Below, piece after piece: positions 1-64,000 of a DNA stretch of 64,000 nt. Each line of letters opens with the position of its first letter. The first letter of the stretch is position 1. The stretch is from Acidobacteriota bacterium (lineage in GTDB: Bacteria > Acidobacteriota > Holophagae > Acanthopleuribacterales > Acanthopleuribacteraceae). The stretch is from contig JAGQSC010000017.1 in NCBI GenBank assembly GCA_020439745.1, forward strand, positions 310,001-374,000, given 5' to 3'. Both the position numbers and the translations under genes were made by a program. The notes under the pieces are model-generated. The model was not told the DNA's origin, searched no databases, and worked only from the letters and a program-made list of their open reading frames with translations.

Positions 1-1001
1 GTCGTAGCCGGGTCCAGCGGGTCCACACCTCGAATGGCATCAAAAACCATGGCACAGTCTTGGACCGTCCGCGCGATGGGGCCCAACTTATCCATCGACC
101 AGGACAGGGCCATGGCACCGTGTCGCGACACAGCCCCAAAAGTGGGCCGAAATCCCGTCACGCCACAACGCGTGCTGGGAGACACTATGGAGCCGTAGGT
201 CTCGCTGCCTATGGCGAATGGCACAAGCCCGGCTGCGGTGGCCGCTGCGGATCCTGCCGAGGACCCACTGGAACCTTGTTCCAGATTCCAAGGATTCTTG
301 GTGGTGCCACCAAACCAAACATCCCCCCAAGCCAAAGCACCTAAACTGAGTTTGGCCACCAATATTGCGCCCGCTTCTTCTAGCAACGTAACGACTCTAG
401 CGTCTGACTCCGTCCGCTGGTGCTCAAAGGGTCTGGCGCCCCAAGTGGTCAAATCACCGGCGGTTGCCAGAAGGTCTTTGGCTCCATAGGGTATTCCGTG
501 GAGTGGCCCGCGATAAATGCCTTCGTCGAGTTCTCGATCCCTGGCAGCAGCCGTTTCTCGAGCACGCGTTTCTGTGAGCGAAATGACACACGACAATTTG
601 GGGCCCAGTTGTTTGAGGCGTTTTAGGGACAATTCAGTGAGTTCGGAGCACGAAATCACGCGGTGACGAATGAGCGCTGAAAGTTCAGCCACCGATGCGA
701 ATGCCAACTCGTTTAGATCTTCGGGACGGGGGGGTATGGGCGGGTAATACCAGTGGGACAGGCTGGGACCCTCGGGTGGCGGCTTACTCAGTTGAAACAC
801 AAGCGCTGGCGGTATGTCGTTACCCAAACTCCATTGATGCAGTGACTGATAAGCGGCCAGTAATTCCTTTAATTCACCTTCCATTAAGGTTCGTTCGTCC
901 TCGGTAAACGAAAGGTCCACCATGGTTTCGTAACCTTGCACGTTTTTGTGCAGGGAAGGTGTCTCTTGGAAAAACAAGCAAACGAACATCATAAGTGTCA
1001 A
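1..1001 (-). CDS. Amidase signature family enzyme, C-terminus cut by window edge
   Basis: Translating the minus strand from 1001 gives an open frame running off the left edge (about 333 residues visible). It has the amidase-signature core: PYGAKD supplies the catalytic Lys and the Gly/Ser-rich GSSGSSAGSAAA stretch supplies the cis-Ser and nucleophilic Ser, followed by SETYGS and GFRPTFGAVSR. The family hydrolyses carboxamides by a Ser-cisSer-Lys triad; the substrate cannot be told. About 100 residues before the conserved core are an N-terminal extension, so this is a GatA relative and probably not GatA itself. The TTG at 1001 has AAGGAG 6-7 bases upstream and overlaps the stop of the preceding esterase gene by four bases (TTGA), suggesting translational coupling. 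ATG codons at 992 and 989 are alternatives, and a short hydrophobic stretch follows them. Family call is firm, start moderate. Confidence 0.85.
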   Translation of the reverse strand, partial: MTLMMFVCLFFQETPSLHKNVQGYETMVDLSFTEDERTLMEGELKELLAAYQSLHQWSLGNDIPPALVFQLSKPPPEGPSLSHWYYPPIPPRPEDLNELAFASVAELSALIRHRVISCSELTELSLKRLKQLGPKLSCVISLTETRARETAAARDRELDEGIYRGPLHGIPYGAKDLLATAGDLTTWGARPFEHQRTESDARVVTLLEEAGAILVAKLSLGALAWGDVWFGGTTKNPWNLEQGSSGSSAGSAAATAAGLVPFAIGSETYGSIVSPSTRCGVTGFRPTFGAVSRHGAMALSWSMDKLGPIARTVQDCAMVFDAIRGVDPLDPAT

Positions 1002-1522
1002 TTGGGTCTCTCCTTAACCAGTTGCATGGCGTTGTCAATCGCTTCCCGTTGAAGCCTCCAGGCCGCTTCCGACAGTAGGAGGTGATCGTCCGTTACTTGC
1101 TTGAGAATCGGGCCGGGTTCGCTTCTGGCAACGAGCGCCTCGATGGCGCTGAGTCGAATCACTTCGTCTTGGGTGCCCGCCAATATGAAGGTCGGTATTT
1201 TGGGCGGAATAACGAGTTCACATAGCTTCTCGTTGATTTCCGGAGTGTCGTATTCGGGGTCAAAGAAACCGACAGCCGGCGCAATTAGCACAAGAGCCTG
1301 CACACGTTCTGGGTAATCCCTTGCAAATACGAGACTTGTGAGTCCGCCCAACGATGACCCGACCAATATGGAAGGCTCGATGATGAGTGTGGCGAGGGCG
1401 TCTACTCGCCAGGTCAATTCGTTGGTAAGTTGAGGCATGACCATGTTGGGGAACGCTTCGCGCAGCCGGAGTGCGCGACGTCCAAACGGACCACTGTCCA
1501 TACCATGGATGTAGATCAGCAA
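998..1522 (-). CDS. YqiA/YcfP-like alpha/beta-fold esterase
   Basis: About 174 residues of a compact alpha/beta hydrolase. After the chosen start come YIHGMDSGP (oxyanion region), the nucleophile elbow GSSLGG, an acid in AGTQDEV and a catalytic His in TDDHLL, all in the expected order. This matches the small YqiA/UPF0227-type esterases, which start directly with an xIYxHG strand. The frame is open up to an ATG at 1576, but that would overlap the upstream PPK2 gene by 32 bases. The TTG at 1522 is preferred because AGGAG lies eight bases before it and it places the first strand at the N-terminus. Likely cotranscribed with the PPK2 gene. The substrate is unknown. Confidence 0.7.
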   Translation of the reverse strand: MLIYIHGMDSGPFGRRALRLREAFPNMVMPQLTNELTWRVDALATLIIEPSILVGSSLGGLTSLVFARDYPERVQALVLIAPAVGFFDPEYDTPEINEKLCELVIPPKIPTFILAGTQDEVIRLSAIEALVARSEPGPILKQVTDDHLLLSEAAWRLQREAIDNAMQLVKERPN

Positions 1523-1544
1523 GAACACGACTCCTGAGGGCTGG

Positions 1545-3047
1545 TCATCGAAGTGCATCTTCCAGTCGGTCCGCAATGGTCTTAACCACCTTCACGCGGG
1601 CATGCCACTTGTTGTTGGCTTCAACCAAGACCCAGGGCGATTGGGCTGTACTGGTACGATCGATCATGTCGTTGACTGCCCGAACATAGGCATCCCATTT
1701 TTCTCGATTCCGCCAATCGTCAGGTGTGATCTTGAACTTCTTGAAGCGTACGTGCTCGCGTTCCTTGAACCTTTTTAGCTGTTCGTCCTTGCTGATCGCC
1801 AGCCAAAACTTGATGACCAACATATTGGCCTCGGAAAGCTCCTCTTCAAACTCATTGATTTCGCTGTAAGCCCGCATCCAGTCGTCCTGTCCACAGTACC
1901 CCTCAACGCGCTCCACCAACACGCGGCCATACCAACTTCGATCAAACACGGCAATACGACCCCTGCGTGGAAGTCGGCGCCAAAATCGCCACAAAAATGG
2001 CTGCGCTAACTCTTCGTCGGTGGGTGCAGAAATGGGATGGATCTTCATTTGACGCACGTCGAGGGCGCCCGTTACACGTCTTATGGCCCCGCCTTTGCCT
2101 GCGGCATCATTTCCTTCAAACACTAAGACCACTGAAAGATCTTGAAACTTCTTGTGATGGGCCAACCTATGAAGTCTACCCTGATGGTGTTTCAGCTGTT
2201 GTTTATAGTCGTTCCGATCGAGTGCACAGTCTAAGTTCAACGTGTCCAGCAGACCGAGTTGGTCCAATGGTTGATGGATGGGCGCGACGCTTGTTATGGA
2301 ATGGGTATGACCGTGTTTGAGACGACTACGGATGGCTTGGAGTAGCGCTGTCCCGACGGTGAGATTGCGAAACTTGGGCTGACTGGACTCCACAACGATC
2401 CAGGGGGCATGGGCCCGTGAAGACTCAATAACTACGGATTCGGCCAGCGACTTAAACGACTGATAGTTCTTGACGATGCCTGGGTCCAGGTTCGCCACCT
2501 TCCACTTCGTCTCTGCGTGTTTGCCAAGTTTCTTGATGCGTTTCTTCAGAGCATCTTGCGATAAGTGCAACCAGAACTTCACGATCACGGCACCTTCGTC
2601 GGCTAACATCTTCTCAAACCGAATGATGCGTTCCATGGCTCGTTCCCAATCGGCGGTGTTCTTGTTGCCGTTAGCGAGTTCGCGAAAAAGGGGTGTGTAC
2701 CAGGACCCGAAAAACATACCGATCTTTCCCTTGGGTGGGAGGTCCTGCCAGAATCGCCAAAGCGTCGGGTATTCAAGTTCCACCGAAGTGGCGGCCCGAG
2801 ATGCATGAACCTGGATGTGACGTGGGTCCATCCATTCATTTAGGGTGTTGATGACTTCGCCGCGTCCGGCAAACTCAACACCAGCTACCACCACGATTAC
2901 GGGGAACTGTCTCGCTTCGTTCAATTCGTATTGGGCTTCCACCAATGAGGCCCGTAACTCAGGGACCTGGATCGAATAGGTCTGTTTGTCAATCTTGTGG
3001 CCGATTTCTGCCGATTCGAACATCTTTGCCTCTAAAGATACTCCCAT
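1545..3047 (-). CDS. Two-domain polyphosphate kinase 2 (polyphosphate:AMP phosphotransferase type)
   Basis: 500 residues with two tandem PPK2 domains. The first (about 10-240) has a degenerate Walker A (GVEFAGRGE, with Glu and Arg where active domains have Asp and Lys). The second (about 265-500) has an intact loop (GNDAAGKGGAIRR) and the Walker B/lid motif FDRSWYGR. This is the class II architecture described for polyphosphate:AMP phosphotransferase (PAP), where only the C-terminal half is catalytic and AMP is phosphorylated to ADP at the expense of polyphosphate. That specificity is from family knowledge and is not directly visible. The gene is followed by a small esterase and preceded by prfC with 24 bases between. 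Linking it to the phosphate uptake genes at 35.8-37.7 kb is inference. Confidence 0.9.
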   Translation of the reverse strand: MGVSLEAKMFESAEIGHKIDKQTYSIQVPELRASLVEAQYELNEARQFPVIVVVAGVEFAGRGEVINTLNEWMDPRHIQVHASRAATSVELEYPTLWRFWQDLPPKGKIGMFFGSWYTPLFRELANGNKNTADWERAMERIIRFEKMLADEGAVIVKFWLHLSQDALKKRIKKLGKHAETKWKVANLDPGIVKNYQSFKSLAESVVIESSRAHAPWIVVESSQPKFRNLTVGTALLQAIRSRLKHGHTHSITSVAPIHQPLDQLGLLDTLNLDCALDRNDYKQQLKHHQGRLHRLAHHKKFQDLSVVLVFEGNDAAGKGGAIRRVTGALDVRQMKIHPISAPTDEELAQPFLWRFWRRLPRRGRIAVFDRSWYGRVLVERVEGYCGQDDWMRAYSEINEFEEELSEANMLVIKFWLAISKDEQLKRFKEREHVRFKKFKITPDDWRNREKWDAYVRAVNDMIDRTSTAQSPWVLVEANNKWHARVKVVKTIADRLEDALR

Positions 3048-3071
3048 GATACGGAGTGATTGTGAAGCGAA

Positions 3072-4670
3072 TTACGACTCCCAGATATTTTCCAGTCCGG
3101 GTGGTGCACTGAGGAGTTTGAGTCCGGGATATTGCCGTTCGGCATAGTCCACTTCCCAGTCGCCCTGAAACAGAACGGCTAATTGGCCATCGTGATCATG
3201 GACCTGTTTGAGCAGATCCGTAGATTGGGGTTGATAACCTTGAGGATCGACCCAACGACATACCGTGTAAGGCAAGGTATCGTGGCGCAGAGGCACACCG
3301 TATTCTTCCTCCATTCGGGCGAAAAACACATCGAACTGCAGCTGACCCACAGCCGCAATGATGGGTTGAACCGATCCGCCAGAAGGATTGAACACTTGGA
3401 TCACACCTTCTTCGCCCAACTGAGTCATGCCTTTCACGAATCCCTTTCTTTTTGATGGGTCGGGTAAGGTGACGGCCAGGAAGCGTTCAGGCGTAAAGAC
3501 CGGGAATCGCTTGATGGAGAAGGACGGGCCTGCCGATATGACGTCCCCAATCTTGAAAATGCCTGGATTCACCAGACCAATCACATCGCCAGGATAGGCG
3601 TCGTCAATGGTTTCGCGCTCGCCTGCAAATAGACGGCATGGGTAAGCCATCTTGATTTCCCGACCGTGACGAACATGGTTGGCTTTCATACCGCGTTCGA
3701 ATTTTCCTGAAACAATGCGGATAAAGGCCACGCGGTCGCGATGTGCTTTGTCCATGTTCGCTTGGATCTTGTACACGAAACCCGAGAAGTAAGGCGCATC
3801 GGGTTGAACGAGTCCGGAGGAAGTGTGTTTGGGTCGAGGTGTGGGTGCCCATTGAATAAACTGTTGAATGAAGTTTTCCACACCAAAATGGGTGAGTGCC
3901 GAGCCGAAGAAGACCGGTGTCATTTCACCGCGATTGAACGCATCCAGCTCGAACTGGTGCATGCCACCTTCGACGAGTTCCATATCGTGTTTCAGTCGAT
4001 TATGTGCCGTCGAACCGACTAACTGCGTGACGTGGGGATCGTCATAACCGCCCGTGGTCACCGCGGCCCGATGCTTGTTGCCCGCGGTTCGTTCAAACAG
4101 ATGCACAGATTGCGAGCTGCGTTCAAAAACGCCGCGAAAATCGCCGGGCTCGCCCACAGGCCAGGTAACAGGGACCGCCGCAATACCCAGAACGTTTTCC
4201 ACTTCGTCGATCAGGTCGTATGGATCCAAATAGGGACGATCCATCTTATTGATAAACGTAAAGATGGGAATGCCGCGCTCCCGGCAAACTGCAAATAGTT
4301 TGCGTGTCTGCGTTTCCACGCCCTTGGCCGCATCGAGTACCATGACTGCGCTGTCCACGGCCATTAAGGTACGGTATGTATCTTCTGAAAAGTCTTCGTG
4401 CCCCGGTGTGTCCAACAGGTTGATCACATGGTCGCCGTACTCAAACTGCAAGGCCGATGAGGTAATGGAAATGCCCCGTTCCTGTTCCATGGACATCCAA
4501 TCCGAGGCCGCATGTTTTTGGCCCTTCTTGGCGGTCACAGAACCGGAAACACGGATCGCACCACTGTAAAGCAGCATATTTTCAGTGAGCGTTGTCTTGC
4601 CCGCATCTGGGTGCGAAATGATGGCAAAGGTGCGCCTTCGATTAATTTCCTGGCGCAAGGAGTCATTCAT
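3072..4670 (-). CDS. prfC: Peptide chain release factor 3 (RF3)
   Basis: 532 residues, normal for RF3, a ribosome-associated translational GTPase that recycles RF1/RF2 after peptide release. The GTP-binding motifs are in order at the N-terminus: SHPDAGKTT (G1), an ERGISITSS switch region (G2), DTPGHEDF (G3) and NKMDR (G4). The QERGISITSSA form together with the RF3-type C-terminal domain (LQFDVFFARMEEEYGV) separates it from EF-G. It lies in a minus-strand run with the TRAP receptor gene upstream (89-base gap) and the PPK2 gene downstream. Confidence 0.96.
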   Translation of the reverse strand: MNDSLRQEINRRRTFAIISHPDAGKTTLTENMLLYSGAIRVSGSVTAKKGQKHAASDWMSMEQERGISITSSALQFEYGDHVINLLDTPGHEDFSEDTYRTLMAVDSAVMVLDAAKGVETQTRKLFAVCRERGIPIFTFINKMDRPYLDPYDLIDEVENVLGIAAVPVTWPVGEPGDFRGVFERSSQSVHLFERTAGNKHRAAVTTGGYDDPHVTQLVGSTAHNRLKHDMELVEGGMHQFELDAFNRGEMTPVFFGSALTHFGVENFIQQFIQWAPTPRPKHTSSGLVQPDAPYFSGFVYKIQANMDKAHRDRVAFIRIVSGKFERGMKANHVRHGREIKMAYPCRLFAGERETIDDAYPGDVIGLVNPGIFKIGDVISAGPSFSIKRFPVFTPERFLAVTLPDPSKRKGFVKGMTQLGEEGVIQVFNPSGGSVQPIIAAVGQLQFDVFFARMEEEYGVPLRHDTLPYTVCRWVDPQGYQPQSTDLLKQVHDHDGQLAVLFQGDWEVDYAERQYPGLKLLSAPPGLENIWES

Positions 4671-4759
4671 GGGCCGGCCTCCAAAGCGAACAAGAATATC
4701 AGGTTGACCGGAGCGTTGGAAGGCTCAGGTTGAGCGTGTGTGCCGTGATTTCCTAGGGC

Positions 4760-5863
4760 TCAAAGTGAAAAAGCGAATCTTGAGAACGCCATTTCTGCCG
4801 TCGAGAACCACTGGTATGATGATTCTCTGAATTTCTTCCACGACTGATAGACCTTATCGTAAGCCACGTCTTGTGCGGCAAACTCATCGAGCAATTCAAA
4901 CGAGATCTTCTGTGCTGCGGTCATGATGTCGTCCGAAAAGGCCCGCATTTGGACTCCCTGTTCCAGCAAGCGACCCAACGCCTCAGGATTCTTGGCATCG
5001 TAATTCGCCAGCATGTGCACGTTGGCCTCAGCTGCTGCCACTTCTAGGGCGTTCTGGTATTCAGAAGGTAACTTAAACCAAGCCGATTCATTGACATAAA
5101 AGGAGAGGGACGGTCCCGGCTCCCACCATCCTGGGTAATAGTAGTAGGGCGCTACTTTGTGGAACCCCAGTTTTTCATCGTCATAGGGACCTACCCATTC
5201 GGTGGCGTCGATGGCACCTGTTTCTAGTGCCGGGAATATGTCTCCGCCTCCAAGCACTTGCACCGTCACGCCCAAACGGTGCATGACCTCGCCACCCAGG
5301 CCGGGAATGCGCATGCGCAGACCGGCGAGATCCTGCATGCTGGATATTTCACGTCGGAACCAACCACCCATTTGCATGCCCGTATTTCCACCTGGAAATG
5401 GGATGATGCCGAAATCTGAAAACGCGTGGCGCATCATGTCCAGCCCGCCGCCGTAGTAGTACCATGCGTTTTGTTGCCTTGCCGTCAAACCGAAGGGAAC
5501 CGTGCAGTCGAACGCCAAAATGGGGTTCTTCCCTTTGAAATAATACGAGGCAGTATGTCCCATCTGCACCGTACCTTGTTGGACGGCGTCCAACACTTGA
5601 AATGGGGGCACCATTTCACCTGCCTCATAGGCAATGATCTTGAAGCGTCCAGCGGTTAGGGCCGAAACCCGTTCGGCCAATTGGGTAGCAGCACCGAAAA
5701 TGGTATCGAGCGCTCGTGGAAAGCTGGACGTGAGTCGCCACGTGATTTGGGGCTGTGTGTGCACCGCTGCGGAACCCGATGGCTGAGAACCACATCCTGC
5801 AGCGCCCGCTCCTGCAAGCGCCAATCCCGTTTTCGCCAGGAACTTGCGTCGATCAATGGCCAT
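4760..5863 (-). CDS. TRAP transporter solute-binding protein (DctP/TakP-like), orphan
   Basis: 367 residues of the TRAP periplasmic receptor family. The N-terminus has a twin-arginine-like motif (DRRKFLAK), a hydrophobic stretch and AAGCGS, suggesting a Tat-exported lipoprotein with acylated Cys near residue 24. The mature region has family features: a strand beginning WRLTSSFP, GRFKI, FQVLDAVQQG and the RMRIPG segment carrying the Arg that binds the substrate carboxylate in DctP-type receptors, then GAIDATEWVGPYDD. Overall it resembles receptors for alpha-keto acids or similar organic acids (TakP type). No DctQ or DctM permease subunit is nearby, so the receptor must use a permease elsewhere. 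It is divergent from the DUF2231 gene across a 161-base gap. Confidence 0.88.
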   Translation of the reverse strand: MAIDRRKFLAKTGLALAGAGAAGCGSQPSGSAAVHTQPQITWRLTSSFPRALDTIFGAATQLAERVSALTAGRFKIIAYEAGEMVPPFQVLDAVQQGTVQMGHTASYYFKGKNPILAFDCTVPFGLTARQQNAWYYYGGGLDMMRHAFSDFGIIPFPGGNTGMQMGGWFRREISSMQDLAGLRMRIPGLGGEVMHRLGVTVQVLGGGDIFPALETGAIDATEWVGPYDDEKLGFHKVAPYYYYPGWWEPGPSLSFYVNESAWFKLPSEYQNALEVAAAEANVHMLANYDAKNPEALGRLLEQGVQMRAFSDDIMTAAQKISFELLDEFAAQDVAYDKVYQSWKKFRESSYQWFSTAEMAFSRFAFSL

Positions 5864-6024
5864 GAAAACCTCCCACGTGGCTTGGCCACAGATTCTAGCG
5901 ATCCCCGCTCCGAATCGAAAGTACCAGTTTCAGATCAGATCATGATTGTGGTGTTGGGACCTGATCAAGTAAAGCAAGGCAGCACTATTCGCACGGGCAG
6001 GAATTTTTCTAGAATAGGAGCGTT

Positions 6025-6465
6025 ATGCCGCTGCATCCCCTATGGGTTCACTTACCCCTTGCGCTGACACTGGTCCTGCCTTTTCTGGTACTTGCTGGTT
6101 TGGTTCGACGTCATTGGATACCGTCATTGTCGTCACTGTGGTTCATTACTGCTCTGGTTTTGGCCGTTTCCGCGACTCTTGCAAGTCGTCTGGGCGAAAC
6201 GGAAGCGGTTCTGGTCAAGCCCGTCGTGACGTCGACGCTATTGGCAGAACATGAATCGCACGGTCAACGTCTGGTCATATCAGCTTGGATTGCGGTTGCG
6301 CTGGCTTTGGGTACCCTTGTATGGAAGAACCAAAGAGACAAGCTTGTATGGTTGCTTATGACCCTTAGCCTGATCCTGCTTTGGTTCGGAATCACGGCCG
6401 GGCACACAGGTGGCAGGCTCGTGTTTGAGGACCATGCTGTCGATGCCTATTTGGACCAAGACTAG
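6025..6465 (+). CDS. DUF2231-like integral membrane protein
   Basis: 146 residues with four predicted hydrophobic helices. It opens with HPLWVHLPLAL, the typical DUF2231 His-Pro...His-x-Pro start, and the last helix is followed by TAGHTGGRLVFEDHAVDAY, the conserved Gly-Gly-x-Leu-Val and His ending of the family. A mid-protein His (EHESHGQR) also fits. The conserved His residues suggest metal or haem binding, but no function is established. ATG 6025 follows AGGAG by four bases. RecN starts 62 bases downstream. Confidence 0.75.
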   Translation: MPLHPLWVHLPLALTLVLPFLVLAGLVRRHWIPSLSSLWFITALVLAVSATLASRLGETEAVLVKPVVTSTLLAEHESHGQRLVISAWIAVALALGTLVWKNQRDKLVWLLMTLSLILLWFGITAGHTGGRLVFEDHAVDAYLDQD

Positions 6466-6502
6466 AGCGCCCGAGAAGAGCGAATCCCGGTTCAGAACAT
6501 GC

Positions 6503-6508
6503 TACACT
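6503..6508 (+). promoter_or_regulatory. Possible extended -10 promoter element for recN
   Basis: The segment ATGCTACACT before recN contains an extended -10 (TGC upstream of TACACT) ending about 20 bases before the recN ATG. No convincing -35 is present, as is usual for extended -10 promoters. The call rests on sequence similarity only. Confidence 0.35.
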
Positions 6509-6527
6509 CGCACCTTTGGAGTCCTTC

Positions 6528-8165
6528 ATGTTGCGTGTCTTGCGGGCCGAGAATCTAGCCCTCATTGAATCTGTTACCGTCGAATTCAAGTCTGGTTTCG
6601 TGTGCATCACAGGCGAGACCGGCGCGGGTAAGTCGCTGCTACTGGACGCATTGCAGTTGTTGTCCGGAGCCCGGGCCGCAAGCGATCTGGTACGCACAGG
6701 CTGCGACAAAGCTGTGGTCGAAGCAGAATTTGAATGCGACGTCCAGGCAGACTTGGATCTGCTGGAAGGCCCTCAGCTCTTTCTTCGCCGCGAGGTGACT
6801 TCAGAAGGTAGGTCTCGGGCTTTTGTCAACGGAGTGGCTGTCCCAAATTCGGTGTTGGCGCAATACGCGGAAATCGCTTTCGAATTGTATGGACAAGGCG
6901 GACAACATCAATTGCTGTCTTCATCCCACCACTTACCCTTATTCGATCGGAGCATGGCACTTCAAGAGCAATCAGAAGAATTTGTGCTTCAGCGCAAGCA
7001 CTTTGAGGCGCAGTTTGCTTCCTATTGGGCGATCGTCGACGGAGAACAGGAACGGTTACGAGCCATTGATAGCCTGTCCATGCAAATTGCAGAGATCGAA
7101 AAAGTCGGACCCAACGAGGAAGACCTGGACATCGAAATACGCCTGAAACGGCTACGTCATGCTGAGGACTTGCGTGCGGCGACTCACGACTTAGGTGCGT
7201 GCTTGGATGATCGCGTGCTACCTGATCTCGGCAGGGTTTCCAAGAACTTGGACTTCATCTTGGGTTATCACCCTCACATGGAGCCCTATCGCGAACAAGT
7301 TCAAACGGCCAGAGACACTTTACGCGAGCTTCAACGCGATTTGAACGAATTGAGTGTGAGCGACAATCCAAAGCAAACGGCTGAACTTGAGAGTCGGGTC
7401 CATGCCTTGAACCAGTTGATGATGAAATACGGGCGAGACGTGGAAGAAGTCATGGCAGAGTGGGCCGCCATTAAGCACAAGAGGGAAACGCTGTTGAGCC
7501 AGTCGGCTGAATTGCCGGATGCTTGGCGGAATCTTCAAGCTGCATATGGAGCGCTCACCCAATCGCGCAAAGAGCTGGACCAAGAGCGCTTAAAGTCGTG
7601 CGAGGCCTTTGCCAAACGCGTGAATGAAGCATTGATTCATCTTTCTTTCAAAGATGCATCGTTTGAGCCACGCTACCACTGGTCCCAGTGGCCTGCCGAA
7701 CTCCCCGAGGAAAGGATCCTTGGTCTACCCAACGCAGAGATGCAGTTCTTTTTGGCGGCCAATCTCGGTGAGACCGCGAAACCCCTTGCCAAGATCGCTT
7801 CGGGTGGTGAGATCTCGCGGGTCTTGTTAGCCGTCATCTGTTCTTTTGAACGATCAGCCCCGATTACCATGGTGTTCGACGAGGTGGATGCAGGCATCGG
7901 TGGGGCCACCGCCAACCATGTGGGCATCAAGCTAGCAGAATTGGGCGCCCGCCATCAGGTCATCTGTGTGACCCACCTCGCTCAGGTAGCTAGTAAGGCG
8001 AACCAACACCTCACCATCGAAAAAGTCATCGACGGAACAAGAACACGTACCTCCATTTATGAAGTGTCGGGTGAACAAAGAGTCAGCGAGTTGGCTCGAT
8101 TGATGGGCGGCGATTCCGGCTCGGCTTCCCTGAAAGCCCATGCCATGGGCATGTTGGATAACTGA
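6528..8165 (+). CDS. recN: DNA repair protein RecN
   Basis: 545 residues, the usual RecN size. RecN is an SMC-like ATPase that acts at DNA double-strand breaks during recombinational repair. Walker A (GETGAGKS) is at residues 29-36 after the RecN-type start MLRVLRAENLALIE. The central region is coiled coil around a short zinc-hook-free hinge. The C-terminal half has the ABC signature (KIASGGEISRVLLA), Walker B (TMVFDEVDAGIGG) and the CVTHLAQVA segment. GGAG seven bases before ATG 6528 fixes the start; a TTG at 6516 in the same frame is less likely. No LexA box could be recognised upstream. Confidence 0.95.
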   Translation: MLRVLRAENLALIESVTVEFKSGFVCITGETGAGKSLLLDALQLLSGARAASDLVRTGCDKAVVEAEFECDVQADLDLLEGPQLFLRREVTSEGRSRAFVNGVAVPNSVLAQYAEIAFELYGQGGQHQLLSSSHHLPLFDRSMALQEQSEEFVLQRKHFEAQFASYWAIVDGEQERLRAIDSLSMQIAEIEKVGPNEEDLDIEIRLKRLRHAEDLRAATHDLGACLDDRVLPDLGRVSKNLDFILGYHPHMEPYREQVQTARDTLRELQRDLNELSVSDNPKQTAELESRVHALNQLMMKYGRDVEEVMAEWAAIKHKRETLLSQSAELPDAWRNLQAAYGALTQSRKELDQERLKSCEAFAKRVNEALIHLSFKDASFEPRYHWSQWPAELPEERILGLPNAEMQFFLAANLGETAKPLAKIASGGEISRVLLAVICSFERSAPITMVFDEVDAGIGGATANHVGIKLAELGARHQVICVTHLAQVASKANQHLTIEKVIDGTRTRTSIYEVSGEQRVSELARLMGGDSGSASLKAHAMGMLDN

Positions 8166-8216
8166 CTCGAAAGACGTCTGGCTGTGGATCGCTTCAATCG
8201 CAACGTTCATGTCTAA

Positions 8217-8234
8217 ATGTTTCGAATTAAACAT
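8217..8234. repeat. Short inverted repeat in the recN-coaD gap
   Basis: ATGTTT and AAACAT form perfect six-base arms around a six-base spacer that is itself nearly palindromic (CGAATT). It lies in the 218-base gap between recN and coaD, the second-longest non-coding stretch in the window, where nothing else is recognisable. It could be an operator but may be chance. Confidence 0.25.
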
Positions 8235-8383
8235 GATAGGTGACTCGAGTTCGGGGTGTTGCGGCGTTGGAGCTGGCTTTATGTGTGCTGACGATTACTT
8301 CGCGCGTCCGGGCAGTGCTGGTCAGTGAAGGCGCCAACGCGTAGAATGGTCCGTGAATTGACCGAGTATTTAGGGGCGTATTG

Positions 8384-8869
8384 ATGATTCGTGCCATCCT
8401 GCCAGGATCGTTCGATCCTTTAACGAACGGCCATGTGGACCTGGCATTGAGAGCGTTAAAGATGTTTGACGAAGTGGTCGTGGCCGTTTTGATCAACTCA
8501 CAAAAACGCCCGCTGTTTTCAGTGGAAGAGCGCATGCATTTTATTTCAGAAAGTATCGACAATCCGAAGGTCTCGTGCGTCAGTTTTGAGGGACTACTTG
8601 TCGATTTTGCGAAAAAGATGGGAGCCAAGGTCTTGATCCGAGGTTTACGGGCGGTGTCAGATTTTGAATACGAGTGCCAAATGGCGATGATGAATCGCGA
8701 CTTGGCGCCCGAAATCGAAACGGCATTTCTTATGCCGAAGAGTTCCTATTCATTTTTGTCCAGCCGGATGGTCAAAGAGGTTGCATCGTTACGCGGCGAC
8801 GTCTCTCATTTGGTGCCGCCCGTTGTTTTGCATGCATTGCACCAGCGATTCGGTGCTGATAGATCTTAA
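8384..8869 (+). CDS. coaD: Phosphopantetheine adenylyltransferase
   Basis: 161 residues, normal for bacterial CoaD, which makes dephospho-CoA from 4'-phosphopantetheine and ATP in the penultimate step of CoA synthesis. The nucleotidyltransferase motif GSFDPLTNGH is at the N-terminus and the second phosphate-binding motif appears as SSRMVKEVA, with RGLRAVSDFEYE between, which is diagnostic for CoaD. The start is taken at ATG 8384, behind an AGGGG site; a TTG directly before it (8381) is in frame. The gene stands between recN and the tol operon and its stop is 20 bases before tolQ. Confidence 0.95.
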   Translation: MIRAILPGSFDPLTNGHVDLALRALKMFDEVVVAVLINSQKRPLFSVEERMHFISESIDNPKVSCVSFEGLLVDFAKKMGAKVLIRGLRAVSDFEYECQMAMMNRDLAPEIETAFLMPKSSYSFLSSRMVKEVASLRGDVSHLVPPVVLHALHQRFGADRS

Positions 8870-8889
8870 AGTTTGAGTTGAGGATATCT

Positions 8890-9582
8890 ATGTTATTGCT
8901 TGTGCCTCCCAGTCAGGATTTGTTGAGTTTGGTATTGCAGGCCAGTTTGGTGTCCAAGATGGTCATGCTTGCCCTTTTGGTTTTTTCCATAGCCTGTTGG
9001 GTTTTGATCGGCCAGAAACACCTATTGCTCAAGAAAACCCATCGGGACACCGCGCATTTTTTGAGCGTCTTTCGCAATTCGGTTCGCTTCTCAGAAGTCA
9101 AGAGCGTTTGCGACCGGTACCCTTTTTCGCCGCAGGTCGGCCTGTTCCAGGCGGGATTCAGCGAGCTGAATTTCCAATTAAAGCACTACAATACAGGCGT
9201 TTCGGGTCAACCCAAGGTCAAGAGCTTAGAGTCCATCAATCGCGTGCTTCAGCGTGCCAGTTTTGTCGAACTGTCCAAACTAGAAAAGAACCTGACTGTG
9301 TTTGCGACGACCGCGGCTGTAGCGCCTTTTGTCGGTCTCCTGGGAACCGTTTGGGGCATCATCGAAGCTTTTCGCGGGATTGGCGAAGCCAAATCTGCAT
9401 CCTTGGCAGTGGTGGCGCCCGGCATCGCTGAAGCCTTGATCGCCACAGCTTTTGGCCTGTTTGCCGCAATCCCCGCCGTCATGGCCTACAACTACTTTAC
9501 GTCCAAAATTCGTGCTGCATCCGCCTCCATGGAAGACTTCTCGCTGGAGTTTCTGGGGATCGTGGAAAAGAATTTCACCTGA
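8890..9582 (+). CDS. tolQ: TolQ, proton-channel subunit of the Tol-Pal system (MotA/TolQ/ExbB family)
   Basis: 230-residue inner-membrane protein with three predicted helices: about residues 18-40, then after a cytoplasmic domain about 140-165 and 175-200. The family signature APFVGLLGTVWGI is intact, followed by the third helix GIAEALIATAFGL. With TolR it forms the proton-driven motor that energises TolA during cell constriction. Its place before tolR, tolA, tolB and pal makes TolQ more likely than ExbB. ATG 8890 has GAGG six bases upstream and is preferred to a TTG at 8878. Confidence 0.9.
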   Translation: MLLLVPPSQDLLSLVLQASLVSKMVMLALLVFSIACWVLIGQKHLLLKKTHRDTAHFLSVFRNSVRFSEVKSVCDRYPFSPQVGLFQAGFSELNFQLKHYNTGVSGQPKVKSLESINRVLQRASFVELSKLEKNLTVFATTAAVAPFVGLLGTVWGIIEAFRGIGEAKSASLAVVAPGIAEALIATAFGLFAAIPAVMAYNYFTSKIRAASASMEDFSLEFLGIVEKNFT

Positions 9583-9591
9583 GGTTGAACG

Positions 9592-10011
9592 ATGGGATTC
9601 TCCATGGGCCAAGGCCCGCAACAATCCATGAGCGAAATCAACGTCACGCCGTTTGTGGACGTGATGTTGGTGTTACTGATCGTGTTCATGATATCGGCAC
9701 CGCTCTTGCAAACTGGTGTGGATATCGACTTGCCCGAAGGCAATGTTGAAATGCAGCAGTCGGAAAACGCATTGGTGTTATCCATCGATAAGAACGGCAA
9801 ACATTACCTCAATGACACATACCTTCAACCTGAAGTGATGATGGAGAATGTCAAAAAGGCGCGAGCGGCGTCCAAAGATAAGGTCGTTTACTTGCGTGCT
9901 GACCAGACGCTGCCTTACGGCACGGTGGTCCGGCTGATTTCAGACATGCGTGAGGCGGGCATCCATGAAGTCAGTCTGGTGACCCTGCCTCCCGAGACGA
10001 AAGCGAAATAA
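9592..10011 (+). CDS. tolR: TolR, motor subunit of the Tol-Pal system (ExbD/TolR family)
   Basis: 139 residues with one transmembrane helix near residues 20-43. The helix is preceded by MSEINVTPFVDVMLVLLIVFM, in which the Asp of FVDV is the conserved protonatable residue of ExbD/TolR proteins. The remainder is the periplasmic domain, with the conserved YLRADQTLPYG segment. It works with TolQ as the stator/motor. The ATG is nine bases after tolQ, and tolA begins one base after its stop. Confidence 0.93.
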   Translation: MGFSMGQGPQQSMSEINVTPFVDVMLVLLIVFMISAPLLQTGVDIDLPEGNVEMQQSENALVLSIDKNGKHYLNDTYLQPEVMMENVKKARAASKDKVVYLRADQTLPYGTVVRLISDMREAGIHEVSLVTLPPETKAK

Positions 10012-10012
10012 G

Positions 10013-10762
10013 ATGGGCGAGTCGCTGCTTGCACGAGTTCCGGCAGAACAGGCGAATTACGGATTCAAGACTGCCGTGGTCTTTTCCATCGTGCTGCACG
10101 TGGGTGCCATCACCGCTATGGTTCTGGCGGGACTGATCAAGGCCAACCAGCGGCCCCCTCAAATGCAAGCCATAGCTGTGGGCATAGCCGACCCTGCCAT
10201 TGCCCAAAAAGGCGGCAAGGAACACAAGGCGCCGGTCATGCGCAATCAGCAAAAAAAGCAGCCACCCCAGCAGAAGTCGACGGCCAAGCCTGCGCAGAAG
10301 CCGAACGATGCTCAGGTGGGTTTGAACCGCGACAAGAAACCCATCAAAAAGCCAGAGCCGACCACGGTTAAGGACGACCCAGCTCCGCCTGTGGTTAACG
10401 AAACCAAGCGAACCGATGTTGGCGGCACCGGGGGAGCCGAAGAAAGTGGCGTGGCGTTCGACTTAGCGGGACCCGTCAATTTGAATCAAGACGTGGAGTT
10501 CATCGAGTATTACCGCAGTGTGCTCGAGGAGGTCAGTCGCCGCTGGACCAAGGGTGGTCTGGAAGGTGGTACCACCAAAGTGACCTTTGACATCCTGCGC
10601 GATGGATCCATTAAGAATGTGGAAATCGCTCAATCAAGTGGGAAATCGTTCTTGGATGGTCCTGCCAAACGGGCTGTGCTCAGTTCCCGTTTCCCGCCAC
10701 TGCCGCAAGGCTATCGCGACGATAAACTCATTTTCACCATCAATTTCAAATACGGTGAATGA
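10013..10762 (+). CDS. tolA: TolA/TonB-like periplasm-spanning energy transducer
   Basis: 249 residues. A single N-terminal transmembrane helix (about 18-42, FKTAVVFSIVLHVGAI with the His typical of TonB/TolA anchors) is followed by a Lys/Pro/Gln-rich extended segment (about 60-130) and a C-terminal TonB/TolA-type domain (about 155-249) containing GTTKVTFDILRDGSIKNVEI. It would link the TolQR motor to TolB and Pal. It is shorter than enterobacterial TolA and lacks the long Ala/Lys helix, so it is TonB-like in shape; the name TolA rests mainly on its place in the operon. Confidence 0.85.
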   Translation: MGESLLARVPAEQANYGFKTAVVFSIVLHVGAITAMVLAGLIKANQRPPQMQAIAVGIADPAIAQKGGKEHKAPVMRNQQKKQPPQQKSTAKPAQKPNDAQVGLNRDKKPIKKPEPTTVKDDPAPPVVNETKRTDVGGTGGAEESGVAFDLAGPVNLNQDVEFIEYYRSVLEEVSRRWTKGGLEGGTTKVTFDILRDGSIKNVEIAQSSGKSFLDGPAKRAVLSSRFPPLPQGYRDDKLIFTINFKYGE

Positions 10763-10788
10763 TAGATGAATGCATTGAGGAGCAATAA

Positions 10789-12105
10789 ATGAAGAGAATT
10801 GGCCTGGTTTTGTGGATATCAGCAATCGGCTTGTCACAAACTCATGTGGAAGTGGACCTTGTAGGTGAACGCATCGAGAAAAGCAACATCGCAGTGCCTG
10901 ATTTTGCGCTGTTGGAGCGATCGGGCATGTATGACGAGGCCTGGCGCACCATCAACGAGGTACTGCGCAACGACCTGATCTATTCGGGGTTCTTCAATGT
11001 ACTCTCGGAGTCACGAATCCGCTTGATCCGCAGTCCCCACATCGGCCCGATCGACTTTGAAGAGTGGGGCAGCATCGAAGCCAAACACCTTGTGGTGGGC
11101 TCCATCAAAAACGCCGAAGGACGTATGAATGTGGAGGTCCGCGTTTTCGAAGTCGCTACGAAGCAACACATCATTGCCAAGGCCTTTTTTACAAAACCCG
11201 AGTTGGCCCGTAAGACAGCGCACGTGATTGCCGACGAGATCATGCTGCACCTGCGCAATATTCAATTCGCATCTTCAAAGATCATTTACACCCGCGAACG
11301 CAGCAGAACCACCCCAGATGGTGAACGACCCATCAAGGAAATCTATATGATGGACTATGACGGCTTCCATCCCATTCCGCTGACGGAAGGGGGCATCGCA
11401 CTTTCGCCGTCGGCCACGGTCTCGGGCAATAACACCTTGATCTCCTATTGCGTCTACGAAAAAGCGTATACCTTCAATGCCAGCTACGGCTTGTACTACA
11501 AGCCCAGCCTGACAGCTAGGCCTGTTGTTCTGTTCACCGATCAAGACCGTAAGGCGTCCACACCTGCGCTCTCACCGGATGGGCGTAAAGTCGCCTTTTC
11601 CATTTCCGATGAAGGAAACGTCGATATCTTCGTCATGAACCTGGATGGCAGTGACTTGTTGCGGCTTACACGACACCCGGGCGTGGATACCAATCCTGCG
11701 TGGGCACCGGGTGGCAACTCGCTTTTGTTTACGTCGGACCGAACGGGTTCGCCTCAGATCTATCAAATGGACGCCGATGGATTGAACTTGCGACGGGTCA
11801 CGTATGACTATGATTACTGCGACAGCGCGGTGTGGAATCCGCACTACGACTACATTTCATTCGTCAGTCGCTTTGAAAACGACTTTGACATATTCATCAT
11901 GGACATGAAAACCCAGAAAACTTATCGCGTGACCCGCTTCGAAGGCTCCAACGAAGACCCAAGTTGGGGGCCAGATGGGGAACGCCTTGTGTTTTGTTCT
12001 AACCGAACTGGGTCCTGGCAACTATACATGGTGAACCGCACGGGCGAGAATCTGACGCAACTCACCCGGAGCGGGAATAATCGCAATCCATCTTGGATTC
12101 CGTGA
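10789..12105 (+). CDS. tolB: TolB, periplasmic beta-propeller protein
   Basis: 438 residues, the usual TolB length. An N-terminal signal peptide (about 1-17) is followed by the TolB N-terminal domain and then a six-bladed propeller with repeated SPDGRKVAFS, NPAWAPGGNSLLFTSDR, NPHYDYISFVS and DPSWGPDGERLVFCSNR units. TolB is periplasmic and contacts Pal and TolA. It follows tolA by 26 bases with the weak site GAGGAG, and pal starts about 120 bases on. Confidence 0.95.
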   Translation: MKRIGLVLWISAIGLSQTHVEVDLVGERIEKSNIAVPDFALLERSGMYDEAWRTINEVLRNDLIYSGFFNVLSESRIRLIRSPHIGPIDFEEWGSIEAKHLVVGSIKNAEGRMNVEVRVFEVATKQHIIAKAFFTKPELARKTAHVIADEIMLHLRNIQFASSKIIYTRERSRTTPDGERPIKEIYMMDYDGFHPIPLTEGGIALSPSATVSGNNTLISYCVYEKAYTFNASYGLYYKPSLTARPVVLFTDQDRKASTPALSPDGRKVAFSISDEGNVDIFVMNLDGSDLLRLTRHPGVDTNPAWAPGGNSLLFTSDRTGSPQIYQMDADGLNLRRVTYDYDYCDSAVWNPHYDYISFVSRFENDFDIFIMDMKTQKTYRVTRFEGSNEDPSWGPDGERLVFCSNRTGSWQLYMVNRTGENLTQLTRSGNNRNPSWIP

Positions 12106-12190
12106 ACCAAAAACCATTGACTGCCGCTGTTTTTCCTTCTAGGCTTAGGGGCGATCGACTCGCGGGAGTTGGGTTTATAACTCGATTTTC

Positions 12191-12196
12191 TAGAAT
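12191..12196 (+). promoter_or_regulatory. Possible -10 element upstream of pal
   Basis: TAGAAT at 12191-12196, inside the stretch ATTTTCTAGAATA, lies 28 bases before the pal ATG in a 118-base gap. A nearly identical ATTTTTCTAGAATA occurs before the DUF2231 gene (6005-6016), and TAGAAT also precedes coaD and the gene at 14177. The -35 is poor (TTGGGT with 16-base spacing). Pal may therefore have its own promoter besides read-through from tolB. Confidence 0.35.
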
Positions 12197-12223
12197 AAAC
12201 ACCTTTGGAGGGTGATTACCAAC

Positions 12224-12766
12224 ATGAAGCGCTTGCACTGGATTCTGATCGCCGTAGCGATGATGTCGCTATCTATTTCTTGTAAGAAAAAAACTGAAGA
12301 GACGACGGAGCCCCCTGTTCCCGTCGCCACGACACCTACTGAGACGGTTGTCGACGAGCCGGTTGTACCGGTCACTGTTGAAACCGAAACCGCTCCTTCA
12401 CCTATCGAACGTCTTCAAACGCTCAAGGGTGCTATGGGCGACGTGTACTTCGATTTCGATAAGTCTGACTTGCGCGACGACACACGCGCCACCCTGCAGC
12501 GTCATGCTGCAGTTCTCGACGCCAATGCCGATATCAACGTACTGGTCGAAGGTCACTGCGATGAGCGCGGTACCGAAGAATACAACGTGGCTTTGGGCGA
12601 GCGCCGCGCAGAACGCGTTCGCAGCTATCTGGTCAGCTTGGGCATAGATGCCTCCCGCATGCGCACAGTAAGCTACGGCGAAATGCAGCCGAAAGCCAGT
12701 GGCCATGATGAGGAATCGTGGGCGCAAAACCGTCGCGCTCACTTTGTACTCAGCATCAACGAGTAA
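12224..12766 (+). CDS. pal: Peptidoglycan-associated lipoprotein Pal
   Basis: 180 residues. The signal peptide ends in the lipobox LSIS-Cys (Cys20), giving an outer-membrane lipoprotein. A Thr/Pro/Val-rich linker (about 25-65) precedes an OmpA-type peptidoglycan-binding domain containing VYFDFDKSDL, VEGHCDERGTEEYN and GERRAERVRSYL. The Asp and Arg that bind meso-diaminopimelate in OmpA-like domains are present. Pal tethers the outer membrane to the cell wall and binds TolB. ATG 12224 is preferred; an in-frame GTG at 12212 overlaps the GGAGG site itself. Confidence 0.95.
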   Translation: MKRLHWILIAVAMMSLSISCKKKTEETTEPPVPVATTPTETVVDEPVVPVTVETETAPSPIERLQTLKGAMGDVYFDFDKSDLRDDTRATLQRHAAVLDANADINVLVEGHCDERGTEEYNVALGERRAERVRSYLVSLGIDASRMRTVSYGEMQPKASGHDEESWAQNRRAHFVLSINE

Positions 12767-12777
12767 TACCACAACAC

Positions 12778-12806
12778 GGGGCGGAGTCTTCCGCCCCATT
12801 TTTTTT
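12778..12806 (+). terminator. Rho-independent terminator between pal and cpoB
   Basis: A perfect eight-base stem (GGGGCGGA / TCCGCCCC) with a four-base loop is followed by an A and eight consecutive T residues. It begins 11 bases after the pal stop and ends 15 bases before cpoB, so it should uncouple cpoB, partly or fully, from the tol-pal transcript. It is the clearest intrinsic terminator in the window. Confidence 0.9.
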
Positions 12807-12821
12807 CTTGTAGGAGATGAC

Positions 12822-13571
12822 ATGAAACGCATGTCTGCGGCGCTTTGCGCGGTTCTGATTTTGTCGTGCTCAAGCGACGAAGAGTTAATCAAGATCAAAC
12901 GCGATGTGGCCAGCCTGCAGGAACAGGTGTACCGCTTGGAAACCTCCAATCGGGACCAAAAAGCGGAACTCGATCAGACACTGCAACAGATTCGCAGCGT
13001 GTTGTCCGACCGAACGGGGATTGCCGATCAGGGTGAAGAGCTCAACTTGATGCGCGAAACACTGTCTCAATTGGAAGCGCGCCTGTCCGATGTAGAGTCT
13101 CGTTCCAGTCGTCAGTCGCAAACTCAAGTGGAAGTTAGTTCTGCAAATGGCTCTGAATCCGGCGCCGCCGTAGAGACCGTTGCCGGTTCTGACGTGGAAA
13201 TCCAGTTCCGCACCAGTTACGGTGATTTCGCCAGAGGCAAATACGAACTAGCGGCTTACGGATTTGAAGAGTTGCTGAATAACTTTCCCAACTCACCCAT
13301 GGCGGAGCAATGCCATTACTACCTGGGTCGCTCCTATTACGAAATGAAGAATTTCCAGCGGTCCATGGAACAGTTCGGCTCAGTGATCGAGAAATATGGC
13401 CAGGGTGATTTTTCTCGCCAGTCAATGCTTTATCAAGGCAAGTGCTTCTATTATCTCAATATGCACAACAAAGCCATCGCTCGCCTGTCCGAATTGGTGA
13501 AGAATTACCCCGGAACGCAGGAAGCAGAGCTGGCTCGGTCTTTCATGCGTAAGGCGGGCTACGAAAACTGA
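12822..13571 (+). CDS. cpoB: CpoB/YbgF-like cell-division coordinator lipoprotein
   Basis: 249 residues. The N-terminus ends in LILS-Cys (Cys16), so it is a likely lipoprotein, unlike soluble E. coli CpoB. Residues about 22-105 form a coiled coil with heptad-like Leu spacing, the YbgF trimerisation segment. Residues about 128-249 hold tetratricopeptide repeats (YELAAYGFEELLNNFPNSPMAEQCHYYLGR-type units). CpoB links Tol-Pal constriction with PBP1-type synthase activity during division; a PBP1A gene lies 2.7 kb downstream. TAGGAG before ATG 12822 fixes the start. An upstream-extended frame reaching into pal is not used. Confidence 0.88.
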   Translation: MKRMSAALCAVLILSCSSDEELIKIKRDVASLQEQVYRLETSNRDQKAELDQTLQQIRSVLSDRTGIADQGEELNLMRETLSQLEARLSDVESRSSRQSQTQVEVSSANGSESGAAVETVAGSDVEIQFRTSYGDFARGKYELAAYGFEELLNNFPNSPMAEQCHYYLGRSYYEMKNFQRSMEQFGSVIEKYGQGDFSRQSMLYQGKCFYYLNMHNKAIARLSELVKNYPGTQEAELARSFMRKAGYEN

Positions 13572-13572
13572 A

Positions 13573-14154
13573 ATGACGGCCTCCCTTGATGGTGAGGTCA
13601 GAATTCCACGTGGTACATTGCGTGGACGTCGCATCTCGTTTCCTGCCGTCAAAGGGCTAAGGCCCACATCCGCAAGAACCTTGGAAGCTCTACTTAGCTC
13701 CATTCAGGACCGTGGTGATGGCGCCTTCATCGATGCCTTTGCGGGTTCAGGAGTGGTGGCGCTGTCGGCCTGGAGCATGGGTTTTTCGCCCGTCATCGCC
13801 TTTGAGAAACATGCGGCAGCCGCTGCGCGTTTGGACCAAAACGCGAATCGACTCGGTGCATCGATTGATTTGCGGGTGGGCGACATTGCCAAACATTGGG
13901 GCGTTCTAACATCACGGGATTGTGTGACCGTCTTTGTGGACCCACCTTTTTCAGAGCCGGAATGGTATGCACGACTTCAAAAGATGTGCCTGCAAATCAA
14001 GGCGGATTCGGTGTGGCTGATCTGTGAACACGAGTCGAGTATTGAGCTCACTTTGGAAGACGGCATTGAAAAGATCCATCACCGTCGCTACGGTCGTTCC
14101 ACTCTGACCTATTTAGAGGTGAAATGCGAGCCTCGTCACTTGGCTCTCGCCTGA
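13573..14154 (+). CDS. rsmD: RsmD-family 16S rRNA (guanine966-N2)-methyltransferase
   Basis: 193 residues. The order of motifs is typical of RsmD: an N-terminal RIPRGTLRGRRISFP segment, the LRPTSARTLEALLS region (usually RPTxDRVREALF), the SAM-binding motif IDAFAGSGVVALSA and the catalytic motif VFVDPPF. It modifies G966 of 16S rRNA in the small subunit. It starts one base after the cpoB stop. The family match is clear, though RPTSARTLEALL deviates from the usual consensus. Confidence 0.88.
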   Translation: MTASLDGEVRIPRGTLRGRRISFPAVKGLRPTSARTLEALLSSIQDRGDGAFIDAFAGSGVVALSAWSMGFSPVIAFEKHAAAAARLDQNANRLGASIDLRVGDIAKHWGVLTSRDCVTVFVDPPFSEPEWYARLQKMCLQIKADSVWLICEHESSIELTLEDGIEKIHHRRYGRSTLTYLEVKCEPRHLALA

Positions 14155-14169
14155 TATCCCCTGTAGAAT
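14140..14169 (+). promoter_or_regulatory. Possible promoter of the small gene at 14177
   Basis: TTGGCT (14140-14145) and TAGAAT (14164-14169) are separated by 18 bases. Initiation seven bases after the -10 would fall at about 14176, immediately before ATG 14177, and no ribosome-binding site separates them. If real, the mRNA would be leaderless, as proposed for fur below. Confidence 0.35.
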
Positions 14170-14491
14170 GGCAACCATGAACGCATTGAGCAATCAGGGG
14201 TTATGGGCCTATCACCGGGGTAGGTTTTTCGGAATGCTGTTCGACGACGGGAACCGTGACGTGGACCATGTGACCTGGTTCGATGAGATTGGACTTCCTC
14301 CCTTTGGACCCGCGTTTGATCAAATCATTCGTGGTCGATTGATTTGGGACGGTGAACGGGAACGCTACGTACTCAGTTGGTACGGGTTGCCGGTACTCCC
14401 CAATCGTATTTATCGAGCCGTGCTCAAGTTCTTTGCGGTTGGGTCGCTGCCCGTGTTCGAGAAACCAATATTATCCGAGTGGGTGCGTTGA
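14168..14491 (+). CDS. Small protein of unknown function
   Basis: 107 residues from ATG 14168, or 104 from ATG 14177. No family is recognised. The sequence is aromatic-rich (LWAYHRGRFFGMLF, WFDEIGLPPFGPAF, YVLSWYGLPVLPNRIYRAVLKFF) and has no signal peptide or clear membrane helix. It lies between rsmD and the PilB/GspE-type ATPase gene and ends eight bases before the ATPase start, so it may be cotranscribed with it. That ATPase link is the only functional hint. Confidence 0.6.
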   Translation: MATMNALSNQGLWAYHRGRFFGMLFDDGNRDVDHVTWFDEIGLPPFGPAFDQIIRGRLIWDGERERYVLSWYGLPVLPNRIYRAVLKFFAVGSLPVFEKPILSEWVR

Positions 14492-14498
14492 TTTGAAT

Positions 14499-16274
14499 AT
14501 GGATGTCGAATTCTTATTGGCTCTGTTGAGAGAGCGCCATTTCATTACCGAGCAGGAATCCAATGATCTGCTACGGCAGGAAGTGCGGGTCCGCCAGAAG
14601 ATCTTTCGCGAGAATCGCGATGACTATGCGGGTCGGTTGGCGAATGCTAACTCGGTCCATGCGATCGATGTGGTGCTGGCGTTTGAACTTTTCTCTGAAC
14701 CGGGCCGGGAACTAGACGAGAATAAGCTGACCCAGTTTATTGCCGATAAGAAGCAAGTTCCATTTGTCCATTTGGATCCACTCAAAGTGAACATGGAAAT
14801 CCTGACCAAACACATTTCGAGGCCTTTTGCGCGAAAACACTTGGTTGTTCCTACCGCTGAAGATGGTGAGCACCTTGAGTGCGCGCTGGTAGACCCATTT
14901 GATGCCGAATTGATTTTCAGTCTCAAGCGCAACACAGGCATGGCCGTGCGCGTCGTGGTAGCGCCCAAGAGCGAAATCGTACGCATCCTCACGGAGTTCT
15001 ATGGTTTCCGCCAGTCGGTGAAGCGAGCCGAGCAAGATCTATCACCCATCAGAAACCTGGGTAATTTGGAACAATTGGTTCAATTCAAAAGTGAACGGGA
15101 ATTGGAAGCATCCGACTCGCATGTGGTCAAAGCGGTTGAGTATTTGTTGCATTACGCGTTCGACCAACGCGCATCCGACATCCACATCGAGCCCAAACGG
15201 GACAACTCATTGATTCGATTCCGTATTGACGGCGTGCTCCACGATATTCAGAACATGTCGAGCAAAGTCCATGCTGCTGTGGTTTCTCGACTCAAATTGC
15301 TGGGTCGAATGGATATTGCGGAACGCAGAAAGCCCCAGGACGGACGCATCAAAACCAGACTCAAAGACAAGGAAGTGGAACTGCGCTGTTCCATCTTGCC
15401 GGTGGCCTTTGGTGAGAAACTCGTGATCCGGATATTTGATCCTGAAGTGGTATTCAAAGATCTGCATTATTTGGGCTTCCGCGACAAGGAATTAAAAGCC
15501 TTCGATCAGATGATTTCCGAACCCAACGGATTGATTTTAGTCACTGGACCCACCGGCAGTGGTAAGACCACGACACTCTATTCCGCACTCAAGAAACTGG
15601 CGACCAGTGACGTTAATGTGACTACCATCGAAGACCCCGTAGAGATGGTCTACGAGACCTTCAACCAGGTGACGGTGAACCCGCTTTTGGATTTGAGTTT
15701 TGCCGGGGCACTGCGAACTGTTTTGCGTCAGGATCCGGATATCGTCATGGTGGGAGAGGTGAGGGACGGGGAAACCACGACCTACGCGTTGCAGGCGGCG
15801 TTAACGGGTCACCTTGTGTTTTCCACCCTCCATACCAATGACGCACCTGGATCCGTGTCACGCCTGTTTGACTTAGGTGCTGAACCCTTTCTGCTGGCGT
15901 CCGTGTTATTGGGCGCGTTGGCTCAGCGCTTGCTACGGCGGATCTGTCCGCACTGTCGTGCCGACGACATACTGACCCACGCACAACTTCAGGCACTCAA
16001 TATTCGCACCAAGACGGGTCGCCCCCTTAAGGTGCAAAAGGGGAAAGGCTGCCACTACTGTCGCTATACCGGGCTATACGGCCGTACAGGTATCTTCGAG
16101 CTGATGGCCGTAGACGATGCCATACGCAAACAGATCATGGGCCGTGAAGATACCTTCACGATCAAGCAAACATTGCGTAACCAGGGCATGGAAACATTAA
16201 AAGAATGTGGTATTCGAAAGATGTTAGCCAACGAAACCACGTTTGAAGAAGTGATACGTGTATGTATGGGGTAA
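14499..16274 (+). CDS. Type II/IV secretion ATPase (GspE/PilB family)
   Basis: 591 residues. An N-terminal MshEN-like region (about 1-160) precedes the secretion ATPase core: the RASDIHIEP segment, Walker A GPTGSGKTTTLYS, the Asp box TTIEDPVE, Walker B PDIVMVGEVRDGET, the His box STLHTNDAPG and a C-terminal tetracysteine zinc motif (CPHC...CHYC). Such hexameric ATPases power type IV pilus or type II pseudopilus assembly. No other pilus or secretion gene is next to it, so PilB and GspE cannot be separated. ATG 14499 is chosen because it follows the previous gene by seven bases; an open frame extending to 14352 overlaps that gene. Confidence 0.88.
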   Translation: MDVEFLLALLRERHFITEQESNDLLRQEVRVRQKIFRENRDDYAGRLANANSVHAIDVVLAFELFSEPGRELDENKLTQFIADKKQVPFVHLDPLKVNMEILTKHISRPFARKHLVVPTAEDGEHLECALVDPFDAELIFSLKRNTGMAVRVVVAPKSEIVRILTEFYGFRQSVKRAEQDLSPIRNLGNLEQLVQFKSERELEASDSHVVKAVEYLLHYAFDQRASDIHIEPKRDNSLIRFRIDGVLHDIQNMSSKVHAAVVSRLKLLGRMDIAERRKPQDGRIKTRLKDKEVELRCSILPVAFGEKLVIRIFDPEVVFKDLHYLGFRDKELKAFDQMISEPNGLILVTGPTGSGKTTTLYSALKKLATSDVNVTTIEDPVEMVYETFNQVTVNPLLDLSFAGALRTVLRQDPDIVMVGEVRDGETTTYALQAALTGHLVFSTLHTNDAPGSVSRLFDLGAEPFLLASVLLGALAQRLLRRICPHCRADDILTHAQLQALNIRTKTGRPLKVQKGKGCHYCRYTGLYGRTGIFELMAVDDAIRKQIMGREDTFTIKQTLRNQGMETLKECGIRKMLANETTFEEVIRVCMG

Positions 16275-16277
16275 ACT

Positions 16278-18902
16278 ATGAAGCTGTTTGATCGGCGTTT
16301 TACCGTGAAATTGGTGATCTGGATGAGTTCCGGTGCGTTGTTGGCCGTGCTTTTGGGTATTGGCTTGGCCAGCTATATTCTGTATCGCGGCGCATCCTAT
16401 GACGACTTGAATACCTTGCGGTCCCATGAACCAAAGATGTTCACGCGCATTTACGACCGCCACGGCAACCTGATCGATATCATCTCGTCAGAAAAACGCA
16501 TTCTGTTGGAGTACGAAGACATACCCGTTGACTTCGTCAATGCCCTGGTGGCGCTTGAAGACCAGGACTTCTTCGAACATATCGGGGTGTCGCCACTGGG
16601 CATCATGAGCGCCATCAAAGACAACCTCATCTCGGGAAGTCGTCGTGGTGCCTCGACATTGACCCAACAGTTGGTCAAGAACATCACCAAGGACACCCGC
16701 GACACCTATAGTCGCAAGTTGAAGGAACAGTTTCTGGCCGTGCAACTGGAGTCCATGTTCACCAAAGGCGAGATTTTCGCCATGTACGCCAATGAGGTAC
16801 CTCTTGGTAACCAACAGTTTGGAATTGAAGCGGCTGCCCGATTCTATTTTGGTAAGTCCGTAGGTGCGTTGAATCTGGAGGAATGTGCCACGTTGGCGGG
16901 CATCCCGCAAGCACCTTCGCGGTTGAACCCCTATCGCAACCCTGATGCATGCACACGAAAACGCAACCTGACACTGACTCGGATGTACGAAGAGGGCTAC
17001 ATCAAACGCGAACAGATGGAGGCCGCGAAGAAGGAACCTTTGGTATTGGTGGAACGCAACAACGCGCAGGCCCGCCCCGTTGCCGCGCATTTTGTGGATA
17101 AGGTCCGCGAATATCTGTTCCAAACCTACGGGGAAGAGGTAGTTCGGTCTTCTGGCTGGGACGTGCATACCACCTTGAGCCTCGACCACCAGGAATTCGC
17201 CGAACGGGCCGTGGTAACAGGACTGAAAGAGGTGGACAAACGAGGTGGCTACCGCCCTTGGGATTGCCCCAGTATCTTCAAAGGAGCCACTGCCACTCAA
17301 GACGACATTTTGAATCAATATTTCGACCCCAGTTGGCACACACCGCTGCAAGACGGTGTCGAGCTGCGTGGGGTCGTAATGTCTGTCACCGCTGAAAAGG
17401 CAGTTGTGCGCATTCGCGACCGAATGTTTGAGGTCGGCTTGGACCAGGTGTCCTGGACGCGGCAAAAAGATCTGACCCACGTGTTCAAGCAAGGCGATGT
17501 TCCTCTCTTCAGGGTGAGCGGCATAGAAAATGGCAAGGATGAAGCCGCTAAGGTCGTGTCTCAAGACCTCGATGATGCAGTGGCTGAAGACGGGGAACTG
17601 CTGCCTGCAGTTCCACTGGAACTGGTCCTGGAGCAGGATCCCGTCATTGAAGGCGCTTTTCTGGCGCTGGACCCGCAAAACGGAGATATCATCTGCATGG
17701 TCGGTGGCTACGATTACAATCGCTCCAAATTCAATCGTGCTGAACAAGCCAAAAGACAGGTAGGATCCGCGTTCAAGCCGGTCATTTTCGGCGCCGCACT
17801 CGAACAGGGATTCACCCTGTCCGACAAACTATTCGACGAGCCCACCATGTTCGTCGATCCCAGTCTGTTCACGGTGGACGATTTCGGTACGGTCAGACCT
17901 AGAACACGATCTGCGGCCGAGGAACGAGCCATTCGGCTCGGCCTCAAACCTGCTCCCGAAGTCTACGAACCCCACAACTACTACTTACAGTACGCTGGCA
18001 ACATTACCTTACGACAGGCTTTGGCTCAGTCGAAGAATATTGTAGCCGTAAAGCTCCTGAATTCAGTTGGTTATGACCATGTGATTGAATACGCATACAG
18101 ATTGGGATTGGATGACGCCGGCCTGCAGCCCTATCCCTCAATGGCGCTGGGCGCTTTTGAAATGAGTTTGCTGGATATGTGCGCGGTCTATTCCGCTTTT
18201 GCCAAGGAAGGGATCCAATTCGAACCTAGATTTATTACCTTGATCGTGGATCGACGTGGTCAGATCATTGAACAGAATTTGCCTCGGGGTGAACAGGTGG
18301 TGTCGCCCGAGAACGCTTACCTGGTGACCAGTGCCATGCAATCTGTGGTCAACGAGCCCCGTGGCACGGCACATCGCGCTTCGCGGTTGGGCATTCCCTT
18401 GGCGGGCAAAACCGGTACCACAGACGACTATACGGATGCCTGGTTCGTGGGCTATCACCCAACCTTAGTGGCCGGTGCTTGGGTTGGCCACAACAACAAA
18501 GAGACCATAGGTCGCAATGCCAATGGCGCCAATACAGCGTTGCCGATTTGGATCTCTTATTTTGAGGCCATTAAGGATAAGTTACCTGAAGCTGATTTCC
18601 GCAAACCCGACGGAGTCATTGAGTTGGCCATCGACAAGAATACCGGCACTCGTCTGACCAACGACTGTGAGTGCACTAAAGATGCTCAGATCCTGGAAAT
18701 CTACCGCAAGGGAACGGAGCCAGTAGATATTTGCCAGCCTGAAGAACAGCGAGAAGCCACGCTGCCGTGGTTCCTGCAAAAGAAGATATATGAATACGAT
18801 CCCATGTTGGGTCGGGTGAAACCCTCGCTGGTGATGATTGACTATGCATCGCAACAAAGGGCATTGGCGTTTCTGAATGGGGAGTCCGCCTCCACAAACT
18901 GA
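16278..18902 (+). CDS. mrcA: Bifunctional penicillin-binding protein 1A (class A PBP)
   Basis: 874 residues. A membrane anchor (about 15-38) is followed by the GT51 glycosyltransferase (ALEDQDFFEHIGV, RGASTLTQQLVKN), an OB-like insert (about 345-415) of the PBP1A type, and a transpeptidase with the catalytic Ser in GSAFKPV (Ser about 497), the SKN motif in AQSKNIVAVK and KTGT (about 710). It polymerises and cross-links peptidoglycan. The start is three bases after the ATPase gene. The C-terminal tail has Cys residues (NDCECTKDAQ) of unknown role. Functional partners nearby may be CpoB and the lytic transglycosylase. Confidence 0.93.
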   Translation: MKLFDRRFTVKLVIWMSSGALLAVLLGIGLASYILYRGASYDDLNTLRSHEPKMFTRIYDRHGNLIDIISSEKRILLEYEDIPVDFVNALVALEDQDFFEHIGVSPLGIMSAIKDNLISGSRRGASTLTQQLVKNITKDTRDTYSRKLKEQFLAVQLESMFTKGEIFAMYANEVPLGNQQFGIEAAARFYFGKSVGALNLEECATLAGIPQAPSRLNPYRNPDACTRKRNLTLTRMYEEGYIKREQMEAAKKEPLVLVERNNAQARPVAAHFVDKVREYLFQTYGEEVVRSSGWDVHTTLSLDHQEFAERAVVTGLKEVDKRGGYRPWDCPSIFKGATATQDDILNQYFDPSWHTPLQDGVELRGVVMSVTAEKAVVRIRDRMFEVGLDQVSWTRQKDLTHVFKQGDVPLFRVSGIENGKDEAAKVVSQDLDDAVAEDGELLPAVPLELVLEQDPVIEGAFLALDPQNGDIICMVGGYDYNRSKFNRAEQAKRQVGSAFKPVIFGAALEQGFTLSDKLFDEPTMFVDPSLFTVDDFGTVRPRTRSAAEERAIRLGLKPAPEVYEPHNYYLQYAGNITLRQALAQSKNIVAVKLLNSVGYDHVIEYAYRLGLDDAGLQPYPSMALGAFEMSLLDMCAVYSAFAKEGIQFEPRFITLIVDRRGQIIEQNLPRGEQVVSPENAYLVTSAMQSVVNEPRGTAHRASRLGIPLAGKTGTTDDYTDAWFVGYHPTLVAGAWVGHNNKETIGRNANGANTALPIWISYFEAIKDKLPEADFRKPDGVIELAIDKNTGTRLTNDCECTKDAQILEIYRKGTEPVDICQPEEQREATLPWFLQKKIYEYDPMLGRVKPSLVMIDYASQQRALAFLNGESASTN

Positions 18903-18935
18903 TAAATCGTGTATCATCGGGTTTCTGGAGGGCCT

Positions 18936-20387
18936 ATGTCTTTGTGGGAGCAACACGCGGTCCAACTTCGTATGAGGCGCTGCAAAATCGTGGCGACCCT
19001 GGGTCCCGCAAGCAGCAACCCGCAGATGATTGCTTCATTGATTGAACGCGGTGTGGACGTGTTTCGATTGAACATGTCACACGGCAATCATTCCGGGCAC
19101 GAGGATGCATACCGTACCGTGCGGCAAGTGGCGCTTGAAGCCAACCGCCATGTAGCTGTGCTGGCTGATTTGTGTGGTCCCAAAATACGTGTGGGCACCT
19201 TTGTCAACGGCTCAATGGAACTCATCAAGAATCAGACGGTCTTTATCCATTCCGAAAAGACTGATGGCGGAGGGGACCGGATCCCTTCGGCTTACCCGGA
19301 ATTGGCTGGTGATGTGAAGCCCGGATCCCGCATCCTTCTGGATGACGGAAATCTGGAGCTCAAAGTGATGGGCATTGTCGATGGTGTGGTAGAAGCTCAG
19401 GTCACGCATGGCGGTCTGCTTAAGGATCGTAAGGGCATGAACCTACCCGACTCTGTCTTGAGCGTACGCGCGCCTACCGAAAAGGACCTGCGCGACGCCC
19501 AATTTGCCCTAGGACTCGGTGTGGATTTTTTGGCCTTGAGTTTTGTTCGATCGGCCAGGGATTTGGAAGCGCTCCGCAAGGCGGTTGGTGAGAATTGTCC
19601 ACCGATTATCGCCAAGATCGAAATGCCGGAAGCCCTTAATGAGATTGAATCGATTATTCAGGCCGCGGATGGATTGATGGTGGCACGCGGCGATTTGGGG
19701 GTTGAACTACCAGCCGAGGATGTGCCGATTGTTCAAGACCTCTTGGTGGACTTGGGACGGCGAGCGAATAAACCCGTGATTGTGGCGACTCAAATGCTCG
19801 ACTCCATGATACGGAATCCTCGGCCCACGCGCGCCGAAGTGACCGACATTTCACACGCAGTTTGGCGCGGCTCAGATGCGGTCATGTTGTCCGGCGAAAC
19901 TGCGGCGGGTGCGTTTCCAGCCTTGGCCGTTGAGACCATGGACAAGGTTGCCCGCCGTACTGAAGGCTACATGTGGACCTGCGGCAACTTCGAGCACATC
20001 GCTCAGCTGGACCACCTGAAGCCTCCTCTTGGCGCAGAAGACGCATTTGCCAAAGCGACAGCACTCATGTCCCGGGACTTGCGTGTGCGTGCCGTAGCAG
20101 TTATTTCTCGTACCGGTCGCTCAGCGAACGTCGTCAGTTCGGCACGGCCGGCAGCGCCCATAGTAGCCATCAGTCCATCACCTCAGGTATGCCGTCAAAT
20201 GAACTTGTTGTGGGGGGTCCATTCGGTGGTGGCATCGCCGCAATCGCTGGAGCGCCCCATTGAGGTGGCACGCCGAATGATCGTCGAACTAGGCCTGGCC
20301 GAAAAGGGTGATCGATTCCTATTGGCCCGGGGTTTTCACTTGGATTCGCATAAAGACGCACCGAGTGTCACGATCCTGCAAATCTAA
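18936..20387 (+). CDS. pyk: Pyruvate kinase
   Basis: 483 residues. The family start RRCKIVATLGPASS is followed by FRLNMSHG, the metal-binding segment PIIAKIEMPEALNEIE and the active-site stretch DGLMVARGDLGVELP, then VIVATQMLDSM and the C-terminal allosteric domain. It converts phosphoenolpyruvate and ADP to pyruvate and ATP in glycolysis. ATG 18936 directly follows GGAGGG; ATG 18972 (MRRCKIV) is a second possibility and a GTG at 18909 is unlikely. It is 33 bases downstream of the PBP1A gene. Confidence 0.96.
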   Translation: MSLWEQHAVQLRMRRCKIVATLGPASSNPQMIASLIERGVDVFRLNMSHGNHSGHEDAYRTVRQVALEANRHVAVLADLCGPKIRVGTFVNGSMELIKNQTVFIHSEKTDGGGDRIPSAYPELAGDVKPGSRILLDDGNLELKVMGIVDGVVEAQVTHGGLLKDRKGMNLPDSVLSVRAPTEKDLRDAQFALGLGVDFLALSFVRSARDLEALRKAVGENCPPIIAKIEMPEALNEIESIIQAADGLMVARGDLGVELPAEDVPIVQDLLVDLGRRANKPVIVATQMLDSMIRNPRPTRAEVTDISHAVWRGSDAVMLSGETAAGAFPALAVETMDKVARRTEGYMWTCGNFEHIAQLDHLKPPLGAEDAFAKATALMSRDLRVRAVAVISRTGRSANVVSSARPAAPIVAISPSPQVCRQMNLLWGVHSVVASPQSLERPIEVARRMIVELGLAEKGDRFLLARGFHLDSHKDAPSVTILQI

Positions 20388-20453
20388 ACGCTACTTGCGT
20401 TCAGCCTGCTGACGCGCCAGATTAAACAGTATTGGTTTTTTCAGGAGCAGGAT

Positions 20454-21185
20454 ATGGCACACATAGATCAACTTGACGAAGAACTGGTCGCGCCACGTCG
20501 ACTCGCCCTCATACGCGAGTCATCATGGACGTCACCCCTGGTGTTGATCTTTCTAACGCTCAGTGTGTTGATACTGGCAGCCGCCGGAAGCGCCGTCTAT
20601 TTTTCTTGGCAGACACAGCAGCAGGTGCGCAAACAAACGGGCCAATTTGCCTATTTGGAGGGACAAACCCGTGCTGTGAACCAGGAAATCGTGGACCTCC
20701 GACATTACGTGGCCAGCAAGACCTCCGAAGATGTGCTGTACCTGAAAATGTGCATGCTAAAACCCGATCTGGATCCCGTCCAATCGGCTAATATTGCTCG
20801 GCTGGTACATCGCTATGCAGGTATGTACAACCAGGACGCCGATCTGATTCTGGCAATCATGTACATCGAAAGCGGCTTTGACCCCAATGCGGTTTCCTCC
20901 AAAGGCGCTACTGGACTCATGCAGGTGATGCCTCAATGGCAAAAGGTGCTGGCCATGTCTGGCGATCTGAAGGATCCGGAAACTTCGCTGAAGTACGGCC
21001 TCCAGATCTATGCCTTCTACAAGGAAATGTATAAGGATGACGAGATGGCCTTGACGGCCTATAACCGAGGTCCTGGCCCCATCGACATGGCCTTGATGAA
21101 TGGCAAGGACTATAAGAACGGCTACAGCGCCAAGATCATGGAAGTATACCAGCGCCTTAAGGACATGTCCGCTCAGGCCAAATAG
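20454..21185 (+). CDS. Membrane-anchored lytic transglycosylase (SLT domain)
   Basis: 243 residues. A single N-terminal membrane helix (about 26-48) precedes a short helical spacer and a C-terminal SLT domain (about 110-240). The catalytic Glu lies in MYIESGFDPNAVS, and GATGLMQVMP and TAYNRGPGPID complete the family signature. The enzyme would cleave peptidoglycan glycan strands at the outer face of the inner membrane. It sits 166 bases before the T6SS operon, where wall-opening enzymes are sometimes found, but its own ribosome-binding site (AGGAG) and position after pyk do not prove a T6SS role. Confidence 0.88.
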   Translation: MAHIDQLDEELVAPRRLALIRESSWTSPLVLIFLTLSVLILAAAGSAVYFSWQTQQQVRKQTGQFAYLEGQTRAVNQEIVDLRHYVASKTSEDVLYLKMCMLKPDLDPVQSANIARLVHRYAGMYNQDADLILAIMYIESGFDPNAVSSKGATGLMQVMPQWQKVLAMSGDLKDPETSLKYGLQIYAFYKEMYKDDEMALTAYNRGPGPIDMALMNGKDYKNGYSAKIMEVYQRLKDMSAQAK

Positions 21186-21351
21186 CCTTCTAAAGCCGTT
21201 TCCCCGCGATCCTTCGAATGTTCGGATCTGACTGGGATCGTTGGGAATGTCACGAATTCCGTAGTGATGAACTGCTGCGCAACATGCCACAATGTGTTAA
21301 CCTTTTAGGCACTCGTCTCATACATACCGAACCACTTTTTTGGAGGGTCCC

Positions 21352-21870
21352 ATGGCCAAAGGTAGTTACCAGGAAGAGATTCCCGCTTCCAGGGTTAACA
21401 TTAAGTACGTCAAATATGTGGGTGATGCTCAGGAAGAAGTTGAGCTGCCCCTGAAACTGCTGTTAGTTGGCGATTACACCATGCGCGAAGACGACACACC
21501 GGTGGAAGATCGCAAAAAAATCAATGTCAATAAGAACAACTTTAACTCCGTCATGAAAGAACAGAACCTTGGCCTTAATTTTTCGGTCAAGAACATGCTC
21601 TCAGGCGAAGAGGGCGATGAGATGGCAGTGGACCTCAAATTTGAGTCACTGGAAGACTTCATGCCCGAAAATATCGCGAGTCAGGTTCCTGATCTCCAGG
21701 TACTACTGGAAGTGCGCAAGCTACTGATGGACTTGAAAGGTCGCGTGGTAAACAACACCGATTTCCGCAGAGAGCTCAGCAAGATCCTCGAAGATCCTGC
21801 GAAGATTGATGCGCTGCGTTCACAGCTGGATAAGATCGCGCCGCTGATCGAAAAAGACGAATCCAAATAA
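21352..21870 (+). CDS. tssB: TssB, T6SS sheath small subunit (VipA/ImpB)
   Basis: 172 residues. The TssB hallmarks are present: a basic start, PLKLLLVGDYT, the KKINVNKNNFNSVM stretch and the VDLKFESLEDFMPENI segment followed by a Leu-rich helix. TssB and TssC interlock to form the contractile cytoplasmic sheath. GGAGG lies six bases before ATG 21352. This opens the T6SS operon; about 165 bases of leader precede it, in which no convincing sigma-54 -24/-12 element was found. It is the only stand-alone TssB in the window. Confidence 0.95.
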   Translation: MAKGSYQEEIPASRVNIKYVKYVGDAQEEVELPLKLLLVGDYTMREDDTPVEDRKKINVNKNNFNSVMKEQNLGLNFSVKNMLSGEEGDEMAVDLKFESLEDFMPENIASQVPDLQVLLEVRKLLMDLKGRVVNNTDFRRELSKILEDPAKIDALRSQLDKIAPLIEKDESK

Positions 21871-21899
21871 ATCGACATTGAATAGAAGAAGGAGCACCC

Positions 21900-23411
21900 A
21901 TGGCTAAGTCACAACAGCAAGCTGAAGGTCAAGGACAAGAGCTATCACTGCTAGACAGTCTTTTAAGCAAGGTCGATCTGGCGACGCCAACTGAAGGTAT
22001 CGGTAAAGCCTCTCAAGTTGAAAATGCCAGTCAAAGCCAGCGTATCGCGACGGCAGTCAATCATTTTGTTTCTGCGCTTTTGTCCAGCGGCAAGAAAGTG
22101 GAAAAGCTCGATCGTGACCACATCGACAGCATTATCCGCGGGCTGGACTCAAAGATGAGCATGCAGATAAGCGAGATTATGCACCATGAGAAGTTCCAGG
22201 AAATGGAATCCGCTTGGCGCAGTCTCAAGTTTCTGGTCGATCGTACAAATTTCCGTTCGAATATCAAGATTGAAGTGTTGAATTGTTCCAAGGAAGACCT
22301 GCGGTCTGACATGGAGGATGCACCCGAACTGCTCCAATCCGGTATCTTCCAGCACATTTACAAGCAGGAATATGATCAGGCTGGCGGCGAACCCATTGGT
22401 GCAGTAATTGGCAACTATTACTTCAATCAAACCAATGCCGATATTGCCATGTTGAAGAACATGTCTGGTATCGCTGCCGGGTGTCACTGCCCATTCATTG
22501 GATCCGTCAATTCGAAGATGTTCGGATTGGATTCATCCACAGACCTACATAAGGTCAAGGACATGGAAGATCTGTTTGGCCAGATGGAGTACACCAAGTG
22601 GCGTGCCCTGCGCGATAGCGAAGATGCCCGTTATCTGGGACTCACATTTCCGCGCTTCCTGTTGCGTTCACCTTATGATCCCGAGAATAATCCCACCAAG
22701 GGGTTCAATTTCACTGAGACTGTGACCGGTAAAGAGCACGAACGTTACCTTTGGGGTAATGCATCGATGGCATTTGCCAGTCGGCTTACAGAAAGCTTCA
22801 GCAAGAACGGCTGGTGCGTGAACATCCGTGGACCACAGGCCGGTGGTGTGGTGGACGATTTGCCATTACATATGTTCGAAGACGAAGGCGAACAGAAGAT
22901 CAAGATTCCCACGGAAGTTATGATTTCTGATCGGCAGGAGCTGGAGCTGGCCGAGGCCGGGTTCATTCCATTGACCTTCTACAAGAACCGCGACTATGCG
23001 TGTTTCTTCTCGGCCCAGTCCACGCAAAAACCCAAAAAGTACAATACCGCAGAGGCAACGGCCAACTCCAAGCTTTCTGCCAATCTTCCCTACCTATTCC
23101 TCGCATCTCGATTGTCGCACTACTTGAAAGTGATACAACGCGAGAACATCGGTGCCGCCAAAGAGAAAGCCGATCTGCAGAAGGAACTGGATATTTGGAT
23201 CCAGAAACTGGTGACCACGATGCCCAACGCGGGTGCTGAGTTAAAAGCCGAGCGGCCACTTCGAGAAGCAAAAATCGTGGTATCCGACATCGAGGAGTCA
23301 CCGGGTTGGTACAACGTGGAAATGTTCATTCGCCCCCACTTCCAGGTGGAAGGTGTGAACGTGGCCCTGTCACTGGTTTCCAAGATGCCTAAAGGAAAAG
23401 ACGAGAAGTAA
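21900..23411 (+). CDS. tssC: TssC, T6SS sheath large subunit (VipB/ImpC)
   Basis: 503 residues, normal for TssC. The N-terminus carries LSLLDSLLSKVDL, matching the short helix by which TssC is recognised by the ClpV N-domain in studied systems. The body has the conserved EYDQAGGEPIGA, CHCPFIGSV, YTKWRALRDSEDARYLGL and ENIGAAKEK segments. With TssB it forms the sheath. The spacing to tssB is 29 bases with AGGAGC upstream. It is the canonical member of three TssC-related proteins encoded in this operon. Confidence 0.95.
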   Translation: MAKSQQQAEGQGQELSLLDSLLSKVDLATPTEGIGKASQVENASQSQRIATAVNHFVSALLSSGKKVEKLDRDHIDSIIRGLDSKMSMQISEIMHHEKFQEMESAWRSLKFLVDRTNFRSNIKIEVLNCSKEDLRSDMEDAPELLQSGIFQHIYKQEYDQAGGEPIGAVIGNYYFNQTNADIAMLKNMSGIAAGCHCPFIGSVNSKMFGLDSSTDLHKVKDMEDLFGQMEYTKWRALRDSEDARYLGLTFPRFLLRSPYDPENNPTKGFNFTETVTGKEHERYLWGNASMAFASRLTESFSKNGWCVNIRGPQAGGVVDDLPLHMFEDEGEQKIKIPTEVMISDRQELELAEAGFIPLTFYKNRDYACFFSAQSTQKPKKYNTAEATANSKLSANLPYLFLASRLSHYLKVIQRENIGAAKEKADLQKELDIWIQKLVTTMPNAGAELKAERPLREAKIVVSDIEESPGWYNVEMFIRPHFQVEGVNVALSLVSKMPKGKDEK

Positions 23412-23423
23412 TCGACATCATCC

Positions 23424-25157
23424 ATGGTTTCGCGCGATGACCGGATTTATTACGAAGAAGAGCTGAGATACCTGGCCCGAGAGGGCCAGGTTTTTGCTGA
23501 GCGCCATCCAGATATTGCGCGCTATCTGGGCTTGGAAGGTCTGAACCCGGAACTGAGGGATCCGCACTCGGAGCGCATCATCGAAGCGTTCGCCTTCTTG
23601 GTGGGCCGCATGCGGCGGTTCATGAATCACCAGTTCTCCGATCTGCTGCACTCGCTGTTTAACCTGATTTATCCCGCCTATTTGCGGCCCCTTCCCAGCA
23701 AAAGCATCGTGCAGTTGAGCCCCCAAGAAAGTATGCTGGACAAACCGGTAACCATTCCCAGGGGTACGTCGGTGTCGTCCGATGCAGTCGGACCCAATGG
23801 CGCCCGCTTTGAATTCACCACCACGCACCAGGTGGTGGTCCAACCCTTGGCATTGGATCGCGTGTACGTGGACCCCGAAACCAAAGCTGATTTTTCACTC
23901 TCCGCTGAGTTAACGGTACACCCGGGCGCGCAAGCAAAATCGCTTGTTTTTGACGAACTGGAGTTCTTTGTGTTCGGCGACCCCAGCGAGAGTTTTGAGC
24001 TATACAATCAACTTTCCAGGTTTCTGGAACGCATCGAACTAAAAGGCACCGTGACGCGAAAAGAGGATCTGCTGTTGGAGTGGAGCGGTTTCAACGCAGA
24101 CCATTCTCTGAACCAAACCGAAGATCACCACTTCTCGCAGCTCAATCACTTGCGTGATTACTTCGATTTTCCGCAACGCTACCTGTTCTTCAAGATCAAG
24201 GGGTTAGCGCCCTATTTGCAGCGACAGGGCGACGATTTGACTAAATTTCAGGTCAATTTCATTTTCAAACGACCGTTTACGTCGGGATACCAATACCGAA
24301 AGGACTCGTTGAGACTGTTTTGTGTACCCGTCCAAAACATCTTTTCCAAACCCTGCGAACCGTTCAAAGTGACCGGTCGCCAGATCGAATATCTCCTCAG
24401 TCCCGATCTCACACGCAATGACTTTGAGGTGTCTTCGGTGGACCGGGTCTTGGCTTCAAAGGAACAAAAGAAGGTTCAGGTTCAGCCCTATTACAATTTC
24501 ACCCATGTGGGCGTCAAGAGCGAGAAACGATGGTTTTACACCCTTCGTCGCGAAAACGCCTTTGACCAGGGCTGGGATACCTACATCCGTTTTCTGGATC
24601 TGGATGAAGAATCGCCGGACGTGCTCAGAGACCAGACCATTTCCATTAATGCACGCTGTACCAATCGGCATCATGCTCAGACACTCAAGATCGGGCAAAT
24701 CAGCCAACTATCTCAAACCGTGCCCGAAACCATCACTGGCAAGAATATTACTCAGGTGACTAAAGCATACTGGCCCGAAATCCACACCAGGGGCGATTGG
24801 GACTTTATGTCTCATATGGCTCTAAACTTCACTGATTTGGCCAATACCGAAGGGGTGAGGCGGCTGCTTGAGCTTTACAACATTCCTCAGAATGAGGCTG
24901 GAAAACGAAAAATTACAGGGATCGACAAAGTCTCCGATGCCAAGGATCATCTGATCATGCTTGGCCAAAGCGTGGCTGGTCGTAAGCTGGAGATGCATTG
25001 TAAGGAAGCTTACTTTCAGCACGACGGTGATTTGGCACTGTTTTCCCAAGTGTTCGGCCACTTTCTGCGTGCATACACACCCATCAACTCATTTATTCGA
25101 CTGATCATCCATAACTCAGACCAATCAGAACAGTTCCAGCACATCGCTGCTTACTAG
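23424..25157 (+). CDS. tssF: TssF, T6SS baseplate subunit
   Basis: 577 residues. It begins with the TssF pattern DDRIYYEEELRYLAREGQVFAERHPDIARYLGL and contains PHSERIIEAFAFLVGR and a FSDLLHSLFNLIYPAYLRPLPS stretch, all typical of the VasA/ImpG family. TssF binds TssG (two TssF per TssG) in the baseplate wedge, homologous to phage T4 gp6. It follows tssC by 12 bases and precedes tssG by two bases. Confidence 0.95.
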   Translation: MVSRDDRIYYEEELRYLAREGQVFAERHPDIARYLGLEGLNPELRDPHSERIIEAFAFLVGRMRRFMNHQFSDLLHSLFNLIYPAYLRPLPSKSIVQLSPQESMLDKPVTIPRGTSVSSDAVGPNGARFEFTTTHQVVVQPLALDRVYVDPETKADFSLSAELTVHPGAQAKSLVFDELEFFVFGDPSESFELYNQLSRFLERIELKGTVTRKEDLLLEWSGFNADHSLNQTEDHHFSQLNHLRDYFDFPQRYLFFKIKGLAPYLQRQGDDLTKFQVNFIFKRPFTSGYQYRKDSLRLFCVPVQNIFSKPCEPFKVTGRQIEYLLSPDLTRNDFEVSSVDRVLASKEQKKVQVQPYYNFTHVGVKSEKRWFYTLRRENAFDQGWDTYIRFLDLDEESPDVLRDQTISINARCTNRHHAQTLKIGQISQLSQTVPETITGKNITQVTKAYWPEIHTRGDWDFMSHMALNFTDLANTEGVRRLLELYNIPQNEAGKRKITGIDKVSDAKDHLIMLGQSVAGRKLEMHCKEAYFQHDGDLALFSQVFGHFLRAYTPINSFIRLIIHNSDQSEQFQHIAAY

Positions 25158-25159
25158 CC

Positions 25160-26080
25160 ATGTACAAAGCCAGCCACCTATTTCAGGAGATCAGGCGTCT
25201 GAAGCGCAAGGCTGCAGATGACGGAAAACATCTGCGCATTGAGCAACGGGCCAGTCGCGTGTTTGAGCCAGCGGTCGTTGCCTGTGAGCATGTCACTGAA
25301 AAAACCATGACCGCGACGATCAATTTTGAGGGTCTTTATGGTGGGTTGGGTGTGTTGCCTGGCTATTTCTCAGACGAAATCCTGCACCATCGCGACGGCC
25401 TGAACGCGCTTCAGGATTTTCTCGATCTCTTTAATCACCGCATGTTCGATTCGTTGTACACGATTTGGCGACGATCGCAGATATTCCTTGAGAACGGCGT
25501 GGATGCCAAACATCCCGAGAACGAAGAGATGGACCAGTTCCTGTGTGCATTGGCAGGGATTCCTGGCGATGACCATGCGCCTCTTTACATCAAGTGCCTC
25601 AGACGTCATCACTTCACCTTATTCCAACGCAAAGAAAAGACGGTATTGGGTTTGGCTAATGTTTTGCGCTCGTTCTTCGGTGACCTTAGTTTTGAGTTTG
25701 AACAGCACCAAGAACGCTACATTCCCATTCCGGTTTTTCAGAGATCTAAGCTTGGTGAACAACTCACCTTGGGTGCGAGCGGTACATTCTTGATCGGATC
25801 GCGAATCCGCGATATCAATGGCCGTTTCAATATCAAAGTTGCGCAGCTCGACTATGCAGGGTACATGCGGTTCTTGCCAGGCGGGGATTGGCATGAGTTG
25901 ATGGGTGGCATTGTGCGCGCCTACACTCAAGACCAATGGGCGTGTGGCTTGAGTTTGGAGTTAAGGGCGGCGGAAGTGCCTTCATTGAAACTGGGTGCAC
26001 ATCGCCTCAGTGCGGACTGTTGGGCGCTCAGCCAACCCAGTACCGAGCCGGCACTGGTTCGCTTGGGAGGCAGTTTATGA
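25160..26080 (+). CDS. tssG: TssG, T6SS baseplate subunit
   Basis: 306 residues of the VasB/ImpH family. It shows the conserved Gly-rich stretch FEGLYGGLGVLPGYF, then LNALQDFLDLFNHRMFDSLYTIWRRSQ, and a C-terminal GTFLIGSRIRDINGRFNIKVAQL segment. It joins TssF in the baseplate wedge (gp7/gp53-like). The stop overlaps the start of tssE (ATGA), indicating translational coupling. Confidence 0.93.
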   Translation: MYKASHLFQEIRRLKRKAADDGKHLRIEQRASRVFEPAVVACEHVTEKTMTATINFEGLYGGLGVLPGYFSDEILHHRDGLNALQDFLDLFNHRMFDSLYTIWRRSQIFLENGVDAKHPENEEMDQFLCALAGIPGDDHAPLYIKCLRRHHFTLFQRKEKTVLGLANVLRSFFGDLSFEFEQHQERYIPIPVFQRSKLGEQLTLGASGTFLIGSRIRDINGRFNIKVAQLDYAGYMRFLPGGDWHELMGGIVRAYTQDQWACGLSLELRAAEVPSLKLGAHRLSADCWALSQPSTEPALVRLGGSL

Positions 26081-26499
26081 GCCTCAATCATGGATACAAC
26101 TTTCTGAAGAAGATTACCGGTCAAAACTTGAGGCTCAATCAGGAAGAAAGCCTGGTGGAATCCATACAGTCCAATCTGGTTCAGGTTTTGAATACCCGAC
26201 AGGGCATGGTGGCTCATATCGCTGACTTTGGATTGCCGGACATCCACTACGTCTATTCGTCTTTGCCTAAGTCACTGGATTCATTGGGACTGGAAATAAA
26301 AAAGGTGCTTGAGAAATATGAACCCAGATTGGAGAAATTGAACGTACGCTTTGTAGAGAAAGCCAACGACACGTTTCGCGCCACCTATCACATTACGGGC
26401 GAGGTCCGAGAAGGTAGTAAGGTCTCCAAGATCACGTTTCAGACCGAAGTTCTACGCGATGGGTCAGCCGACGCCTTTGTGGTGAATCAATATGAGTAA
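26077..26499 (+). CDS. tssE: TssE, T6SS baseplate subunit (gp25-like)
   Basis: 140 residues with the gp25/lysozyme-like fold pattern: RLNQEESLVESIQSNL, then TRQGMVAHIADFGLPDI, which corresponds to the conserved gp25 segment containing GLPD, and a C-terminal strand-rich end. TssE is thought to initiate sheath assembly at the baseplate. ATG 26077 overlaps the tssG stop; an upstream frame to 25936 overlaps tssG and is not used. Its stop overlaps the next gene by eight bases. Confidence 0.92.
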   Translation: MSLNHGYNFLKKITGQNLRLNQEESLVESIQSNLVQVLNTRQGMVAHIADFGLPDIHYVYSSLPKSLDSLGLEIKKVLEKYEPRLEKLNVRFVEKANDTFRATYHITGEVREGSKVSKITFQTEVLRDGSADAFVVNQYE

Positions 26500-27832
26500 C
26501 CCAGCGTTGGTCAACCTACTCACCCTGTTCGAGGGCGACCAAGATGAGATCTGGGTGGGTCTAGACAGCATCATTATGGCCATCAACCAGTCGGTAGAAG
26601 CGCAACTGAACGCCATCATCCACCATCCACGATTCAAAGCTCTTGAATCCACATGGGTAGGCCTGGCCATGCTGGTTGACGATATCGGGGATTTACCCCT
26701 GGTCAAGTTGGAGATGTTAAACCTCTCCAAACGGGATTTGCAGGATGATTTTGAGGAGTATTTCGATCTAAGCGATAGTGGCCTGTTCTTCCACCTTTAC
26801 AAAACCGAATACGACCAGGCCGGGGGCGAACCTTATGCATCGGTGTTGTTGCAATACGAGTTCGCCAATACTGCACCTGATTTGAACCTCTTGAAGATGA
26901 TCTCAAAGGTCGCAGCTAGCTGTCACTGCCCGGCTGTGGCGAATGCGACGCCCGGCCTGTTCAATGTGAAGGATTACCAATCCGTTGAAGAAATCGAAGA
27001 TTTTGATTTGCTCTTCGAAGGTCGCGAGTTTATCAAATGGCGTCAACTGAGGCAGGCAGAGGACGCCCGTTACCTGGCCTTGATTCTCCCCAAAGTATTG
27101 GCTCGCAGACCCTACACCGACTACATTTTCCAAAGTTTTCGCTTCAACGAGACAGTGGCTCAACTTTCGGATACCAATTGGACCTATGCCACCTATATGT
27201 TTGGCATGATTCTGGGGCGCAGCTTCTCAAAATATGGATGGTGCGTACACATCCGAGGTCCGCGTACAGGCGGCCTTATTCCTCATATCGAACCGCTTCC
27301 CATTGGTTGTAAGGGTCTAGAGGTAAACCGTTATCCCCTGGAAATCGTGTTTTCGGACTACCAGGAACACAAGCTCAGTGACCAGGGCTTTGTCGTGCTA
27401 AACTACTTCAAAGAAACCAATCGCCCCTGTGTCTTCTCGGCACCTACCATTCAAAGTTATCTCAGGGATCGGTCACGTGTATTCAACAGTAACGACCGCT
27501 TGGCGGCCAGTCTTCCCTACATCTACCTCGTGTCGCGCATTGCGCACTATCAGAAAGTGATTCAACGGGAGAACGTGGGTACAGTGAAAGAGGCCAAAAC
27601 ACTTGAGTTGGAGTTGGCGAATTGGCTGAAGAAGCTGGTAACTTCCATGCCCGACCCGAACATGGACATCCGCAGTCGGTTCCCCTTGCGGGGCGGGATG
27701 GTGTCGGTGAAGGAAGATGCAAGCAATCCCGGTTTCTTTGATCTTCACTTGATTCTTCAGCCCCACTTGCAGTTGGAAGGCGTCAACGCCGAACTCACTC
27801 TGATATCGAAATTACCGCGCAGCAAGGAGTAA
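26492..27832 (+). CDS. Second TssC-family sheath protein (ImpD-like paralogue)
   Basis: 446 residues, clearly paralogous to the TssC at 21900-23411: EYDQAGGEPYAS, CHCPAVANA, FIKWRQLRQAEDARYLAL, YGWCVHIRGPRTGG and the VIQRENVGT stretch align throughout. It lacks about 50 residues at the N-terminus, including the LLDSLLSKVDL helix that marks TssC for ClpV. Some T6SS loci (for example the Rhizobium imp cluster with impC and impD) also encode two TssC-like proteins. Whether it caps, alternates with or replaces TssC is unknown. It overlaps tssE by eight bases and is five bases before clpV. Confidence 0.88.
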   Translation: MSNPALVNLLTLFEGDQDEIWVGLDSIIMAINQSVEAQLNAIIHHPRFKALESTWVGLAMLVDDIGDLPLVKLEMLNLSKRDLQDDFEEYFDLSDSGLFFHLYKTEYDQAGGEPYASVLLQYEFANTAPDLNLLKMISKVAASCHCPAVANATPGLFNVKDYQSVEEIEDFDLLFEGREFIKWRQLRQAEDARYLALILPKVLARRPYTDYIFQSFRFNETVAQLSDTNWTYATYMFGMILGRSFSKYGWCVHIRGPRTGGLIPHIEPLPIGCKGLEVNRYPLEIVFSDYQEHKLSDQGFVVLNYFKETNRPCVFSAPTIQSYLRDRSRVFNSNDRLAASLPYIYLVSRIAHYQKVIQRENVGTVKEAKTLELELANWLKKLVTSMPDPNMDIRSRFPLRGGMVSVKEDASNPGFFDLHLILQPHLQLEGVNAELTLISKLPRSKE

Positions 27833-27837
27833 TACCC

Positions 27838-30417
27838 ATGGACGCACAGAACATCAAGGCTCTGATCAGCAGGCTCAACGGTGCGATGACCAAGTCAATG
27901 GAGGCGGCAGCAGGAACCTGCATTCAACGCAGCCACCACGAAATTTCCATCGAGCATTTGTTGTTGAAGCTGCTGGATAATCCGCGCTCGGACATCCATT
28001 TGACCTTTACGAACCTGGGCATTCAGGCTGACGGTGTGCGGGCCGACCTGGAATCCTCATTAGCTGCGCTGAAAGACGGGAACTTTTCAAAGCCCCGATT
28101 CTCTGCGGCGCTGTTGGAGTTCCTTTCTTTGGCCTGGAATTTTGGTAGCCTCGAACGGAGTGAGACCAAGGTTCGTTCGGGTCATTTGTTGGTCGCCATG
28201 TTGCGCGACAAGGTGTGGGTTTCTGGTTCTGGCATCGCAGCGTTCGGTGCCATCAACGAGTCTGATTTGGTGGATCGTTTTGACGAGCTCACCGATGGCA
28301 GCGAAGAAGTTGCGGCAAGGAAGGTAACGCCCAGTGCAAGCGGCGGGATCCTGGACGAGTTCACCACGGACTTGGTCGCTGAGGCGCGTGCAGGTAATGT
28401 GGACCCAGTCATTGGACGTGACCATGAGATTCATCAAGTCATCGATATTCTCACCCGTCGTCGCAAGAACAACCCTATCCTGGTGGGAGAACCCGGTGTA
28501 GGTAAATCGGCCATTGTCGAGGGACTCGCGTTACAGATCTGCGAAGGTAACGTACCTCCGGTGCTTGAAAAAGTAGAGATTCGCAACCTGGATATGGGTC
28601 AACTGAAGGCTGGCGCATCCATGAAAGGCGAGTTTGAAGATCGCCTGAAGAACGTGATTGAGGCGGTTCAATCATCGCCGGTGCCCGTGATCCTGTTTAT
28701 CGATGAGGCCCATACGCTGATTGGGGCAGGGGGCGCCGCCGGATCTGGTGATGCAGCCAACTTGCTGAAACCAGCTTTGGCTCGTGGGCAGTTACGCACG
28801 ATCGCTGCTACAACCTGGTCGGAATACAAGAAATACATTGAAAAAGACCCCGCACTGGAGCGTCGCTTCCAGGTCGTCAAAGTAGACGAGCCCGAGGTTG
28901 GTAAGGCAACAGCCATGTTGCGCGGCGTTAAATCCAAATACGAGAAGCATCACAATGTGAAGATTCTGGATTCGGCTATTGAGGCTGCTGCATCCTTGGC
29001 AGACAAGTACATTTCGGGTCGACAGCTACCGGACAAAGCGATTGACCTGCTGGACACGTCCTGTGCGCGGGTTCGTCTGTCACTGAACTCCATGCCTTTT
29101 GAATTGACCTCATTGGAAAACCGGATTCGTCAAATGGAACACGAGATTGCCGACAAGCAGCACGAAACGGAACTAACGGGCGTCATCCACAAAGGTATGA
29201 AGGAGTTGGAGGAAGCTCTGGAAAATGCCCGCACGGAGAGTGCCTCCATCCGTGCGAAGTGGGAGTCGGAACGTGACCTTGTGGGCAAGATCGTTGAATT
29301 GGAGCTGCAGATCAACGAAGGCGCCGAGGGACGAGAAGCGTTGGCCAAGCAACTGTCGGAGCTTCAGGCACAAGCCGCGGAATTGGCAGGAGAACAGCAA
29401 TTGGTTGAGTACCGGGTCACACCCCGCACCATTTCCACCATTGTTAGCCAGTGGACTGGCATACCAGTAGGCAAAATGGTCAAGAATGATTTGGCCGATA
29501 TCCTCAGAATCGAAGACAAATTGAAGGAACGCGTGCTGGGACAAGACCATGCGGCGGAACGCATTGCACGGGCCATCAAGGCTTCAAAGGCCAAGGTCAA
29601 TAACCCGGACACACCCATTGGTGTATTTTTGGCCGTCGGTCCGTCGGGAACTGGTAAGACGGAAATGGCGTTAACCCTGGCCGATTCACTCTTTGGTGGT
29701 GAGCGGTTCGTGGTGCAGATCAACATGTCTGAGTATCAGGAGAAACATACGGTGTCGCGCATGATTGGGTCTCCTCCGGGATACGTCGGGTATGGAGAGG
29801 GCGGGGTGCTCTCAGAAGCTGTCCGTCAACGTCCCTACACGGTGGTGTTACTCGATGAAGTGGAGAAGGGGCACCCCGATGTGATGAACCTGTTTTATCA
29901 GGTATTCGACAAAGGGCACCTTGCGGATGGCGAGGGCAGGATCATCGATTTCAAGAACACCATCATCATGATGACCAGTAACTTGGGTAGTTCGATCATC
30001 GAAGACATGTGTACGGGTGATGAATGGCCCGACGCAGGTGAATTGCTGGAAGCGATTCGACCTACCCTGAACCAGTTTCTTAAGCCGGCGTTGCTTGCGC
30101 GTATGACCGTGCTTCCCTATTTCCCGATTGCCGAAAAGGTGATGAAGAAAATCGTTGGCTTGAAGCTGCGAAAAGTGGTCAAGCGGCTCAAGCAGAATCA
30201 CGGCATTAACACGCTGGTCGAACCCTCAGTCATCCAATCCATCTCGGATCGATGCCGATTGGTAGAGGCTGGCGCGCGCAATATCGACCACATCATCAAT
30301 GCGGAACTGTTGCCGCTTATTGCAAATCAAGTGTTGTCTCAATTGATGGAGGAAGCATTGGGTGAGCAACTGACCATCGGTTGGGACGACGGCTCTTTCC
30401 AATTGAATTTTTCCTGA
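27838..30417 (+). CDS. clpV: ClpV (TssH), T6SS sheath-recycling AAA+ ATPase
   Basis: 859 residues with standard Hsp100 layout: Clp N-domain (about 1-150), first AAA module (Walker A GEPGVGKS, Walker B VILFIDEAHTL, Arg finger ALERRF), coiled-coil middle domain (about 410-530), second AAA module (GPSGTGKTEMAL, VVLLDEVEKGH) and a C-terminal domain. ClpV disassembles contracted sheaths by threading TssC. Position inside the tss operon distinguishes it from ClpB. Both ATPase sites look intact, in contrast to the related FHA protein at 33453-35477. Confidence 0.95.
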   Translation: MDAQNIKALISRLNGAMTKSMEAAAGTCIQRSHHEISIEHLLLKLLDNPRSDIHLTFTNLGIQADGVRADLESSLAALKDGNFSKPRFSAALLEFLSLAWNFGSLERSETKVRSGHLLVAMLRDKVWVSGSGIAAFGAINESDLVDRFDELTDGSEEVAARKVTPSASGGILDEFTTDLVAEARAGNVDPVIGRDHEIHQVIDILTRRRKNNPILVGEPGVGKSAIVEGLALQICEGNVPPVLEKVEIRNLDMGQLKAGASMKGEFEDRLKNVIEAVQSSPVPVILFIDEAHTLIGAGGAAGSGDAANLLKPALARGQLRTIAATTWSEYKKYIEKDPALERRFQVVKVDEPEVGKATAMLRGVKSKYEKHHNVKILDSAIEAAASLADKYISGRQLPDKAIDLLDTSCARVRLSLNSMPFELTSLENRIRQMEHEIADKQHETELTGVIHKGMKELEEALENARTESASIRAKWESERDLVGKIVELELQINEGAEGREALAKQLSELQAQAAELAGEQQLVEYRVTPRTISTIVSQWTGIPVGKMVKNDLADILRIEDKLKERVLGQDHAAERIARAIKASKAKVNNPDTPIGVFLAVGPSGTGKTEMALTLADSLFGGERFVVQINMSEYQEKHTVSRMIGSPPGYVGYGEGGVLSEAVRQRPYTVVLLDEVEKGHPDVMNLFYQVFDKGHLADGEGRIIDFKNTIIMMTSNLGSSIIEDMCTGDEWPDAGELLEAIRPTLNQFLKPALLARMTVLPYFPIAEKVMKKIVGLKLRKVVKRLKQNHGINTLVEPSVIQSISDRCRLVEAGARNIDHIINAELLPLIANQVLSQLMEEALGEQLTIGWDDGSFQLNFS

Positions 30418-30432
30418 TCAAAAGGTGTTTTC

Positions 30433-31908
30433 TTGATCGACCGTTATCGGGTTTTTCATCTCATTGTCACTCAGTGTGACTTGTCAGCGTCAGACTCCAT
30501 TCTGCGTTCGGCCTTGCACGAGCTTATGCAGGCGTTGCAGGCCGATCGAGGCGCGTATCTGGCTGTCGGAGCCGGGGGCCTGCGTTGCCTTCAAGCTCGT
30601 ACCAGCGCGGGTGCGGATCTTCAAAATGTGCAGGAGTCATTGCCCTGGGAGATCCTGCAGAAAATACCCAGCTCAAGGCAACACTACTCAGCGAAGATGC
30701 CAATCACACCAAAGGGACGAAACATTGGCAGTTCGTTTAGCCGGTTCGAAATCAAGAACATGTTGTGTGTGCCCACGCTGTCCCAGGGACAGGTGGTCGG
30801 TGTGGGCTATTTGGAGCGGAGTCCTCAAGCGCCCAACTTTGCACCCAGTGAAATCAAAGTAGTCAGCGAGATTTTTCAGGATGTGGAGTTGATGCTGGGC
30901 AATAGCTGGAAGTATCAACGTCAGTCATTTGAGATGGATCAAATGAAAGGCGAAATCGCCATGTCCAAGATCAACATGGTCTCGGCGGATGCAGGTATGT
31001 TGCGGCTGTTCCATCAAATCACCAAGGTCGCGAAAGTGCCGTCCACCGTCTTGATACATGGTGAGTCTGGTACCGGCAAGGAACTCGTCGCGCGGGCCAT
31101 CTACAATCTGAGCGAAGGTAAAGGTCCATACATCGCCATGAACTGTGGTGCCATCGAACAGAGTTTGATGAAGAGTGAACTGTTTGGGCATTTGAAGGGC
31201 AGTTTTACAGGCGCCCACAAGGACCGTGAAGGCCTCTTCAAAAAGGCCGAAGGTGGCATATTGTTCATGGATGAAGTCGGCGAGATGGCCATGGATATTC
31301 AAGTCGCGCTGTTACGGACGCTCGAACTGGGCGAGATCATGCCGGTCGGTTCGGATCGACCCGAAGTGGTCCGGACTCGGGTGATTGCCGCCACGCACCG
31401 AGACTTAGGGGGATTGGTTCAGGAGCGCCAGTTTCGCAACGATTTGTTTCAGAGGCTCAGAGGAATCACCCTGGAAGTCCCACCCCTGCGGGACCGGCCC
31501 AGTGACATTCCACTGTTGGCCGAACATTTCGTCAAGTTGTTTAACACGAAACTTGGTCTGAACTATAAGGGGTTCCGCGAGGAGTCGCTGGCATTACTCA
31601 AGCAACGTGAATATCGCGATGGCAACGTACGCGAATTGAAACACATCATCGAACGGGCCATGGTGTTTGAAGATGATCCCGATTTGATTGGTCCAGAGTT
31701 TTTGTCTGACAACGATCCTAAATTGGGCGCCTCGTCGGGTGTGGCTGAGAGCCTTGAGTTTGAGGAACAACTCAATCGCTATGCGCGGCAAGTGATTGAA
31801 GTGGCCATCACCGCTTGCGGCGGCAATAAGACCAAAGCCATGAAGCGATTGGGATTAGCGCGAACCACGTTTTACAGTATGTTGAACAAATACGGAATCC
31901 AGGATTAG
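30433..31908 (+). CDS. Sigma-54-dependent transcriptional activator with GAF domain
   Basis: 491 residues: a GAF-like sensor region (about 20-155), an AAA+ activator domain (about 178-410) and a Fis-type helix-turn-helix (about 455-490, NKTKAMKRLGLARTTFYSML). Walker A is GESGTGKE, the sigma-54 contact loop is GSFTGA, and FMDEVGEM is Walker B. It should activate sigma-54 promoters in response to a small molecule or partner bound by the GAF domain. Similar regulators (VasH type) control T6SS genes in vibrios. The start is taken as TTG 30433 for want of a better codon with a binding site; the gap to clpV is 15 bases. Confidence 0.9.
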   Translation: MIDRYRVFHLIVTQCDLSASDSILRSALHELMQALQADRGAYLAVGAGGLRCLQARTSAGADLQNVQESLPWEILQKIPSSRQHYSAKMPITPKGRNIGSSFSRFEIKNMLCVPTLSQGQVVGVGYLERSPQAPNFAPSEIKVVSEIFQDVELMLGNSWKYQRQSFEMDQMKGEIAMSKINMVSADAGMLRLFHQITKVAKVPSTVLIHGESGTGKELVARAIYNLSEGKGPYIAMNCGAIEQSLMKSELFGHLKGSFTGAHKDREGLFKKAEGGILFMDEVGEMAMDIQVALLRTLELGEIMPVGSDRPEVVRTRVIAATHRDLGGLVQERQFRNDLFQRLRGITLEVPPLRDRPSDIPLLAEHFVKLFNTKLGLNYKGFREESLALLKQREYRDGNVRELKHIIERAMVFEDDPDLIGPEFLSDNDPKLGASSGVAESLEFEEQLNRYARQVIEVAITACGGNKTKAMKRLGLARTTFYSMLNKYGIQD

Positions 31909-31919
31909 GGAGTGTAATT

Positions 31920-33452
31920 ATGAATATCCAGCCATTTCTAGGGGGTGCGCGGGTAAAAGAGGACCTCCAATTTCAATTCTGCATCCTGGGTAACTTCACA
32001 GGTCAGCATGAAGAAAGACCGTCCTACGAACTCAAAGCGGTGAACCGCAACACTTGGGACAGTCTTTTCACCGACTTGAAACCATCCGTCCGCACGGTGA
32101 TCAGCTTGCCAGCAGTCAGCGATTTTGAAGTAGAACTGGTGTTCACCGGTCTTCAGGGTTTTTCGGAGAAGGGTGTGGTGTCGGCCGTCCCTTTTCTTTC
32201 AGATCTACAGGCTGCCATTCAGGCTTTTGGCGCGGCATCGGAAGAACAGCCACTGGATGTGAACGCGCTGTTAAGCAACCATTCACCATTGAATGTGGTG
32301 AAAACCATGGCCATGAAAACCAGCCAAGGCCCCGCCTTGGACTTGTTGAACATGGTGGATATAGGAGACGAAGAAGACGACGGTCCGCAATTACCGCAAC
32401 TCAAAGCTGCCTTTTCTGAAGGAACGTACCAGGGTCACAAACGTCAAGCGGTGGTTCATGAGCTTGAGGGTCTTAAAGCAGAAGTGCTGAGGCAGATCCA
32501 GAAGGATGCCCGATTCGATGAACTGCATGCTCATTGGCGTGGGCTGAAATCGGTGTTTGGCAGTCTCGGCAAGAACGTGAAGCTGTCGTTGATTGACTGT
32601 GATAAAGATGAACTGTGCGATGCGTTTTTCCTCACCTTCGTGAAACCCGATTCCGGTGATGCCGCGAGGCTGGATTTGGCTGCCACCAGCTTTGAGTTCA
32701 CGAAAATGGAATCCGATCTTCACACGCTTTATCATCTCGGCCGGATGGCGGAGTCCGTATCGGTACCTGTGTTGCTCAACGCATCGCCTGCGCTTTTTGG
32801 GGTCAGGTCGTTTCAGCATATGCAACATATGCATGATTTCAGTTCGCGGCTTTCTGGACCTGATTATGCCAAGTGGCGGAAGCAAAGAGACGAGACAGGT
32901 TCACGTTGGTTGTTCCTGTGTGTCAACAAGTTCAGTCAGGACGATGGTGCGGTCTGGGCACCTGGGAGCTTTGCCATGCTATCCGTCATGGCCCAAGCCC
33001 TGGCAGCACACCAATGGCCCGGCGAGTTGCTGGCCGCAGCGGGACATTGGCAAGAGACCGCACAGAGCCAACTGGTTCTCACGCGCGACCAAGCTCATGA
33101 CTTGAGCTACGAAGGGTTCTGCAGCATCAGTTCGGAATCAGCGCAAAGTGAATTGGCCATTATGGGTATGAACTGCCTGGCCGCCATCAAGATTGGACCG
33201 GGTCAGTCACCAGCTGCCCGTGACTTCGTGGAGTACACACTGAGTTATGCTTTTTTCGTGGGTTGCTTGTCAAGGTTCTTAGTGGACCATGCCAACGATA
33301 GTGAACTGGAGTCCAAGCTGCGGGACTTCATGGGTTCCAACAACCCGGATGATCTGAAAGTTGAAGAAGATGAGGGCATGCGCATTTTTCGCGCCAAACC
33401 CATGTTCAGTATTTATGGTAGTCGACCCGATGTGGTGTTAGCCATTCAGTAA
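31920..33452 (+). CDS. TssB-TssC fusion-like sheath protein (third TssC homologue)
   Basis: 510 residues with two sheath-subunit regions in one chain. Residues about 15-105 align with TssB of this operon: FQFCILGNFT with LKLLLVGDYT, AVNRNTWDSLF with INVNKNNFNSVM, and VELVFTGLQGFS with VDLKFESLEDFM. Residues about 190-510 align with TssC (HWRGLKSVFGSL with AWRSLKFLVDRT; VKLSLIDCDKDEL with IKIEVLNCSKEDL; YAKWRKQRDETGSRWL with YTKWRALRDSEDARYL). A helix GPALDLLNMVDIGD (about 137-150) resembles the ClpV-recognised N-terminal helix of TssC. The EYDQAGGEP motif is missing. Function is unknown; a sheath cap, adaptor or decoy is possible. Its stop immediately abuts the stop of the convergent FHA gene. 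Confidence 0.82.
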   Translation: MNIQPFLGGARVKEDLQFQFCILGNFTGQHEERPSYELKAVNRNTWDSLFTDLKPSVRTVISLPAVSDFEVELVFTGLQGFSEKGVVSAVPFLSDLQAAIQAFGAASEEQPLDVNALLSNHSPLNVVKTMAMKTSQGPALDLLNMVDIGDEEDDGPQLPQLKAAFSEGTYQGHKRQAVVHELEGLKAEVLRQIQKDARFDELHAHWRGLKSVFGSLGKNVKLSLIDCDKDELCDAFFLTFVKPDSGDAARLDLAATSFEFTKMESDLHTLYHLGRMAESVSVPVLLNASPALFGVRSFQHMQHMHDFSSRLSGPDYAKWRKQRDETGSRWLFLCVNKFSQDDGAVWAPGSFAMLSVMAQALAAHQWPGELLAAAGHWQETAQSQLVLTRDQAHDLSYEGFCSISSESAQSELAIMGMNCLAAIKIGPGQSPAARDFVEYTLSYAFFVGCLSRFLVDHANDSELESKLRDFMGSNNPDDLKVEEDEGMRIFRAKPMFSIYGSRPDVVLAIQ

Positions 33453-35477
33453 TTACTGACGCCTCTGCGACTTCCATGTATCCATAAACACGCGAGCTGC
33501 TACTTCGTGGAAATGGTCTTCGGCATAGGCTGTGTCGATTAGGTTGGCTCTCGCTGCATATTCGCTCCACAGCTTCTTGACATTGGATCCGATGCCGGGA
33601 ACGTTCTTCAATGCCTCTGGGTCCAGGCGCTCCCAAAACACATCGAACCAGGTTCTAAAGCTGGATTGGTATGAGGTTAGCAACACCACCATGTGGGATT
33701 TGAGTTCCTCAATTTTTTGTTCCTTGGATAGCATCCGCTCTTCGTTAAGACTGCGTGTTTGATCTGAATAGTGTAACGAGACCTTAAATTCATTCTTGAC
33801 GAAGGTTTGGACCAAGGTTTCCAGCTGCAACAAGAGCTCTGATGTCTGATCGTCGATCTTGGTGACGGCAGCTTGGGGAACCTGCTTTGGCAGAATGGGC
33901 TGTTTGCTGGTCGTGGCTCGGGTCTTTCCGATCCATTCGTCGTAGATGTCTCGGAAAAAGACCTTGCCCAACATGCCCATGGCTCGGGTTTCTTCGGCGA
34001 GCTCTTTAAAAGGGAAATCGATGCCGTGGGATCGACTGGCACAAAGGCGCAAGAAATCGCCCATAGCATCGAAGTTATTGGGGGCTGGGCCGGCAATGTA
34101 ATCATCGAAGAACTCTTGAGCTTCCTGAGAGACGAGACAGCGCACTTGATGTTCGAAATTCTTGATCAAATGCTGATGTATCTGCGTGTTTACTTGCGAT
34201 ACGTAACGATCGAGATCCACCATGATGGTTTCCTGGAACAGATCGCCTATCATGCCGAAATGGATATCTCGAATGGAGATCATGAGATTGGACCTACGAT
34301 TGCGAATGGCGTGAATCAGCGGCCCACGGTCCAGGTAGGATTCCTGCATGGATTCGAGCAGATGGTCAAAATGATCAATGCCTACCACGCGGTCGCGGCC
34401 CAGAGAGCGGATGATGGAGTCCACGTACATGCGCAGGTGCTCTGGTCTATTGAATATGACGAACACCCGCGAGTCGAAGAGAATTGCCTCGTCGGCATAG
34501 GCTCGGGGGAACTCAAAATGGCCAAGGGGATGAAAGATTCGGTGCATCACTGATGTCTTGCCACACCCTTTACTGCCCTTCAAAACGGCGAACCCGTTCT
34601 TGTTGATGGCCTTGTGTATGTCCGTCCAGAACGTTTCGGGCAGAATGAGTTCCTTTTCGACGGATATGGGACCCGTCCCCAGGGTCGTCGTTTCACTTTT
34701 CTTTTTGGTTGTGGATGCAAACCAGTTGGTCTTGTTCTCATGCCAATCAAGCAGCGCCGACAAGATGTTGAAGTCCTCGTCCAGCAACAGCTTAAGAAAT
34801 CGGGCCGCATCAAATTCGCCGATCAACGTTTGAATCTCCATGATGGCTTGTACCTTGGGACACACATAGAAGGCATTGGGCGGCTGTGATGTGAGCTGGA
34901 ACTTCAAGAAATCGTTGAGCCAACGATATGGGATCTCAAAAAAGTGGTGCGTGGTCCAACGAGTGACCACATCGTCCATGGTCACTTTGAGGGGTTTGAG
35001 GAAATTGTTGACCAGGTCGGGATGGTGTTCGTGCAGTCCAACCAGGAGATGAAACGCGCTCACCGCCGGATTGCGTAAGGATTGAGCCTGCTTCAACGCG
35101 CTGGCGTAAACAGGAAAGTTCTGCCAGTTTTTGCTCTTGCTGGAATCTCCGCTTATGGGCGCCAGGTTGTTCTCTTCAGATGATTTTTCGATCGTGAAGA
35201 CGGTCGATCCAAGCACAAAGAAGTCGGTGACCTTCTCAAAGGACCCAGCTTTCACTTTTCGAGAATTGATGAAGGTCCCGTTGGACGAGTTCTGGTCACA
35301 AACCTCGAAATCGTTATGGTTCACCCGCAAGATGGCGTGCTTTGTCGACATGCACGGGTCGTGTCCTACGACGATATGGTTGTTGAGGCCACGACCAACT
35401 GTTAACGGGCTTCCATGTTCGATCGTGAACGAATGCCCTTCAAGGGGACCAGAAATAATTTGTACTGTCCGCTTCAT
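33453..35477 (-). CDS. FHA domain protein with ClpV-like N-domain and degenerate AAA module
   Basis: 674 residues. An FHA domain (about 2-98, with TVGRG and SSNGTFIN) is followed by a region resembling the two Clp N repeats (about 122-172, SAFHLLVGL; about 205-243), then an AAA module aligning with the first AAA domain of ClpV (Walker A GSKGCGKTS at 301-309; Walker B VVGIDHFD at 364-371). The catalytic Glu of Walker B is His369, and the ClpV Arg-finger segment ALERRFQ reads MIGDLFQ, so hydrolysis is probably lost. Residues about 545-674 resemble the C-terminal domain of T6SS FHA proteins (TagH/Fha). A promoter at 35517-35545 supports ATG 35477; an open frame to 35561 has no binding site. Convergent with the fusion gene. 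Confidence 0.75.
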   Translation of the reverse strand: MKRTVQIISGPLEGHSFTIEHGSPLTVGRGLNNHIVVGHDPCMSTKHAILRVNHNDFEVCDQNSSNGTFINSRKVKAGSFEKVTDFFVLGSTVFTIEKSSEENNLAPISGDSSKSKNWQNFPVYASALKQAQSLRNPAVSAFHLLVGLHEHHPDLVNNFLKPLKVTMDDVVTRWTTHHFFEIPYRWLNDFLKFQLTSQPPNAFYVCPKVQAIMEIQTLIGEFDAARFLKLLLDEDFNILSALLDWHENKTNWFASTTKKKSETTTLGTGPISVEKELILPETFWTDIHKAINKNGFAVLKGSKGCGKTSVMHRIFHPLGHFEFPRAYADEAILFDSRVFVIFNRPEHLRMYVDSIIRSLGRDRVVGIDHFDHLLESMQESYLDRGPLIHAIRNRRSNLMISIRDIHFGMIGDLFQETIMVDLDRYVSQVNTQIHQHLIKNFEHQVRCLVSQEAQEFFDDYIAGPAPNNFDAMGDFLRLCASRSHGIDFPFKELAEETRAMGMLGKVFFRDIYDEWIGKTRATTSKQPILPKQVPQAAVTKIDDQTSELLLQLETLVQTFVKNEFKVSLHYSDQTRSLNEERMLSKEQKIEELKSHMVVLLTSYQSSFRTWFDVFWERLDPEALKNVPGIGSNVKKLWSEYAARANLIDTAYAEDHFHEVAARVFMDTWKSQRRQ

Positions 35478-35516
35478 ACTGGGAGGAACACATCCATGTA
35501 TTGAGGTTGGCTCCCC

Positions 35517-35545
35517 AATATAGAACGATTGAAGGTCTAAGTCCA
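35517..35545 (-). promoter_or_regulatory. Predicted sigma-70 promoter for the FHA/ClpV-like gene
   Basis: On the minus strand, TGGACT (35545-35540) and TATATT (35522-35517) are separated by exactly 17 bases; they match the consensus at four and five of six positions. Initiation near 35510 would leave a 33-base leader before ATG 35477. It excludes the longer start at 35561. Confidence 0.55.
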
Positions 35546-35602
35546 GCGAGCCCGCCGGCACTATAAAGGATGATCAACGCAGGATTTGCGGCATCAATAG
35601 AA

Positions 35603-35625
35603 AAGGCCCGCCGGTGGCGGGCCTT
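35603..35625 (-). terminator. Strong GC-rich hairpin in a divergent intergenic region
   Basis: AAGGCCCGCC and GGCGGGCCTT are perfect ten-base arms around a three-base loop. On the minus strand the stem is followed by TTTTCTATT, giving a terminator-like shape. It lies between the divergent FHA and DUF47 genes, upstream of both predicted starts, so there is no obvious transcript for it to end. It may isolate the two promoters or end an unannotated short RNA. Confidence 0.5.
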
Positions 35626-35635
35626 GCCCAAAAAG

Positions 35636-35661
35636 GTTTACCAATAGAGGGGGAGGTAAAC
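35636..35661. repeat. Inverted repeat GTTTACC/GGTAAAC upstream of the phosphate operon
   Basis: Perfect seven-base arms GTTTACC (35636-35642) and GGTAAAC (35655-35661) with a 12-base spacer. A dyad of this kind can be an operator. It lies about 120 bases upstream of the DUF47 start. Confidence 0.35.
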
Positions 35662-35697
35662 TGAATTGTAAGGGCAAGAAAGATAATAGCATGGGCG

Positions 35698-35752
35698 AAA
35701 CCTAATGCAATAGTTTTTTTGGGTAGGGAAGTACGTTAGGTTTTTGTTAGGA
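35698..35752 (+). promoter_or_regulatory. Repeat-rich control region before the DUF47-pit operon
   Basis: Two nested signals are visible. AAACCTAA (35698-35705) and TTAGGTTT (35736-35743) are perfect inverted arms. GTTAGGT (35735-35741) and GTTAGGA (35746-35752) are direct repeats separated by TTTT, giving the 7-4-7 layout with 11-base period of a Pho box, although the sequence differs from the enteric consensus. The direct repeat ends 26 bases before the start codon, which is close for an activator site. Confidence 0.35.
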
Positions 35753-35778
35753 TGGCTCCGGATTATGAGGAGGAACAT

Positions 35779-36453
35779 GTGTCAAGTCCACTGTCCAAAT
35801 TGTTTGGTAAATCGCCTTTTGCCTCAATTCAGCAGCATATGAGGCTGGTGAGTCAGTGTGTGGAAAAAGTGCCATTTTTGTTCGAACACCTTAGGAATAA
35901 TGATGATGCGCAGTTGGCCAAGGTGGCCGCTGAAATTGATGATCTCGAAAGTCAAGCCGACGATGTCGAAGCCGATCTTCGCCTGCATTTACCCAAAAGT
36001 TTTTTTCTGCCGGTAGATCGTCGGGATATTTTGGGTATTTTGGAATCCCAGGATGCCATTGCCAATGTAGCTCAAGATATTGCTGGGAACCTGACCTTAA
36101 GGAGCATGCCTTTTCCATCCGCGATTGCAGAACCCATCGAGATTCTGCTTGAAAGTGTGATGAACGTTTGCCGTCAGTGCGTGACCATGGTCGAGGAGTT
36201 TGATGAACTCATTGAAACCGGCTTTGGCGGACGGGAACGGGACTCCGTGGAAACCATGGTTGCTGAATTGAATCGGCTGGAATCGTTGTCCGATCAGAAA
36301 TTGGTGAATGCTCTAAAGGCGCTCTTTGCCGCTGAGAAAACCATCGATCCCGTGTCTGTCATGATGTGGTACGAGTTGATTGGTTGGCTGGGTGACCTGG
36401 CTGATCACGCAGAGAGAGCGGGTGACCGGCTCCGACTCATGTTGGCGAAATAG
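35779..36453 (+). CDS. DUF47/PhoU-like phosphate transport regulator
   Basis: 224 residues, all-helical, of the DUF47 (TIGR00153) family related to PhoU. Conserved elements are the SPLSKLFGKSPF start, the Asp/Glu-rich IDDLESQADDVEADLRLHLPKSFFLPVDRRDIL core and the DLADHAERAGDRLRLML end; the acidic residues are the presumed metal ligands. DUF47 proteins are usually encoded with PiT permeases and are thought to modulate them. GTG 35779 lies five bases after GAGGAGG and is preferred to ATG 35752. The pit gene begins nine bases after the stop. Confidence 0.88.
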   Translation: MSSPLSKLFGKSPFASIQQHMRLVSQCVEKVPFLFEHLRNNDDAQLAKVAAEIDDLESQADDVEADLRLHLPKSFFLPVDRRDILGILESQDAIANVAQDIAGNLTLRSMPFPSAIAEPIEILLESVMNVCRQCVTMVEEFDELIETGFGGRERDSVETMVAELNRLESLSDQKLVNALKALFAAEKTIDPVSVMMWYELIGWLGDLADHAERAGDRLRLMLAK

Positions 36454-36461
36454 GAGCTGAC

Positions 36462-37727
36462 ATGGAGATTCTTACGCAACACGGAAGTATCTTTGTCATC
36501 ATGGCCCTCGTTTTTGGGGGTTACATGTGTTGGGGCATTGGCGCCAACGATGTGGCCAATGCCATGGGCACATCGGTAGGATCCAAAGCAGTGACCGTCA
36601 TGAAAGCCATCATTATCGCGGCTGTCTTTGAGTTTCTTGGCGTGGTCTTGGCTGGTGGGCATGTCACCAAAACCATTCGCAAAGGCATCATTGATCCAAC
36701 CACCATCGTCGACCAACCTCACCTACTGGTTTATGGCATGTTGGCCTCTTTGCTTGCCGCAGGTTTCTGGTTGATGGTGGCGTCCTGGAAGGGCTGGCCT
36801 GTATCCACAACCCATTCGATTGTGGGGGCCCTGGTGGGATTTGCTGCGGTGGGGATAGGTGTCGATGCCGTGCAATGGTCAAAACTGGCCCAGATCGTCG
36901 CGAGCTGGGTGGTGTCCCCCTTGTTGGGCGGTTTGATCGCCTTTTTCCTGATGTTATCCGTGCTCAAATTGATTCTAAACAGCGATAAACCGCTGTTGAG
37001 TGCACGGAAATGGGGTCCTGCCTACCTGTTCTTGGTAGGATTCTTCATTGCCCTGGTGACTTTGTTCAAGGGTCTCAAGCACCTGGATATCAAGTTGACG
37101 CCAGTCATGAGCTTGTTCTGGTCGGTGGTCATGGGTTGCATGGTCGCAGCCGTTGGACACTTCTTCATGCGGCGCGTGAAAGTAGACGAGGATGCCGAAC
37201 GTGTGTTTCACTTTGCCAGCGTGGAAAAGGTGTTCGCGCCGATGCAGGTGATCACAGCATGCGCCATGGCTTTTGCCCATGGATCAAACGACGTCGCCAA
37301 CGGAGTTGGGCCGCTGGCTGCGGTTTTGAGTATCGTCGATACCGGAACCGTGTTGCAGTCTTCTCCGATGCCCAATTGGGTGTTGTTGATTGGTGGAGGC
37401 GGTATCGTTCTGGGCCTCGCCACCATGGGGTTTCGCGTCATGAAGACGATCGGTAAAGAAATTACCGAACTTACGCCCAGTCGTGGATTCTGCGCGGAAC
37501 TGGCTGCTGCGGCAACCGTTGTGATTGCCTCGCGTTCCGGACTACCTGTTTCTACGACCCACGTTACGGTGGGTGCCGTGATGGGTGTAGGCATGGCGAG
37601 GGGTATTGCAGCCTTGGATTTACGGGTCATTGGCCGCATTGTCATTTCCTGGCTGATCACCCTGCCCGTGGGTGCTTTGCTCTCCATGATTTTCTTTTAT
37701 ATCTTGCGTTCCATCTTTGGGCAGTGA
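36462..37727 (+). CDS. pit: PiT-family inorganic phosphate permease
   Basis: 421 residues and about ten membrane helices. The two inverted PiT signature repeats are present: GANDVANAMGTSVGSKAV near the N-terminus and AFAHGSNDVANGVGPLAAV in the second half, together with the two VSTTH motifs (WPVSTTHSIVGALVG and LPVSTTHVTVGAVMG). It imports metal-phosphate using the proton or sodium gradient. It forms an operon with the preceding DUF47 gene. The low-affinity uptake it provides could feed polyphosphate used by the PPK2 enzyme at 1.5-3.0 kb, which is inference. Confidence 0.95.
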   Translation: MEILTQHGSIFVIMALVFGGYMCWGIGANDVANAMGTSVGSKAVTVMKAIIIAAVFEFLGVVLAGGHVTKTIRKGIIDPTTIVDQPHLLVYGMLASLLAAGFWLMVASWKGWPVSTTHSIVGALVGFAAVGIGVDAVQWSKLAQIVASWVVSPLLGGLIAFFLMLSVLKLILNSDKPLLSARKWGPAYLFLVGFFIALVTLFKGLKHLDIKLTPVMSLFWSVVMGCMVAAVGHFFMRRVKVDEDAERVFHFASVEKVFAPMQVITACAMAFAHGSNDVANGVGPLAAVLSIVDTGTVLQSSPMPNWVLLIGGGGIVLGLATMGFRVMKTIGKEITELTPSRGFCAELAAAATVVIASRSGLPVSTTHVTVGAVMGVGMARGIAALDLRVIGRIVISWLITLPVGALLSMIFFYILRSIFGQ

Positions 37728-37768
37728 TGCTAGGATGTTTGAAAACCAGTGGTTTACAGGAGGCGTAG

Positions 37769-38143
37769 ATGTTGCGTGAAAAATATGATGAGCTACTCAA
37801 ATTGGGCGAATCATTGAAGATAGCAGATGGCTATGTGGACGAGGCAGACGGTAAGTTGAAAGTGGGAGGCGTCGCCGCGTATCAATTGGAAAAAGATCTG
37901 CTGTGGGACAAGATCAAGACCTATTCTGGTTGGGAACACGAAATCGAGGCCGACATCAAAGTGGCCAACGAAGACATCTACGGCGTTTACACCGTAGCTC
38001 CTGGCGATACATTGTGGAAAATATCCTCACAACACTTCGGCAAAGGTAATCGCTATATGGAGATCTTTGAGGCCAATAAAGATGTCCTCAAGAATCCCGA
38101 TGTGATTAAGGTGGGGCAACAGCTGAAACTGCCCCAAAAATAA
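37769..38143 (+). CDS. Small LysM protein, Kbp/YgaU-like
   Basis: 124 residues. The C-terminal half (about 70-123) is a LysM domain beginning YGVYTVAPGDTLWKIS and ending VIKVGQQLKLPQ. The N-terminal half (ADGYVDEADGKLKVGGVAAYQLEKDLLWDKI...EIEADIKV) resembles a diverged BON domain, giving the order of the potassium-binding protein Kbp. No signal peptide is seen, consistent with a cytoplasmic protein like Kbp. AGGAGG precedes ATG 37769. Its stop is two bases from that of the convergent hydrolase gene. Confidence 0.72.
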   Translation: MLREKYDELLKLGESLKIADGYVDEADGKLKVGGVAAYQLEKDLLWDKIKTYSGWEHEIEADIKVANEDIYGVYTVAPGDTLWKISSQHFGKGNRYMEIFEANKDVLKNPDVIKVGQQLKLPQK

Positions 38144-38145
38144 CC

Positions 38146-39039
38146 TCACATGTCGCTGATGATGGCGGCGATGGCTTCAGGTTCCTGCCAGGGGAGAAAA
38201 TGGCCCCTGGTAGGAAAGATGGCTTGGCGAACGCCGCTTGGGTCCGTGGTTCTGGCGTAATGAACTTGGGCCGGTGGCACGAGTCGGTCACGGCCGCCGT
38301 GGACCATGGTAATGGGACAAGCGATGCCGTCCCAATCAGGGGACATGGCCGTAAGTTCCGACTTCAGCGGAAGCAGTTCCTGGTTGCTGTAGTCCCACAT
38401 TTGGGGCAATAATGCGCGGGCCAATTTCGTGTTGGCCAATCGTTGGAACCATTGGATCCGCTCAAGGTCTGGATCAATGGCGGCACCTATGAGCACCAAC
38501 GCTTTCACGCGATCAGGACAGCGAATGGCCAATCTTACGGCGATCGGTGCACCAAAACTGTGGCCCACCACAATACATGGCCCCTGGTATGGGCTCAGAT
38601 TCAAGACCTTCTCTGCGATGGCCGCTTGCTCATCCAGGGAACCACTCCAGTTCAGGCTGTGGGATTGCCCGAAACCGGGGCGGTCGTAGCTTACAAACCA
38701 AAAGTCAGACAGTTGGTCCTGAATGGCGATGGAAAGAGCATTGTCCCAGGAACCCGGGGATCCGTGAATGTAGAGAATCGCTGGCCGACTTGGGCTGCCA
38801 TGCTCAATCACATGGAGCTGAACCCCGTCCACGGGAATAAATGAGTGCTTGAATCGCTTGTCCTGGTTGGGATCAGGACGACACGACCACCATCCAAAAG
38901 CCATCGCACCCGCCAGCAGGAGGCTGCGCCAGAGCCATCGCCGAACTCGCTTAGCGCGTGTAATTGGGATGCCTGTTCTCGACCAGTGCGCGCAGTCCCT
39001 CACCCAGAAAGGCGTCGCCCACAAAGGTAGCAAAACCAC
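38146..39039 (-). CDS. Alpha/beta hydrolase, probably membrane-anchored
   Basis: About 297 residues if read from 39039. The hydrolase core shows YIHGSPGS (oxyanion loop), SYDRPGFGQS, the nucleophile elbow VGHSFGAP, an acid in HGGRDRLV and His in TRGHFLPW. A hydrophobic helix (LLLAGAMAFGWW) near residue 40 suggests a membrane anchor or signal. The true start is uncertain: ATG 39039 overlaps the enoyl-CoA hydratase gene by 89 bases, ATG 38904 would truncate the helix, and no better start with a binding site was found. It is the last gene of a minus-strand run with lipid-metabolism functions; the substrate is unknown. Confidence 0.75.
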   Translation of the reverse strand: MVLLPLWATPFWVRDCAHWSRTGIPITRAKRVRRWLWRSLLLAGAMAFGWWSCRPDPNQDKRFKHSFIPVDGVQLHVIEHGSPSRPAILYIHGSPGSWDNALSIAIQDQLSDFWFVSYDRPGFGQSHSLNWSGSLDEQAAIAEKVLNLSPYQGPCIVVGHSFGAPIAVRLAIRCPDRVKALVLIGAAIDPDLERIQWFQRLANTKLARALLPQMWDYSNQELLPLKSELTAMSPDWDGIACPITMVHGGRDRLVPPAQVHYARTTDPSGVRQAIFPTRGHFLPWQEPEAIAAIISDM

Positions 39040-39718
39040 CTAAGTCTTTGGCGAACTGTTGTGCGGACTCGCGAACACTGTGTCTCAGAGTGGCTTTCGT
39101 GGTTTGAACCACTGCAGGACTCAGGCGTGCCAACCTTGTAGCCGTTGTTTCGACCCAAGTTTGGATCTCTTTTTCATTTCCGACCGCATCCGCAAGTCCA
39201 AATTCCAAAGAGGCGGGTGCATCCAGGTTCGCTGCCAGCATGACCACGTCCCTCAAGTATCGGGACGGTACCACGGAGGCAATGGCTTTGACCACGGCCT
39301 GGGGGATAGGCAAGCCCACTTTCGGCTCGGAAAAACTAATGCGACCTTTCTGAACTTCGAAACCCCGATAATCCGCAGTTAAGGCCAAGATCGCGCCACC
39401 AGCCATGGCCGGACCTTCAATCACCGCAAGATGCGGCTTCTTTAGGTGGACCAAGGCACAAAACATGTCAGCCACGCCTTGAAAGACATCAATGCGCTGC
39501 GTGTTCGTGAGCGACAATACGTAATGGGGATCAAGGCCATTGGAGAACATGCCCGGTACACCTGATCGGGTGATGATGACGCGCGTATTAGGATGAGCGT
39601 CTGCCAATTGATGCGCTTCAACCAGGCTCCGCATATCGTCAAGGGTCAGCAGGTTCATCGGGGGTTTTTCAAAATTGACGGTGCTCACAAGGTCGGAATG
39701 GTCCAAATGTACGGTCAT
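38951..39718 (-). CDS. Enoyl-CoA hydratase/isomerase family protein
   Basis: 255 residues of the crotonase superfamily. It shows the oxyanion-hole segments FSNGLDPHYVL and EGPAMAGGAILALTADYRGF and a glycine-rich helix at the expected position. The usual catalytic Glu pair of true hydratases is not obvious: the second segment reads ISFSEPKVGLPIP, retaining one Glu. Isomerase or thioesterase-like activity is therefore possible. The ATG at 39718 overlaps the stop of the Fe-S oxidoreductase gene by four bases, so both are translationally coupled and likely serve fatty acid oxidation. Confidence 0.85.
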   Translation of the reverse strand: MTVHLDHSDLVSTVNFEKPPMNLLTLDDMRSLVEAHQLADAHPNTRVIITRSGVPGMFSNGLDPHYVLSLTNTQRIDVFQGVADMFCALVHLKKPHLAVIEGPAMAGGAILALTADYRGFEVQKGRISFSEPKVGLPIPQAVVKAIASVVPSRYLRDVVMLAANLDAPASLEFGLADAVGNEKEIQTWVETTATRLARLSPAVVQTTKATLRHSVRESAQQFAKDLGGFATFVGDAFLGEGLRALVENRHPNYTR

Positions 39719-41733
39719 ACTCGGACCGCCAAGGATTCCGCCACCAGCTCTGCAATATCTTTCACCTGTACCGTTTCTTCCTTTTTGATGTGGGCAACAC
39801 CGTCCGTCATCATGATCGTGCAATACGGACAAGCAGTTGCGATGACCTGAGGTTGGGTTCCCTCCATGGCTTGCTCTACGCGAGCGACGTTGATGCGGCT
39901 TCCAATGGTTTCTTCCATCCACATACGCCCACCGCCGGCGCCACAGCACATGGCCTTTTCGCGATTGAGCTTGAATTCCAGCGGCTGATCCTTACTCACC
40001 GCTTGAATAATGGAACGAGGCTGGTCGTAGATCCCATTGTGCCGACCGATATAGCAGGGTTCGTGATAGATCACTTTCTCGAATTGCGGCGTAACGGCGA
40101 TCTTCTTGCTGCGGATGAGCTCATCGATGTACTCCGTGTGATGAACGACGCGATAGGTGCCCCCGAATTCTGGATATTCATTCTTAAGCGAGTTATATGC
40201 GTGCGGATCGCAGGTGACGATGTGTTTTACCGCCAAGCCATTGAGATGTTCTATCAGGCCATTTGCCAGTTCTTGAAAGAGCATCTCGTTACCGGCGCGG
40301 CGAACGCATTCACCGGTTGATCCCTCTGCCGAGCCCAAGATGGCGAACTTCACGCCTGCTGTTTGCAAAATCTTGACGAATGCTCGGGCGACCTTTTGGT
40401 TTCGGTTGTCGAATGACTGTGCCGATCCCACGTAAAAAAGTACGTCCAGAGCTTCAGAATCTGCCGGATCTTCCAAAACCGGCACGTCCAGACCGTTCGC
40501 CCAATCCGATCGGGTGGCGGAATTAAGACCCCAAGGATTGCCTTGACGTTCGTAGTTGGAAAACACGTCTTGAAGTTCGGCCGGAAACTCAGAATCCATC
40601 ATCACCTTGTGCTGACGCATACCGTAAATCTTTGGCAGCAACTGCAGCTCTATGGGACAAGACCACTCGCAATAACCACAGGTCGTGCAGGCCCACAAGG
40701 TATCTTCCTTGATGATGTCGCCCACTAACGGGGGCAGCGTTTCTTCTGGCTTCTCTCCTTGTATGATTTGGTTTCGTTCGTCTTCCAGGTGGTGCTTCAC
40801 GCTGTCGTGCACCCACTTCAGCGAAAGGGGTTTGTCCGTTAGAAAGGTGGGACAGGAGGTCTTGCATCGTCCGCATTCTGTGCAGGTAAATGCATCCAGC
40901 CCATCTTTCCAACTGAGATCCATCGCCGTGCGAATGCCCACTTTTGGCTCTTCGGCATCGGCATCCTCAGCAAAAAGAGACTCCAGGTCGACTTTGGGGA
41001 CGACCTTGGTGGTTCCGCCCTGAGAAAAGAAGAGCGTAGGCAAAGCAGTGACGATATGAAAATGCTCGCCAATGGGTATGATCACGAGGAACGTGAGCAC
41101 GGTGAAAATCTGAATCCAAAAGGAGGCATGATATCCGATAGCCAAGGTGGACTCGGCCATGCCGTTGAATTGCTGCGAAATCGCGTTGCCGGCAAATGCC
41201 CACGCCTGTTCATGGGCCAGTCCCTCGTAGGCCGCTGAGTGCAGGGCAAACTTGAATCCGTCATACAACAGGTCGGTAATCATGATCACTGCGATCATGC
41301 TGAGTATGAGGAAGGCCTCTTTATTCGGTTCAAGTCGCTGGGGTCGATTGAAGATGCGCCGGTAGAGACCGCAGGCCACAGCCACCAGAACCGCCAACTC
41401 AATGGCGTCTTTGAGTGCCGCATAGGGGCCACCGAACCATTGAGGATAAACGAAGAACGGATCATACCCGCTCACAAACAATTGGATTTTGCGGATCAGC
41501 AGTGCAGAAAAGCCATAAAACACCACCAGGTGCATCAGCCCTGCTTTCCATTCTCCCTTCAACATGCGGGTTTGGAAAATGCCGAGTGACAGCACATTTG
41601 CCAGGCGAGCACCCGCATTTTGCCAACGGTTTTCGGGTCGCAGCTTCATAAGGATACTCAGCCGCTTGTGACTGAAATAGCCGAAGCCTACAAAAGATAG
41701 GACAAGCGCAAGGGTCATCAACCAAGGATTCAT
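39715..41733 (-). CDS. Membrane Fe-S oxidoreductase, ETF:menaquinone oxidoreductase type
   Basis: 672 residues. The N-terminal part (about 1-240) has five or six membrane helices with His residues suited to b-type haem. It is followed by two 4Fe-4S motifs (CTECGRCKTSCP and CTTCGYCEWSCP) and two heterodisulfide-reductase-like cysteine-rich domains (VIYHEPCYIGRH...AMCCGAGGGRMW and CPYC). This architecture is that of the membrane oxidoreductase that passes electrons from electron-transfer flavoprotein to menaquinone in bacteria lacking ETF-QO. The coupled enoyl-CoA hydratase gene supports a role in beta-oxidation. No etfAB genes are in the window. Confidence 0.85.
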   Translation of the reverse strand: MNPWLMTLALVLSFVGFGYFSHKRLSILMKLRPENRWQNAGARLANVLSLGIFQTRMLKGEWKAGLMHLVVFYGFSALLIRKIQLFVSGYDPFFVYPQWFGGPYAALKDAIELAVLVAVACGLYRRIFNRPQRLEPNKEAFLILSMIAVIMITDLLYDGFKFALHSAAYEGLAHEQAWAFAGNAISQQFNGMAESTLAIGYHASFWIQIFTVLTFLVIIPIGEHFHIVTALPTLFFSQGGTTKVVPKVDLESLFAEDADAEEPKVGIRTAMDLSWKDGLDAFTCTECGRCKTSCPTFLTDKPLSLKWVHDSVKHHLEDERNQIIQGEKPEETLPPLVGDIIKEDTLWACTTCGYCEWSCPIELQLLPKIYGMRQHKVMMDSEFPAELQDVFSNYERQGNPWGLNSATRSDWANGLDVPVLEDPADSEALDVLFYVGSAQSFDNRNQKVARAFVKILQTAGVKFAILGSAEGSTGECVRRAGNEMLFQELANGLIEHLNGLAVKHIVTCDPHAYNSLKNEYPEFGGTYRVVHHTEYIDELIRSKKIAVTPQFEKVIYHEPCYIGRHNGIYDQPRSIIQAVSKDQPLEFKLNREKAMCCGAGGGRMWMEETIGSRINVARVEQAMEGTQPQVIATACPYCTIMMTDGVAHIKKEETVQVKDIAELVAESLAVRV

Positions 41734-41823
41734 CGTTCACCTTTGTACGTGGCGTTGGTTATGTGGCACGGCCCATCTTACGCAGGGGTAAAAAGAGGTG
41801 TCAAGCCGAGTTGCTGCAATGCG

Positions 41824-42444
41824 TCAAAAAGCATGAGCCAACCAGTAAATGCCCCACCAAAGCCAAATTCCGAGGAAGGCAAAGTCAATGTGTCGGCGGT
41901 TTTTCGGCCAAAACGCGTGCATCACCGCAGCGCACGCGAACGCTTCGTCAGTGGGCGCCCACAAGATGCAACTAACCGCTGCTGCCAGGCGCGCCAGGGG
42001 CGTGGTTATGGAAGGAAATCGGGTGGCCATGGTTTGGTGGGTATTGTGTTGGTCGCGCGTCCTGTCGAAATGTGAGCTCCATAGAAAGTTACTCAGTCCC
42101 AATAGCCAAAAGGAGCCCAGGTACTTCCCGTCCCAGGCCAAAGAGCCCCAGACCAGCCATGTGAAGCAGGCAGCTCCAAAGCCTTCTTTGAGTCCGGGCC
42201 ATCCCTGCCTGCGCGTTGCGATCAACGCGTAAAGAGATCCAGAAACGGCTAAGGACAACCACCACAACCGCAGTGATGCGGTGACCTTCGCAAGTGCAAC
42301 CACTTGGAGTCCACAAAGAACGATGAGCACGGGTATGACAGCACGGGGCAATTGATGACGTTGCGCTAATTGCTCGAAAGACCATGCCTGCATCACGTGA
42401 TCTAGCGCAAAAACGGTAATCGAGCCGCTAACAAGTATGATCAA
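41824..42444 (-). CDS. UbiA-like multi-helix membrane protein, start uncertain
   Basis: 206 residues from TTG 42444 with six or seven hydrophobic helices. The frame stays open upstream to about 42567 without a stop and would add SHIRSLGFWGVYPTF, which looks like the first helix of a UbiA-type prenyltransferase, so translation probably begins near 42558 at an unusual codon (CTG). The UbiA Asp-rich motifs are degenerate: the first region reads FALDHVMQAWS and the second SSHFDRTRDQH. It may be an inactive or altered relative. It lies directly after the GAF/Glu-Pro gene. The family assignment is weak. Confidence 0.5.
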   Translation of the reverse strand: MIILVSGSITVFALDHVMQAWSFEQLAQRHQLPRAVIPVLIVLCGLQVVALAKVTASLRLWWLSLAVSGSLYALIATRRQGWPGLKEGFGAACFTWLVWGSLAWDGKYLGSFWLLGLSNFLWSSHFDRTRDQHNTHQTMATRFPSITTPLARLAAAVSCILWAPTDEAFACAAVMHAFWPKNRRHIDFAFLGIWLWWGIYWLAHAF

Positions 42445-42560
42445 CGCCCACGGATCAATCGATTGACCGGCGACCTGACAGGCAGCGAAGTAACAGGTAC
42501 CTATGACAAACGTGGGGTAAACGCCCCAGAACCCGAGTGATCGGATGTGTGAAAGCAGGT

Positions 42561-43661
42561 TCAGAAGGGTAATTGACCCAACAAGGAGGCGTTACCGTCT
42601 GCGAGCTGACGGATGAGTTCGTCTTTGAAATAGTTCGTGCCGGGAGGTGCGATATCGGCGGTGCGCTCGCGAAAATGTTGGAAACTGCGGTCGATATCTT
42701 CTTTGAGCATCTGGTACATATTCCCGCGCTGCTGACCCTGAGCCACTTCCGCTTCGTGATACAGCTTGATATCGGATACCAAAACTCGAGCTACGCGTTT
42801 GGCTTTTTTGACGTTGCGATCTTCGTCCCCGGCATCGGATCTGGATGGTGGGGTGAAAGTAGGCTGGGGTGTAGCCGCCACCGGTGGTTCATATTGAGGT
42901 TCTGGCTCGGGTTCTGGTTCTGGCTCGGGTTCCGGTTCCGGTTCAGGTTCCGGCTCGGGTTCCGGCTCGGGTTCCGGTTCTGGCGCCGCCTTTCTGGGAG
43001 GAACCGATTCTTTGGCGATTTCTTTTGTTTTGTAGTCGCCTTCCTTCTTGAGTTTGAGTGTGATCATGGTGAGTTCGAGACCTGCGATGTAGCGCAGCAT
43101 ATCCAGCACATCCAAGTTACCCAAAGTTGCCTGGGATCCGGAGTCCACGTAAAGCACGGCCGCCACCTTACCTCGCACCTGAATCGGGAAAAACGCGGAT
43201 TTGAGTGGGACAAAACCATCAAACTTAGAAATCTCGTCTGCCAGATCGGACAGTTCACTGAAATTCGTGTGTATCGCCTGGTGCTGACTAACTACACGCA
43301 TGAGTTCAGCATAATTGCTGACTGCCCAATTTACTTTTTTGACAGACTGTTCAAAGCTCTTTTCGAAGCCTCTGGCGGCCCAGCCAAAAAGATGATCATT
43401 TTTGACGATGAATAATGCCACCCGAGGTGAAAACGACGCAGTCGAATTGAGTAGCCCAGTAAGTAAATCGACTTGAGAGTGTGCATTTGCCAACAGTCGA
43501 AACGATTGATAAAAACTGTCGAGCCGATCCTCAGTCGGAGGACCCGAAATGGCTGAGGCAGCTTCAAGAGCGGCGGTAACCTGGTCCCTCAGTGTTTGTT
43601 GGCCATGTTCCAACAGCTCTTTGACTTTGTCGGCAATATGGCCAAATGGGTGCTCACTCAT
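42561..43661 (-). CDS. GAF-like sensor protein with (Glu-Pro)14 linker and conserved C-terminal domain
   Basis: 366 residues. A GAF-like domain (about 70-210; VALFIVKNDHLFGWAARGF, VRGKVAAVLYVDSG) is followed by a Glu-Pro repeat linker of about 30 residues and a C-terminal domain of about 75 residues with KRVARVLVSDIKLYHE, MLKEDIDRSFQHF, NYFKDELIRQLADG and SLLGQ. I believe similar C-terminal segments occur in uncharacterised proteins of acidobacteria and relatives, but could not search. The linker should be a stiff rod separating sensor from output. No signal peptide or membrane helix, so cytoplasmic. A promoter sits upstream (43697-43725). Confidence 0.7.
   Translation of the reverse strand: MSEHPFGHIADKVKELLEHGQQTLRDQVTAALEAASAISGPPTEDRLDSFYQSFRLLANAHSQVDLLTGLLNSTASFSPRVALFIVKNDHLFGWAARGFEKSFEQSVKKVNWAVSNYAELMRVVSQHQAIHTNFSELSDLADEISKFDGFVPLKSAFFPIQVRGKVAAVLYVDSGSQATLGNLDVLDMLRYIAGLELTMITLKLKKEGDYKTKEIAKESVPPRKAAPEPEPEPEPEPEPEPEPEPEPEPEPEPEPQYEPPVAATPQPTFTPPSRSDAGDEDRNVKKAKRVARVLVSDIKLYHEAEVAQGQQRGNMYQMLKEDIDRSFQHFRERTADIAPPGTNYFKDELIRQLADGNASLLGQLPF
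42898..42981. repeat. Fourteen-copy hexanucleotide repeat encoding Glu-Pro
   Basis: Fourteen consecutive six-base units of the form GGY-TCN on the plus strand, read as Glu-Pro codons on the minus strand. The third positions vary (TCT, TCG, TCC, TCA; GGT, GGC), so the units are not identical and selection has kept the protein sequence. Copy number changes of whole units keep the frame. Confidence 0.9.
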
Positions 43662-43696
43662 GAAGATCTCCTGAGCCGAAGTTTTTTGGTGTTGTC

Positions 43697-43725
43697 ATTA
43701 TTCCATGTTTTTGCACGTAGGTTAA
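43697..43725 (-). promoter_or_regulatory. Predicted sigma-70 promoter for the GAF/Glu-Pro gene
   Basis: Minus-strand TTAACC (43725-43720) and AATAAT (43702-43697) are separated by 17 bases and match the consensus at four and five of six positions. Initiation near 43690 leaves a leader of about 28 bases, which contains the AGGAG site before ATG 43661. Confidence 0.5.
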
Positions 43726-43796
43726 GAATGAAGTCCCCACGGATCGTTGCTAGGGCTGCATGAATTGAGCTATCTTTGGAGTTCCAGGAGGTTTGG

Positions 43797-44600
43797 GTGG
43801 GATCTGTTAAGGTTTTGGAACGAAAATTGACCACGTCAGTGGGCCGGGCGATCAAGGACTATTCCATGATCGAGGATGGCGATCGGGTGATGGTCTGTTT
43901 GTCGGGTGGTAAAGATTCCTACACCATGTTGGATATTCTGATGGTCTTGCAACGCAAGGCACCGGTGCGATTTGAGTTGGTGGCCGTCAATCTGGACCAA
44001 AAACAGCCCGGCTTCCCGGAAGATGTCCTACCCAAATACCTCAATGACAAGCAGGTTGAATTTCGAATCCTGCAGGAAGATACCTACAGTATTGTCAAAC
44101 GCGTGATACCCGAAGGTCAGACCACTTGCAGCCTGTGTTCGCGACTGAGAAGGGGCATTCTATACCGATGTGCCGATGAAATAGGCGCGACCAAGATCGC
44201 CTTGGGACATCACCGAAACGATGTGATTGAGACCTTGTTTCTCAACATGTTTTATAACGGGTCTCTTAAAGCCATGCCTCCAAAGCTTCTTAGCGACTCC
44301 GGAAAACACATCGTGATTCGCCCGTTGTTCTACGCCCATGAACATGACATCGAACGTTATTCCCAAGCGATGGGGCACCCAATCATTCCCTGTGATCTGT
44401 GCGGTTCTCAAGAAAATCTGAAGCGCAAAGTCATCAAGAACATGCTTCAGCAGTGGGAGTTGGAGGAACCTGGACGAACGGACGTCATATTCTCAGCCAT
44501 CCAAAACATCAAGCCTTCCCAATTGGCAGACCGCAGTCTTATGGATTTTGATGGCTTGAAGCCCGATCTCAGTCGATTATTTGAAGCCATCGACGTGTAG
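43797..44600 (+). CDS. ttcA: tRNA 2-thiocytidine biosynthesis protein TtcA
   Basis: 267 residues. The PP-loop [11 protein letters not shown] lies near the N-terminus, CSLC in the middle and PCDLCG toward the C-terminus, the cysteines that hold the 4Fe-4S cluster in Ttc[17 protein letters not shown] is also characteristic. The enzyme thiolates C32 of certain tRNAs using ATP. GTG 43797 follows AGGAGG by five bases and is preferred to TTG 43776. The last 24 bases overlap the end of convergent fdhD. Confidence 0.95.
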
Positions 44601-45389
44601 TCGTTTAGGGTGGGTATACACGTTAAACGAACGGGGACTAAGGAAACCGACCAGGGTTAGACGACCGTGTTCGGCGGTCTCAATAGCCAGGCTAGAGGGT
44701 GCACCAAAGGCCGCCATGACAGGGATACCAGCAAGGACCGCCTTTTGAACCAACTCGTAGGAAGCTCTGGCACTCACCATCAGCCAAGCTTGAGAGATGG
44801 GTAAAGCGTGATTCAAAATGAGATGACCCAGTAACTTGTCCACGGCATTGTGGCGTCCCACGTCCTCGCGCAGCATCAACAGCTGACCTGACACGTCCCA
44901 CAAAGCAGCTGCATGCAACCCGCCGGTAACTTTGAATCCCGCTTGGGCTTGATCCAGCGATTCTGCAGTTCTCATGAGTATTTCAGGAGGGACTCCCCAA
45001 TCGGCAGTAACTGGTTTGGCAGGTCTCAAACTGGATGCGTCTGGCCTGCCACATATGCCACAACTTGAGTTTGTAGTGACGTTGCGCTGAAGAGCCGATA
45101 AATCGACCGGCGTTCCTTCTTTGATCAACGCCGTGCAGCGCTGAGGCGTGTGTCGGAATCCATGCAACTGACCTTGCTCAATGACACCCTCACTGAACAG
45201 GAAACCTGCAAGTAAGGCCTCGTCGTCGCCGGGGGTTCGCATGGTTAACGCAACTTGATGGTCGACACCGTCGACACAAATCGCTAATTCGAGCGGATCT
45301 TCCACGGCCACCCAATCCTGGGCGGACTTCCATTCACCGGACGTAAAACGCTGGCGACTAATCTGTTTGGTCGTTTGGTTCAGGTTCAA
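44577..45389 (-). CDS. fdhD: FdhD, sulfurtransferase for formate dehydrogenase activation
   Basis: 270 residues. The catalytic cysteines are in SSCGICGR, with [17 protein letters not shown] and [27 protein letters not shown] in the usual order. FdhD passes sulfur from IscS to the molybdenum-bis-pterin guanine dinucleotide cofactor of formate dehydrogenases. It lies immediately downstream of the FdhF/YdeP-like gene and overlaps it by 32 bases if TTG 45389 is used; no ribosome-binding site is visible there, so coupled translation is likely. The 3' end overlaps ttcA by 24 bases. Confidence 0.93.
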
Positions 45390-47541
45390 TGCTTACAACC
45401 GTTTCACGGAAGGCCGGCATGCCGGAATGGGGTTCTGTGGCGCGAAAATCAATCAAGGCGTTGGACGCGGGCCAATAGACCATGGCCATCCCATCGCGGA
45501 TGTTGCCCGTGGCTAGTCTTCCTTTGATGGAGCCGTGATTTGAACGAACCCGAACGGACATACCCGTAGACCAGCCTCGTTTGCTCAACTCGTGTTCACT
45601 AATGATCACATGATCAATCTGGGCACCTGCAAGATTATCGCGATCCACGAAGGCCATGCTGTTGAACTGTTTGCCGCGCCGCGTGGACAAAACAAACCGG
45701 TCATCCAACGCCCGTACATCCGCTGCGGAAACGGTGGAAAACCTGGCCTTGCCGTCCGGAGTGCTAAAGCCTTGCTCTCCCAATCGGGTGCCGCCCCATT
45801 GGAACTGGTCACCGGCTTTTTTCAACGCGCCAATACCGGCATATGCGGGAACCGCCATTTCGATTTCTTTGCGAATATCATCGGTTGATTGGAATGGGCA
45901 CAGCGGTTTTTCGGTGACGCGGAAACACAAATCCTGAATCACGCGCCACTCATCACGAGCCTCTTCAATCCGCGGACCGGGTATTTCGGGATTGAACACC
46001 ACACGTCGTTCTGTGGTGGTCTCACAGTTACCGCCAGCCATTTCGTAGCGCGTGGTGGCAGGTAACACCAACACCGTATCCATGGGTTCGACGAACATCT
46101 GTTTGTTGAGCACAATGTCGTGGTGAATGCGCAAGGGAATGCGCCGCAACGCACGCGTGACGTAGTCACGGTCAGGGAGCACATCCATCAGGTTACTGCC
46201 AATGCAATAGAGGATCTCCAGGTTGTGGTCGTGGGCGCGATGAACCATGTCCATGACATAATCGCCCTTCCATTCAGGTATCGGAAAACCCCAGAGCGCT
46301 TCCAATTCACTGCGACGTTCATCATCGATGGCAATGCCGCCCGGAAGCGCGTTGGGGACCGCACCCATTTCGGCGCCACCTTGAACTCCTGAATGGCCAC
46401 GGATGGGCATGAGACCGCAATGGGGTCGGCCAATCATGCCGCGGCTGAGCGCCAGATTCACGAGTGCCTTCACATTGTCTACACCATGACGATGCATGGT
46501 GATACCCATGGACCAAACCAGAACAGCGCTTTTGGCCTTTCCGAACAAGTCTGCGAATCGCTTGATCTCAGTCCGCGCCAATCCCGATTGGGACTCAATA
46601 TCGGACCACTCTAGCTGTCGCAATTGGGCTTCGAGCTCTGGCCATCCACATGTGTTTTCTCGAATAAAAGAATCGTCCAGCAGCGATTGATCGATCATCT
46701 CTTTAAGGACGCCTTGAATGAGCGCGATATCGCCACCGGGTGCAATTTGGAAGAATACGTCGGCGATGGGGGTACCCAACACGGCAGATTTCACGTTTGA
46801 AGGCACCCAGTATTTCTGCATGCCCGGTTCCAGATAGGGATTGACCACGGCCACTCGCGTGCCCTTTTCCTTGGCCATGATGAGATATTTCATCATGACC
46901 GGTTGGTTGTTGGCGGCGTTGCTGCCGAAAAAAATGACCCAATCGGATCCGATTAGGTCTGTATAGCTGCAGGTGGTGGCCGCGAAACCGGTGGTTTGCT
47001 TTAAGCCTACGGTACTCGGTGCATGACAGATGCGGGCCGAATTGTCCACGTGATTGGTACCCATGGCGCGAGCGGCTTTCTGAATGGCGTAGTAGGTTTC
47101 GTTGACAGTACCTCTGGACACCAGGTAAAAGGCCAGTTTGGTGCGGTCCACTACTTGGATGCGGCGCGCCGCCAGGCTCAACGCCTCATCCCATGAGATA
47201 CGAGTGAATCCTGTTTCACCCCTTTGCCGCAAGAGCGGGTAGGGGATGCGACCCAGTTTGCGTAAACTGCGTTCATCCATCTGATCCAATTGACTGATGT
47301 CGGCCAAAAGATGGGCATCCAGCTTGGACATGGTATTCAGCCGGAGGAGATTCAATCGGATCCAGCACAGGTGAATTCCCGGCAAGGTCCAGTCCTTCAG
47401 ACCCGATGTGCCAAGGGCGCATCCGTCGCAAACGCCTCGGTTCAAGATTCGCCAAGCGTAGCGCAGGCTGAACTTGTTCTGCCACATGGCGCGACCTATT
47501 TCGATGAATGGACTGAATCTACGCTCGAATGCTCGCCGCAC
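45358..47541 (-). CDS. FdhF/YdeP-like molybdopterin oxidoreductase
   Basis: 727 residues of the DMSO reductase superfamily. Instead of the N-terminal 4Fe-4S Cys set there is only CDGCALG, as in the YdeP group. The Mo ligand is Cys in SARICHAPS, so it is not a selenoprotein. Molybdopterin-binding segments (FFGSNAANNQPVM, CIGSNLMDVLPDRD, VLPATTRYEMAGGNCETTTERRV) and the C-terminal molydop-binding domain follow. E. coli YdeP is tied to acid resistance; formate is a possible substrate here because fdhD is coupled. No beta or gamma Fe-S subunit genes are adjacent. The start could also be ATG 47487. Confidence 0.85.
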   Translation of the reverse strand: MRRAFERRFSPFIEIGRAMWQNKFSLRYAWRILNRGVCDGCALGTSGLKDWTLPGIHLCWIRLNLLRLNTMSKLDAHLLADISQLDQMDERSLRKLGRIPYPLLRQRGETGFTRISWDEALSLAARRIQVVDRTKLAFYLVSRGTVNETYYAIQKAARAMGTNHVDNSARICHAPSTVGLKQTTGFAATTCSYTDLIGSDWVIFFGSNAANNQPVMMKYLIMAKEKGTRVAVVNPYLEPGMQKYWVPSNVKSAVLGTPIADVFFQIAPGGDIALIQGVLKEMIDQSLLDDSFIRENTCGWPELEAQLRQLEWSDIESQSGLARTEIKRFADLFGKAKSAVLVWSMGITMHRHGVDNVKALVNLALSRGMIGRPHCGLMPIRGHSGVQGGAEMGAVPNALPGGIAIDDERRSELEALWGFPIPEWKGDYVMDMVHRAHDHNLEILYCIGSNLMDVLPDRDYVTRALRRIPLRIHHDIVLNKQMFVEPMDTVLVLPATTRYEMAGGNCETTTERRVVFNPEIPGPRIEEARDEWRVIQDLCFRVTEKPLCPFQSTDDIRKEIEMAVPAYAGIGALKKAGDQFQWGGTRLGEQGFSTPDGKARFSTVSAADVRALDDRFVLSTRRGKQFNSMAFVDRDNLAGAQIDHVIISEHELSKRGWSTGMSVRVRSNHGSIKGRLATGNIRDGMAMVYWPASNALIDFRATEPHSGMPAFRETVVSIEPEPNDQTD

Positions 47542-47589
47542 AAACGCCTCACGCTGGAATGATGCGGCTATCTTAACCCAAAATCCGTT

Positions 47590-47611
47590 GTGCCGGCCCG
47601 CAGACCGGCAC
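47590..47611 (-). terminator. Hairpin after htpG
   Basis: GTGCCGG and CCGGCAC form a seven-base stem with an eight-base loop starting nine bases beyond the htpG stop. On the minus strand it is followed by AACGGATTTTGG, so the T-run is short and displaced. It may end the htpG transcript before the molybdoenzyme gene. Confidence 0.4.
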
Positions 47612-47620
47612 TCGTGATGT

Positions 47621-49453
47621 TCAGCTCAAATAGGGTGTAATGAGTTCTGCCAACTCCTGTGGTTCAAAGACTTGACCTTCAGCCAGATGGGCCAAATGGA
47701 ACAACAAACGGATGCGTTTTTCCTGGTCTTCACCGTCCTTATTTTCGGCCAGGGCCAGAATCAGCGGGTGATTGGGGTTGAGTTCCAGGTCACGTTTCAT
47801 GGGGATGGAGAGTCCATCCATTTGAAAGACCATCTTTTTGACGGCATGGCTCATGCCACCGCTGGCGTTATAGAAACGGCAGGGTGCCTTTTCCAAGTGA
47901 TGACCAAACCGAACTTCGTTTACCTGTTCTTGCAGCACCGAACGCACTTTGTCTTTGAGTTGTTTCAAGCTGTCGCTGAGTGAAGCGTCGTCCGCTTTTT
48001 CGTCGTCGCTTTTGGGTAAGTCCAGATCGCCTGATTCCACGTTGATGAATCGCTTTTCCTGGAATGGCGGTAACTGGGTAAATACCAGATCGTCCAAAGG
48101 GTCCGTGGCCAGGATCACTTCAATGTCATGTTTCTGGAAATACTCGAGTTGTGGTGATCTCATGAGTTGGTCGACCGAGTCGCCAACGGCGTAATAGATC
48201 GCCTTTTGGGTGTCGTTCATTCGCGACACGTAGCCTTCCAAGGTGGCGTTTGGTTTTCGCTCGCTTTTGGTGGTCGTGTAGCGCAACAGCGGCAACAGTT
48301 TGTCTCTTAGCTCGGCTTCGCTATGCACGCCTTCCTTAATGAATCGACCATGTTGACCCCAAACCTTGAGGTAAGCCTCTTCATCGGTTTCGCCCAATTT
48401 CTTTAACGCATCGATTACCTTTTTCGTAATCACCTTATTGATTTTCAGAATGTTGCGGTCGTTTTGGATCATCTCTCGCGACACATTGAGAGGGATGTCC
48501 TCTGAATCCACCATGCCGCGCATGAATCGAAGGAATCGCGGCAGTAGCTGCTTACAGTGGTCTTGAATGAAGACGCGTTTGGCGTAGAGCTTCACGCCAT
48601 GTTCTGCTTCGTCGCCAGCGAATTCCACAGGTGCCCTTGGAGGAACGTACAAGAGGGCCCGGAACTGGACCGGAGCTTCGGAAGCGATGTCCTCGACAAA
48701 GATCGGGTCCTGATAGTCGTTGGTGATTTGTTTGTAGAACTCGTTGTATTCATCTTCCGAGATGTCGGCTTTGGGTTTTCGCCACAATGCTTCTGGTTGA
48801 TTGACGCGTTCTTTTCCCAATAGGACCGGAAAAGGTAAGTAGTTCGAGTATTGATTGATGAGTTGCTTGATGCGGCTTTCTTCCAAAAACTCTTCGAATT
48901 CCTTTTTCAGCTTGAGCGTAATGGACGTACCGCGTCGACGCCGCTCACTGGTGGACAAGGTGTAGGAACCTGAGCCGTCGCTTTCCCACCGAACCGCGGC
49001 TGCATCTGTCTCCATGGACCGGGTTTCCAGGGTTACGTAGTCGGCTACCATGAACACCGAATAAAAACCGACTCCGAACTGGCCGATCAGGTCGGGCGCG
49101 GAAGCGTCTTTCATGTTCTTGATTTCGTTGAGAAATTTCTTGGTGCCGGAGTGGGCGATGGTACCAATTTGTTGGATCAGTTGATCGCGGGTCATACCCA
49201 CACCTGTGTCAGTGATCGTTAACATCTTCAGCTTGTTATCGATTTCGATCTCAATTTCCAACGGTTGGTCTTTATCGTAAAGATCGGGATTGGTGAGTGA
49301 CTCAAATTGCACCTTGGACAAGGCATCGGTGGCATTGGATAGCAGCTCTCGCAGGAAAATCTCCTGATGCGTATACAGCGTGTGTACGATCAGGTGCAAC
49401 AGCTCTTGAATTTCTGTTTTAAACGCAAATGATTCAGACGTGGCATTCGCCAT
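47621..49453 (-). CDS. htpG: Molecular chaperone HtpG (Hsp90)
   Basis: 610 residues. The GHKL ATPase motifs are intact: ELLSNATDALSK, ITDTGVGMT, and GQFGVGFYSVFMVAD. The middle-domain Arg region and the C-terminal dimerisation domain (KAPCRFYNASGGMSHAVKK) follow. It is a cytoplasmic ATP-dependent chaperone. Start ATG 49453 has AGGAGT upstream. No clear sigma-32 promoter was recognised in the 108-base gap to the helicase gene. Confidence 0.96.
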   Translation of the reverse strand: MANATSESFAFKTEIQELLHLIVHTLYTHQEIFLRELLSNATDALSKVQFESLTNPDLYDKDQPLEIEIEIDNKLKMLTITDTGVGMTRDQLIQQIGTIAHSGTKKFLNEIKNMKDASAPDLIGQFGVGFYSVFMVADYVTLETRSMETDAAAVRWESDGSGSYTLSTSERRRRGTSITLKLKKEFEEFLEESRIKQLINQYSNYLPFPVLLGKERVNQPEALWRKPKADISEDEYNEFYKQITNDYQDPIFVEDIASEAPVQFRALLYVPPRAPVEFAGDEAEHGVKLYAKRVFIQDHCKQLLPRFLRFMRGMVDSEDIPLNVSREMIQNDRNILKINKVITKKVIDALKKLGETDEEAYLKVWGQHGRFIKEGVHSEAELRDKLLPLLRYTTTKSERKPNATLEGYVSRMNDTQKAIYYAVGDSVDQLMRSPQLEYFQKHDIEVILATDPLDDLVFTQLPPFQEKRFINVESGDLDLPKSDDEKADDASLSDSLKQLKDKVRSVLQEQVNEVRFGHHLEKAPCRFYNASGGMSHAVKKMVFQMDGLSIPMKRDLELNPNHPLILALAENKDGEDQEKRIRLLFHLAHLAEGQVFEPQELAELITPYLS

Positions 49454-49561
49454 GACTCAACTCCTGTATTGATGGTGTGACGCGGGGCGTAGCCTTAAAA
49501 AACAGGTCGTCGCCCGTCGCAATTTTGATCAATTTTATCACGAAACACGCGACCCGATGAC

Positions 49562-52417
49562 TCAAGCCAGAAGCATCTCCAAATCGCGGTCCGTCAATTG
49601 GGCCAGTCCTGAGCCCGAATCGTCGAAGAGTCCATCTGCCAAGGCTTGCTTTACGCGCTGCATTTCCACGATGCGTTGTTCAATGGTGTTTTCGGCCACC
49701 ATCCGATAGGCAGTGACCTTTTGCGTTTGTCCAATTCTGTGGGCACGGTCCGTCGCTTGGCGTTCGGCCATGGGATTCCACCATGGATCGAGGATGAACA
49801 CATAGGAGGCCCGTGTCAGATTCAAACCCACGCCTCCGGCTTTGAGGCTGATCAGGAAAATGGGTGCCTTGCCTGATTGGAATTCCGCCACCCGTTGATC
49901 TCGATCACGGGTTTGGCCATCCAAGTAAAGAAAGGGCATGCCCACTTCTTCCAATTCAAAGGCTACCAACTTCAACAGTTGCGTGAACTGGGAGAACACC
50001 AACGCTGCGCCCTGGTTGGCGGTCACTTCCGTCAAGTGCTCAATCAGAACTTCAATCTTGGACGACTGGGGACCGATGTAGTCTTCGTCAACCAGTTTGG
50101 GGTGGCAACAGGCTTGTCGCATGCGTAGAAGCAACGTCAGTACGTCCATGGTGTTTCGCTTGCCCGATTTCGGGTGTATCACGGCCTGAGCGCCGCTTTG
50201 TAGGGTCTGATAGAACCTACGCTCGTCATTCGATAGGGTGATGTGTAAGGTTACATCTTCGCGTTCGGGTAAGTCGTTCAGGACCTCTGACTTGTGGCGC
50301 CGCAGGATGAACGGAGCGACTAAGTCCCTGACAATTTGGTAGTTCAAACTGCCCGCTTCACCAATATGGCGCACGTGTTCGCGTTCACCCAGATATCCCG
50401 GAGCCAAGAATTGAAACAGAGACCACAGTTCCTCCATGCGATTCTCAACAGGCGTACCCGAAAGTGCAATGCGATGGGGTGCTCTTAACCCGCACACGGC
50501 CTGACTGGTCTGTGAATGTGGGTTCTTGATGGCTTGAGCTTCGTCCAGCACAATCGTGGCGAATGAAATGGACTGCATTAGATCCAGGTCGGCGCGAAGG
50601 GTGCCATAAGTGGTGATGACGACGTCTTGCTGGCGCAGGAGTTCAGCGTCCGATGCGCGATTACTGCCATGGTGAATGATTAATTTGCGACCCGGAGTGA
50701 AGCGATGGAGTTCGCGTTCCCAGTTGCCTAAAAGTGAGCGGGGCACCACGATTAGTTGAGGTTTGTCGCATGAAACCATGCGTAACAGCACAGCGGTCTG
50801 AATGGTCTTTCCCAAACCCATGTCGTCGGCCAGGAGCGCTGGTTCGCCTAGCCTGTGCCGCTGAAGGAGCCACTGGACACCTACACATTGATACGGTCTA
50901 AGGAACTCGTAATCGAGCCCGGGCAAGGGTGGTAGGGGTTCCGGTTTTCCCAGCAAACGATCTTTCAGGGCAGATCGCTTGTCGATGTCCTTATGAATAG
51001 CCTTCAGGCCCTGGTCCATGGCCCCCATGCGTTGCAGCTCGAGCGTGTCCATGTGGACCAGTCGCCCTGAAGGTAGATGCACCAGATCTTTTGATTCCAC
51101 CCGGCCCAGCAAATCAGAAAGTACGTAGGTTTCCCCGTCCACGGTCACTTCTGTTGGCGCATCGGGATGCCATTGCATGCTGACTTCTGACCTTGTAAAG
51201 CCAAACCAACGGTCCGCTGATTCCCGCGCAACATCCCATTGTTTGGGAATCACGGGCTGAGAAAGAAAACGCCTTGCAGACTGAGTCCTGAGCTGAAAGG
51301 CATGATCCTCCCAGGGCACACGCATTTGAGCCATTTGTTTTTGGAGTTGGCCGTGTTCGAAAGACGATAGGTGCAACAAACCCCATTTTTGGCCCATGCG
51401 CAGCAGGTTGAGGCCGGGTCCGCAATGGGCTAATGGCCAGCTCTGGCCCTGGTCAATGACATTCAAAACGCCTCTCAAGCCGCCAATCTCCGGAGTGAGA
51501 TCCAGCCGATACGCACCACTCACTGTGATCACCTGGGGTCTTTCTGTCTCCCAAATAACATGGTGGCGTTCGGAAAGCAGACGCTGGATCACGTTGGGAT
51601 CCACGTCGGATGTTCCCTCGGATTCAGCGAACAACCCTTCAAAATCGGGCGTGTATCCTGCTGCGTTGCGAATAATGCGCGGGCCCTGAATAAAGAAGCC
51701 GGGTTTTCCGGGGCACCAGGTGAGGCCTGCTTCCCAGGCTGGGTCTTGGTTGCGTTTCCAGGAGAATCGGTGGTTCAAAGTAACTCGCACTTCGGGGCGG
51801 GCAACCATGGTGTCCCATTGCCAATACGACCCATCCTCGCGGACCAGAGGCTTACGCCATAAAGCCAATAAGACACGGCTCATATCAGCACGATCCACCA
51901 TTAATTGCGACTCTTGTTCCGTACAGAGTTCATGGATCAGTTGTGCCTGGTTTTCGGAGAGATCCAACGCCACCGGGTTTTCGAGTAGGAAAGTCTGCGG
52001 TTGCGCCACAGTCCGCCGAGTGGATGCAGCGCGAATGGCGATCTGACCGCCGTTATCGTTTATGTTGAGTTGTATCTGAAGTCCCAATTCAGGCCTGGGT
52101 TGAGCAGGTGTCGTTTTCCTCGTGAACTGAGGTTTCACGCCAAGATGGTGCAACACCAGCATGACTTGATGGATGCACCAGGCCGATTTGCCGCATGGTT
52201 TGCATTCTTTCCGAATATTGGACCCTTTGCGCGTGATCCGCGCGAATCCCGGCTTCAATCCGGTCTTTGGCGTAGGTTTGACGGCTGCTTCAATGCGTCC
52301 TCGGGCATCGAATCGGTAATTGCTGATCGACTGAGCATCCAGCGCATCACGAGCCTGATCCACCAGGTCATGTCCCGCAAACTCGGACAGCTCGGCCATC
52401 TCAAACAATGGATTCAT
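49562..52417 (-). CDS. SNF2-family helicase with SWIM zinc finger
   Basis: 951 residues. Near residues 70-105 is a SWIM-type metal site (CKPCGKSAWCIH). A long divergent middle region precedes the Swi2/Snf2 ATPase core (about 495-930): LADDMGLGKTIQTAVLL (motif I), VLDEAQAIKN (II), ALSGTPVENRMEELWS (III), VFSQFTQLLKL (IV), SLKAGGVGLNLTRASYVF (V) and ATDRAHRIGQTQKV (VI). Such proteins translocate on double-stranded DNA and remodel protein-DNA complexes; the specific role is unknown. It begins nine bases after the stop of the kinase-ATPase gene, in one minus-strand run. Confidence 0.92.
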   Translation of the reverse strand: MNPLFEMAELSEFAGHDLVDQARDALDAQSISNYRFDARGRIEAAVKPTPKTGLKPGFARITRKGSNIRKECKPCGKSAWCIHQVMLVLHHLGVKPQFTRKTTPAQPRPELGLQIQLNINDNGGQIAIRAASTRRTVAQPQTFLLENPVALDLSENQAQLIHELCTEQESQLMVDRADMSRVLLALWRKPLVREDGSYWQWDTMVARPEVRVTLNHRFSWKRNQDPAWEAGLTWCPGKPGFFIQGPRIIRNAAGYTPDFEGLFAESEGTSDVDPNVIQRLLSERHHVIWETERPQVITVSGAYRLDLTPEIGGLRGVLNVIDQGQSWPLAHCGPGLNLLRMGQKWGLLHLSSFEHGQLQKQMAQMRVPWEDHAFQLRTQSARRFLSQPVIPKQWDVARESADRWFGFTRSEVSMQWHPDAPTEVTVDGETYVLSDLLGRVESKDLVHLPSGRLVHMDTLELQRMGAMDQGLKAIHKDIDKRSALKDRLLGKPEPLPPLPGLDYEFLRPYQCVGVQWLLQRHRLGEPALLADDMGLGKTIQTAVLLRMVSCDKPQLIVVPRSLLGNWERELHRFTPGRKLIIHHGSNRASDAELLRQQDVVITTYGTLRADLDLMQSISFATIVLDEAQAIKNPHSQTSQAVCGLRAPHRIALSGTPVENRMEELWSLFQFLAPGYLGEREHVRHIGEAGSLNYQIVRDLVAPFILRRHKSEVLNDLPEREDVTLHITLSNDERRFYQTLQSGAQAVIHPKSGKRNTMDVLTLLLRMRQACCHPKLVDEDYIGPQSSKIEVLIEHLTEVTANQGAALVFSQFTQLLKLVAFELEEVGMPFLYLDGQTRDRDQRVAEFQSGKAPIFLISLKAGGVGLNLTRASYVFILDPWWNPMAERQATDRAHRIGQTQKVTAYRMVAENTIEQRIVEMQRVKQALADGLFDDSGSGLAQLTDRDLEMLLA

Positions 52418-52426
52418 GAGAATGGA

Positions 52427-55400
52427 TTAGCCGAAGAACATTCGCAACGTGTTTAATGTGGCCCGGGCATCTGCCATTTGCGAGAGTTCTATGGGAACTT
52501 GAGAGGACAGAGCTGGGTTCAATCGATCTTCCGCAATCAGAAACTCCCGCAAGGCGTCCAGCCGCAATAGCTCCATATTGAGTTTATTGTTGATCGCATA
52601 ATCAACCGCTTCTCGGAAGGGTTTGTCCAAGGATTGACCGTTCTTGAAGTAGTTACGGACCAAGCGAATACGAGGAATCTGTAGGCGTACAAATGCAGAC
52701 GGCGATGAAGTGAGTTTGTCGTAAATCGCTTCGAACCCTTCGGGAGAAATGAGGTCTGGACGCATCGCGGCCAGGAATGAGCTGAGCCATGCCTTGGCAC
52801 TGGAACCGAGGTCTCCGAGCGACTCCATCAAGTGATCGTACTGAAAGATCTTCGCGTCTCGTAACAAGAGTTCAGTAATGAGTTGGCACAATGGCGTCAG
52901 TGACGCCAAATGCTCATGAGAGGCTTTGGATGTGTTGATGCGAGCAATCAGTTTTCTTAGGTCCTCGGCACGCATGAAGTTCAGATACAGGAATAACGAT
53001 TCGCGAAACCTCGCCGTCTCGCGATCCGTGCGGTCGACAAAACCGTCGGCGAACGTGGACATGGTTTCATGGGCCTTGGCCAACTGAAAAAGCTGGATAT
53101 AGGCGTGATACCGCATGGCTGCAATGGCCGATTCGTTTTGAGGCAATAACTCAATCTTTTTGTTTTGCCAATAGTTCACCAACTGCTGAGGTTGCGCTTG
53201 GAGTCGTTGGGTCTCAACCAGCGCGATGATATTGCTGGCAAAAAGGTCACTTCGACTGGAGAGTTGGCTCTCCAATTTTTTCACCAACCGGTCCGCGCGA
53301 TCTTGATAACCCATGGCTACAAGAATTGGGATTAGTTGGGTCGATGAATGCACATCAACTTGATTGATGAATTGGTCCGAATAGGCCTGGGAGATCAGTT
53401 CATTGACCCGGTCCGCGTTGTCCTGATCGTATTCCAGAATCGCATTCAGGGACAAGCTGTTGATATTTTGATCGATTGCCAGGGCTCGCTTGGCGAACTT
53501 CAAAGCCTGACTGGGATCGGTATGACGATGGGCAAGCGCCAACATGCTCCAAAATTCCTGATTGGATTGCAGGGCGGGGTATGCGACATAGGGCTTGAGG
53601 ATGTTGCGAACCGGCTCATAGTTGGCATTTTGAAAGCAATACCGGGCGTAGTCTACCGCGTACTTGGCTGCCTTTTCGTCTTTGTCTGACTTGTGAAACA
53701 GCTCGGACAGGATCAGCCACAACGGAGGTGAATACGGAAGAAACGCCTCGGTCTCTCGTTCCATGGTCTCTGCAATCTTGTTGTAGCGTTTTTTGCGATC
53801 CGAAGATGAATACGAATCGACCAGAAAGTCTTTGACGTTCTTCTTTTTCCAGCGAAAGCCTTCCATGCCAGACGCAGAGTAGTCCAATAGACCAAGCTCA
53901 TCCGCCTTCTTCAAGGTGATCGCCAGCTTGTCCAGTGTGGCGTCAGCCACCTTCTGCAGTACTTTCAAGTCCAGACCAGAAGGACTCAGTGCCACCCATT
54001 CGAGGTGGTTGAGTTGTTCGTGGGAAAACTCACTGAGTTCTTCGGGAATATTGGATTTGGCTTTCATGGGTTTCGTTTCAACGATACGAATATCAATGAA
54101 ACACAGGGTGCCGTCCTGGACAAAAAGGGTATTGTTGCCCTTCAACTTGGGAATCAGGTCTAGGAAGGCTTGAATGTTTTCACCGGACTCTTCGATGAGC
54201 TGCATGACGGCTTCCAGAGGAACGCGGCAGTCTCCAAATTGCGAGGCAAGGTAGTCAGAAATGGTCAACACATCGGGAAACGACATCGGCAGCAATTCAA
54301 CTTTGTCGCCCAGTTCAGGCACCGACTGTTTTCCAGTCATGATCATATGCACGCGCCCATCGTCCCGATTGGCGATGTGATCCGTAATGTTGCGAAGGAA
54401 CTTGTGAAAGGTCTCCGATGCCAGATCCACATCGTCAATCAATATGGCAAATGGATGTTGGCTCGCACGAATGAGATTGATGAATGCCGATAGAATGCTC
54501 GATTCGTGAATTTGCTGGTCGTAGTTGGGTACTTTCCACCCCAACTGAGGCAGCACGCTACCAATGATATTGATCCAGGGCTTGATGTCCGGATCAGCTT
54601 TGGATGGCAGCGAAATGTTCTTGATCACCAGTTCCATGAAGTCAATCTGGTTGAGACTCTTATTGCACGTGATCTTGATCACCGCATCAGGTGCGACTTT
54701 TTGGGCCAGGTTCTCGGCAAGGGTACTCTTGCCGCTCCCCACGTCGCCCTGAATAAACACGACGTTCTTTTCGATGATCTTGTCGCGACAATGGTCAAGA
54801 AAATGGCTGTGTAAGAACGCGCCCTTGGAAACCAAGTCAATGGGCGGCGAGGGCTGGGCATCGGTTTGCGGCTGGGCATTACCCAAAATGCGGTCGAGTT
54901 CGATGAAAACTTCAGCTCCGGAGCCAAATCTCTTATGGGGTTCCTTATGGAGTATCCGTTCCATGAAGGTATCAATTTCTTTGGGCAGATCTCGCAACTG
55001 TGAAGGCGGTTTGGGTTGGGTCACCAGGCGTTGATAGACAGTCTCAGCCAACGTATGACCGCGAAAAGGCTTGGTACCGGTCAACATGTCGTAAATCATC
55101 ACGCCCAGTGAGAAGATGTCGGCGGCGTAATTCACTTCATCACCGCTGAGACACTCCGGGGCCACATAATAGGCGCTGCCCATAAATGTGTTTCGATTGG
55201 TGTAAAGCGTGAGGTTCTCAACCTTCATGATGCCAAAGTCAATCAGCTTCACCACTTGGCTGGGATCAATCAGAATATTTTGCGGTTTCAGGTCCCGATG
55301 CACGATATGGTGTTTATGGATAAAATCCAGGACTTCGCACAGTTCCCTAATGTGTTCCAGGAAGATCTTCAGGTGTTCAAAGACATCCTTGTCTTGCCAA

Positions 55401-55699
55401 AACGCCTGCCAAGTCTGTCCTTCGACCCATTCCATCACATAGGCGGGGTTGCCATTCCAGTCAGGAACATATTCGCGAACCTCCACCAGGTTGGGGTGGG
55501 GATAAGCGCGCAGGAACTCATATTCCATGTAAAAGCGCTGGTCGGCGCTGGGGTCATCGTCATCGGGAAGCATGCACTTAAGCACAAACTGTTTTCCGCT
55601 AAATGACGTAGAACCAGTCGGTTTGATCTTATAAATGATCGAGCAGCCACCTTTGACATACTCCTCAATCACTTGATATGGGAAGGAACTAACCGACAT
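52427..55699 (-). CDS. Ser/Thr protein kinase fused to a STAND-like ATPase and TPR-like helices
   Basis: 1090 residues. Residues about 8-275 form a Hanks-type kinase: ATP-binding loop VKGGCSIIYK, Lys41 in FVLKCML, HRDLKPQN (134-141), DFGIM (154-158) and APE (180-182). Residues about 290-520 form a P-loop NTPase with GDVGSGKST (318-326) and Walker B FAILIDDVD. The remaining helical region (about 600-1090) resembles tetratricopeptide-like repeats. The order resembles PknK-type kinases, without a C-terminal DNA-binding domain. No membrane helix is seen. Start ATG 55699 has GAGGG six bases upstream; TTG 55711 is unlikely. It may phosphorylate targets read by the FHA protein at 33.5 kb, which is speculation. 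Confidence 0.88.
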   Translation of the reverse strand: MSVSSFPYQVIEEYVKGGCSIIYKIKPTGSTSFSGKQFVLKCMLPDDDDPSADQRFYMEYEFLRAYPHPNLVEVREYVPDWNGNPAYVMEWVEGQTWQAFWQDKDVFEHLKIFLEHIRELCEVLDFIHKHHIVHRDLKPQNILIDPSQVVKLIDFGIMKVENLTLYTNRNTFMGSAYYVAPECLSGDEVNYAADIFSLGVMIYDMLTGTKPFRGHTLAETVYQRLVTQPKPPSQLRDLPKEIDTFMERILHKEPHKRFGSGAEVFIELDRILGNAQPQTDAQPSPPIDLVSKGAFLHSHFLDHCRDKIIEKNVVFIQGDVGSGKSTLAENLAQKVAPDAVIKITCNKSLNQIDFMELVIKNISLPSKADPDIKPWINIIGSVLPQLGWKVPNYDQQIHESSILSAFINLIRASQHPFAILIDDVDLASETFHKFLRNITDHIANRDDGRVHMIMTGKQSVPELGDKVELLPMSFPDVLTISDYLASQFGDCRVPLEAVMQLIEESGENIQAFLDLIPKLKGNNTLFVQDGTLCFIDIRIVETKPMKAKSNIPEELSEFSHEQLNHLEWVALSPSGLDLKVLQKVADATLDKLAITLKKADELGLLDYSASGMEGFRWKKKNVKDFLVDSYSSSDRKKRYNKIAETMERETEAFLPYSPPLWLILSELFHKSDKDEKAAKYAVDYARYCFQNANYEPVRNILKPYVAYPALQSNQEFWSMLALAHRHTDPSQALKFAKRALAIDQNINSLSLNAILEYDQDNADRVNELISQAYSDQFINQVDVHSSTQLIPILVAMGYQDRADRLVKKLESQLSSRSDLFASNIIALVETQRLQAQPQQLVNYWQNKKIELLPQNESAIAAMRYHAYIQLFQLAKAHETMSTFADGFVDRTDRETARFRESLFLYLNFMRAEDLRKLIARINTSKASHEHLASLTPLCQLITELLLRDAKIFQYDHLMESLGDLGSSAKAWLSSFLAAMRPDLISPEGFEAIYDKLTSSPSAFVRLQIPRIRLVRNYFKNGQSLDKPFREAVDYAINNKLNMELLRLDALREFLIAEDRLNPALSSQVPIELSQMADARATLNTLRMFFG

Positions 55700-55721
55700 G
55701 CATACCCTCAATCACTTCATG

Positions 55722-55727
55722 ATTATA
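55722..55727 (-). promoter_or_regulatory. Consensus -10 element for the kinase-ATPase gene
   Basis: Minus-strand TATAAT at 55727-55722 in the context GGGTTTATAATC is a perfect -10. The -35 is weak (best TTCTCA with 16-base spacing). Initiation near 55715 would give a leader of about 16 bases containing the GAGGG site. Confidence 0.45.
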
Positions 55728-55811
55728 AACCCGAATGTGCATGAGAATGTTTTACTCCAGAATAAATGCATTAGTTTGCTATGGTGATGGGGTTGTTCAA
55801 GGAGGATAAAG

Positions 55812-56603
55812 GTGTTTCAAGAAAATTGCCTGAAGGGTCAAAAAGGTCTAATTACCGGAGGATCATCGGGTATCGGACTGGAAATTGCCCGGGTGTTGAT
55901 CGCCCATGGCGCAGAGTTAACGATTACGGGAAGAGATACATCGAAACTTGCCCACGCGAAATCGGAGTTGGGTGATGTGTTGACCGTTGCCGGAGACGTG
56001 AGGCAGGCCGATGACGTGGCGCAAACGGTTGATGCGCACATGGCCCGATTCGGTCAGGTTGATTTCCTGATCAACAATGCGGCAGGAAACTTTCTTTGCC
56101 CGATTGAAGCGATGTCAGAAAACGCGTTCCGTTCCGTCATGGAAATCGTAGCGCACGGCACCTTTCTTTTCTCGAAAGCGGTCTTCCCACACATGAAGAA
56201 GCGCGGTTATGGGCGCATTATCAATACGGGAGCCACCTACGCATGGGGTCAGGCATCGTACGTCGCGCATTCGGGTGCCGCAAAAGCAGCCGTCCTCAAT
56301 CTTACGCGTTCCATGGCCGTGGAATGGGGTCATTACGGCATTCTGGTAAACATGATCGCTCCTGGTCCCATCGATCAAACGGAGGGTATGAAACGGCTCA
56401 TGGCGGATCCCAAAAAGACGGATATGCTGTTGAACATGATGCCCGTCCCACGCATGGGCAAGGGCAGTGAGATCGGCCTGGCGGCCCTTTTTCTGATCCA
56501 TCCTCTATCCAGTTACATAACCGGTATCGCTTTACCTGTAGACGGTGGCATGAGCTTGATCACGCCGGGCCTCATTCCTCCTGGTTTTGGGCCCAAAGCA
56601 TGA
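55812..56603 (+). CDS. SDR-family reductase, 2,4-dienoyl-CoA reductase type
   Basis: 263 residues. The cofactor motif TGGSSGIG and the NNAAG motif (NNAAGNFLCPIEAMSENAFRSV) are clear. Catalytic-region residues read TGATYAWGQASYVAHSGAAKAAV, with Ser in place of the usual Tyr of YxxxK. This pattern and APGPI and NFLCP are those of NADPH-dependent 2,4-dienoyl-CoA reductases of the DECR2 type, which remove double bonds during unsaturated fatty acid oxidation. GTG 55812 is preceded by AAGGAGG. xthA overlaps its stop by four bases. Confidence 0.85.
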   Translation: MFQENCLKGQKGLITGGSSGIGLEIARVLIAHGAELTITGRDTSKLAHAKSELGDVLTVAGDVRQADDVAQTVDAHMARFGQVDFLINNAAGNFLCPIEAMSENAFRSVMEIVAHGTFLFSKAVFPHMKKRGYGRIINTGATYAWGQASYVAHSGAAKAAVLNLTRSMAVEWGHYGILVNMIAPGPIDQTEGMKRLMADPKKTDMLLNMMPVPRMGKGSEIGLAALFLIHPLSSYITGIALPVDGGMSLITPGLIPPGFGPKA

Positions 56604-57409
56604 TTTTTGTGTCATTTAACGTCAATGGTATCAGGACTCGGTTTCACCAGCTTGAAGCGGTGATCGAGCGCTATCAGCCCGAATTGATTGGGCTGCAGGA
56701 AATCAAGGTTCAAGACGCCGATTTCCCGGAACAAGAGATTCGGGACATGGGTTACCACATCGTCTATTACGGCCAGAAAACCCATTATGGCGTGGCGCTG
56801 ATGTCCAAATCGCCCCTATTGGACGTGGAACTGGGGTTCCCAGCCAATGGCGAAGATCAGCAGAGACGCCTGATACAGGGAACACTTCCCACGTCCATGG
56901 GCGATATTCGCGTCATCAACGGTTACTTTCCTCAAGGCGAATCCAGGGACCACGCGGTGAAGTTCCCGGGGAAAACGGCCTTTTATCGCGACCTGATCAC
57001 CATGATGCATGACCGTTACAACAGCCGCGATCCCATTTTGTTGATGGGTGATTTTAATGTAGCCCCCGTTGATGAGGATATCGGGATTGGCGATGACAAC
57101 GCGAAACGATGGCTCAAAACGGGAAAATGCAGCTTCCTACCCGAGGAACGGGAATGGTTTCAGTCACTGATTTCTTGGGGCATGACGGATACCTATCGCA
57201 TGATCTACCCCAACGCCACGGACCGGTACAGTTGGTTCGACTATCGCTCCAGAGGATTTGAACGCGAGCCGCGACGCGGTCTGCGCATCGATCATATTCT
57301 CGCCAGTGACGCATTGAAGGATCATTGCAAAGACGCCGGCATTGATGACGAGATCAGAGGCATGGAACGACCGTCGGACCATTGTCCCGTCTGGCTCAAC
57401 GTGTCTTGA
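56600..57409 (+). CDS. xthA: Exodeoxyribonuclease III
   Basis: 269 residues. Motifs in order: SFNVNGIRTR, LQEIKVQD (metal-binding Glu), a central Tyr in NGYFPQGE, MGDFNVAP (Asp and Asn), WFDYRSRGF, RIDHILAS and SDHCPVWLNV (Asp-His). It is an AP endonuclease with 3'-5' exonuclease activity acting in base-excision repair. The ATG overlaps the SDR stop (ATGA), so it is translated from the same mRNA. Its last 14 bases overlap convergent fur. Confidence 0.95.
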   Translation: MIFVSFNVNGIRTRFHQLEAVIERYQPELIGLQEIKVQDADFPEQEIRDMGYHIVYYGQKTHYGVALMSKSPLLDVELGFPANGEDQQRRLIQGTLPTSMGDIRVINGYFPQGESRDHAVKFPGKTAFYRDLITMMHDRYNSRDPILLMGDFNVAPVDEDIGIGDDNAKRWLKTGKCSFLPEEREWFQSLISWGMTDTYRMIYPNATDRYSWFDYRSRGFEREPRRGLRIDHILASDALKDHCKDAGIDDEIRGMERPSDHCPVWLNVS

Positions 57410-57878
57410 GTGCCTCTTTTTCAGGGCAGTTTGGCCGGATACAGCGGCCATACAACTGATGGGTGTGTTTCACCATCACCAACCCGTATTTCGATAAGAT
57501 TTCGTTTTGAATCCGCTCTAGGTCGCCGTCGAAGAACTCGGTGATCTTGTTGCAGTCCACACATACGATGTGGTCGTGGTGACCTTCCTTCAGCGCGGCC
57601 TCAAATACGGTTTCATGACCGTCAAACTGATGTTTCTTGGCTAAACCGGATTGCACCAGCAGGTCCAACGTACGGTAAACCGTGGCTCGCGAGACACTCA
57701 GATCACGATCGCGGGCGATTTGCAGGATGGCGTCCACGCTCAGGTGTTCATCGTCCTCGTAGATGATTCGAAGGACGGCCATGCGCTCGTGCGTGAATTT
57801 ACCATTATGCTTGTACAGGTACTCCTTGAAGCGTTCTTCAAGTTCCTCATTTGAAATCTTGCTGGCGAACTGTGGCAT
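57396..57878 (-). CDS. fur: Fur-family metal-responsive regulator
   Basis: 160 residues: an N-terminal winged helix (ERFKEYLYKHNGKFTHERMAVL..., recognition helix around SVSRATVYRTLDLLV) and a C-terminal dimerisation/metal domain with the HHDHIVCVDC motif, HTHQLYG and a second CxxxxC pair (CIRPNC). The full set of metal ligands suggests Fur proper; Zur or PerR cannot be excluded. A promoter (57884-57912) places the transcription start at the ATG itself and there is no ribosome-binding site, suggesting a leaderless mRNA. Its 3' end overlaps xthA. Confidence 0.9.
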   Translation of the reverse strand: MPQFASKISNEELEERFKEYLYKHNGKFTHERMAVLRIIYEDDEHLSVDAILQIARDRDLSVSRATVYRTLDLLVQSGLAKKHQFDGHETVFEAALKEGHHDHIVCVDCNKITEFFDGDLERIQNEILSKYGLVMVKHTHQLYGRCIRPNCPEKEALKTR

Positions 57879-57883
57879 GCACC

Positions 57884-57912
57884 ATTATCCCGTTGACTTG
57901 AATACCTGGCAA
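57884..57912 (-). promoter_or_regulatory. Strong promoter of fur implying a leaderless transcript
   Basis: Minus-strand TTGCCA (57912-57907) and GATAAT (57889-57884) are separated by 17 bases and each match the sigma-70 consensus at five of six positions. The -10 ends five bases before the fur ATG, so initiation falls at or within a base or two of the start codon. Confidence 0.6.
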
Positions 57913-57928
57913 GAAAAACAGGTTTCAG

Positions 57929-58513
57929 CTAGCGAGAAGACTCCGGCCAGTGCGCCAAAAGGACATCCAATTTTTGGCTGAAGAAGGGCTGGTACAAATC
58001 GTTATTCAAGATCTGAGTTAAGTGGTAGAGCAGCTCTGCACGCATCTCTTCGGTTAGATCGTTACTCGCTTTGACAAAGGCAACAAAGCAGGTGAGTATC
58101 TCGTGCTGCGAAATGGAGTGAGCATCCACCTCTTCGTCCCCAATGTTCAGTGTGCCCTTGGCCTTTTTGACGCTGGGAGGCTCCCAGTGGGGCAAAATGT
58201 CCCTATCTTCTGGTCGTCCAAACACTTCCACGGTTTGGAGCGTTTGTCGAAGCGCCCGCTCAATGGTCTCTAACTGGCCGATATATGACTGACGATTGAC
58301 AAAAGTGTCTTCCAAGGAAAGCGTTTCCAATCCCATCTTCTTCATAGACCGCAAGGCGGCTTCACAGGCCTTACCACCCTCAGACAGCACATCAAGCACG
58401 CGGGTCCGCCAAGCCTTTACACGAGGATGGTGGATGCCCTCTTTGATTTCCTTGATTTCGGGGATCATGGCGATCATCTCTTTGAGCGCCAGGATTAAAG
58501 TGGGTGTATCCAT
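57929..58513 (-). CDS. Cytoplasmic helical protein of unknown function
   Basis: 194 residues, no family recognised. No signal peptide or membrane segment. It is mainly helical, with charged stretches such as EIKEIKEGIHHPRVKAW and VLDVLSEGGKACEAALRSMKKMG, and a conserved-looking segment ILPHWEPPSVKKAKG. It is preceded by fur-side sequence and followed (upstream) by a hairpin and the divergent DUF503 gene. The gap to fur is 50 bases and includes the fur promoter. Confidence 0.7.
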   Translation of the reverse strand: MDTPTLILALKEMIAMIPEIKEIKEGIHHPRVKAWRTRVLDVLSEGGKACEAALRSMKKMGLETLSLEDTFVNRQSYIGQLETIERALRQTLQTVEVFGRPEDRDILPHWEPPSVKKAKGTLNIGDEEVDAHSISQHEILTCFVAFVKASNDLTEEMRAELLYHLTQILNNDLYQPFFSQKLDVLLAHWPESSR

Positions 58514-58555
58514 TATGAACCGTTCATTCTCCCCGTCCTAATCTCCATCATCGGC

Positions 58556-58579
58556 CTCGCCCGGTCCTGATTGGGCGAG
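58556..58579 (+). terminator. GC-rich hairpin in a divergent gap
   Basis: CTCGCCC and GGGCGAG form a seven-base stem with a ten-base loop, followed on the plus strand by ATTTCATCTTATTT. It lies between the divergent unknown gene (start 58513) and DUF503 (start 58658), so no gene-length transcript should need termination here. The pattern is the same as at 35603-35625. Confidence 0.35.
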
Positions 58580-58657
58580 ATTTCATCTTATTTACATAAC
58601 CTTTACACTGCTATCTTACTAAAGAAGTCATGGTTTGTGGACGTTTTTGAGGTGACT

Positions 58658-58942
58658 ATGGTGATTGGGATTTTAACGGTGCAGTTTCGCTTGCATGGGT
58701 GTCGTTCCCTTAAGGAGAAACGACACAGGCTTTCCGGTCTGCGACAGAAGTACGGTCGACTCACCCATTTTGCGGTATGTGAATCGGGTTCGCAGGATGA
58801 TCACCGTTTCGGGGAATGGAGTTTTGTGGCTGTGGGTTCTGATGCAGGCTTTGTCACTCGGGTGTTGTCTTCATTGGAATCTGAGTTGGAACAGGATGTG
58901 GATGCTGAGATCATTGATATTTCAGTAGATATCGACGACTAA
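58658..58942 (+). CDS. DUF503 (YlxP-like) small protein
   Basis: 94 residues of the YlxP/DUF503 family: it begins VIGILTVQFRLHGCRSLKEKRHRLSGLRQKY, the family's near-invariant SLKEKR core, and continues with the strand FGEWSFVAVGSD. In many bacteria the gene is found near rbfA/infB and related to ribosome maturation, but here it stands alone. ATG 58658 lies five bases after GAGGTGA; the frame is open further upstream but without a site. Its last four bases overlap the convergent gene. Confidence 0.85.
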   Translation: MVIGILTVQFRLHGCRSLKEKRHRLSGLRQKYGRLTHFAVCESGSQDDHRFGEWSFVAVGSDAGFVTRVLSSLESELEQDVDAEIIDISVDIDD

Positions 58943-60255
58943 ACATCGTCTTCGTCCAAGCCGAAAAGCTGGTCCAGGTGCTGATCCAGTGTGTCATCCA
59001 TGGGGTCTTTATCAGCCTGAGGAGCTGGAAATTTGGGTTCAGGCGGACGAATGGCGGGCTGAGGAGGGAGCCGCACAGGCTCGGCCTTCGCGACCTCTCG
59101 CGGAGGGGGTTTGGGTGGTGGTTCCTTGGGAACCACGATCGGCTTGGAGAATCCACCATCCATCACGACCACTTCGTCGACATCGGCGAATGCCACCTCT
59201 TTGGTGGCCGCGTGTTTTTCAAAGAAGGCATCTACGTCTTCTTCAATAATCTGTTCCTCTTTGGTGACCGGACGGGGGGGTGCCCTACGGCGTGGGGGCT
59301 GTCGTTTCAGCGCGTCAAGCGCGGATTGGATCTCCAAGGCTTCTGGGTTGGGTGCTTCAATGATCACGGGCGGGCCCGTGCGAGCCCAAACCATGGATTC
59401 ACGGATCTTTTTCACTGAGAACCCGATCACGATCAAGGCGACCAAAACCAGTAAGGCGTCTGTGGTAAGCACAATACGTGTCCATCCAAAGGCGTGGCGC
59501 TCGTTTTCGTCGAAGGTGTCCAGCAGGTAATTCAATGAGACCAAATCTACTTCAGCAAGTGCCTCGTCAGCGCGTTTGTCTTTTAGGTAAAGGTGTAGGA
59601 AGGCCTGCATGGGCTCTTTGTGGGTGCGCCAAAGCCAGTCCGCGAAATAGAAACTGAGCACTTGGGCCTTTGGCGTGCTTACTTCGTCGTTGGCGATCGC
59701 CTTTAGGTCCTTGGTCTTGGCGAATGCGAATACAGCTCGGTACCCGTCTCTAGAATTCAATGATCGACTAAAGAGAAAGGCCATACCCGTTTCCAGAAAA
59801 TGGGGAAGGCTCCGGCCATTGGGGCGCAACAAGTAACGAATAGACTCCCGCTTCAAGTTCATAATCACGAGTTCAGGCTCAAACAGGGCCTGATCGGCAA
59901 TTTGAATGACAATCTTCCGCTGTTGGCTCGAATAACCACTGCTGATCCAATGGGGACAATCGTAATAAGGCGTGAAGGGTTGGTGCCTTGTCCCCACACT
60001 GATGGCCACGGGAATGGGCTTTTCCGACAGGCGCACGTTCCATTGTTTCTCGATGTCGGAGAGAAATTGATCGCACTGTTCGGAAATGTAGCGCACACGA
60101 TCTGGGGGTATCCCGAACACAAAGAACTCATAGCGATTCGTGGTTACAATCTTTAGGGGCGGACTGCTCTGTATGCGCGTGGGTCCATCGGCCAGAACCC
60201 AAGCGGGCACCAAACTGAGCAACATCATCGGTATGAACCATTTAGGTTTGCGCAC
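58939..60255 (-). CDS. Membrane protein with inactive peptidase-MA-like domain and Pro-rich tail
   Basis: 438 residues from GTG 60255 (GAGGA just upstream). A signal peptide (about 1-22) precedes an extracytoplasmic domain (about 25-255), a membrane helix (about 261-281) and a cytoplasmic Pro/Glu-rich tail (about 290-438). In the extracytoplasmic domain NLKRESIRYLL followed by LPHFLETGMAFLF parallels HExxH...LPxWLxEGLAEY of peptidase-MA (gluzincin) proteins, but the two zinc His are Arg136 and Arg140; Glu137 and Glu155 remain. It therefore looks like a pseudoprotease acting as a binding or signalling protein. Tail ends in repeated Asp. The frame open to 60447 is not used. Confidence 0.65.
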   Translation of the reverse strand: MRKPKWFIPMMLLSLVPAWVLADGPTRIQSSPPLKIVTTNRYEFFVFGIPPDRVRYISEQCDQFLSDIEKQWNVRLSEKPIPVAISVGTRHQPFTPYYDCPHWISSGYSSQQRKIVIQIADQALFEPELVIMNLKRESIRYLLRPNGRSLPHFLETGMAFLFSRSLNSRDGYRAVFAFAKTKDLKAIANDEVSTPKAQVLSFYFADWLWRTHKEPMQAFLHLYLKDKRADEALAEVDLVSLNYLLDTFDENERHAFGWTRIVLTTDALLVLVALIVIGFSVKKIRESMVWARTGPPVIIEAPNPEALEIQSALDALKRQPPRRRAPPRPVTKEEQIIEEDVDAFFEKHAATKEVAFADVDEVVVMDGGFSKPIVVPKEPPPKPPPREVAKAEPVRLPPQPAIRPPEPKFPAPQADKDPMDDTLDQHLDQLFGLDEDDV

Positions 60256-60324
60256 GAATCCTCGTTGACAAGAACAGTGGTGAACGTAAGTATAGATCAT
60301 GATGATTTTTTTCGTGGGTGAGTT

Positions 60325-60990
60325 ATGGTTTGGTTTGCGGTCGTGATGCAGGTTGTATTGTTTCAAGGTTGGCAGGTTCAAGAGGGTTCCTGTTTTGCGG
60401 TAGTCACACATAAGGCGGGATTGGCTTCGGGCCTCGCGCATAACCATATGGTGGTTGCGAATAAATACGAGGTCGACGTGGTTTGGGATGCAGCCGATGC
60501 CACCTCACTCTCGTTTACCTTCTCGCTGGATGTGACTGATTTGGTGGTGGATGAGCCCGTGCATCAAAAACGGTGGCAGCAGAGATTTTGGGATCTGGGT
60601 CTGCTAGCCAAGGACGAAGAATTCTCTGAAGTCGATAAGGGCGACCGCAAGAAAATAACCGAGGCCATGCTCAGCACCAAACAACTGGATATTGCCAAAC
60701 ACAAGAAGATCACGGCTGAAGCTGTGAAGGTTGAGGCGGTTAACGAACAGGGACTGCCCACAAGTTTGGCGGTAGACATTGAGATCCACGGTGTCAAACG
60801 TCAGGTGGTGGTACCAGTTCATGTGGCATTGACATCGGACACGCTGAAAGCCGAGTCATGGATTCCATTGAAATTCACGGATTTCGGTATCAAACCCTAT
60901 TCAGCAGCCTTTGGCGCCGTTAAGAATAAAGATCAATTTCATTTGTTTGTCTATATCGAGGCGGTAATGGCAGGCGAAGACGTTCCATAG
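60325..60990 (+). CDS. YceI-like lipocalin-fold protein
   Basis: 221 residues. Following a short hydrophobic start (about 1-14) the sequence matches the YceI pattern: THKAGLASGLAHNHMV (usually AHSH or HTH), YEVDVVWDAADATSLSFTFSLDVTDLVVDE, a DLGLLAKDEEF stretch, and a C-terminal WIPLKFTDFGIKPYSAAFGAVKNKDQFHLFV. YceI proteins are periplasmic lipocalin-like barrels binding polyisoprenoids or related lipids. The signal peptide is weak. The gene is divergent from the pseudoprotease gene and 81 bases before the M28 gene. Confidence 0.72.
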   Translation: MVWFAVVMQVVLFQGWQVQEGSCFAVVTHKAGLASGLAHNHMVVANKYEVDVVWDAADATSLSFTFSLDVTDLVVDEPVHQKRWQQRFWDLGLLAKDEEFSEVDKGDRKKITEAMLSTKQLDIAKHKKITAEAVKVEAVNEQGLPTSLAVDIEIHGVKRQVVVPVHVALTSDTLKAESWIPLKFTDFGIKPYSAAFGAVKNKDQFHLFVYIEAVMAGEDVP

Positions 60991-61012
60991 GCGCAAGACA
61001 ATAGACCAACAG

Positions 61013-61041
61013 TTGGCAACCCTAACAGCCTTTGCTAAGGT
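61013..61041 (+). promoter_or_regulatory. Possible promoter of the M28 peptidase gene
   Basis: TTGGCA (61013-61018, five of six) and TAAGGT (61036-61041, with an upstream TGC extension) have a 17-base spacing. Initiation would be near 61048, leaving about 24 bases with GAGGAG before ATG 61072. Confidence 0.4.
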
Positions 61042-61071
61042 AGCTCGTTTGTTTTTGGTAGAGGAGTGTCC

Positions 61072-63885
61072 ATGAGTGGCTTTGTTTGGTTGATTTGTGC
61101 GGGATTGTGGATGCAGGAAGGCGAAGCCCGTTTCCTGGATCAGGTTCGTCAACTCACGTTCGAGGGAAAGCGCGCCGGAGAAGGCTATTTTGGACGTGAT
61201 GGCAGTCTGCTCGTCTTCCAAAGTGAACGCGAAGCTGGCAACCCCTTCTATCAGATCTATTTGACCGATCTGGAAACTGGGGATGTGCAGCGCATTTCGA
61301 CCGGTGTGGGCAAAACGACCTGCGCCTGGATTCACCCACAAGATGATCGCGTCTTGTTTGCATCGACCCATGCGGACCCCAATGCCAAGCTGAAAATGGC
61401 GGAAGAAATCGCGCTCAGAGAAAGCGGGAAACAGCGCCGCTACGCCTGGGACTACGACGAGACCTTCGATTTGTGGTCAGCAGATTTCAAGGGCGATAAA
61501 CTCATTCAAATCACAGACGCGCTTGGTTACGACGCTGAAGCCTCCTGGTCGCCGGATGGTTCGAAAATCGTCTTCGCTTCCAATCGAATAGCCTACCAAA
61601 AGCCCATGAGCCCGTCCGACCAGGCCAAGTTCGAACTGGACAAAGCGTTCATGATCGATCTGTTTCTTATGGACGTTGCAACCGGTGCTATCACGCAACT
61701 GACCGATATGCCCGGTTACGATGGCGGTCCCTTTTTCAATACCGATGGCAGCAAAATCTGTTGGCGCCATTTCTCGGAAGACGGTGCCACCGCCGAGATC
61801 TGGATCATGGATGCCGATGGCAGTAACCCCCATGCCATCACCAAACTGGGAGCCATGTCGTGGGCACCCTATTTCCACCCCAGCGGCGAATACTTGATCT
61901 TCACTACCAATGTCCACGGATTCTCCAACTTCGAACTGTATCTGGTATCACCTAAAGGCGGCACACCGGTTCGCATCACCACAACGGATGGGTTCGATGG
62001 ACTGCCCGTGTTTACGCCCGATGGCAACCGCTTGGCTTGGACATCCAACCGCACTGCCAACGGCACCTCGCAGATTTTCATGGCGAACTGGAATCACGAG
62101 GCGGCCGTCAAATCCCTGCAACCCACTGAATCAAACCCGGAGATCGACAGCGCCGAACTCATGCACCACATTCAAATCCTGGCCTCAGACGACATGGCTG
62201 GCAGGCCCACAGGCGAGACTGGGGAGCGACTAGCAGCCGAATACATTGCCGGTGTGTTTCAAGACATCGGACTGAAGCCTCAAGGTTCCAGTTACTTCCA
62301 ACCGTTTGAATTCAAGGCAGGTGTGTCACTGGGTCCAAACAACACCCTCCAAACACCTGAGACAAGCTGGGTCATTGACGAGGCCTGGCGACCTCTTTCA
62401 TTCTCATCGCCTGGCCTTGTATCGAATAAGCGAGTCGTGTTTGCCGGTTACGGAATCGTGGCACCGGAGACCGAACACGATCCGTCCTACGATTCCTACG
62501 TGCATCTGGATGTGAAAGACGCATGGGTGATGGTGTTGCGATATGCACCGGAAAACGTGGATGAGGCGGTGAAACGCCATCTGAACCGCTATGCCAGCTT
62601 GCGCTACAAGGCCATGGTCGCCCGCGACAAAGGGGCTGCCGGACTCATCGTGGTAAGCGGTCCCCTGTCCGGCGTGGAACATCAATTGGTGGCTTTGAAG
62701 AACGACGCCACGATTTCCGGTACCAGCATTGCCGCTATTTCTATCAGCGACGAAGTAGCGCTGGAACTGCTCAAGCCTTCGGGCAAATCTCTGGAGACCC
62801 TGCAGAAGGAATTGGATTCCGGAGACGTCATGATGGGTGTGGATTTGGGTGTTCAGTTGACGGCCAACGTGGATTTGGTGCACGAGAAGAAGACCGGCAC
62901 CAACATCATCGGCATCCTGCCCGCCAATCAGTCACCCACATTACCTGCACTTGCCATCGGCGCCCACTTTGATCACCTGGGAACGGGTGAGGGCGGCAGT
63001 TCGCTGGCCCGTGGCGATGAAAAGGGCATGATCCACTACGGTGCCGATGACAACGCGTCCGGTGTTTCCGGCATGTTGGAAATTGCTCAGTACCTGATCG
63101 ATCAAAGGGCCAAGGGCAAACTGGATTCAGCCAGGGACCTGTACATCATGGCTTGGTCGGGCGAGGAAATGGGATTACTGGGTTCTAACCACTTTGTCTC
63201 AGTCTATGAAACCGAAGACCTGTCGCAAACATTTGCGGCTTACTTGAATCTGGACATGATCGGGCGGTTGGACAAGTCATTGGTGGTTCAAGGTTTGGGT
63301 TCCAGCTCGGTTTGGCCCGGTCTAATCGAACGAGCCAATGTCCCAGTGGGTTTGTCTATTCAAACTTCCAATGACAGTTACCTGCCTACCGATGCCACAT
63401 CGTTCTACCTGAAGAAGGTGCCTATTCTGAGCGCGTTTACGGGTGCCCACGAGGACTATCACACACCGCGCGATCGACCAGAGAAAATCAACATCGAAGG
63501 CTGTTACCAGATCACCAAGTTCGTCGCGCTGTTGGCCCGCCAACTGATGCTCAGCGAAACGCAACCTGACTACGTGGCCATGGAAAAACCTGCCAATACA
63601 GGAGAAGGCCGCGGCATTCGCGTGTATTTGGGCACCATCCCCGACTATGCACAGGGAGACTTGAAAGGTGTACGGCTTTCTGGGGTTTCCAAGGGCGGCC
63701 CCGCTGAATCAGCGGGTGTGTTGGGAGGCGATGTCATCGTGTCGTTGGCTGGTAAAAAGATCGAGAACATCTACGATTACACCTATGCCATGGATACGTT
63801 GAAGGTGGGCGAACCCGCAGAAATGGTGGTCATGCGCAATGGTGAATCGGTTCAACTGACGGTTGTTCCCGGAACACGGGACTAG
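61072..63885 (+). CDS. Secreted M28 metallopeptidase with TolB-like propeller and PDZ domain
   Basis: 937 residues. A short signal region (about 1-15) is followed by a TolB-type beta-propeller (about 20-340; repeated EASWSPDGSKIVFASNR, YFHPSGEYLIFTTN, PVFTPDGNRLAWTSNR), an M28 peptidase with a PA-like insert (about 355-830), and a C-terminal PDZ domain (about 845-937). Zinc ligands are visible: IGAHFDHLG (His), GADDNASG (Asp), SGEEMGLLGS (Glu-Glu), NLDMIGR (Asp) and HEDYHTPRD (His). It probably degrades peptides in the periplasm or outside. GAGGAG seven bases before ATG 61072 sets the start. The stop overlaps the convergent aminotransferase by four bases. Confidence 0.9.
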   Translation: MSGFVWLICAGLWMQEGEARFLDQVRQLTFEGKRAGEGYFGRDGSLLVFQSEREAGNPFYQIYLTDLETGDVQRISTGVGKTTCAWIHPQDDRVLFASTHADPNAKLKMAEEIALRESGKQRRYAWDYDETFDLWSADFKGDKLIQITDALGYDAEASWSPDGSKIVFASNRIAYQKPMSPSDQAKFELDKAFMIDLFLMDVATGAITQLTDMPGYDGGPFFNTDGSKICWRHFSEDGATAEIWIMDADGSNPHAITKLGAMSWAPYFHPSGEYLIFTTNVHGFSNFELYLVSPKGGTPVRITTTDGFDGLPVFTPDGNRLAWTSNRTANGTSQIFMANWNHEAAVKSLQPTESNPEIDSAELMHHIQILASDDMAGRPTGETGERLAAEYIAGVFQDIGLKPQGSSYFQPFEFKAGVSLGPNNTLQTPETSWVIDEAWRPLSFSSPGLVSNKRVVFAGYGIVAPETEHDPSYDSYVHLDVKDAWVMVLRYAPENVDEAVKRHLNRYASLRYKAMVARDKGAAGLIVVSGPLSGVEHQLVALKNDATISGTSIAAISISDEVALELLKPSGKSLETLQKELDSGDVMMGVDLGVQLTANVDLVHEKKTGTNIIGILPANQSPTLPALAIGAHFDHLGTGEGGSSLARGDEKGMIHYGADDNASGVSGMLEIAQYLIDQRAKGKLDSARDLYIMAWSGEEMGLLGSNHFVSVYETEDLSQTFAAYLNLDMIGRLDKSLVVQGLGSSSVWPGLIERANVPVGLSIQTSNDSYLPTDATSFYLKKVPILSAFTGAHEDYHTPRDRPEKINIEGCYQITKFVALLARQLMLSETQPDYVAMEKPANTGEGRGIRVYLGTIPDYAQGDLKGVRLSGVSKGGPAESAGVLGGDVIVSLAGKKIENIYDYTYAMDTLKVGEPAEMVVMRNGESVQLTVVPGTRD

Positions 63886-64000
63886 TCAAGCGTTCGTCGC
63901 AGAATGCGGATGCCCTCATTCAATCCATCCCAACTGATGGTGAGTGGGGGCAAGAACCGCAAAGTCTGAGGGCCCGCAGATATGGCCAGCAGTCCGTCGT
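63882..64000 (-). CDS. ArgD-like class III aminotransferase, C-terminal end only
   Basis: Minus-strand frame ending at TAG 63884-63882 and running off the right edge gives about 38 residues: AGPQTLRFLPPLTISWDGLNEGIRILRRTL. The FLPPLTIS motif is the C-terminal signature of acetylornithine/succinyldiaminopimelate-type aminotransferases (usually RLLPPLVIS). The rest lies outside the window, so the substrate cannot be fixed. Confidence 0.75.
   Translation of the reverse strand, partial: DGLLAISAGPQTLRFLPPLTISWDGLNEGIRILRRTLD

What the first reader, a model, noticed from the sequence alone, without database searches (positions are those of the whole stretch)
33453..35477. FHA protein that contains a pseudo-ClpV half
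Seen in sequence: after an FHA domain the protein carries two segments resembling the two Clp N repeats and then an AAA module that aligns with the first AAA domain of the ClpV encoded 3 kb away, including DDYIAG against DKYISG at its C-terminal end. Walker A is intact (GSKGCGKTS), but the Walker B Glu is His and the Arg-finger segment ERRF reads GDLF. Known: T6SS FHA proteins (Fha1/TagH) act in post-translational control of assembly by threonine phosphorylation, and the ClpV N-domain recognises a TssC helix. Inference: this is a non-hydrolysing ClpV mimic that binds ATP and sheath subunits under phospho-control, perhaps protecting sheaths from ClpV or recruiting it. I know of no described T6SS regulator with this architecture.
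Basis: partly seen in the sequence, partly recalled or inferred. Interest (0 to 1): 0.85.

Follow-up and report, generated by a model that had tools for sequence, protein, structure and literature searches.

The report
FHA regulator with Clp-like pseudo-ATPase core
A protein encoded beside a bacterial "speargun" (type VI secretion) gene cluster joins a phosphate-sensing domain and a known secretion-regulator tail to a middle part that looks like half of the motor that recycles the spear, but with the motor's working residues lost, suggesting a switch built from a retired motor.

Summary
The gene is on the minus strand (33453-35477, 674 aa). It encodes FHA (1-97), a Clp_N-like helical domain (107-254), an AAA-type NTPase with lid (276-516) and a C-terminal helical domain. 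The first Clp_N repeat is significant by profile. The NTPase is not assignable to Clp D1 by its own sequence, but AlphaFold plus Foldseek puts ClpC, ClpB, ClpA and Hsp104 first. Walker A and the Walker B "IDH" (His for Glu) are invariant in all 11 homologues; Arg-finger, sensor-1 and pore-loop signatures are gone.

So this is best read as the lineage's Fha/TagH protein with a Clp N-D1-like pseudo-ATPase inserted. The family is confined to Acanthopleuribacteraceae (Holophagae, Acidobacteriota): 11 copies in all 7 held genomes. It abuts T6SS genes only in the window's genus; in three others it sits next to a Ser/Thr kinase, 44-115 kb from ClpV. Whether it binds sheath or ClpV is untested; "ClpV-specific mimic" is not established. 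New variant of a known kind.

The parts
33453..35477 (-). whole gene, 674 aa, ATG start (the GTG at 35561 is further upstream but homologues start at this ATG)
35187..35477 (-). FHA domain, aa 1-97; GR28-29, S44, H47, N66-G67 invariant in 11 homologues
   Evidence: Foldseek FHA matches
34716..35159 (-). Clp_N-like domain, aa 107-254 (first repeat by profile, second by predicted structure only)
34215..34652 (-). AAA-type NTPase core, aa 276-421
34554..34577 (-). Walker A GSKGCGKT, aa 301-308; GxxGxGK[ST] in all 11
34371..34379 (-). Walker B IDH, aa 367-369; His in place of catalytic Glu in all 11
33930..34214 (-). helical lid, aa 422-516, with long first helix and short strands as in Clp D1 lids; W515 in 9 of 11 where Clp has WTGIP (by eye)
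33456..33857 (-). C-terminal helical domain, aa 541-674, T6SS_FHA_C-like (TagH/Fha C-terminus)
21340..33452 (+). T6SS cluster tail-to-tail with the gene: TssB, TssC, TssF, TssG, TssE, second TssC, ClpV, sigma54 activator, third sheath-like ORF
27838..30417 (+). ClpV of the same cluster, intact Walker B (FIDEAH) and ERRF

Best explanation
It is the Fha/TagH-type post-translational regulator of the Acanthopleuribacteraceae T6SS, into which a Clp N-D1-like module has been built between the FHA domain and the T6SS_FHA_C-like tail. Proposed mechanism: the FHA domain reads a phospho-threonine on a T6SS membrane or baseplate component, as Fha does with TssL in Agrobacterium; the tail docks on the apparatus or on TagF; the middle module binds nucleotide without efficient hydrolysis and serves as a nucleotide-gated interaction or assembly platform (most likely contacting ClpV or sheath through the Clp_N-like domain, or oligomerising), so that sheath assembly or recycling is coupled to the phospho-signal. 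Shown by sequence and prediction: domain order, invariant Walker A, invariant IDH, loss of Arg finger/sensor 1/pore-loop motif, TagH-like tail in clade A, family-wide conservation. Inferred: T6SS function, non-hydrolysis, partner identity.
For: T6SS_FHA_C-like tail: hhalign 93-96% probability and hmmsearch to 7e-8 (Z=1000) for seven clade-A members; Pfam PF20232 alone gives its best genome-wide hit on this gene in G001, G005 and G006 (E 0.016-0.025, below cut-off) and 0.0011 on L008's tail. No gene in these 7 genomes passes the PF20232 cut-off. All 7 genomes have T6SS and one clade-A copy each, as expected of vertical inheritance. Tail-to-tail with the T6SS cluster in G000 and G001. TagF-like gene after TssM in the T6SS regions read, and in 6 of 7 genomes. 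Kinase gene adjacent in G003, G005, G006. [quoted passage not shown] aeruginosa, Fha binds pThr-TssL in Agrobacterium (PMC3953482) and TagF binds Fha directly (PMC5995506). Clp N-D1-like fold.
Against: Gene is 44-115 kb from ClpV in three genomes and on another contig in G002 and G004; clade B has no detectable TagH tail; TagH similarity is below Pfam's curated cut-off; co-occurrence with T6SS is confounded by shared ancestry, as other Holophagae with T6SS lack the gene where searched; AAA part is not Clp D1 by sequence alone; AlphaFold confidence for the C-terminus is low and overall pTM is 0.42.
Confidence: 0.55

Rival explanations
1. ClpV-specific decoy: the Clp_N-like domain binds the TssC N-terminal helix and the module shields sheaths from ClpV or joins ClpV hexamers as a dead subunit.
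For: Clp_N-like fold and order N then AAA; invariant Walker A with altered Walker B; adjacency to TssB/TssC/ClpV in the window's genus.
Against: No ClpV-specific signal: the ClpB profile scores better than ClpV; the V. cholerae ClpV groove uses Ile10/Phe87 (PMC4239648), whereas the matching stretch here reads mostly V-[CTS]-P and the leading helix is short (my reading); the Arg finger expected for a shared ring is missing; gene often unlinked to ClpV.
Confidence: 0.2
2. General Ser/Thr-kinase signalling scaffold, not T6SS: a STAND- or Orc-like nucleotide switch with FHA, regulated by the neighbouring kinase; T6SS adjacency in one genus is incidental.
For: Kinase neighbour conserved in three genomes; Pfam matches of the NTPase are mostly to AAA_16/AAA_14/AAA_22/nSTAND3; clade B lacks the TagH-like tail.
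Against: T6SS_FHA_C-like tail in all seven clade-A members; Foldseek ranks Clp/Hsp104 first for both models; the kinase is not conserved beyond the three genomes.
Confidence: 0.2
3. Degenerating fusion without function.
For: Loss of catalytic residues; low identity (26-36%) across genera.
Against: Walker A, IDH and FHA pThr residues invariant in 11 divergent copies, with further invariant columns along the whole chain; one clade-A copy kept in every genome plus a second clade in four.
Confidence: 0.03

Closest known systems
T6SS Fha/TagH (Fha1 of P. aeruginosa, Fha of A. tumefaciens; NCBI tagH; Pfam T6SS_FHA_C PF20232)
   Same: N-terminal FHA with pThr residues; C-terminal domain alignable to T6SS_FHA_C over about 85 residues; T6SS with TagF-like gene
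   Different: TagH proteins seen here have a proline-rich linker in the middle (L135, L136), not a Clp_N + NTPase module; tail is below the Pfam cut-off; gene often not in the T6SS operon
ClpV/TssH (TIGR03345) and class-I Clp ATPases (ClpB, ClpC, ClpA, Hsp104)
   Same: helical N-domain followed by an AAA module with long-helix lid; predicted fold matches best
   Different: no D2, no M-domain, Walker B Glu to His, no Arg finger, no conserved sensor 1, no pore-loop KGEFE; no pairwise BLAST similarity
STAND / Orc-Cdc6-like AAA switches (AAA_16, AAA_14, nSTAND3)
   Same: Pfam's weak sequence matches of the NTPase
   Different: preceded by a Clp_N-like domain; Clp-like lid; fold search ranks Clp proteins above them
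ClpN-repeat and FHA fusions in vWA-MoxR-type conflict systems (PMC7159879)
   Same: ClpN and FHA domains reused in NTP-dependent systems
   Different: in the passages read the two occur in different contexts, with no T6SS_FHA_C and no AAA in the same chain

Membership tests
T6SS Fha/TagH | N-terminal FHA with pThr-binding residues | tested here: met
   Pfam 6e-11; R29, S44, H47, N66-G67 invariant
T6SS Fha/TagH | C-terminal T6SS_FHA_C domain above curated cut-off | tested here: inconclusive
   hhalign 93-96%, hmmsearch 7e-8 to 1e-5 for clade A with the widened model, but best PF20232 score 19.3 vs cut-off 23.7; clade B no match
T6SS Fha/TagH | encoded in or beside T6SS cluster | tested here: inconclusive
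   yes in G000 and G001; no in G003, G005, G006 (44-115 kb) and on another contig in G002 and G004
T6SS Fha/TagH | regulates T6SS by a phospho-threonine pathway | not testable with these tools
   needs genetics
ClpV/TssH | Clp_N domain | tested here: met
   first repeat by profile in clade B members, both repeats by predicted fold; weak in the window copy alone
ClpV/TssH | two AAA domains D1 and D2 | tested here: not met
   single NTPase; C-terminus is not D2
ClpV/TssH | catalytic Walker B Glu and Arg finger | tested here: not met
   IDH invariant; no conserved Arg in the segment matching ERRF
ClpV/TssH | TIGR03345 match | tested here: not met
   NCBIfam scan shows only FHA-type families and a weak ComGA match

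The most novel reading that the evidence does not exclude
A T6SS regulator that uses a catalytically dead Clp N-D1 module as a phospho-gated decoy or nucleation partner for ClpV or the sheath, so that a pseudo-ATPase derived from the disassembly motor decides when sheaths are recycled.
Probability: 0.22. Interest if true: 0.85.

Novelty: new variant of a known kind. Interest (0 to 1): 0.62.

Why it matters
How Fha/TagH links threonine phosphorylation to ClpV recruitment and sheath cycling is not mechanistically resolved in the papers read. A natural Fha-like protein carrying a Clp-like pseudo-ATPase in the same chain would make that link physically explicit and directly testable, and would be an unusual re-use of a disassembly motor as a switch. 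It also gives a candidate Fha for these acidobacterial T6SS, whose genomes show no other gene passing the TagH model.

Tried and rejected
Direct BLASTP to the neighbouring ClpV: nothing. PDB sequence search with the window protein alone: only P-loop noise. DDYIAG motif as evidence: rejected, not conserved. AAA part alone as Clp D1 by sequence: not specific; a type II secretion-type ATPase and a kinase-linked AAA scored as high. Apparent full-length Bdellovibrionales relatives: only the FHA matches. Relatives elsewhere: no match in plasmids or viral contigs; in 396 phylum genomes only partial hits outside the window's genus, those inspected being Clp N-domains or P-loop proteins. IcmF-related (PF06761) search empty, but a TssM with IcmF-related_N is present in the window genome, so 'no TssM' was rejected.

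Full report
OBSERVATION. The gene lies on the minus strand; the 674-aa product begins at the ATG at 35477 and its stop is at 33453-33455, immediately tail-to-tail with the last ORF of the T6SS cluster, which ends at 33452. Upstream on the plus strand are TssB, TssC, TssF, TssG, TssE, a second TssC, ClpV, a GAF-sigma54 activator and a third sheath-like ORF. The window comes from a Holophagae genome of the Acanthopleuribacter/Sulfidibacter family (named relatives).

FAMILY. Searching 60 related genomes gave 11 full-length homologues in 7 genomes, all of one family; none in the other class genomes sampled. In an even sample of 396 phylum genomes only the window's own genus gave full-length hits; the rest were partial, and those I inspected were Clp N-domains or P-loop proteins. 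A tree gives two clades: A, one copy in each of the 7 genomes, and B, in four genomes.

ANATOMY. FHA, aa 1-97 (Pfam 6e-11), with the phosphothreonine-binding residues invariant in all copies. aa 107-254: AlphaFold predicts two sets of helices as in Clp_N; Pfam Clp_N hits four members with best 5.5e-7, and profile-profile comparison to ClpB/ClpV/ClpC covers the first repeat. aa 276-421: NTPase core; aa 422-516: helical lid. The whole 107-516 block aligns collinearly with Clp N-D1 over 344 columns, score 65 against a maximum of 31 in 40 column-shuffled controls; the N part alone scores 54 and the NTPase alone only 35, no better than with unrelated P-loop ATPases. Foldseek of the full model puts ClpB, ClpA, ClpC and Hsp104 first, and with 107-516 alone the first fourteen hits are all class-I Clp or Hsp104 chains. 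TM-scores are modest (about 0.3-0.36 to the query) with high rmsd, which fits two domains packed differently from Clp. So Clp_N is well supported; Clp D1 is likely but not proven.

CATALYTIC RESIDUES. GxxGxGK[ST] and IDH are invariant in 11 sequences at 26-69% identity to the window protein. His replaces the catalytic Glu everywhere; no Arg is conserved at the finger position; the sensor-1 and pore-loop positions vary. I infer nucleotide binding with little or no hydrolysis; this was not tested.

THE C-TERMINUS. It aligns with the C-terminal domain of TagH/Fha proteins: hhalign 93-96%, hmmsearch up to 7e-8 (Z=1000) for all seven clade-A members, but nothing for clade B. Searching these genomes with Pfam PF20232 alone, the best hit in G001, G005 and G006 is this very gene (E 0.016-0.025), below the curated cut-off; no other gene in the seven genomes scores better than E 0.3. 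A link is the acidobacterial protein in L137, which passes the PF20232 cut-off, lacks FHA in the frame I read and precedes a TssK-like ORF.

CONTEXT. In G000 and G001 the gene adjoins the T6SS cluster. In G003, G005 and G006 it is 44-115 kb from ClpV on the same contig and is followed by a conserved Ser/Thr kinase of 1039-1097 aa; this kinase is not conserved in the other genomes. All seven genomes have VipA; other Holophagae with VipA lack the gene where both were searched, so co-occurrence may mirror ancestry. The T6SS of the window genome also has TssK, DotU, TssM, a TagF_N-like protein and TssA on another contig, and TagF-like genes occur in six of the seven.

FUNCTION. In P. aeruginosa Fha1 co-localises with ClpV1 and is needed for its foci, and in Agrobacterium Fha binds phospho-TssL (PMC3953482); TagF acts through Fha (PMC5995506). 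An Fha-type protein with a Clp-like pseudo-ATPase fits this pathway. My preferred model is a nucleotide-gated, phospho-reading scaffold of the T6SS; a ClpV-specific decoy is a subset of that model which the data neither support specifically nor exclude. The papers searched describe no such architecture (the Acanthopleuribacteraceae genome paper has no mention of T6SS), but the library is open-access only.

VERDICT. Real, conserved, restricted to one family as far as searched, best filed as a new variant of the T6SS Fha/TagH kind rather than as a ClpV member.

Noticed in passing
window 31920-33452 (+): Third sheath-like ORF, 510 aa, with weak VipA similarity at the N-terminus and VipB similarity at 257-338; VipA-like 518-540 aa frames sit beside ClpV in G003-G006 too, and the G001 copy is 50% identical. 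Tail-to-tail with the FHA gene.
   Followed up: partly
window 26492-27832 (+): Second TssC paralogue (446 aa) directly before ClpV, in addition to TssC at 21900-23411.
   Followed up: no
L187:6236-9520 (G000:C33): 1095-aa Clp-type protein (D1 and D2) with an apparent N-terminal hydrophobic segment and a degenerate D1 Walker B (IPDCHE), just before TssK/DotU/TssM genes; no comparable ORF before TssK in G001.
   Followed up: partly
L187:16078-17073; L192:5086-6729; L193:6607-8487; L194:4614-6368: TagF_N-like proteins in the TssM region, 332 aa in the window genome and 548-627 aa in the large genomes, the extension without a Pfam match.
   Followed up: partly
L137:171-980 (+): Acidobacterial protein with T6SS_FHA_C but no FHA in the frame read, directly upstream of a TssK-like ORF.
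   Followed up: no
window 52427-55711 (-): 1094-aa Ser/Thr kinase with an AAA_16/AAA_22 domain, 17 kb from the FHA gene.
   Followed up: no
window 34371-34379 (-), aa 367-369: The invariant His in the Walker B position of all 11 homologues is unexplained: its conservation suggests it does something, not merely that Glu was lost.
   Followed up: no
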